From positions 1 through 20,902 of the IMG/VR virus record IMGVR_UViG_3300028840_000253: a stretch of 20,902 bases of DNA; one strand, 5' to 3'. The stretch is from a virus. Of this stretch, positions 1 to 20,902 are shown one piece after another. How positions within the stretch are numbered: position 1 is the stretch's first letter; each line of letters opens with the position of its first letter. Position numbers and translations under genes: made by a program. A model generated the notes under the pieces. It was not told the DNA's origin. It did no database searches and was given only the letters and a program-made list of their open reading frames with translations.

Positions 1-1
1 G

Positions 2-163
2 GGCACCAAGTGGAAAGAGAAACCCGAAAAGAATATTTACTCACACGTGCACGAGGCACTGCAGTATGGTGCCATGGAGTTTGTTGAAGGCAAGATCTTC
101 AGGAAGAACGTAGCACGGAAACAACTACACACAACACCGGCCGACTCGACAGCCGGGTATTAA
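2..163 (+). CDS. Terminase large subunit, C-terminal end (partial)
   Basis: The window opens inside a gene whose last 53 codons are readable and end at TAA 161-163. The tail contains the stretch NIYSHVHEALQYGAM near its start. This resembles the end of the nuclease domain of phage large terminases, where an N-x-x-S-H-x-x-(D/E)-A-L-Q-Y pattern is common. The enzyme would be the ATP-driven packaging motor and headful or site-specific nuclease acting at the portal. Its position directly before the portal gene, 9 bases away, is the usual order. The ATPase domain lies outside the window, so the assignment rests on a short C-terminal motif and on context. Confidence 0.75.
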   Translation, partial: GTKWKEKPEKNIYSHVHEALQYGAMEFVEGKIFRKNVARKQLHTTPADSTAGY

Positions 164-172
164 GGATCTAAT

Positions 173-2242
173 ATGGCTGATGAATATACAAAGACCTTTG
201 ACCAAATAAAGGATCAAAGTCGAACAGATACAAACGACCCGGATGCAAAGAAAGTGCAGGCCGTCAGCTTGGTGCCGTATCAAACGGATGTAGGTACCCG
301 GCTTGAGAAGGAGTGGCAGGAAGCAGAGACAGGTAAGCTCTACGATGAGCAACGTTTCCTCAGAGCCTTAAGACAGTACCGTGGTCAATATGACCCAGAG
401 GTGTTTAATAAAATACACCCAAATAGATCTAAAGCTTTTATCCGGTTGACCCGGACGAAGGTCAAAACCTATGATGCCCGTATGATGGATATCAAGTTCC
501 CGGCCAATGATGATAAGGACTGGAACATCCAACCTACTCCAGTTCCTGATTTAGATCCTGAGATGCTAAAGCAGATCGGTGTTCAGATTTATGAGCTGAC
601 CGGCAAGGTTCCAACACCAGAAGAAATCAAGGCTATCGTAACTAAGATTGCAGATCAGAAAGCTGTCTTGATGGAACGTGAAATTAACGACCAGTTGTCA
701 GAGTTTGATTATCGTGCTGTGATTAGAGACGTGATTCACTCCGGTCACCTTTATGGTACCGGTATCTTGAAAGGCCCGATGGTTAAAGAGGTTGTTAGTA
801 AACGTTGGATACAAGATCAAGAAGGAAACTGGAAACAGGTTAAGATCAAACGGATCATACCTACAGCCCAGTTCGTTTCTATCTGGGACATCTACCCTGA
901 CATGAGTGTCAAGGATATAAAGGATGCCCGGTACATATGGCAGAAACATCTGTTCAGTAAGAACCGGCTATATAAGCTCTCACTCAGACAAGACTTCAAC
1001 GGCAAAGCCATTCGTGCTTTTATGGAAGCATACCCTCAGGGTAATGCTGAGTATAAGCACTACGAAGAATACCTACGTGACATGAGTTCGAATACAAGCT
1101 CTGACGGAGACAATGCACCTCCGAAGAAAGAGAAGTACGAGATCCACGAACGGTGGGGATTCCTTCCGATAGACGATGCAAAAGAACTTTTACCAAAAGT
1201 CACGGACGAAGTCTGGGATGAGATGGGGCCTGAAGTGGCCGTTAACATTTGGATGATCGAAGGCATAATCATTAAGTCTATTGTCTCCCCGGTTGAGGGT
1301 GCTGAGATACCCTACTACTTTTATTACTTTGACAAAGACGAGACCAGTCTGTTTGGTGATGGTATCCCGGAGATCATGAGAGATCCTCAGACACTGTACA
1401 ATGCCAGTGTCCGGGCCATGCTCGACAATGCTGCTATTGCAGCCGGGCCGATCATTGAGGCCAACATTGATTTACTTGCTGATGGTGAAGATCCCACTGC
1501 CTTGTTTCCATTCAGGGTATTCCAGAGGATTGGATCTGGTATCGAAGCTGGACAGCAGGCTATTCGAGTTACCAAGTTGCCGTCCTACACCAATGAGTTT
1601 CTGGGCCTGGTTGATTTCTTCCAGAGCACAGCTGACGAATCAACAACGATTCCAAGGGCACTATCAGGTGTCACGGATTCCGGCATGACCGGAGCTGCTA
1701 AGACGGCTACTGGTATGTCCATGTTGATTGGTGCCTCGAACATCACACTGAAAGACCAGGTGCACTTTTACGATGAAGGTGTTACCCGGCCGTTCATTAA
1801 GTCGATGTACTTCTGGAACATGGAGTTCAACCAGAAGGGTGATATCAAGGGTGACTATAATGTCATAGCCCGTGGATCTAAATCGATGATTGCCAAAGAG
1901 GTCAAGATGGAACAGATCAATCAGTTCCTTGCCCTCACAAATAACGAAACCGATATCAGGTACATTAAACGTGACGTGCTTCTCAGAGAGCTGGCTGAGG
2001 TCTTTGACCTTGACAAGCTTGGCTTTATTAAAACTGAGGACGAGGTTAAGCAGTCTGATGCTGAGAATGCAGAAGCTCAGAAACGTAACCAGGATATGGG
2101 TATGCTACTGGAGGCTATGAAAGCTGAGTCCTCCGGCCATGTCCCAGATGCTGTTCAACGTATAGCACAAATGTTTAACATACAGTTACCTGGCAGTGCC
2201 AACATAAACCCAGAAGAAGTTCAGGGAGGACAGCTTGGCTAA
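173..2242 (+). CDS. Portal (head-tail connector) protein
   Basis: A 689-residue protein. The portal forms the dodecameric ring at one capsid vertex through which DNA is packaged and ejected. Visible support is a conserved-looking SGHLYGTGILKGP stretch at about residues 190-202 and a segment near residues 395-421 containing GDGIPEIMRDPQ followed by N-x-x-x-R-x-x-x-DN. That segment matches the G-x-G-x-P-x-x-M-R-D-P-Q signature of podovirus portals. The length is within the 500-750 range of such portals. The C-terminal third is helical and charged, with a Met/Gln-rich end, as expected for a barrel/crown region. The ATG at 173 follows an AAGGA element at 162-166. The stop overlaps the next gene by 8 bases, suggesting translational coupling. 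It lies between terminase and scaffold, the standard place. Confidence 0.9.
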   Translation: MADEYTKTFDQIKDQSRTDTNDPDAKKVQAVSLVPYQTDVGTRLEKEWQEAETGKLYDEQRFLRALRQYRGQYDPEVFNKIHPNRSKAFIRLTRTKVKTYDARMMDIKFPANDDKDWNIQPTPVPDLDPEMLKQIGVQIYELTGKVPTPEEIKAIVTKIADQKAVLMEREINDQLSEFDYRAVIRDVIHSGHLYGTGILKGPMVKEVVSKRWIQDQEGNWKQVKIKRIIPTAQFVSIWDIYPDMSVKDIKDARYIWQKHLFSKNRLYKLSLRQDFNGKAIRAFMEAYPQGNAEYKHYEEYLRDMSSNTSSDGDNAPPKKEKYEIHERWGFLPIDDAKELLPKVTDEVWDEMGPEVAVNIWMIEGIIIKSIVSPVEGAEIPYYFYYFDKDETSLFGDGIPEIMRDPQTLYNASVRAMLDNAAIAAGPIIEANIDLLADGEDPTALFPFRVFQRIGSGIEAGQQAIRVTKLPSYTNEFLGLVDFFQSTADESTTIPRALSGVTDSGMTGAAKTATGMSMLIGASNITLKDQVHFYDEGVTRPFIKSMYFWNMEFNQKGDIKGDYNVIARGSKSMIAKEVKMEQINQFLALTNNETDIRYIKRDVLLRELAEVFDLDKLGFIKTEDEVKQSDAENAEAQKRNQDMGMLLEAMKAESSGHVPDAVQRIAQMFNIQLPGSANINPEEVQGGQLG

Positions 2243-2477
2243 AAAGACACAAGCACTACTCGACGTTATCCGTAGGAATCCAGACAACCATTTCTACCTC
2301 ACATTAAAAGAGTTCGTGGAAACACGGATATATGAGATACAGGAACAGTTAGTGAAGGAAAAGGATATGGACGAGGTCAAACGATTACAGGGAAAGGCCG
2401 ATGAGTTACAGACCATACTCAAAGGTCTTACCCGAAAGCCTGTCGTCAATACCTATGACGGTGGGTTTGGTCAATAG
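2235..2477 (+). CDS. Small conserved-type phage protein, TTG start, overlaps portal
   Basis: An 80-residue charged, probably all-helical protein (K/E/D/Q-rich in the middle) ending in an Asn-Thr-Tyr-Asp-Gly-Gly-Phe tail. The start is TTG at 2235, supported by a strong AGGGAGG at 2223-2229 only 5 bases upstream. There is no in-frame ATG near the front; the first Met is about 43 codons in. The gene starts 8 bases before the portal stop, so it is probably translated by coupling to the portal. I do not recognise a family. Small helical proteins between portal and scaffold are common in podovirus genomes, and a minor virion or assembly role is only an inference. Confidence 0.75.
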   Translation: MAKKTQALLDVIRRNPDNHFYLTLKEFVETRIYEIQEQLVKEKDMDEVKRLQGKADELQTILKGLTRKPVVNTYDGGFGQ

Positions 2478-2554
2478 ACACAGGGCCTCAGTAGAGACAC
2501 CCACAATAACTTTTAACCGGGACACCAGCTTAGGCTGACCCCAAAGGAGGCTAT

Positions 2555-3511
2555 ATGCCTGATGATGTATTGAGCAAGGAACAGAAAGAACTCGATGATG
2601 TCTTTAACGATATCATGGAAAAGTCGGATGAGGAGTTAGCAGACGAAGCTGCAAAGGCTAAAGCTAAGGAAACTGCTGAGGAGTCGGGGGATTCCACACA
2701 AGAGCAGGCTACCGATGAAGAAGCCAAGAAAGCTGCAGAAGCTGACTTAATCAAAAGTGTCACCGGCCAGGAACCAGGATCTGAAGATCCTAAACCTGCT
2801 ACTGCTGGCATTGATGGTAAAGACTTGCAGTCAAGAGTTGATGAGCTTGAAGCTGAGCTTAAGAAAGAACATCAGAGAACGTCATCCTGGGATGGCCGTA
2901 TTAAAGCAGCAAACAGTCGTGTTAAAGAACTGGAAGTCGAGAACCAGTCTTTGAAAGACCAGCTTGCAGCTAAAGCCAACTCGACCCCAAGTGAGGACGG
3001 AAGCTCTGATCAGGAGATCATGGACACGTTCAAGAAAACCTTCCCGGAATTTGTTGAAGTCCTGGATATCTATCAGAAGAAGATGGATAACCTGGCAAGC
3101 AAGATCCCGGCTAAAGCAGATCCTGAACCTGAAAGTGCATCGACCGAACCAGAAGCCACGGATGCCAAACCGGTAGACAACACCCATATGACAACGATCA
3201 GGTCTAAACATCCTGACCTGGACGAGATGGTGGGCACTGGAGTTCTTCTAACTTGGATCAACCAGCAACCAGACTACGTTCGTGATCACTTGCACAATGT
3301 TTATGAAAACGGGAACTCAACTCAGGTGATAAACCTGTGCAATGCATTTAAAGAAAAATCCGGTTGGAAATCCCAACTGGCTACAGGAGACTCTACTAAA
3401 GAGGATAAGCTTAAGTCCATGATGGAAGCTGAAGGAGAATCACCTGGCCCCAAGACTGATGGGCCGGACAAGAATGACTTCAAAGCTGCTGCCAAGGAAG
3501 CTTTTGCTTAA
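2555..3511 (+). CDS. Capsid scaffolding/assembly protein (putative)
   Basis: A 318-residue, strongly acidic protein between portal and major capsid genes, where podoviruses encode their scaffold. The first 80 residues are dominated by Glu, Asp, Lys and Ala. A probable coiled coil runs from about residue 90 to 140 (heptad-like DELEAEL, RVKELEVE). A low-complexity Pro/Glu/Ala linker (about 185-210) follows, then a more ordered C-terminal module (about 210-285) containing KHPDLDEM and LTWINQQPDYVRD. That composition and a compact C-terminal capsid-binding region are typical of scaffold proteins, which guide shell assembly and then leave. Start ATG 2555 has an AAAGGAGG ribosome site. No protease motif is visible, so this looks like a scaffold without an attached maturation protease. 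Function is inferred from position and composition. Confidence 0.75.
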   Translation: MPDDVLSKEQKELDDVFNDIMEKSDEELADEAAKAKAKETAEESGDSTQEQATDEEAKKAAEADLIKSVTGQEPGSEDPKPATAGIDGKDLQSRVDELEAELKKEHQRTSSWDGRIKAANSRVKELEVENQSLKDQLAAKANSTPSEDGSSDQEIMDTFKKTFPEFVEVLDIYQKKMDNLASKIPAKADPEPESASTEPEATDAKPVDNTHMTTIRSKHPDLDEMVGTGVLLTWINQQPDYVRDHLHNVYENGNSTQVINLCNAFKEKSGWKSQLATGDSTKEDKLKSMMEAEGESPGPKTDGPDKNDFKAAAKEAFA

Positions 3512-3543
3512 ACTCCTGAATAAAACTAAGGAGATTTTTTATT

Positions 3544-4602
3544 ATGAGTACAATGACTTACGGTGACATTTCCCCTCGTACAGCTGCTTTCGTAGTTCGT
3601 GACCTTCTGAAACGTGGTATGCCTTGGTTGGTATTCGAGAAGTTTGGTCAGGCCAAACCTCTGCCTTCTAACAGCACCAAAAGCATTCAGTTCCGTCGGT
3701 ACTACCTGGACAGCTCTTGGACATCTACATTCGGATCTGACTTCAACCCTCACGAATATTTCAAGGGTGACAACTTCAATCCGACCAACAAGACCCTGAC
3801 CGAAGGTGTAACACCTGATGCTACATCTCTGGAAAGCTCTGACTACGATGCAACTCTCGTACAGTACGGTGACCGTGTTGTGATTTCTGACGTGATCATG
3901 GACACACACGAAGACCCGATCCTGAGAGAGGCCGTGGACATTCTTGGTGAGCAGGCTGCTATCCTCATCGAGAAGACTCGTTTCAACGTACTGAAGGCTG
4001 GAACCAACGTCTTCATGACAAACAACGACACCGTCCGTACCAACATCGACACCGTCATGGATCTTCTGACACAGAGAAAAGTCACTCGATTCCTGAAACG
4101 TCAGCTTGGTAAAGCCATCACATCTATGGTTAAATCTACTCCGTCTTACGGAACAGAAGCTATTGCCCCGGCATTCATAGCTATCTGTCACCCGGACTTG
4201 GAGCCTGACCTCCGTGCCATCACTGGTTTCGTACCGGTCGAGAAATACGGAAGCATGACACCTTTCGAAGGTGAAATGGGTAAAATAGAAGACGTTCGTT
4301 ACCTGGCTACAACTATTGCCGAACCTTGGTTGGGTGGTGGTGCCAATGGTACAGCTATCTTGGAAACAAGTTCTGCTGCCGACGTTTACCCGATTATATA
4401 CCTTGCCCGTGATGCCTATGGTATCGTGGCTTTCAAGGGTGCCAATGCCATGACCCCCATGGTCGTGAACCCCAAAGCTTCTGACTCTGACCCCTTGGCT
4501 CAGAGAGGACACGTTGGTTGGAAAGGCTACAGTGCCACAATCATCCTGAACGACTTCTGGATGTGCCGTGTTGAATGTGCCGTTTCTGATCTGACTGCCT
4601 AA
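3544..4602 (+). CDS. Major capsid protein, N4-gp56-like family
   Basis: A 352-residue protein with the look of the N4-gp56 family of HK97-fold capsid proteins. Near the N-terminus it has the PLPSNSTKSIQFRRY pattern (roughly residues 39-53). Later come ICHPDLEPDLR (about 217-227) and YPIIYLARDAYG (from Tyr282), all typical blocks of this family. Length is within the family range. Start ATG 3544 is preceded by AAGGAG and then a run of six T, a U-rich spacer often seen before very highly translated capsid genes. Codon use is biased to C-ending and frequent codons (GAC, AAC, ACC) more than in its neighbours, consistent with high expression. A strong terminator follows directly. The assignment is from recognised motifs, without a database search. 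Confidence 0.9.
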   Translation: MSTMTYGDISPRTAAFVVRDLLKRGMPWLVFEKFGQAKPLPSNSTKSIQFRRYYLDSSWTSTFGSDFNPHEYFKGDNFNPTNKTLTEGVTPDATSLESSDYDATLVQYGDRVVISDVIMDTHEDPILREAVDILGEQAAILIEKTRFNVLKAGTNVFMTNNDTVRTNIDTVMDLLTQRKVTRFLKRQLGKAITSMVKSTPSYGTEAIAPAFIAICHPDLEPDLRAITGFVPVEKYGSMTPFEGEMGKIEDVRYLATTIAEPWLGGGANGTAILETSSAADVYPIIYLARDAYGIVAFKGANAMTPMVVNPKASDSDPLAQRGHVGWKGYSATIILNDFWMCRVECAVSDLTA

Positions 4603-4623
4603 TCAGTAGACTGCTAATAACTG

Positions 4624-4650
4624 GGAGGGGCTAACCATGCCCCTCCTTTT
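4624..4650 (+). terminator. Rho-independent terminator after capsid gene
   Basis: GGAGGGGC (4624-4631) pairs perfectly with GCCCCTCC (4639-4646) across a 7-base loop. The hairpin is followed by TTTT (4647-4650). It sits 21 bases after the capsid stop and before the ribosome site of the next gene. It would terminate part of the transcription and so give capsid mRNA in excess over tail genes. Confidence 0.85.
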
Positions 4651-4683
4651 CCTTAACTATCATTCTGGAAGGAGATTGATACC

Positions 4684-5232
4684 ATGCCTAATTATAATGC
4701 AATGAAGCACGAAGAACTTTACAAGTTGATCGACAAGTACGACCTGGAGAAAGCCGACTACATGACAAAGAAGGAAGACGGCAAGGATTCCCTGAACGTG
4801 AAAAAGCTATCCAACATCCTGAAGCTGATTGACATCCAGGCTGGTCACGTCGATAAAGCCCAAGTCATAGACGAGAATGGGAACGTGTCTGACCACAAAC
4901 CCACGAAGAAGTTTGCTAAAGGCTTCAGTGGTATGATGGCAAAGATCACGTTTTACAACAGTGAAGAAAACGATCTACCCTACGTCCAGCTTGCCCTGAA
5001 CGGTACGGCTCTGATCATTCCACGAGAGAAAGAAGTGTGGATACCAAGAGAATTTATCGATGGTGTTCTGGTAAATGCAGTGATAACCAAAATGAAAATG
5101 GATGTAGACCGGGATGGCAAGATCCGGTACATTCCCAAACAGGTGCCTCGTATCAGCTACACCGTTGCCGACATCAAACACATCGACGTAGTTCGAAAAG
5201 AATACGACGAAGAAAAAGCTAATAAGAAATAA
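4684..5232 (+). CDS. Small structural-type protein downstream of capsid
   Basis: A 182-residue protein. The N-terminal third is charged and helical; the C-terminal two thirds contain a probable beta-rich core. The stretch VQLALNGTALIIPREKEVWIP (positions 4984-5046) followed by E/D-x-x-x-x-VL-x-x-AV resembles a block I associate with small proteins found right after capsid genes in podoviruses with N4-gp56-type capsids (N-G-x-x-x-x-I-P-R-x-x-x-V-x-V-P). Its job there is not established, with head decoration or head completion the likely options. Start ATG 4684 has GGAAGGAG upstream, and the C-terminus is Lys/Glu-rich. Placement right after the capsid terminator supports a head or head-tail structural role, but this is inference. 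Confidence 0.65.
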   Translation: MPNYNAMKHEELYKLIDKYDLEKADYMTKKEDGKDSLNVKKLSNILKLIDIQAGHVDKAQVIDENGNVSDHKPTKKFAKGFSGMMAKITFYNSEENDLPYVQLALNGTALIIPREKEVWIPREFIDGVLVNAVITKMKMDVDRDGKIRYIPKQVPRISYTVADIKHIDVVRKEYDEEKANKK

Positions 5233-5247
5233 TAAAGGAGACTCACA

Positions 5248-5913
5248 GTGGCATTCACAGCAAACGATTACATAACGGAAGCTGCTGAATTGTACGGTGA
5301 CAGTGAATTGGTATCCGGGGATTATGTCCGGGTACCAATATTAACATGGGTCAAGTATCTCAACAGTGCTATTCGAGCTTTGATCCTTGTCCGGCCAGAT
5401 GCCGGAGCAGTCACAGAAAGTGTGCAACTCACAGCAGGAGTGAAACAAACATTGGCAGCTGGAGCAATCAGACTGCTGGATATATCCAGGAACATGGGAG
5501 TTGATGGACTAACTGCTGGCAAGATTATAACCCCTGCTGATCGGAAGCACATAGACTATGCCAACCTCCTGTGGCCTGCAGCCACGGGTGACACAGTGGT
5601 AGAGAACTTTTCTTATGACAACAATGTACCACGTATCTTCTATGTGACCCCACCGGTACATAACTCAACAGCAGTGTACGTTGAAATGTCCACGTCACAA
5701 TTACCCACGGCAGTAACGGGTACCGGATCTGATCCAGGTATCCTTGACATATTTTTTGAACCAGTTGTACAGTTCATGTTATTCAAAGCCTACTCTGCAG
5801 ATGACGAAGGTGTTGAGATGCAGAAGGCTATGCAATATTATAACAACTTCTTCCAGCTACTTGGTATAGAACTTAAGAACTCTACTCAGGCAGGCCCGGA
5901 ACAAAAGGAGTAA
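5248..5913 (+). CDS. Head-tail adaptor protein (DUF6682-like)
   Basis: A 221-residue protein starting at GTG 5248, with AAAGGAG at 5234-5240. The pattern W-x-x-YLN-x-A-x-RA-x-x-x-x-RPDA (about residues 33-51), then G-x-x-Q-x-L near 65, LLDISRNMG (about 76-84), and PRIFYVTPP (about 130-138), is the series of blocks I recall for the phage adaptor family DUF6682. These proteins attach below the portal and connect it to the tail, the place of the T7 gp11 / P22 gp4 class. A mostly helical C-terminus (about 165-215) fits. The family name is from memory; the blocks themselves are plain in the sequence. It is followed 3 bases later by a second adaptor/tail candidate. Confidence 0.75.
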   Translation: MAFTANDYITEAAELYGDSELVSGDYVRVPILTWVKYLNSAIRALILVRPDAGAVTESVQLTAGVKQTLAAGAIRLLDISRNMGVDGLTAGKIITPADRKHIDYANLLWPAATGDTVVENFSYDNNVPRIFYVTPPVHNSTAVYVEMSTSQLPTAVTGTGSDPGILDIFFEPVVQFMLFKAYSADDEGVEMQKAMQYYNNFFQLLGIELKNSTQAGPEQKE

Positions 5914-5916
5914 CCT

Positions 5917-6639
5917 ATGGCTACAGCAACAACAGGATTCGTTCTATTGGACGACTTTCTACCAGAGATACTTCAGTACGTTAATGGTGCCCCAACTATT
6001 ATGGTTAGGACTCACGTCAGGAATGCTATCATACATTTCTGTGAGAGAACCTTGCTGCTCAAACGGCAACCGTCTACGTTTTATCTGGACGAGGAGGAAC
6101 ACACATACGAACTGAAATATAACAATGATCGTTACCGGGCTATTGCAATACAAGAGTGCCAGGAAGGATCAGGAGACAACGGCCGTGTCATCTCAGAGAC
6201 AACAGAGCACTGGCTGGATCACACAATTAAAAACTGGAGAGAAGACACAGGCAGTCAACCGTCCCGGTGCTTCTTAACAGATGAGACAAACAAGATAAGG
6301 TTTTACCCGGAACCCACAGCAGATGGAGACGATGAGATCTACATGAACACAGCTGTCACGTACAAACGTAGTATGACAGAGTGTGATGAATTTATCTGGG
6401 AGAGGTGGGAAGAAGTAATACAAGCTGGAGCACTTGAGTCCCTACTCAGAATACCTAAGGCATCTTGGGTTGATGGTAAACTGGCCGACGAGTTTGGCCG
6501 GAAGTGGAAACGTGGAATCAGGAATGCTCGTAAGTCTGTACTGGGTGGAACATCACAGAAACCTACTGGTGCTGTACCACAGAACTTTGAAGTGGTTGGC
6601 TCTAATCATACAGATGGGAGATCAAACTCATGGGTTTAA
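5917..6639 (+). CDS. Tail/adaptor-type structural protein
   Basis: A 240-residue protein. The N-terminal pattern F-L-P-E-I-L-x-Y-V-x-G-x-P, then R-x-A-I-I-x-FCE-R-T (about residues 34-43), followed by D-E-E-E-H-x-Y-x-L (about 58-66), resembles a widespread phage family usually annotated only as structural and usually encoded beside DUF6682-type adaptors. The middle is beta-rich (IRFYPEPTADGDDEIY, about 127-142), then a helical region with W-x-x-x-I-x-x-GAL. A role as a second adaptor or tail-tube component is the best inference from position. Start ATG 5917 lies 3 bases after the previous stop with AAAGGAG overlapping it. It shares 10 bases at its end with the next gene. Confidence 0.65.
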   Translation: MATATTGFVLLDDFLPEILQYVNGAPTIMVRTHVRNAIIHFCERTLLLKRQPSTFYLDEEEHTYELKYNNDRYRAIAIQECQEGSGDNGRVISETTEHWLDHTIKNWREDTGSQPSRCFLTDETNKIRFYPEPTADGDDEIYMNTAVTYKRSMTECDEFIWERWEEVIQAGALESLLRIPKASWVDGKLADEFGRKWKRGIRNARKSVLGGTSQKPTGAVPQNFEVVGSNHTDGRSNSWV

Positions 6640-7526
6640 CATTTTCTAACAACTCCGAAGGTACCCTGGCTAATATCTTAACAGCCGGAGCAACAACACT
6701 CACCTTGACCCCAGGTCACGGGAGCAGGTTCCCTGAAGTGGACTTTGCTGCTGACGGTGATTATTTCTTTGCCACACTGGTGGCTCAAGATGGTACACGA
6801 GAAGTTATCAAAGTCAAAGAGCACACGACAGCTGTTGACATCGATCAGTTCAGCATAATCGAACGGGCTGCTGATGCTATACAATCTGGTGTTGCCACGG
6901 CTTATGCCTTTGCTGCAGCTGACAAGGTTCAGCTACGGCTACCGGCCGTTGCCATCCTGTCTCAGGACGGAACAAAGTCTGACACGTTCCAGATTGATAC
7001 AGACAACACCGGCATCACACTGAAACACGACACACAGGAATTACTGGTACGGAACCTGGCTGACAGTGCTTATGCTAATCTGAAAGCCAACGGTCTAACC
7101 TTGGCCGATGCTTTGGTTATATCCGGCACAGTTACTGGTGTGACCAGCCTAACCATGGCCGGTGCCCTATCTGGTGTCACGACCCTGGCAATGGGTGGTG
7201 CACTAAGTGGTGTTACGACTTTGGCAATGGGTGGTGCTTTAACTGGAGCAACTGATATAACGGCCTCTGGAACTGTGACTGCTGCTGACGTTACAACAAC
7301 AGACGATATCGTTTGTGGTGACGATCTGACAGTCAATGGAAAGCTTACAGCTACAGCTGAGGCTGCTGCTATATCAATCGACAATGAAGCATCTATTGCT
7401 AAAATCAAAGCACGAGATCATCAGACGGCTTCTACCCCGGAAGTGCCCAACATGGTATACGGCACCGGGTCACCCCCGGCTGCTGGTACAGTACCTCAAG
7501 GAACGATCTGGCTGAAGTACGTATAA
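6630..7526 (+). CDS. Fiber-like virion protein with 12-residue repeats
   Basis: A 298-residue protein with very high Ala, Thr, Gly and Val. Its first 110 residues look like a folded beta-rich virion-attachment module (LTLTPGHGSRFP and similar). Residues about 170-217 are four tandem 12-residue repeats (GVTSLTMAGALS, then two near-identical GVTTLAMGGALS/T units, then a diverged copy), typical of a triple-stranded beta-helix fiber shaft. After a short linker the C-terminus ends GTVPQGTIWLKYV, a pattern often seen at the end of small phage appendage proteins. It is shorter than classic tail fibers, so it may be a short spike, a decoration or a fiber adaptor. ATG 6630 overlaps the previous gene by 10 bases, with GGGAG at 6615-6619. 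Confidence 0.65.
   Translation: MGLTFSNNSEGTLANILTAGATTLTLTPGHGSRFPEVDFAADGDYFFATLVAQDGTREVIKVKEHTTAVDIDQFSIIERAADAIQSGVATAYAFAAADKVQLRLPAVAILSQDGTKSDTFQIDTDNTGITLKHDTQELLVRNLADSAYANLKANGLTLADALVISGTVTGVTSLTMAGALSGVTTLAMGGALSGVTTLAMGGALTGATDITASGTVTAADVTTTDDIVCGDDLTVNGKLTATAEAAAISIDNEASIAKIKARDHQTASTPEVPNMVYGTGSPPAAGTVPQGTIWLKYV
7137..7280 (+). repeat. Four tandem 36-bp (12-residue) repeats in fiber gene
   Basis: Units begin at 7137, 7173, 7209 and 7245. The second and third differ at only a few, mostly third-codon, positions and encode nearly the same 12 residues. The first and fourth are more diverged. The period matches a beta-helical shaft, and the copy number could change by recombination. 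Confidence 0.85.
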
Positions 7527-7541
7527 CAATAGGAGTTTAAT

Positions 7542-8387
7542 ATGGCTTATCATTATTTATATGCTTACTCTGGAACAAGCCCCAACTATCATTCACGTCT
7601 TCAGAATCTGCAGAACAGCCCGACGGTAAGTTGGTCTACCATAAAGAATGCTGCAACGGCTAACGGTGGTGGTGGTACAACCCTGCTCACAGGTATAACA
7701 CAGGGCAGCACAACTGACGAGTGGTACAACTTGGCTTTGCTGGATATCTCTATAGATGTGAGAGAACTATCATTTATCCTGCCAACTATCACGGATGCTT
7801 GGATAGGATTTTCTGCTGGCTATCTGACACAGTATGCCTCTGGAACAAACTTCTGGCCCACTGCTGCACAACGTGGCCTGACCGTTACAAAACAAAGACG
7901 TAGTGTTCGAGGAGTCAACCGGGCATTCACTAACTTTCCTGAGATTATATACGGTGCTGAGAATTACACAGAGTTAGCAACCCGTGTACCAGATAGTTCA
8001 CTACCCACATCTGGTACCGAATACTGGTTTAATCTAAATGCAACCGGGCTGGCTCATATACAAGGTCTTAACAATGAGACGGATAATCCTGGTTACTTCC
8101 TTGGATCACTTATGTGGGGTGGCATCGTTGACGGTGTGACACCTACGTGGGGTGTATCTAATGGGTGGTGCCAGTGGTCAAACCCAACAGACGGTTGGGT
8201 ATCACTCTGTGTTGAAACTGGTGGTGTTGAAACTGGTGGTGCAAGCTCATCAACAGTTGGTGTATCCCTGTCAGGCCCTTCTGGTAACAGGGAGGTTGTA
8301 GGTGGGCAGATACAGGTCTCTGGAGCATGGAGAGACATTACTGAAATTAAAGTCCAGCACGGTGGTGCTTGGAAGGACGTAGTATAA
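7542..8387 (+). CDS. Virion appendage/decoration protein (putative)
   Basis: A 281-residue Gly/Ser/Thr/Trp-rich, probably beta-sandwich protein with no membrane segment. The main body (about residues 50-220) has many aromatic residues. The last 60 residues form a linker containing a VETGG-VETGG duplication and a terminal module with two related AW-(R/K)-D-(I/V) motifs: SGAWRDI and HGGAWKDV at the very end. Paired Gly-x-W-(K/R)-x-(V/I) units near the C-terminus occur in phage tail appendage proteins. A receptor-binding or decoration role is therefore plausible but not proven. Start ATG 7542 has AGGAG, 15 bases after the previous stop. Placement between a fiber-like gene and the nozzle gene supports a tail-exposed role. 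Confidence 0.6.
   Translation: MAYHYLYAYSGTSPNYHSRLQNLQNSPTVSWSTIKNAATANGGGGTTLLTGITQGSTTDEWYNLALLDISIDVRELSFILPTITDAWIGFSAGYLTQYASGTNFWPTAAQRGLTVTKQRRSVRGVNRAFTNFPEIIYGAENYTELATRVPDSSLPTSGTEYWFNLNATGLAHIQGLNNETDNPGYFLGSLMWGGIVDGVTPTWGVSNGWCQWSNPTDGWVSLCVETGGVETGGASSSTVGVSLSGPSGNREVVGGQIQVSGAWRDITEIKVQHGGAWKDVV
8211..8240 (+). repeat. Tandem 15-bp duplication in appendage gene
   Basis: GTTGAAACTGGTGGT occurs twice in a row, at 8211-8225 and 8226-8240, and encodes VETGG twice. Exact identity suggests a recent slippage duplication in a linker between the body and the C-terminal module. Confidence 0.9.
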
Positions 8388-8389
8388 CT

Positions 8390-10693
8390 ATGGCAAAAAT
8401 ACAGATTAATACTTTTAAAGGGATCATGCCTAAGGTTGCCAACGATAAACTCCCAGAGGGAATGGCTCAGGTGGCTAATGATCTTAAGACGGCCTCCGGT
8501 GAGTTGTTCCCCTTCAAGAGAGCAACCACTGATCTGGCCCTACCACTCAGTTCGTATGAGTCTTTCTTCGAATACATCGATGGGACTAATAGTGACTGGG
8601 CATACTATGACGGACTGGTATTTCATGCACGATCCCCTGTTGCCGATGACACTTTCAACAGGACATACTTTTTAGGTGAATCTGGATTACCAGCCCAAGG
8701 AACATTAACCGTTGACACAGTACCGACAGCTACGGATACGATGACCATCAACACCACGGTCTACACGTTTGTGGCCGTTGGTGCTTTGACTAACCCCGGT
8801 GATATTGAGATAGGCCTCAATGCCATTGAGGCACAAGAGAATATAACGGCAGCTATCGAAGGAACCGACGGAGTGAACACTGCTCACACCACAGTCAACA
8901 TAGCTGCCTGGTCGAGTGATGCTGCTGTGCTTGAATATTATATACACGGCACGGCCGGTAACTCCATCGTGACAACAGAGACCTTCACGGCAGGAACGAA
9001 TGTCTTTGATGCCGGTACCCTTGGTACCACACAGGCAGGTCAGAATGACGATGAGTATCGTGCCTTTGCCAATGACATAGATTCCACCCCGTGGGATTTT
9101 CAACAAGACTATTACCTACCAGGTGCCGATGCTGGATCAGCCCCAACTCTACCAGCCGGTGCCGGTGCTACCTACATAGCCTACTTCTATTCTTATGTAT
9201 CAAGGTATGGTGAAGAAGGCCCCGGATCTGGGATAGCTGATATATCAACTTACACCGTTGGCTCAAGACAACAGGTCAACGACATCACGTATCCTAATGC
9301 TGAAGATGAGCACTTGATCACAAAGGTTGGAACTAACCGACCTAAGGTCAGAGTATACCGGACAGCCGACGATGGTGCCGGTGGTGCTGCCTTCCTGAAA
9401 GTCTGTGATGCATATTGGTTCGATCAAACTGAAACTTACGTTGCTGGAGAATATGTATTCTACGGTGGTGGTGGAACATATGATTTATACGAGTGCACCG
9501 TAGGTGGTACAGGAACCTGGGCTGGTGGAACTCACACCTTCGTACAGGGTGAGCAGGTAGCCGTAGCTGATCTTGGTACTACTGCTGAAGCATACCTATA
9601 CCGAAGGTGCCCGGATGGTTTGGACAATCTAAGGTCACACCCGAACGGATTCTTTGTTGCTTCTAAAGGAAACACCCTATACTTCAGTGAACCATTTGCT
9701 CCGTGGGCCTGGCCGGAGGATTATGAAATACCTCTGGACACACAGATCGTAGGTCTTGGAGTTTATGGAACCACAGTCGTGGTTGCCACTGATGGAAATA
9801 CGTACACCTTTACCGGGCCACACCCCAACTCATTGTACAAGCAGAGACTGGGTATGCACCCGTGTCTGTCTCAGAGAGCTGTTGTAGAGACTGACCTTGG
9901 TGTTATGTTCCCGGCCAAAGCAGGGTTCTGGCTGGTTGCTGCTGACTCAGCCCCTAAGAATGTCACGGCTGAAATGTTTAAGCCGGAGGACTGGGAGGAC
10001 TATGAGCTGGAGGCAATGCACGGTGCTTGGTACAATCAGGCTTACTATGGATTCTATAAGACAGCTGACTATCAAGGTAACATAGTCATTGACTTTCTAA
10101 ACGGATCAATAACTGGTGGTGGTGACTATCACTATGCTACGAATGTGTCATACGAGGATGGTACGTTTCGAACTATCTTTGAATCTAATCTTACAACCCC
10201 CAGTGTGCTGAACATATGTAAGTGGGATAACGATCCAACGTCTTACCGGAACTACACCTTCAAGACAGCCCGGTACGTTCTTGAGAAGCCTGCTAACTTT
10301 AAGGTGGCTCAACTCATACTGGACACTGACTGGTATGCTGATGTCTTAACAGCAGCTGGTGGTGACTTGGAAACTTTAAATTCTACGACGTGGGCCTCTA
10401 ACCCGGCTACTAACTGGGGTGACATGATGGAAGGCCCGATCAATGATGCTTGTGCAAACTGCCAGGATGTAAATGGTGATCTTCTGTTTAACACTACCAA
10501 CCTTGGCCTACAAGATTATGTTGAGTTCAAAGTCTACGTTGACGGAGATCTGAAGTGGTCAAGGCAAGTTGATAACAGTAAGATGTTCAAGCTACCCCGT
10601 GGGTTCAAACACAAGAAGTGGGAGTTCGAGGTGGTTGGCATGGTGCCGTGTAAACGGATAACCATAGCAACATCAACAGAGGAGATCGTATAA
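8390..10693 (+). CDS. Tail nozzle-like protein (T7 gp12 / tubular protein B type)
   Basis: A 767-residue protein. I chose ATG 8390 over an upstream in-frame TTG at 8369 because 8390 lies just after the previous stop and the family N-terminus (FKGIMPKVANDKLPEGMAQV, with SGELFPF soon after) begins there. The core block LYFSEPFAPWAWPEDYEIP (from about residue 430) and VGLGVYGTTVVVATDGNTY (about 458-476) is the typical beta-propeller region of podovirus tail nozzle proteins, which form the hexameric tip of the short tail. An extra domain of about 115 residues (about 103-217) is inserted near the N-terminus. The end is beta-rich and Lys-rich. The large size relative to minimal nozzles is mostly explained by this insertion. 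Family placement is from motifs, not from a search. Confidence 0.8.
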   Translation: MAKIQINTFKGIMPKVANDKLPEGMAQVANDLKTASGELFPFKRATTDLALPLSSYESFFEYIDGTNSDWAYYDGLVFHARSPVADDTFNRTYFLGESGLPAQGTLTVDTVPTATDTMTINTTVYTFVAVGALTNPGDIEIGLNAIEAQENITAAIEGTDGVNTAHTTVNIAAWSSDAAVLEYYIHGTAGNSIVTTETFTAGTNVFDAGTLGTTQAGQNDDEYRAFANDIDSTPWDFQQDYYLPGADAGSAPTLPAGAGATYIAYFYSYVSRYGEEGPGSGIADISTYTVGSRQQVNDITYPNAEDEHLITKVGTNRPKVRVYRTADDGAGGAAFLKVCDAYWFDQTETYVAGEYVFYGGGGTYDLYECTVGGTGTWAGGTHTFVQGEQVAVADLGTTAEAYLYRRCPDGLDNLRSHPNGFFVASKGNTLYFSEPFAPWAWPEDYEIPLDTQIVGLGVYGTTVVVATDGNTYTFTGPHPNSLYKQRLGMHPCLSQRAVVETDLGVMFPAKAGFWLVAADSAPKNVTAEMFKPEDWEDYELEAMHGAWYNQAYYGFYKTADYQGNIVIDFLNGSITGGGDYHYATNVSYEDGTFRTIFESNLTTPSVLNICKWDNDPTSYRNYTFKTARYVLEKPANFKVAQLILDTDWYADVLTAAGGDLETLNSTTWASNPATNWGDMMEGPINDACANCQDVNGDLLFNTTNLGLQDYVEFKVYVDGDLKWSRQVDNSKMFKLPRGFKHKKWEFEVVGMVPCKRITIATSTEEIV

Positions 10694-10863
10694 TGGGAGA
10701 CATTAAGATACCCAACTTACCTGACATCCATGGTGAGGCAACATCAAAAGATAAACAGCTTAGAGACTTTCTCATTGCTGTGAAAATAACATTAGACCTA
10801 TTGACCGGGGCCGATGATAAATCAAACACGGCCCTGATCGATTTGTTAAATGACAATCAATAA
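10693..10863 (+). CDS. Small 56-residue protein between nozzle and internal proteins
   Basis: ATG 10693 overlaps the nozzle stop by one base (TAATG), and the frame runs 56 codons to TAA 10861-10863. The product starts MGDIKIPNLPDI and then has a helical K-x-L-R-D-FLIAVK-x-T-L-D-LL segment ending in an L-I-D-L-L motif. The pattern of a short Pro/Asp start, a helix and a final hydrophobic D-L motif resembles small unnamed proteins that follow nozzle genes in other podoviruses. The stop-start overlap and the ribosome site of the next gene at its stop (TAAGGAG) argue that it is translated. Function is unknown. Confidence 0.75.
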   Translation: MGDIKIPNLPDIHGEATSKDKQLRDFLIAVKITLDLLTGADDKSNTALIDLLNDNQ

Positions 10864-10873
10864 GGAGTAACAC

Positions 10874-12010
10874 ATGAGCATTTGGGATACAGTTATAGAG
10901 CAGGGTGTGAAAGCTGCTGGTGCTTATCTTACTGCATCTGGTGACAGTGGTGGTGACAGCAAGACAACACACATCACACCTGTTCAGCCATCGACCGAAG
11001 GCACGGCAACAATATCTGACTTTGATATTTTATACAATGCCAATGCCATCGAAGGTATGTACAACTTGACTAATCAACTGAACGAGTGGTCTACACAGGA
11101 CAGAGACTTTTTCCAGAGTGTGTATCAGCCGTATCAGGAATCAATAGTGGGCACCAACACGGCCCTGCTACCTACCATAGAGAGGGTGGCCGGTCGAACC
11201 TTGGAAGCAAATGCCAGGGACATGGTGTCTAACGAAAACTTAAAGCAGATGTTCCGTGGATCTATTGGTGGTGTTAACGTACACACCGAAGGTGCCATGG
11301 CTAATCTCAGGAATGAGTTGGCTAATGTTCCAACTACTGAGGAACGTGTGGGCCAGGCCCTCACATCTGTTGAGAAACAATTTAGTGAAGCAGGCAAGCA
11401 GCTTACTGCTGACTTTGCCTCTCGTGGACAGGCCGTTACACAGGCCAGTAAGAGGGATCTTGCTTTTCAGAAAGCTACAGCTAAAGCCGGTGCTGCCGGT
11501 GCTGCAGCCGAAGCTGCCAGAGGTGAAAGACTCCGGGCTGCTCAAGCTGGAGTGGGTGCTGAGCTTCAGAAGACTGAGTCCGATGTACGTACAAGACAGC
11601 AAGAGACAGCCTCTCTCGTTGCCCTGCAGAATGCACAACAGGCTGGTCTGGCACTACCTCAGGTAGGTGGTGTGCAGCAGACAACTGGTTTCGAAGGTGC
11701 TGGTGTAACAGCCGGGCTGACACAGGCCGGTGCTGAGCAATCATTTGGAACAAGGCAGAAACAAGATGCCGTCACCCAGGTACAGCAGGGTGTCAAGGCC
11801 CCGGCCCTAACAGCCGGAGCAACTGGTGAAGCCCCCGTTGAAGGTGGTGCTGGTGTACAGGGAACTGCTGCTCGTGATGAATCTGGTGCTCTGATAACTG
11901 CAGGCTCTGCTGGTGCAACTATGAATGCAGGCCGTCCGTTAATCCAATCTTCAACCGGTGCCATGGCCGGTGTTATCAAAAGCATGTTTGGTGGCACAAG
12001 CCCTCGATAG
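10874..12010 (+). CDS. Ala/Gln-rich internal virion-type protein; upstream part of a possible -1 frameshift fusion
   Basis: A 378-residue protein, low in aromatics and rich in Ala, Gln, Gly, Thr and Glu. Residues 1-60 include a short Gly/Ser stretch. About 65-270 is largely helical and coiled-coil-like, with an Ala-rich stretch at about 198-222, and the last 100 residues are a low-complexity Gly/Ala/Gln/Thr segment. This composition and its place after the nozzle suit an internal (ejected) virion protein, but I cannot name a family. ATG 10874 has AAGGAG directly after the small gene. The gene ends Ser-Pro-Arg-stop at 12008-12010. At that point the -1 frame is open and continues for 383 codons with protein-like composition, and a strong stem-loop begins one base after the stop. 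The stop may therefore be bypassed in a fraction of translation. Confidence 0.8.
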   Translation: MSIWDTVIEQGVKAAGAYLTASGDSGGDSKTTHITPVQPSTEGTATISDFDILYNANAIEGMYNLTNQLNEWSTQDRDFFQSVYQPYQESIVGTNTALLPTIERVAGRTLEANARDMVSNENLKQMFRGSIGGVNVHTEGAMANLRNELANVPTTEERVGQALTSVEKQFSEAGKQLTADFASRGQAVTQASKRDLAFQKATAKAGAAGAAAEAARGERLRAAQAGVGAELQKTESDVRTRQQETASLVALQNAQQAGLALPQVGGVQQTTGFEGAGVTAGLTQAGAEQSFGTRQKQDAVTQVQQGVKAPALTAGATGEAPVEGGAGVQGTAARDESGALITAGSAGATMNAGRPLIQSSTGAMAGVIKSMFGGTSPR

Positions 12011-12056
12011 CCGGAACCCAGACAACAACTGGGAGTCCGTTTCAAGAGGGTTCCGG
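11999..12056 (+). promoter_or_regulatory. Putative programmed -1 frameshift site with stimulatory stem-loop
   Basis: The zero frame reads AGC CCT CGA TAG (11999-12010). A proline tRNA on CCT (12002-12004) can re-pair with CCC (12001-12003) after a one-base backward slip, while the slow codon CGA and then the stop are next. The inverted repeat CCGGAACCC (12011-12019) / GGGTTCCGG (12048-12056) is a perfect 9-bp stem starting right after the stop. The loop sequence ACTGG (12028-12032) can also pair with CCAGT (12085-12089), which would make a pseudoknot. A slip here joins two open frames. The slip site is not a classic X-XXY-YYZ heptamer and the spacer is short (3 bases after CGA), so this remains a prediction. 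Confidence 0.5.
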
Positions 12057-12333
12057 TGGATTTCAGCAAGGTAGTGGATTCACTCCAGTAGAAGGAGGTA
12101 TACTTGATCCTGCTGAAATTGAGAGGAGACGGATAGAACAAGAACAACAGGCATACCTAAAATTCCAACAGGGTATTGCTGATGCTTTAAGAAAGAAAGG
12201 CTACCGTAGTGACAATAACTTTGGCCTGGACGGTGGTGGTGGATACGAGACAGGGGCTAACACACAGGGCCTCGACTCTGTTGACCCGGCCACGGCACAT
12301 GCTGTTGCTACAGCCATAGCCAAGGGTGCACCT
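12004..12333 (+). other. Start-less open frame linking the Ala/Gln-rich gene to the Hint gene (likely coding)
   Basis: In the frame of the Hint gene, the sequence has no stop from 11881 and no ATG, GTG or TTG until ATG 12334. From about 12001 its translation looks like real protein: a Thr/Gly/Ser/Gln-rich stretch, then a charged helix (ILDPAEIERRRIEQEQQAYL at 12100-12159, continuing to about 12200), then a Gly patch and an Ala-rich stretch just before 12334. Before about 11998 the same frame is full of Cys and Trp and looks non-coding, so the change of coding frame falls close to the stop at 12008. The other two frames have stops at once or within about 30 codons. The best reading is the middle of a -1 frameshift product; a sequencing or assembly indel would look the same. 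Confidence 0.65.
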
Positions 12334-13155
12334 ATGGCAAGTATACTTGGCATACCAGGATTATCTACAGGCTTACAAGCCATATCCGGCCTTGTGGCCG
12401 GTACAGTTGCACACGGAAATGTCATGGGTGGTTTAGCTCAAGCCCTTGGACTCTCTCCTGCTGTGGCTGACATGATAGGTATGGGTATGCAGAAGGGTTC
12501 CCTTACGGTACCCGGAGTCTATGGTGGTGGTTTAGCTGGCACAGACTTTGGTGGTTTTTCAGACACCTCCGGCTATGGTGGACACGGTGGTTACGGTGGT
12601 GGTGATGCTGGTATGGGTGCTGATGGATCTGCTGGTGTTGGTGGTGGTGGAGTTGGTGCTGGTCAGGGTGGAGGCCCGGCCGGTGGTAACTGCTGCTTCG
12701 TTGCTGGTACCAAGATTGCTATGGAGCACAACGGTGTCATGAACATTGAAGATGTCCGACCAGGACATATCGTGCAATCGTTTAATCTCAGATCGAAACT
12801 GTTTAACACCAGTATCGTACGAGATGTTAAGACGGTAATGAGAGCAGACTACTATGAAGTTGTGTTCAGCTCAGGTAACACACTGAAGGTTACGGATGAC
12901 CATCCCATGTTCACAACCAATGGGTGGGCTTCTATTAAACCAGAAGTGACAGGTAAGAACCCACTGTATGATCAGCTCAACGAGATAACCACGTTGACTG
13001 AGAACAGCAGTGTCATGAATATGAACGGCCATTATGAGCAGATCAAATCGATCACTCGAATATCTGGCCCAATCAAAACATACACACTTGGTCAGGTGAC
13101 ACCGTCAAGAAACTTCTTTGCTAACGGATACCTTGCCAGTAACTATGCTTGTTAA
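12334..13155 (+). CDS. Gly-rich protein with C-terminal Hint (hedgehog/intein) domain
   Basis: Counted from ATG 12334 this is 273 residues. It has a Gly/Ala-rich hydrophobic first part, a very Gly-rich linker (about 60-119), then a Hint domain from Cys121 to the end. Block A is CFVAGTKI with IEDVRPG; block B is SGNTLKVTDDHPMF (Thr187, His190); the C-terminal block is RNFFANGYLASN (Asn270), followed only by Tyr-Ala-Cys and the stop. Cys121, T-x-x-H and the terminal Asn are the usual autoprocessing residues. The penultimate residue is Ser rather than His, and the residue after Asn is Tyr rather than Cys/Ser/Thr, so ordinary intein splicing is unlikely. N-terminal cleavage or transfer at Cys121, as in bacterial intein-like or hedgehog domains, is more likely. 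ATG 12334 has only a weak AAGGG site (12322-12326), and the frame extends upstream, so the real product is probably a frameshift fusion of about 760 residues. Confidence 0.8.
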   Translation: MASILGIPGLSTGLQAISGLVAGTVAHGNVMGGLAQALGLSPAVADMIGMGMQKGSLTVPGVYGGGLAGTDFGGFSDTSGYGGHGGYGGGDAGMGADGSAGVGGGGVGAGQGGGPAGGNCCFVAGTKIAMEHNGVMNIEDVRPGHIVQSFNLRSKLFNTSIVRDVKTVMRADYYEVVFSSGNTLKVTDDHPMFTTNGWASIKPEVTGKNPLYDQLNEITTLTENSSVMNMNGHYEQIKSITRISGPIKTYTLGQVTPSRNFFANGYLASNYAC

Positions 13156-13164
13156 GGAGACCAT

Positions 13165-14292
13165 ATGGCCTTAAATAAAAGAGGTGTCGGTGCAGCTCTA
13201 ACTTCAATCGGACAAGGAATGGAAGACTTCCGAAAAGAAGAAGCAGAGAAACGTCGGCACGAGGAGGCTACTGCACGAGAAGAACGTCGTCTTAAAATGC
13301 AGGAGGAAGATGCTAAGCAACGACGTGAGATGAATAATCTCAAGATTCAAATGCAGAAAGCCCAATGGAACAACGAACAACTGATGAAGGCAGCTGCCAC
13401 ATCTGAGTATAACCCGGCAGCTATGGGTAAAGCCCTGACTCAGTATATGCCAGACGGACACGTCTGGGATTATAATGATATCAAATCCGTGAAGAACGAG
13501 GATGGATCATACAAAGAGATCGTCTTTGATATGGGTGCATACAAGTCTAAGGGTGCTGGTGTCATGGGTACTGGTGGTGTTCCTGAGAAGCAGGCATACC
13601 CTGGTGGCCTTGGTGTGAAGAAATTCGTGACGGATGATGAGAGCACGGCCCAGGAAAAGTTTGTCCGGTTTATTACAGCTACGACAAACCCGAATGCTAT
13701 CATGGCAATGCAGTTGCAGGAAATGACAGCAGAGAAGAACCTGGAGAATGCTGAGAAGATTCATAAGAAACGACTGGAGACTGACCCGGACTATGCTTTG
13801 AAGTACGGACAGCAGAAAGATCTGGATGCCTTGAAGGTAGCTCAGGCCAGAGAGAATGTCGAGAAGACTAAGGCTGAGACTGCTAAGCTCAAACGTGAAC
13901 CTAAGGGTACGACTACCCCGGCCCAGGCCCCGGTGTCTACATTCAAATCATTCTCTGGCAAAATGAAAAAGCAAACGGCCAAGGACGTGGACAAGGCTAA
14001 ACAGTTTGCTGCTTCGTTAAATAAGTCTGGTAACTATCAGACTACTCTTGATGCAGACGATGCTGCAAGGATCATGGATATTAAGAACGATCCTAAAGCT
14101 CAGAAGCTTATCAATAGTTACCGTTCGAAGATTAAAGCTGGTGAGATGACGATTGAGGAGTTTAGTGAGAAGTTCGATGGAACGGATCTACCTCAGGAGT
14201 TCATTAACCAAATGTATACACGAGCTGAGTCCATGTCTGTCAAAGCAGACGAGGGCAGCTTCTGGGACTTTTTACCTTTCGTAGGAAAATAG
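13165..14292 (+). CDS. Coiled-coil internal virion-type protein
   Basis: A 375-residue Lys/Glu/Ala-rich protein. After a short Gly/Ala start (GVGAALTSIGQGM, residues 7-19) it has a long charged coiled coil (about 20-75, dominated by E, R, K, Q), a globular Gly/Tyr-containing middle (about 85-165), a second helical region with repeated Lys/Glu (about 180-255), a Thr/Pro/Ala linker near 255, and a C-terminal segment ending FWDFLPFVGK. It lies between the Hint gene and the giant gene. In podoviruses, proteins encoded here are usually internal core or ejection proteins, so that role is inferred. No enzymatic motif is visible. ATG 13165 has AAGGAGA overlapping the preceding TAA, pointing to coupling. 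Confidence 0.7.
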   Translation: MALNKRGVGAALTSIGQGMEDFRKEEAEKRRHEEATAREERRLKMQEEDAKQRREMNNLKIQMQKAQWNNEQLMKAAATSEYNPAAMGKALTQYMPDGHVWDYNDIKSVKNEDGSYKEIVFDMGAYKSKGAGVMGTGGVPEKQAYPGGLGVKKFVTDDESTAQEKFVRFITATTNPNAIMAMQLQEMTAEKNLENAEKIHKKRLETDPDYALKYGQQKDLDALKVAQARENVEKTKAETAKLKREPKGTTTPAQAPVSTFKSFSGKMKKQTAKDVDKAKQFAASLNKSGNYQTTLDADDAARIMDIKNDPKAQKLINSYRSKIKAGEMTIEEFSEKFDGTDLPQEFINQMYTRAESMSVKADEGSFWDFLPFVGK

Positions 14293-14302
14293 GAGAAAAC
14301 AA

Positions 14303-17300
14303 ATGGCATCATTTTTAGACGATTATAATGAGCTTACCGGAGAGGGACAGGAGGGAGTGGTCGATGCCCCCGATACCGACACACCGTCGGCTACTGATTC
14401 TTCAGAGGAAGCATTACGGAATGCCCGGAAACGGGCCATGGGTTCTATGCCCAAACCGTCGAGTGACATAACCCCTGTCTTGCAGTCTACGGACAGGGTT
14501 AAGAATAGACAGCAGGTACTGGACATGTTGGATCTGGATGAGGAAGATATTCCAGATCCTCACGGTGCCATAGCTCAGGCCGGGGAGTGGATCGAAGGTG
14601 CTAACCGTGCCGTCATCTTAGGCTATGCCTCTGGTAATCTGACCATGGAGAAAGGTCGTATTGGTTACAAGATGAAACGTGGTGAGGCATCCCCGGATGA
14701 CATAGCCAGGTTGAATGAGATCGATAAGACAGTTTCCCAGTACAATAAATTTTTAAAGGACAGCCCCAGTGTTGCCAAGAACTTTGGTAACCTTGCCCCG
14801 TGGATTCAAAACTCTATGGTGCAGGGTGGTAAAGGTTACTTGATTGGTGGTATAGCTGGTGGATCTTTGGCTCTTGCTGCTGGACAGCTTGGCCCTCAAG
14901 CTGCTCTACCTGAAGAAGCCGTGACCGTCCCGGCCATGACTGCTCTTGGTGGAAAGCTGGCTTCTCGATTCCTTGCTACTAAAGATATAGCTGAGGTTGA
15001 ATCTGGACTGGCCTATCTCGAAATGACAGAGATGGGTATGGACAAAGATAAGGCTGGAGTTGTGGGTGACATGATTGGTACCACAGTTGGTGCCTCTGAA
15101 ATTGTTGGCTTGCACTTCTTGACGAAGTTGGTTCCATCCAAAGTAAAGGGTGAGGCCCTGAAGGGTATCGTTGGCAGAGCAACTCGTAGAGTTGTGACTG
15201 AGAATGCTGTAACCAGGAATGCTGCTCGAACCACAGGTGCTATGGCTGGTGAGGCTACCGTTGAATCTGTTCAAGAGTTGACAAACAACATCGGTCAGAC
15301 TGCTGCCTCGATGTACAAGTCAGAAGAAGACGAGCAAGATCTATCCCCGAAGTCTGTGAAAGAATTAGGCCAACGTATATCTGCAGGACTGTGGGATACC
15401 TGGTGGGCTACATTCCAGGGTATGGGTGTTGCCGGTGCCCCAGGCTTTGCAGCTGGAACGATCAGAGATTCAGTAGGTAACAACAAGGCCAAGGATCTTG
15501 GTGAAGGTAATGCCATCGTTGAGCCTGACAGTGATGAGAATCTATCCGGGGTTGGTGAGGCACGTAAGCCTCTCGATGAGATCCGGGATGAGAATAAAAA
15601 GAAACCCACGGTCGATGACCTGATGGGATTAAATATGTCAGACACAGATGTCACGGAAGATGGTGCAGCCCTGTCTGATAGTTTAACTGTTACACCTGAG
15701 CAGGCTAAGGTTCAGAAAGAGACTGGAGACTCTGTCAATAAGTTCCTGTCTAATATGAGACTGGATGCCAAGATGAAGGGTGACAGGATCGATGTACAGA
15801 ATAACATCCGTAAGATGGACACGATCAGTGGCCTATATGAGGAAGCTGTTAAGGCTGAAGATACAGAGGAGGCTTTGGTTCTGGCTGAGCAGTATAGTCA
15901 GACGGTGTCTCAGACAAACGACAGACTCAACTCACTGATGGGTGCCAAGGGTCAGAAGCTGGCTGGTGAAGATTCAGCTGTTGATCCGAATGAACTGAAC
16001 AACGTCGATATGTTCAAAGAGGAGAAGACACGACAGGCACATAACATGGTGGCCCAAGCTACCAAGGCAGCTAAGACCAAGGATGCCCTGGAAGCAATGG
16101 ATCTGGCTGACACACTGCAAGATCCTAAGAACCTGCAAGCCACGTTGGTTCAGCAGGAACGTAAGATGAAGGCTACCAAACCTGAGGTTGCCAAGGTCAA
16201 CCGTAAGATCACTGACATGCTGGAGATTAAAAAGTACACCTCCAGGGAGACCTACCTATCCAAACACGTGAAGATGGATAAGCTGGTCGATATCAAAAGT
16301 CAGCTCGAACACCAGCTGATGGATCAGAAAGAGGATGATCGATCCTCAACGACAGACCAGGTGATCACACAATCCACATTGGATCTTGTTAATTCAACGA
16401 TTGCTGAAAAGCAGGAGTTTGATGAAACTGTTGATGAGCAGAAACGTGTTGATGCTTTGAGACGTGAGCAACAGGCCAAGGCCACAAGACAACCGGCCCC
16501 GGCCGACACACGGAAGAAAGCAGAGACTGAGACTCAGAAACGTCAGGAGGCCCTCCGTGCAGACAAAGAGAAAAGAGAGAAGATGCAGGCTACCCCTGCT
16601 AAGCTGGCTGCTGAAGCTAAGAGAAAAGCTGACCGTCCTGCTCCTACTCAGAAAGCTCCGAAAGCTATCATCGGAGATAAAAAAGTGTCAGAGTTTGATA
16701 GACGACGAGCTGAACTTAAGAAGCAGAAAGCCACAGTTGCCAAGGAAGACAAGAAACTGGCAACCTATAAACCCAAACCAAAGGCAGTCCCTGAAGCAAT
16801 TAAACGTCAGCAGAGAGAAGTTGAAGCTGCTGAAAAACCTGCTCGAAGCAAGAAGGGTCAGCCGGTAAAGACCAAGGATTTGAAGGAAGACAAGACATCT
16901 GAGTACACAATCTTGACCTCCGACAATCCTGCCAGTACCGAAGTGACACCAGCTATAAATCGTAAGAACCGTATTGCCCTAAAGAAGAAGCTCGACCAGA
17001 TGGATGTTGACTACGAGATGGGCACGTCTATGTTTGAAGGTGTGGCAGAGGTACCCTTTGTAATCCGTGGCCTGACCCAGGCCCAGGCAAAAGAGTTATC
17101 CAATGAATTGGGTCAGACATCTTTCATCCATGCCAAGGGTGACAAGGTTGCATTAGTTGAAGGTGGTAAAGCCAACGTGGTTAAGAGGAAAGAGATCCGT
17201 CTTGCTCCCTCAGCAACAGATTACTTTACCAAGATCGGTAAGGAGAAATTCACCATACCGTTCTATACCGATAAGTCCACAGATCTGGACGTAGAGGAGG

Positions 17301-20300
17301 CCCTTGCCCCTCAGGTAACCGTTAAGCAAAAGAACCTGGCTAAACAGCAGTTCCGTTCAGCCGGTATAGAGTATAAAGGAAAGGTCTATGAAGGAAAAAG
17401 CCACTTAAGTATCCTGATGGATAACCCTAAGATCCAGGATGCCCTGATCAAACTTGAGCCAAACCAGATCATACACCAAATAAAACGTGGGTTTGTATCA
17501 AAGAATGGGGAGTTCATGGATCGGTTTGATGCATCACAAGCACTGGGTATGAAGCCCTCTGAATCACTGATAAGTGAGGACTTTTTAGCACAGATAGCTG
17601 AAGGTGCTCCCGGCCGTAAGGCCCCGGCCGTTGAGAAGAAAGCCTACGTTCGTAAGGCTATCATTGAAGACACCCCCATGAACAAGACCACCCAGAAATT
17701 AATTCAGAAGTCTGGTGTTAAGGTTTCGTTGGTGGATGGTAACGAGATCAATGATCTGAAACTGCCTCAGGGTAGCAAGGATCTTATTAGAGTTGCCAAT
17801 GGTGTGTACCGTTCAGGTACCAATGAGATCATGATGAACGTGGACAACCTGGCTGGACTAAGCCCCAGGCAGATCCAGAGTTCCATAGCTCACGAGGCCC
17901 TGCACTCGAACATCTATAAGGGTCTGAGAGAAGTTAACCCGGATAAGTTCCGTCGATCCATGAGGACGTTGTCCAACTGGTGGGCAGACACAAGCTTGAA
18001 TGTCGATCCTATTATATTGAGTAGGTCAGACAGACGTGTCCAGGGATTCTGGGGAGTTATGAACGATGCTGTACAGTCTATGGATGCAGCTACGACAGCC
18101 ATGGAGAATGGTCAAGCCTATGCCAAGCAGAATCTGGATAGGGCTATGGCTAAGATGGAGGAGGCTCTGACGTATCCCTTCACATCACCCACGGTTGCTA
18201 AGTTCCTGAACAACGTGAAGCTCGATCAGGCTTACATGGACAAGGGTATCAAGTCTATGTGGGATTGGTTTGTGGATCACATGCTGAAGTTCCTTGATCT
18301 TAAAGTCAAAACCGGTAGCTCACTTGAGAGCTTACGGTCAATAGCCAACAGCACATTAGAGCTGAAGGCTGATACAGCAGATGTCCGGTTTGCAAAAGAG
18401 GACACCAGCTTTGACTTTGGTGAGAACGTCAACAGGTTTACGGTAGAGAAATGGGTAGGTGACCTTGATGCTGAAGCTACCAATGCTGTACCGTCAGTTG
18501 TTGTTGGAACCACAGAGGAGGCTGAGGCACTGGTAGGCTATAAGATTGGTGACAACGTGCCGTCTGTGTGGATAGATGAGCACACAACAACGGAAACAGT
18601 TTATGGTAAGGGTAAGGCAGGCAAGAAGGTTAAGACTGTCGTCCCGGCTAAGGTTATATTCATAGCTGAGAACATTAATTCCCAAGATCATTTACTTTCC
18701 AAGTGGATGCACGAACACGTAGGGCACCAGGGATTACGTAACACCTTTCCTAATAATGCTCTGCTAACGAGATTCCTTGACCAGGCATTCAGCCTGTTTC
18801 AATCTAAGGATATTGACACACTGAACGAAATCATTGAGCTGTATGATATTGGTAAGCTTGATGAGAAGGGCAACCGTAAGCTGACGAAGGTAGACAAACG
18901 ACTGGCAGCTGAGGAGGTTATTGCCCGGAGAGCTGAGAAACTTAAGAGGGAAACTAAGACTGGGTTGATAGCCAAGTTTAAGAAGTTCGTTAAACGGTGG
19001 TTGCCTAAGTCGTTCCTTGCCAAGAAGATGGCACCCTTTAAGATGTCAGACACGGATGTTATGAACGTCCTTGAGATGTCTAAGGCCAACGTCATGACGA
19101 GTGACACCCAGGCCGGTACCTTCTTACAGCAGGCCCTCGATGCACGTGCTCCTAAGTTCCCGTTCAAGGGATGGAAGACACTGCCTGACTTTCAGTTCAG
19201 TGATAATACGTACATGAAATGGATAGAGGAAGTGGAGAAGGAAGCTCCGAACGTACGGAAGTGGTATGAGAAACACCAAGATACCCTTCGTGAATACTTT
19301 GGTAAGGATGCTGACCTCTTTAATATCCTGCTATCTGTAACCTCTCCCCAGGCCGACGTTAACACGAACGTCATCTTTGCTGCTCAGACCTATGCTTACC
19401 TGATGGGTCAGGCTGAGAAGCCGGGTGCCTTGTTTGCCAACAAGCTGAAGAAACAGATCGATGAGCACTGGACAACACCAGAGTCTATGTTCAAGAACCT
19501 TGAGTCCATTAACTTCAAGGTGACTGAGTTCGTACGTGGACTGAACGGTGACCCGGATGCTACCGTCGGTGACCTCTGGATGTTTAGAGCTTTCTTTGGT
19601 GATGCTGCTGTGTATGACAAGGAAGCTGAGTCATATTCCAAACCCATGGTTGTAGCCATGAGGCAGAAGATCCATGATCTTGCTGCCAAGATGTCAGCCA
19701 AGACAGGTGAGACGTACACACCTCGTGAGATACAGGCTGCTATCTGGATTAACATCAATGCCAAGTCTAATGGTATTCGTTTCGATGAGGTGGCTGATTA
19801 CCAGTCAGGTTTTAATAAACCCTCTGCTCGATTCGATGGTAAGTCTCCGTTGGAATGGCTGAAGTCAATCATACCTAATCTATCTGATGGTCAACTGTCA
19901 GAGAAGTTAGGAATCACTGAAGTACCCATGGCCCCGATTAGCCCGTTGGCTAAGCAAAGGCTGATTCAGGTACGGAACGAGTTGAAAGCCCAGGGAAGAA
20001 AGATAAATAAGTTTATCGTGGATGAAGACGGTACGATTCACACCTCCTTTAAGGACGTGGACGAAGGAACCCTCAACATCATCGATGCTATCGAACAGGG
20101 TGGACGACGAGTTGTTGTGCCGGAGGATGCTGCCGACTGGTACCGTGAGACATTTGGTTTCAGGGAAGTCTCTACCGATAAGGGACAGACTACCATGAAG
20201 CTATCCGACGATGCTGTGAACGTGTATACGAACCCGAAGGGGAAGATCACGGCTACTCAAATCCGTCAGAATCTTGGTGGGTTTAGTGGCACATACACCA

Positions 20301-20902
20301 GAGTTGCACGGTTTAGTAAAGAGGCCAAGAGTAACCTGGACAAGATAGCCAAGCTATCCCAGGAGGACAAGAACAAGTTGGATGCAGAACATATGAAGTC
20401 AGGTACTATCAATGACAAGAGAACTGTTATTGGTAAGATCCACGAGTGGAGAGAACAAGCTGGATTGAACGTGGATCGATTCATAGCTGCACTGGAGCAA
20501 GAGTTCCTTGACACCTTTGGTGGCCGTAAGACACGTGCCCTTTTCTTTGGCACACGTAAGCAAGGCTACAAAGTGAACACGTCAGACACCATGCTCCTGA
20601 GAAAAGCAATGAACCTTTACATTGACTCTGGTGCCCAGATGGACAAGGTCGATGGTTATATCAGAGAGTTGTCGGCCAAGGGTCTTAAGAACCTGACCGG
20701 CTCAGAGTTCGAGCAGCTGAAGATCATGCAGAGAATGAAGAACATGACTGAGGAAGAAATGTCGTGGGCCGATAGCAACATCCGGCCGTACTATCAGGAC
20801 TTCCTGGAGTTTGCAAAAGAACATCAGATCATCGATAGTGAAGTTGCCAACTATGTCAAGAGGTCTTGGAAGTTGCCGAAGGAACTTGAAGGTTCAACTG
20901 TT
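14303..20902 (+). CDS. Giant phage polyvalent / ejected protein with two zincin motifs (partial, continues past window)
   Basis: ATG 14303 (AGGAGA site at 14291-14296) opens a frame with no stop to the window end: 2200 codons and continuing. Visible parts in order: an acidic N-terminus; a Gly/Ala-rich hydrophobic region (about residues 174-390, with GYLIGGIAGGSLALAAG and GEATVESVQE) like the membrane-active first part of phage ejected proteins; a long Lys/Glu coil (about 640-860); a small module with VPFVIRGLTQ...GQTSFI (about 917-942); a module with IKRGFVSKNGEFMDR (about 1060-1074); a first metallopeptidase motif HEALH (1197-1201); a second, HEHVGHQGLR (1470-1479), with AAEEVIA (1535-1541) as likely third ligand; an all-helical module from WYEKH (1654) to QAAIW (about 1815); and an acetyltransferase-like WYRETFGF (1946). 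Such chains are known as phage polyvalent proteins, delivered with the genome. Individual functions are inferred from motifs. Confidence 0.85.
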   Translation, partial: MASFLDDYNELTGEGQEGVVDAPDTDTPSATDSSEEALRNARKRAMGSMPKPSSDITPVLQSTDRVKNRQQVLDMLDLDEEDIPDPHGAIAQAGEWIEGANRAVILGYASGNLTMEKGRIGYKMKRGEASPDDIARLNEIDKTVSQYNKFLKDSPSVAKNFGNLAPWIQNSMVQGGKGYLIGGIAGGSLALAAGQLGPQAALPEEAVTVPAMTALGGKLASRFLATKDIAEVESGLAYLEMTEMGMDKDKAGVVGDMIGTTVGASEIVGLHFLTKLVPSKVKGEALKGIVGRATRRVVTENAVTRNAARTTGAMAGEATVESVQELTNNIGQTAASMYKSEEDEQDLSPKSVKELGQRISAGLWDTWWATFQGMGVAGAPGFAAGTIRDSVGNNKAKDLGEGNAIVEPDSDENLSGVGEARKPLDEIRDENKKKPTVDDLMGLNMSDTDVTEDGAALSDSLTVTPEQAKVQKETGDSVNKFLSNMRLDAKMKGDRIDVQNNIRKMDTISGLYEEAVKAEDTEEALVLAEQYSQTVSQTNDRLNSLMGAKGQKLAGEDSAVDPNELNNVDMFKEEKTRQAHNMVAQATKAAKTKDALEAMDLADTLQDPKNLQATLVQQERKMKATKPEVAKVNRKITDMLEIKKYTSRETYLSKHVKMDKLVDIKSQLEHQLMDQKEDDRSSTTDQVITQSTLDLVNSTIAEKQEFDETVDEQKRVDALRREQQAKATRQPAPADTRKKAETETQKRQEALRADKEKREKMQATPAKLAAEAKRKADRPAPTQKAPKAIIGDKKVSEFDRRRAELKKQKATVAKEDKKLATYKPKPKAVPEAIKRQQREVEAAEKPARSKKGQPVKTKDLKEDKTSEYTILTSDNPASTEVTPAINRKNRIALKKKLDQMDVDYEMGTSMFEGVAEVPFVIRGLTQAQAKELSNELGQTSFIHAKGDKVALVEGGKANVVKRKEIRLAPSATDYFTKIGKEKFTIPFYTDKSTDLDVEEALAPQVTVKQKNLAKQQFRSAGIEYKGKVYEGKSHLSILMDNPKIQDALIKLEPNQIIHQIKRGFVSKNGEFMDRFDASQALGMKPSESLISEDFLAQIAEGAPGRKAPAVEKKAYVRKAIIEDTPMNKTTQKLIQKSGVKVSLVDGNEINDLKLPQGSKDLIRVANGVYRSGTNEIMMNVDNLAGLSPRQIQSSIAHEALHSNIYKGLREVNPDKFRRSMRTLSNWWADTSLNVDPIILSRSDRRVQGFWGVMNDAVQSMDAATTAMENGQAYAKQNLDRAMAKMEEALTYPFTSPTVAKFLNNVKLDQAYMDKGIKSMWDWFVDHMLKFLDLKVKTGSSLESLRSIANSTLELKADTADVRFAKEDTSFDFGENVNRFTVEKWVGDLDAEATNAVPSVVVGTTEEAEALVGYKIGDNVPSVWIDEHTTTETVYGKGKAGKKVKTVVPAKVIFIAENINSQDHLLSKWMHEHVGHQGLRNTFPNNALLTRFLDQAFSLFQSKDIDTLNEIIELYDIGKLDEKGNRKLTKVDKRLAAEEVIARRAEKLKRETKTGLIAKFKKFVKRWLPKSFLAKKMAPFKMSDTDVMNVLEMSKANVMTSDTQAGTFLQQALDARAPKFPFKGWKTLPDFQFSDNTYMKWIEEVEKEAPNVRKWYEKHQDTLREYFGKDADLFNILLSVTSPQADVNTNVIFAAQTYAYLMGQAEKPGALFANKLKKQIDEHWTTPESMFKNLESINFKVTEFVRGLNGDPDATVGDLWMFRAFFGDAAVYDKEAESYSKPMVVAMRQKIHDLAAKMSAKTGETYTPREIQAAIWININAKSNGIRFDEVADYQSGFNKPSARFDGKSPLEWLKSIIPNLSDGQLSEKLGITEVPMAPISPLAKQRLIQVRNELKAQGRKINKFIVDEDGTIHTSFKDVDEGTLNIIDAIEQGGRRVVVPEDAADWYRETFGFREVSTDKGQTTMKLSDDAVNVYTNPKGKITATQIRQNLGGFSGTYTRVARFSKEAKSNLDKIAKLSQEDKNKLDAEHMKSGTINDKRTVIGKIHEWREQAGLNVDRFIAALEQEFLDTFGGRKTRALFFGTRKQGYKVNTSDTMLLRKAMNLYIDSGAQMDKVDGYIRELSAKGLKNLTGSEFEQLKIMQRMKNMTEEEMSWADSNIRPYYQDFLEFAKEHQIIDSEVANYVKRSWKLPKELEGSTV

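Follow-up and report, generated by a model that had tools for sequence, protein, structure and literature searches.

A candidate −1 frameshift that would append a Hint-like domain to a probable ejection protein of a podovirus-like phage

Genomic context of ORF1

The sequence analysed here, referred to as the window, is a complete virus record of 20,902 bases that holds a fragment of a podovirus-like phage genome. Its genes specify, in order, a portal protein, a scaffold-like protein, a capsid protein, two SU10-type adaptor proteins, a phrog_511-like protein, ORF1, the extension that is the subject of this work, a 375-aa protein and a giant protein (14303–20902) whose gene runs off the window end. 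The phrog_511-like protein, of 768–774 aa, lies upstream of ORF1 and was recognized by its match to phrog_511 (internal virion protein). All of the genes other than the disputed extension start with ATG or GTG, and nearly all of them are preceded by a clear ribosome site, which for ORF1 is AAGGAG. TAG is used as a stop only by ORF1 and by the gene at 13165 (14290–14292), with the other complete genes that were checked ending in TAA. The same virus is also represented by a second IMG/VR contig, L014, whose positions 1–6267 align to positions 749–7015 of the window with 99.9 % identity (six mismatches and no gaps) and which stops short of the junction at the end of ORF1; as it derives from metagenome 3300017971, the virus is present in a further assembly. 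Within the phrog_511-like protein, positions 9413–9590 encode an insert of ∼55 residues (AYWF...TETYVAGEYVFYGG...) that is nearly identical in the related contig L003 (4064–6373) and absent in the related contigs L002 and L020; judging from these alignments, it appears to be a mosaic module within an otherwise conserved protein.

Homologues of ORF1 with 35–40 % identity were identified in five related contigs (L002, L003, L020, L102 and L104), and in each of these, as in the window, the gene is located between the tail/adaptor genes and a giant ejection-type protein. The giant protein of L003 has a transglycosylase-like match at its start that falls just below the cut-off (weak SLT matches), whilst that of the window has no N-terminal transglycosylase-like match, with only DUF3293 being matched there. 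Pfam and PHROG searches returned no family for ORF1, and an hhalign profile comparison with the gp14-like positional equivalents in two phage records gave no match (0.15 %). The preliminary description of this locus had designated ORF1 an internal virion protein. Its gene position is indeed that of a podovirus ejection protein (gp14-like), but neither sequence nor profile matches agree; because the profile comparison with positional equivalents was negative, we infer from gene order alone that ORF1 most likely encodes an ejection protein. The features of the locus are collected in Table 1.

Table 1. Features at the ORF1 junction and in the downstream extension (positions are those of the window)
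Feature	Position	Strand	Description
ORF1	10874–12010	+	378 aa, TAG stop, 0-frame product; probable ejection (internal virion) protein
C_CCU shift-prone tetramer	12001–12004	+	Codon CCT 12002–12004 preceded by C; sole Z_ZZN in overlap of frames
−1 frame extension	12004–13155	+	383 aa plus stop; coding-like from junction onward; no usual start codon before 12334
6-nt spacer CGATAG	12005–12010	+	Includes ORF1 stop TAG 12008–12010
Stem-loop, candidate stimulator	12011–12056	+	Perfect 9-bp stem, 12011–12019 with 12048–12056
Glycine-rich linker before Hint-like domain	12508–12690	+	From translation
Hint-like (intein-like) domain	12694–13143	+	Cys1 12694–12696, Thr 12892 and His 12901 (VTDDHP), NFFANGYLAS, Asn 13141–13143
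Predicted junction peptide of −1 frameshift product			GGTSPSIAGTQTTTGSPF

Coding sequence past the ORF1 stop

ORF1 ends in GGC ACA AGC CCT CGA TAG, which is followed by CCGGAACCC. The −1 frame is open from 11881, after its last upstream stop at 11878, to a TAA at 13153–13155, and a frame scan for ATG, GTG and TTG found none in it between 11878 and 12334, in keeping with the preliminary description. The reported lengths were likewise confirmed from the translation, including the 760 aa of the product that would result from joining ORF1 to the extension.

With a codon-usage likelihood for which the remaining genes of the window served as the training set, we located the best frame switch at 11995–12007, adjoining the TAG. 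For 126 nt ahead of the junction the −1 frame is already open, yet it is not coding-like there (score −0.61). From 12010 to 12333 it is both open and coding-like, with a score of 0.35 that was reached by none of 3000 shuffles; within this stretch, 12010–12132 was open with an equal or higher score in just 0.27 % of shuffles, and 12133–12333 is strongly coding in the −1 frame. G+C content by codon position is 0.64/0.52/0.36 in 12004–12333, matching the 0.63/0.52/0.41 of ORF1. Together with the frame-specific coding scores, this indicates that coding sequence carries on past the TAG in the −1 frame, as is expected downstream of a −1 frameshift site, and the joined translation reads smoothly over the junction. 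The original observation that protein-like sequence begins at the stop thus holds, whereas the picture of two frames simply meeting at one stop holds for the coding switch but not for the frames themselves, the −1 frame being open well before the TAG. Inside the extension, positions 12092–12099 form a perfect Shine–Dalgarno-like AAGGAGGT; the TTG it could serve (12104) opens a frame of only 10 codons.

Slip site, spacer and stem

In E. coli, with a pseudoknot as stimulator, shift-prone tetramers rank A_AAG >> U_UUC > U_UUU > C_CCU = C_CCC > A_AAA, with frameshifting across the six of 0.26–5.6 % (PMC4066793). The C_CCU at the ORF1 end, fourth of these and not a canonical heptamer, is as such a modest slip site. 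Stimulatory structures generally begin 5–8 nt downstream of the slip site (PMC4066793), and here the tetramer lies inside the overlap of the two frames and is separated from a 9-bp stem by 6 nt. Of the slip site first proposed, the proline codon preceded by C is retained, but we find the slow codon CGA to be less apt as a cause than C_CCU with the spacer CGATAG.

The stem directly after the stop was verified, and is one of only three perfect 9-bp stems with a loop of up to 40 in 20.9 kb. In tests that were made after the stem had already been noticed, a perfect stem of ≥ 7 bp at 4–9 nt followed just one of the shift-prone tetramers that lie in frame in the window's genes (111 in all), namely the C_CCU at the junction; 9-bp stems 5–8 nt after shift-prone tetramers had a background frequency of 0.1 % in ∼1 Mb of related contigs; and when the peptide was held fixed and synonymous codons were drawn at genome frequencies, a 9-bp stem arose at the site in 0.2 % of samples (P = 0.002) and the 50-nt fold energy was at least as low in 1.9 %. 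Over the wider region (80–120 nt) the fold energy is ordinary (z about −1; P = 0.35 for the 80-nt energy), and the only unusual features of the junction are where the stem lies and that its pairing is perfect. The pseudoknot suggested in the preliminary description did not withstand a folding check: the loop could pair downstream, but shuffled sequence pairs equally well 40 % of the time (P = 0.40). No upstream Shine–Dalgarno-type stimulator was found at the junction, nor did an Rfam search give a match. On sequence grounds, the anatomy of the junction matches that of a programmed −1 frameshift better than expected by chance.

Other modes of decoding were considered as well. A tandem heptamer slip on A_AGC_CCU was rejected because the P-site tRNA-Ser would re-pair poorly on AAG, and readthrough of the TAG was rejected because it would leave the frame unchanged, with more stops to come at 12089 and 12134. 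Transcriptional slippage was also set aside, the overlap of frames having no long homopolymer run.

A Hint-like domain in the extension

In the extension, a charged, probably helical stretch is followed by a hydrophobic one rich in Gly and Ala, a glycine-rich linker and, at the C-terminus, a Hint-like domain. The last of these has an N-terminal nucleophile Cys, a TxxH block and a terminal Asn, after which come Tyr-Ala-Cys and the stop. Its profile scores lie near but below the curated cut-offs for PF14890 (27.5 bits; cut-off 35.8), PF14623 (26.8; 27), PF01079 (23.1; 29.7) and TIGR01445 (21.7; 24.5). The domain reported earlier as Hint bears the expected motifs without reaching family level, and because of these scores we refer to it as Hint-like and file it in none of the four families. 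By sequence, the solved structures closest to it are 6y75 and 6tmm, both intein-like domains; an AlphaFold model of this part, made without an alignment, had a pLDDT of 34. As Tyr follows the Asn and Ser stands in the place of the usual penultimate His, splicing is unlikely, and the likeliest activity would be N-terminal cleavage at Cys1. No relatives of the extension were found in the viral contigs or plasmids searched; its matches in phages were limited to distantly related Hint domains of such proteins as helicases and portal proteins, with none for the part that precedes the Hint-like domain.

The extension is specific to one lineage

At the same locus, the ORF1 homologues have lengths of 423 aa (L002), 444 aa (L003), 418 aa (L020), about 435 aa (L102) and about 409 aa (L104). 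All five occupy a single frame; their ends vary and are for the most part rich in glycine, and the counterpart of the 13165 gene begins within about 20 nt after each. Neither the extension nor a Hint domain is present in any of them, and as these homologues reach about 409–444 aa without it, ORF1 alone resembles the usual product. A search with PF14890 found no Hint domain in 33 related records, whilst the same search detected the window's own, and scanning 1 Mb from related phages for the Hint motif was also negative. As such, the 1.15-kb extension is an addition specific to the lineage of the window. The junction, with its stop, tetramer and stem, is present in no relative and is known from a single sequence. 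It had been proposed to look for relatives with both parts in one frame, or else with the same stop and stem; neither arrangement was found, and the five relatives have the ORF1 part alone. An ordinary start codon for the downstream part, which would have spoken against frameshifting, was likewise not encountered in the relatives, because they lack that part altogether.

Weighing of the explanations

With two coding frames in a −1 relation, a slip tetramer, a spacer, a stem and Hint motifs at this locus, we consider it probable that a −1 frameshift appends an optional Hint-like domain to a minority of the ORF1 product. The foremost competing explanation, which we disfavour and judge to be unlikely, is that a one-base indel (an assembly error or a population mutation) at or near the CCC run breaks up what is normally one protein of 760 aa, in which the C-terminal Hint domain is constitutive. 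Such a protein would agree with the single-frame state of the homologues in all five relatives, with the smoothness of the joined sequence, and with L003, in which an in-frame hydrophobic stretch and glycine-rich tail loosely resemble the first part of the extension. Against this, not one frame break was seen among homologous structural genes of related contigs totalling 287 kb, and the 6.3 kb aligned to L014 has no gaps. Artefactual frame breaks are accordingly rare, occurring less than about once per 100 kb (95 % limit). Nor would an indel explain the tetramer and the rare stem at the right spacing.

We regard it as less probable again that the downstream part forms a gene of its own and uses a rare start, whether ATA 12133 (preceded by AGGAG), ATA 12007 (which overlaps the stop) or ATG 12334 (preceded by a weak AAGGG). 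The spacing of these ribosome sites (AGGAG 5 nt before ATA 12133 and AAGGG 8 nt before ATG 12334) favours the idea. ATA, however, is a very poor start codon, and its use would depart from the ATG or GTG, nearly always with a clear ribosome site, of every other gene in the window; moreover, a start at ATG 12334 does not explain the strong coding signal of 12133–12333, and 12010–12132 is coding-like too. As no relative shares the junction, an indel and a rare start codon both keep some share of the probability. It is highly improbable that the extension is an acquired segment, bearing a Hint domain, that is no longer expressed and is decaying: its confinement to this lineage and want of a detectable source would suit such an origin, but the 383 codons are still open, codon usage is normal along their whole length, and the key residues of the Hint domain are retained. 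The programmed −1 frameshift of the preliminary description is supported in part, by the junction anatomy and by the rarity of indel artefacts in comparable contigs; with the junction conserved in no relative, the programming itself stays putative.

Proposed mechanism

In the −1 frameshift that we favour, most ribosomes would end at the TAG (12008), yielding the 378-residue protein, which is near the size found in relatives. The stem starting at 12011 would pause a minority of ribosomes, on which the tRNA-Pro may slip at C_CCU (12001–12004), from CCU back to CCC. Ribosomes that had slipped would continue in the −1 frame, adding 383 residues: a linker, the hydrophobic stretch, the glycine-rich tail and the C-terminal Hint-like domain. 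The latter would most likely cut the chain before Cys1, which might release a core-plus-extension form or leave a reactive thioester. A small share of the probable ejection protein could in this way bear a self-processing extension. It counts against the scheme that, at a low shift rate, many virions would be without any extended copy. Both the slippage, with its frequency, and the Hint cleavage are steps that we infer.

Comparison with known systems

Optional domains appended by frameshifting are already known in phage coat and tail proteins, and are mainly Ig-like; in diverse phages, frameshifting adds C-terminal domains of this type to part of the coat and other proteins, the domains having been gained independently on different proteins (PMC5009743). 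In the T3 major coat protein and in Lactobacillus phage A2, as proposed here, a −1 shift late in a virion-protein gene places an optional C-terminal domain on a minority of the product (PMC5009743), whereas the present case, known from sequence, concerns a Hint-like domain on a probable ejection protein rather than on a coat or tail protein. The tail assembly chaperone gpG/gpGT of lambda similarly involves a −1 shift, close to the 3′ end of a structural-region gene, that gives a long minor product (PMC5009743), but the gene is a different one, the site in the window is a tetramer rather than a heptamer and is not conserved among relatives, and a podovirus-like phage of this type builds no long tail. 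In virion-protein genes of Listeria phages PSA, A118 and A500, too, ribosomes slip on a proline codon immediately ahead of a stop codon or a structure (PMC5009743); the PSA shifts and the A118/A500 tail-gene shifts are +1, unlike the −1 shift on C_CCU envisaged here. With bacterial intein-like (BIL)/Hint domains, the domain in the window shares the Cys1, TxxH and NFFANG-type motifs, and its terminal Asn likewise precedes a residue other than Cys, Ser or Thr; it differs in having Ser for the usual penultimate His and only three residues after the Asn, and in belonging to a phage protein in another frame. Hint domains in phages have been described as inteins, for example in the large terminase of phiCbK (PMC3556154), and we found no case of a frameshift-appended Hint domain in the open-licence literature.

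More tentatively, and with rather less confidence than in the frameshift itself, we suggest that a programmed −1 shift may set a fixed minority of the ejection protein that carries a self-cleaving Hint-like domain, so dosing an autoprocessing or covalently reactive form in the virion. If the suggestion is true, a probable DNA-injection machine would combine two independent kinds of control, one setting the dose during translation and the other acting by autocleavage of the protein, and a single lineage would be able to gain an optional extension over a conserved core protein.
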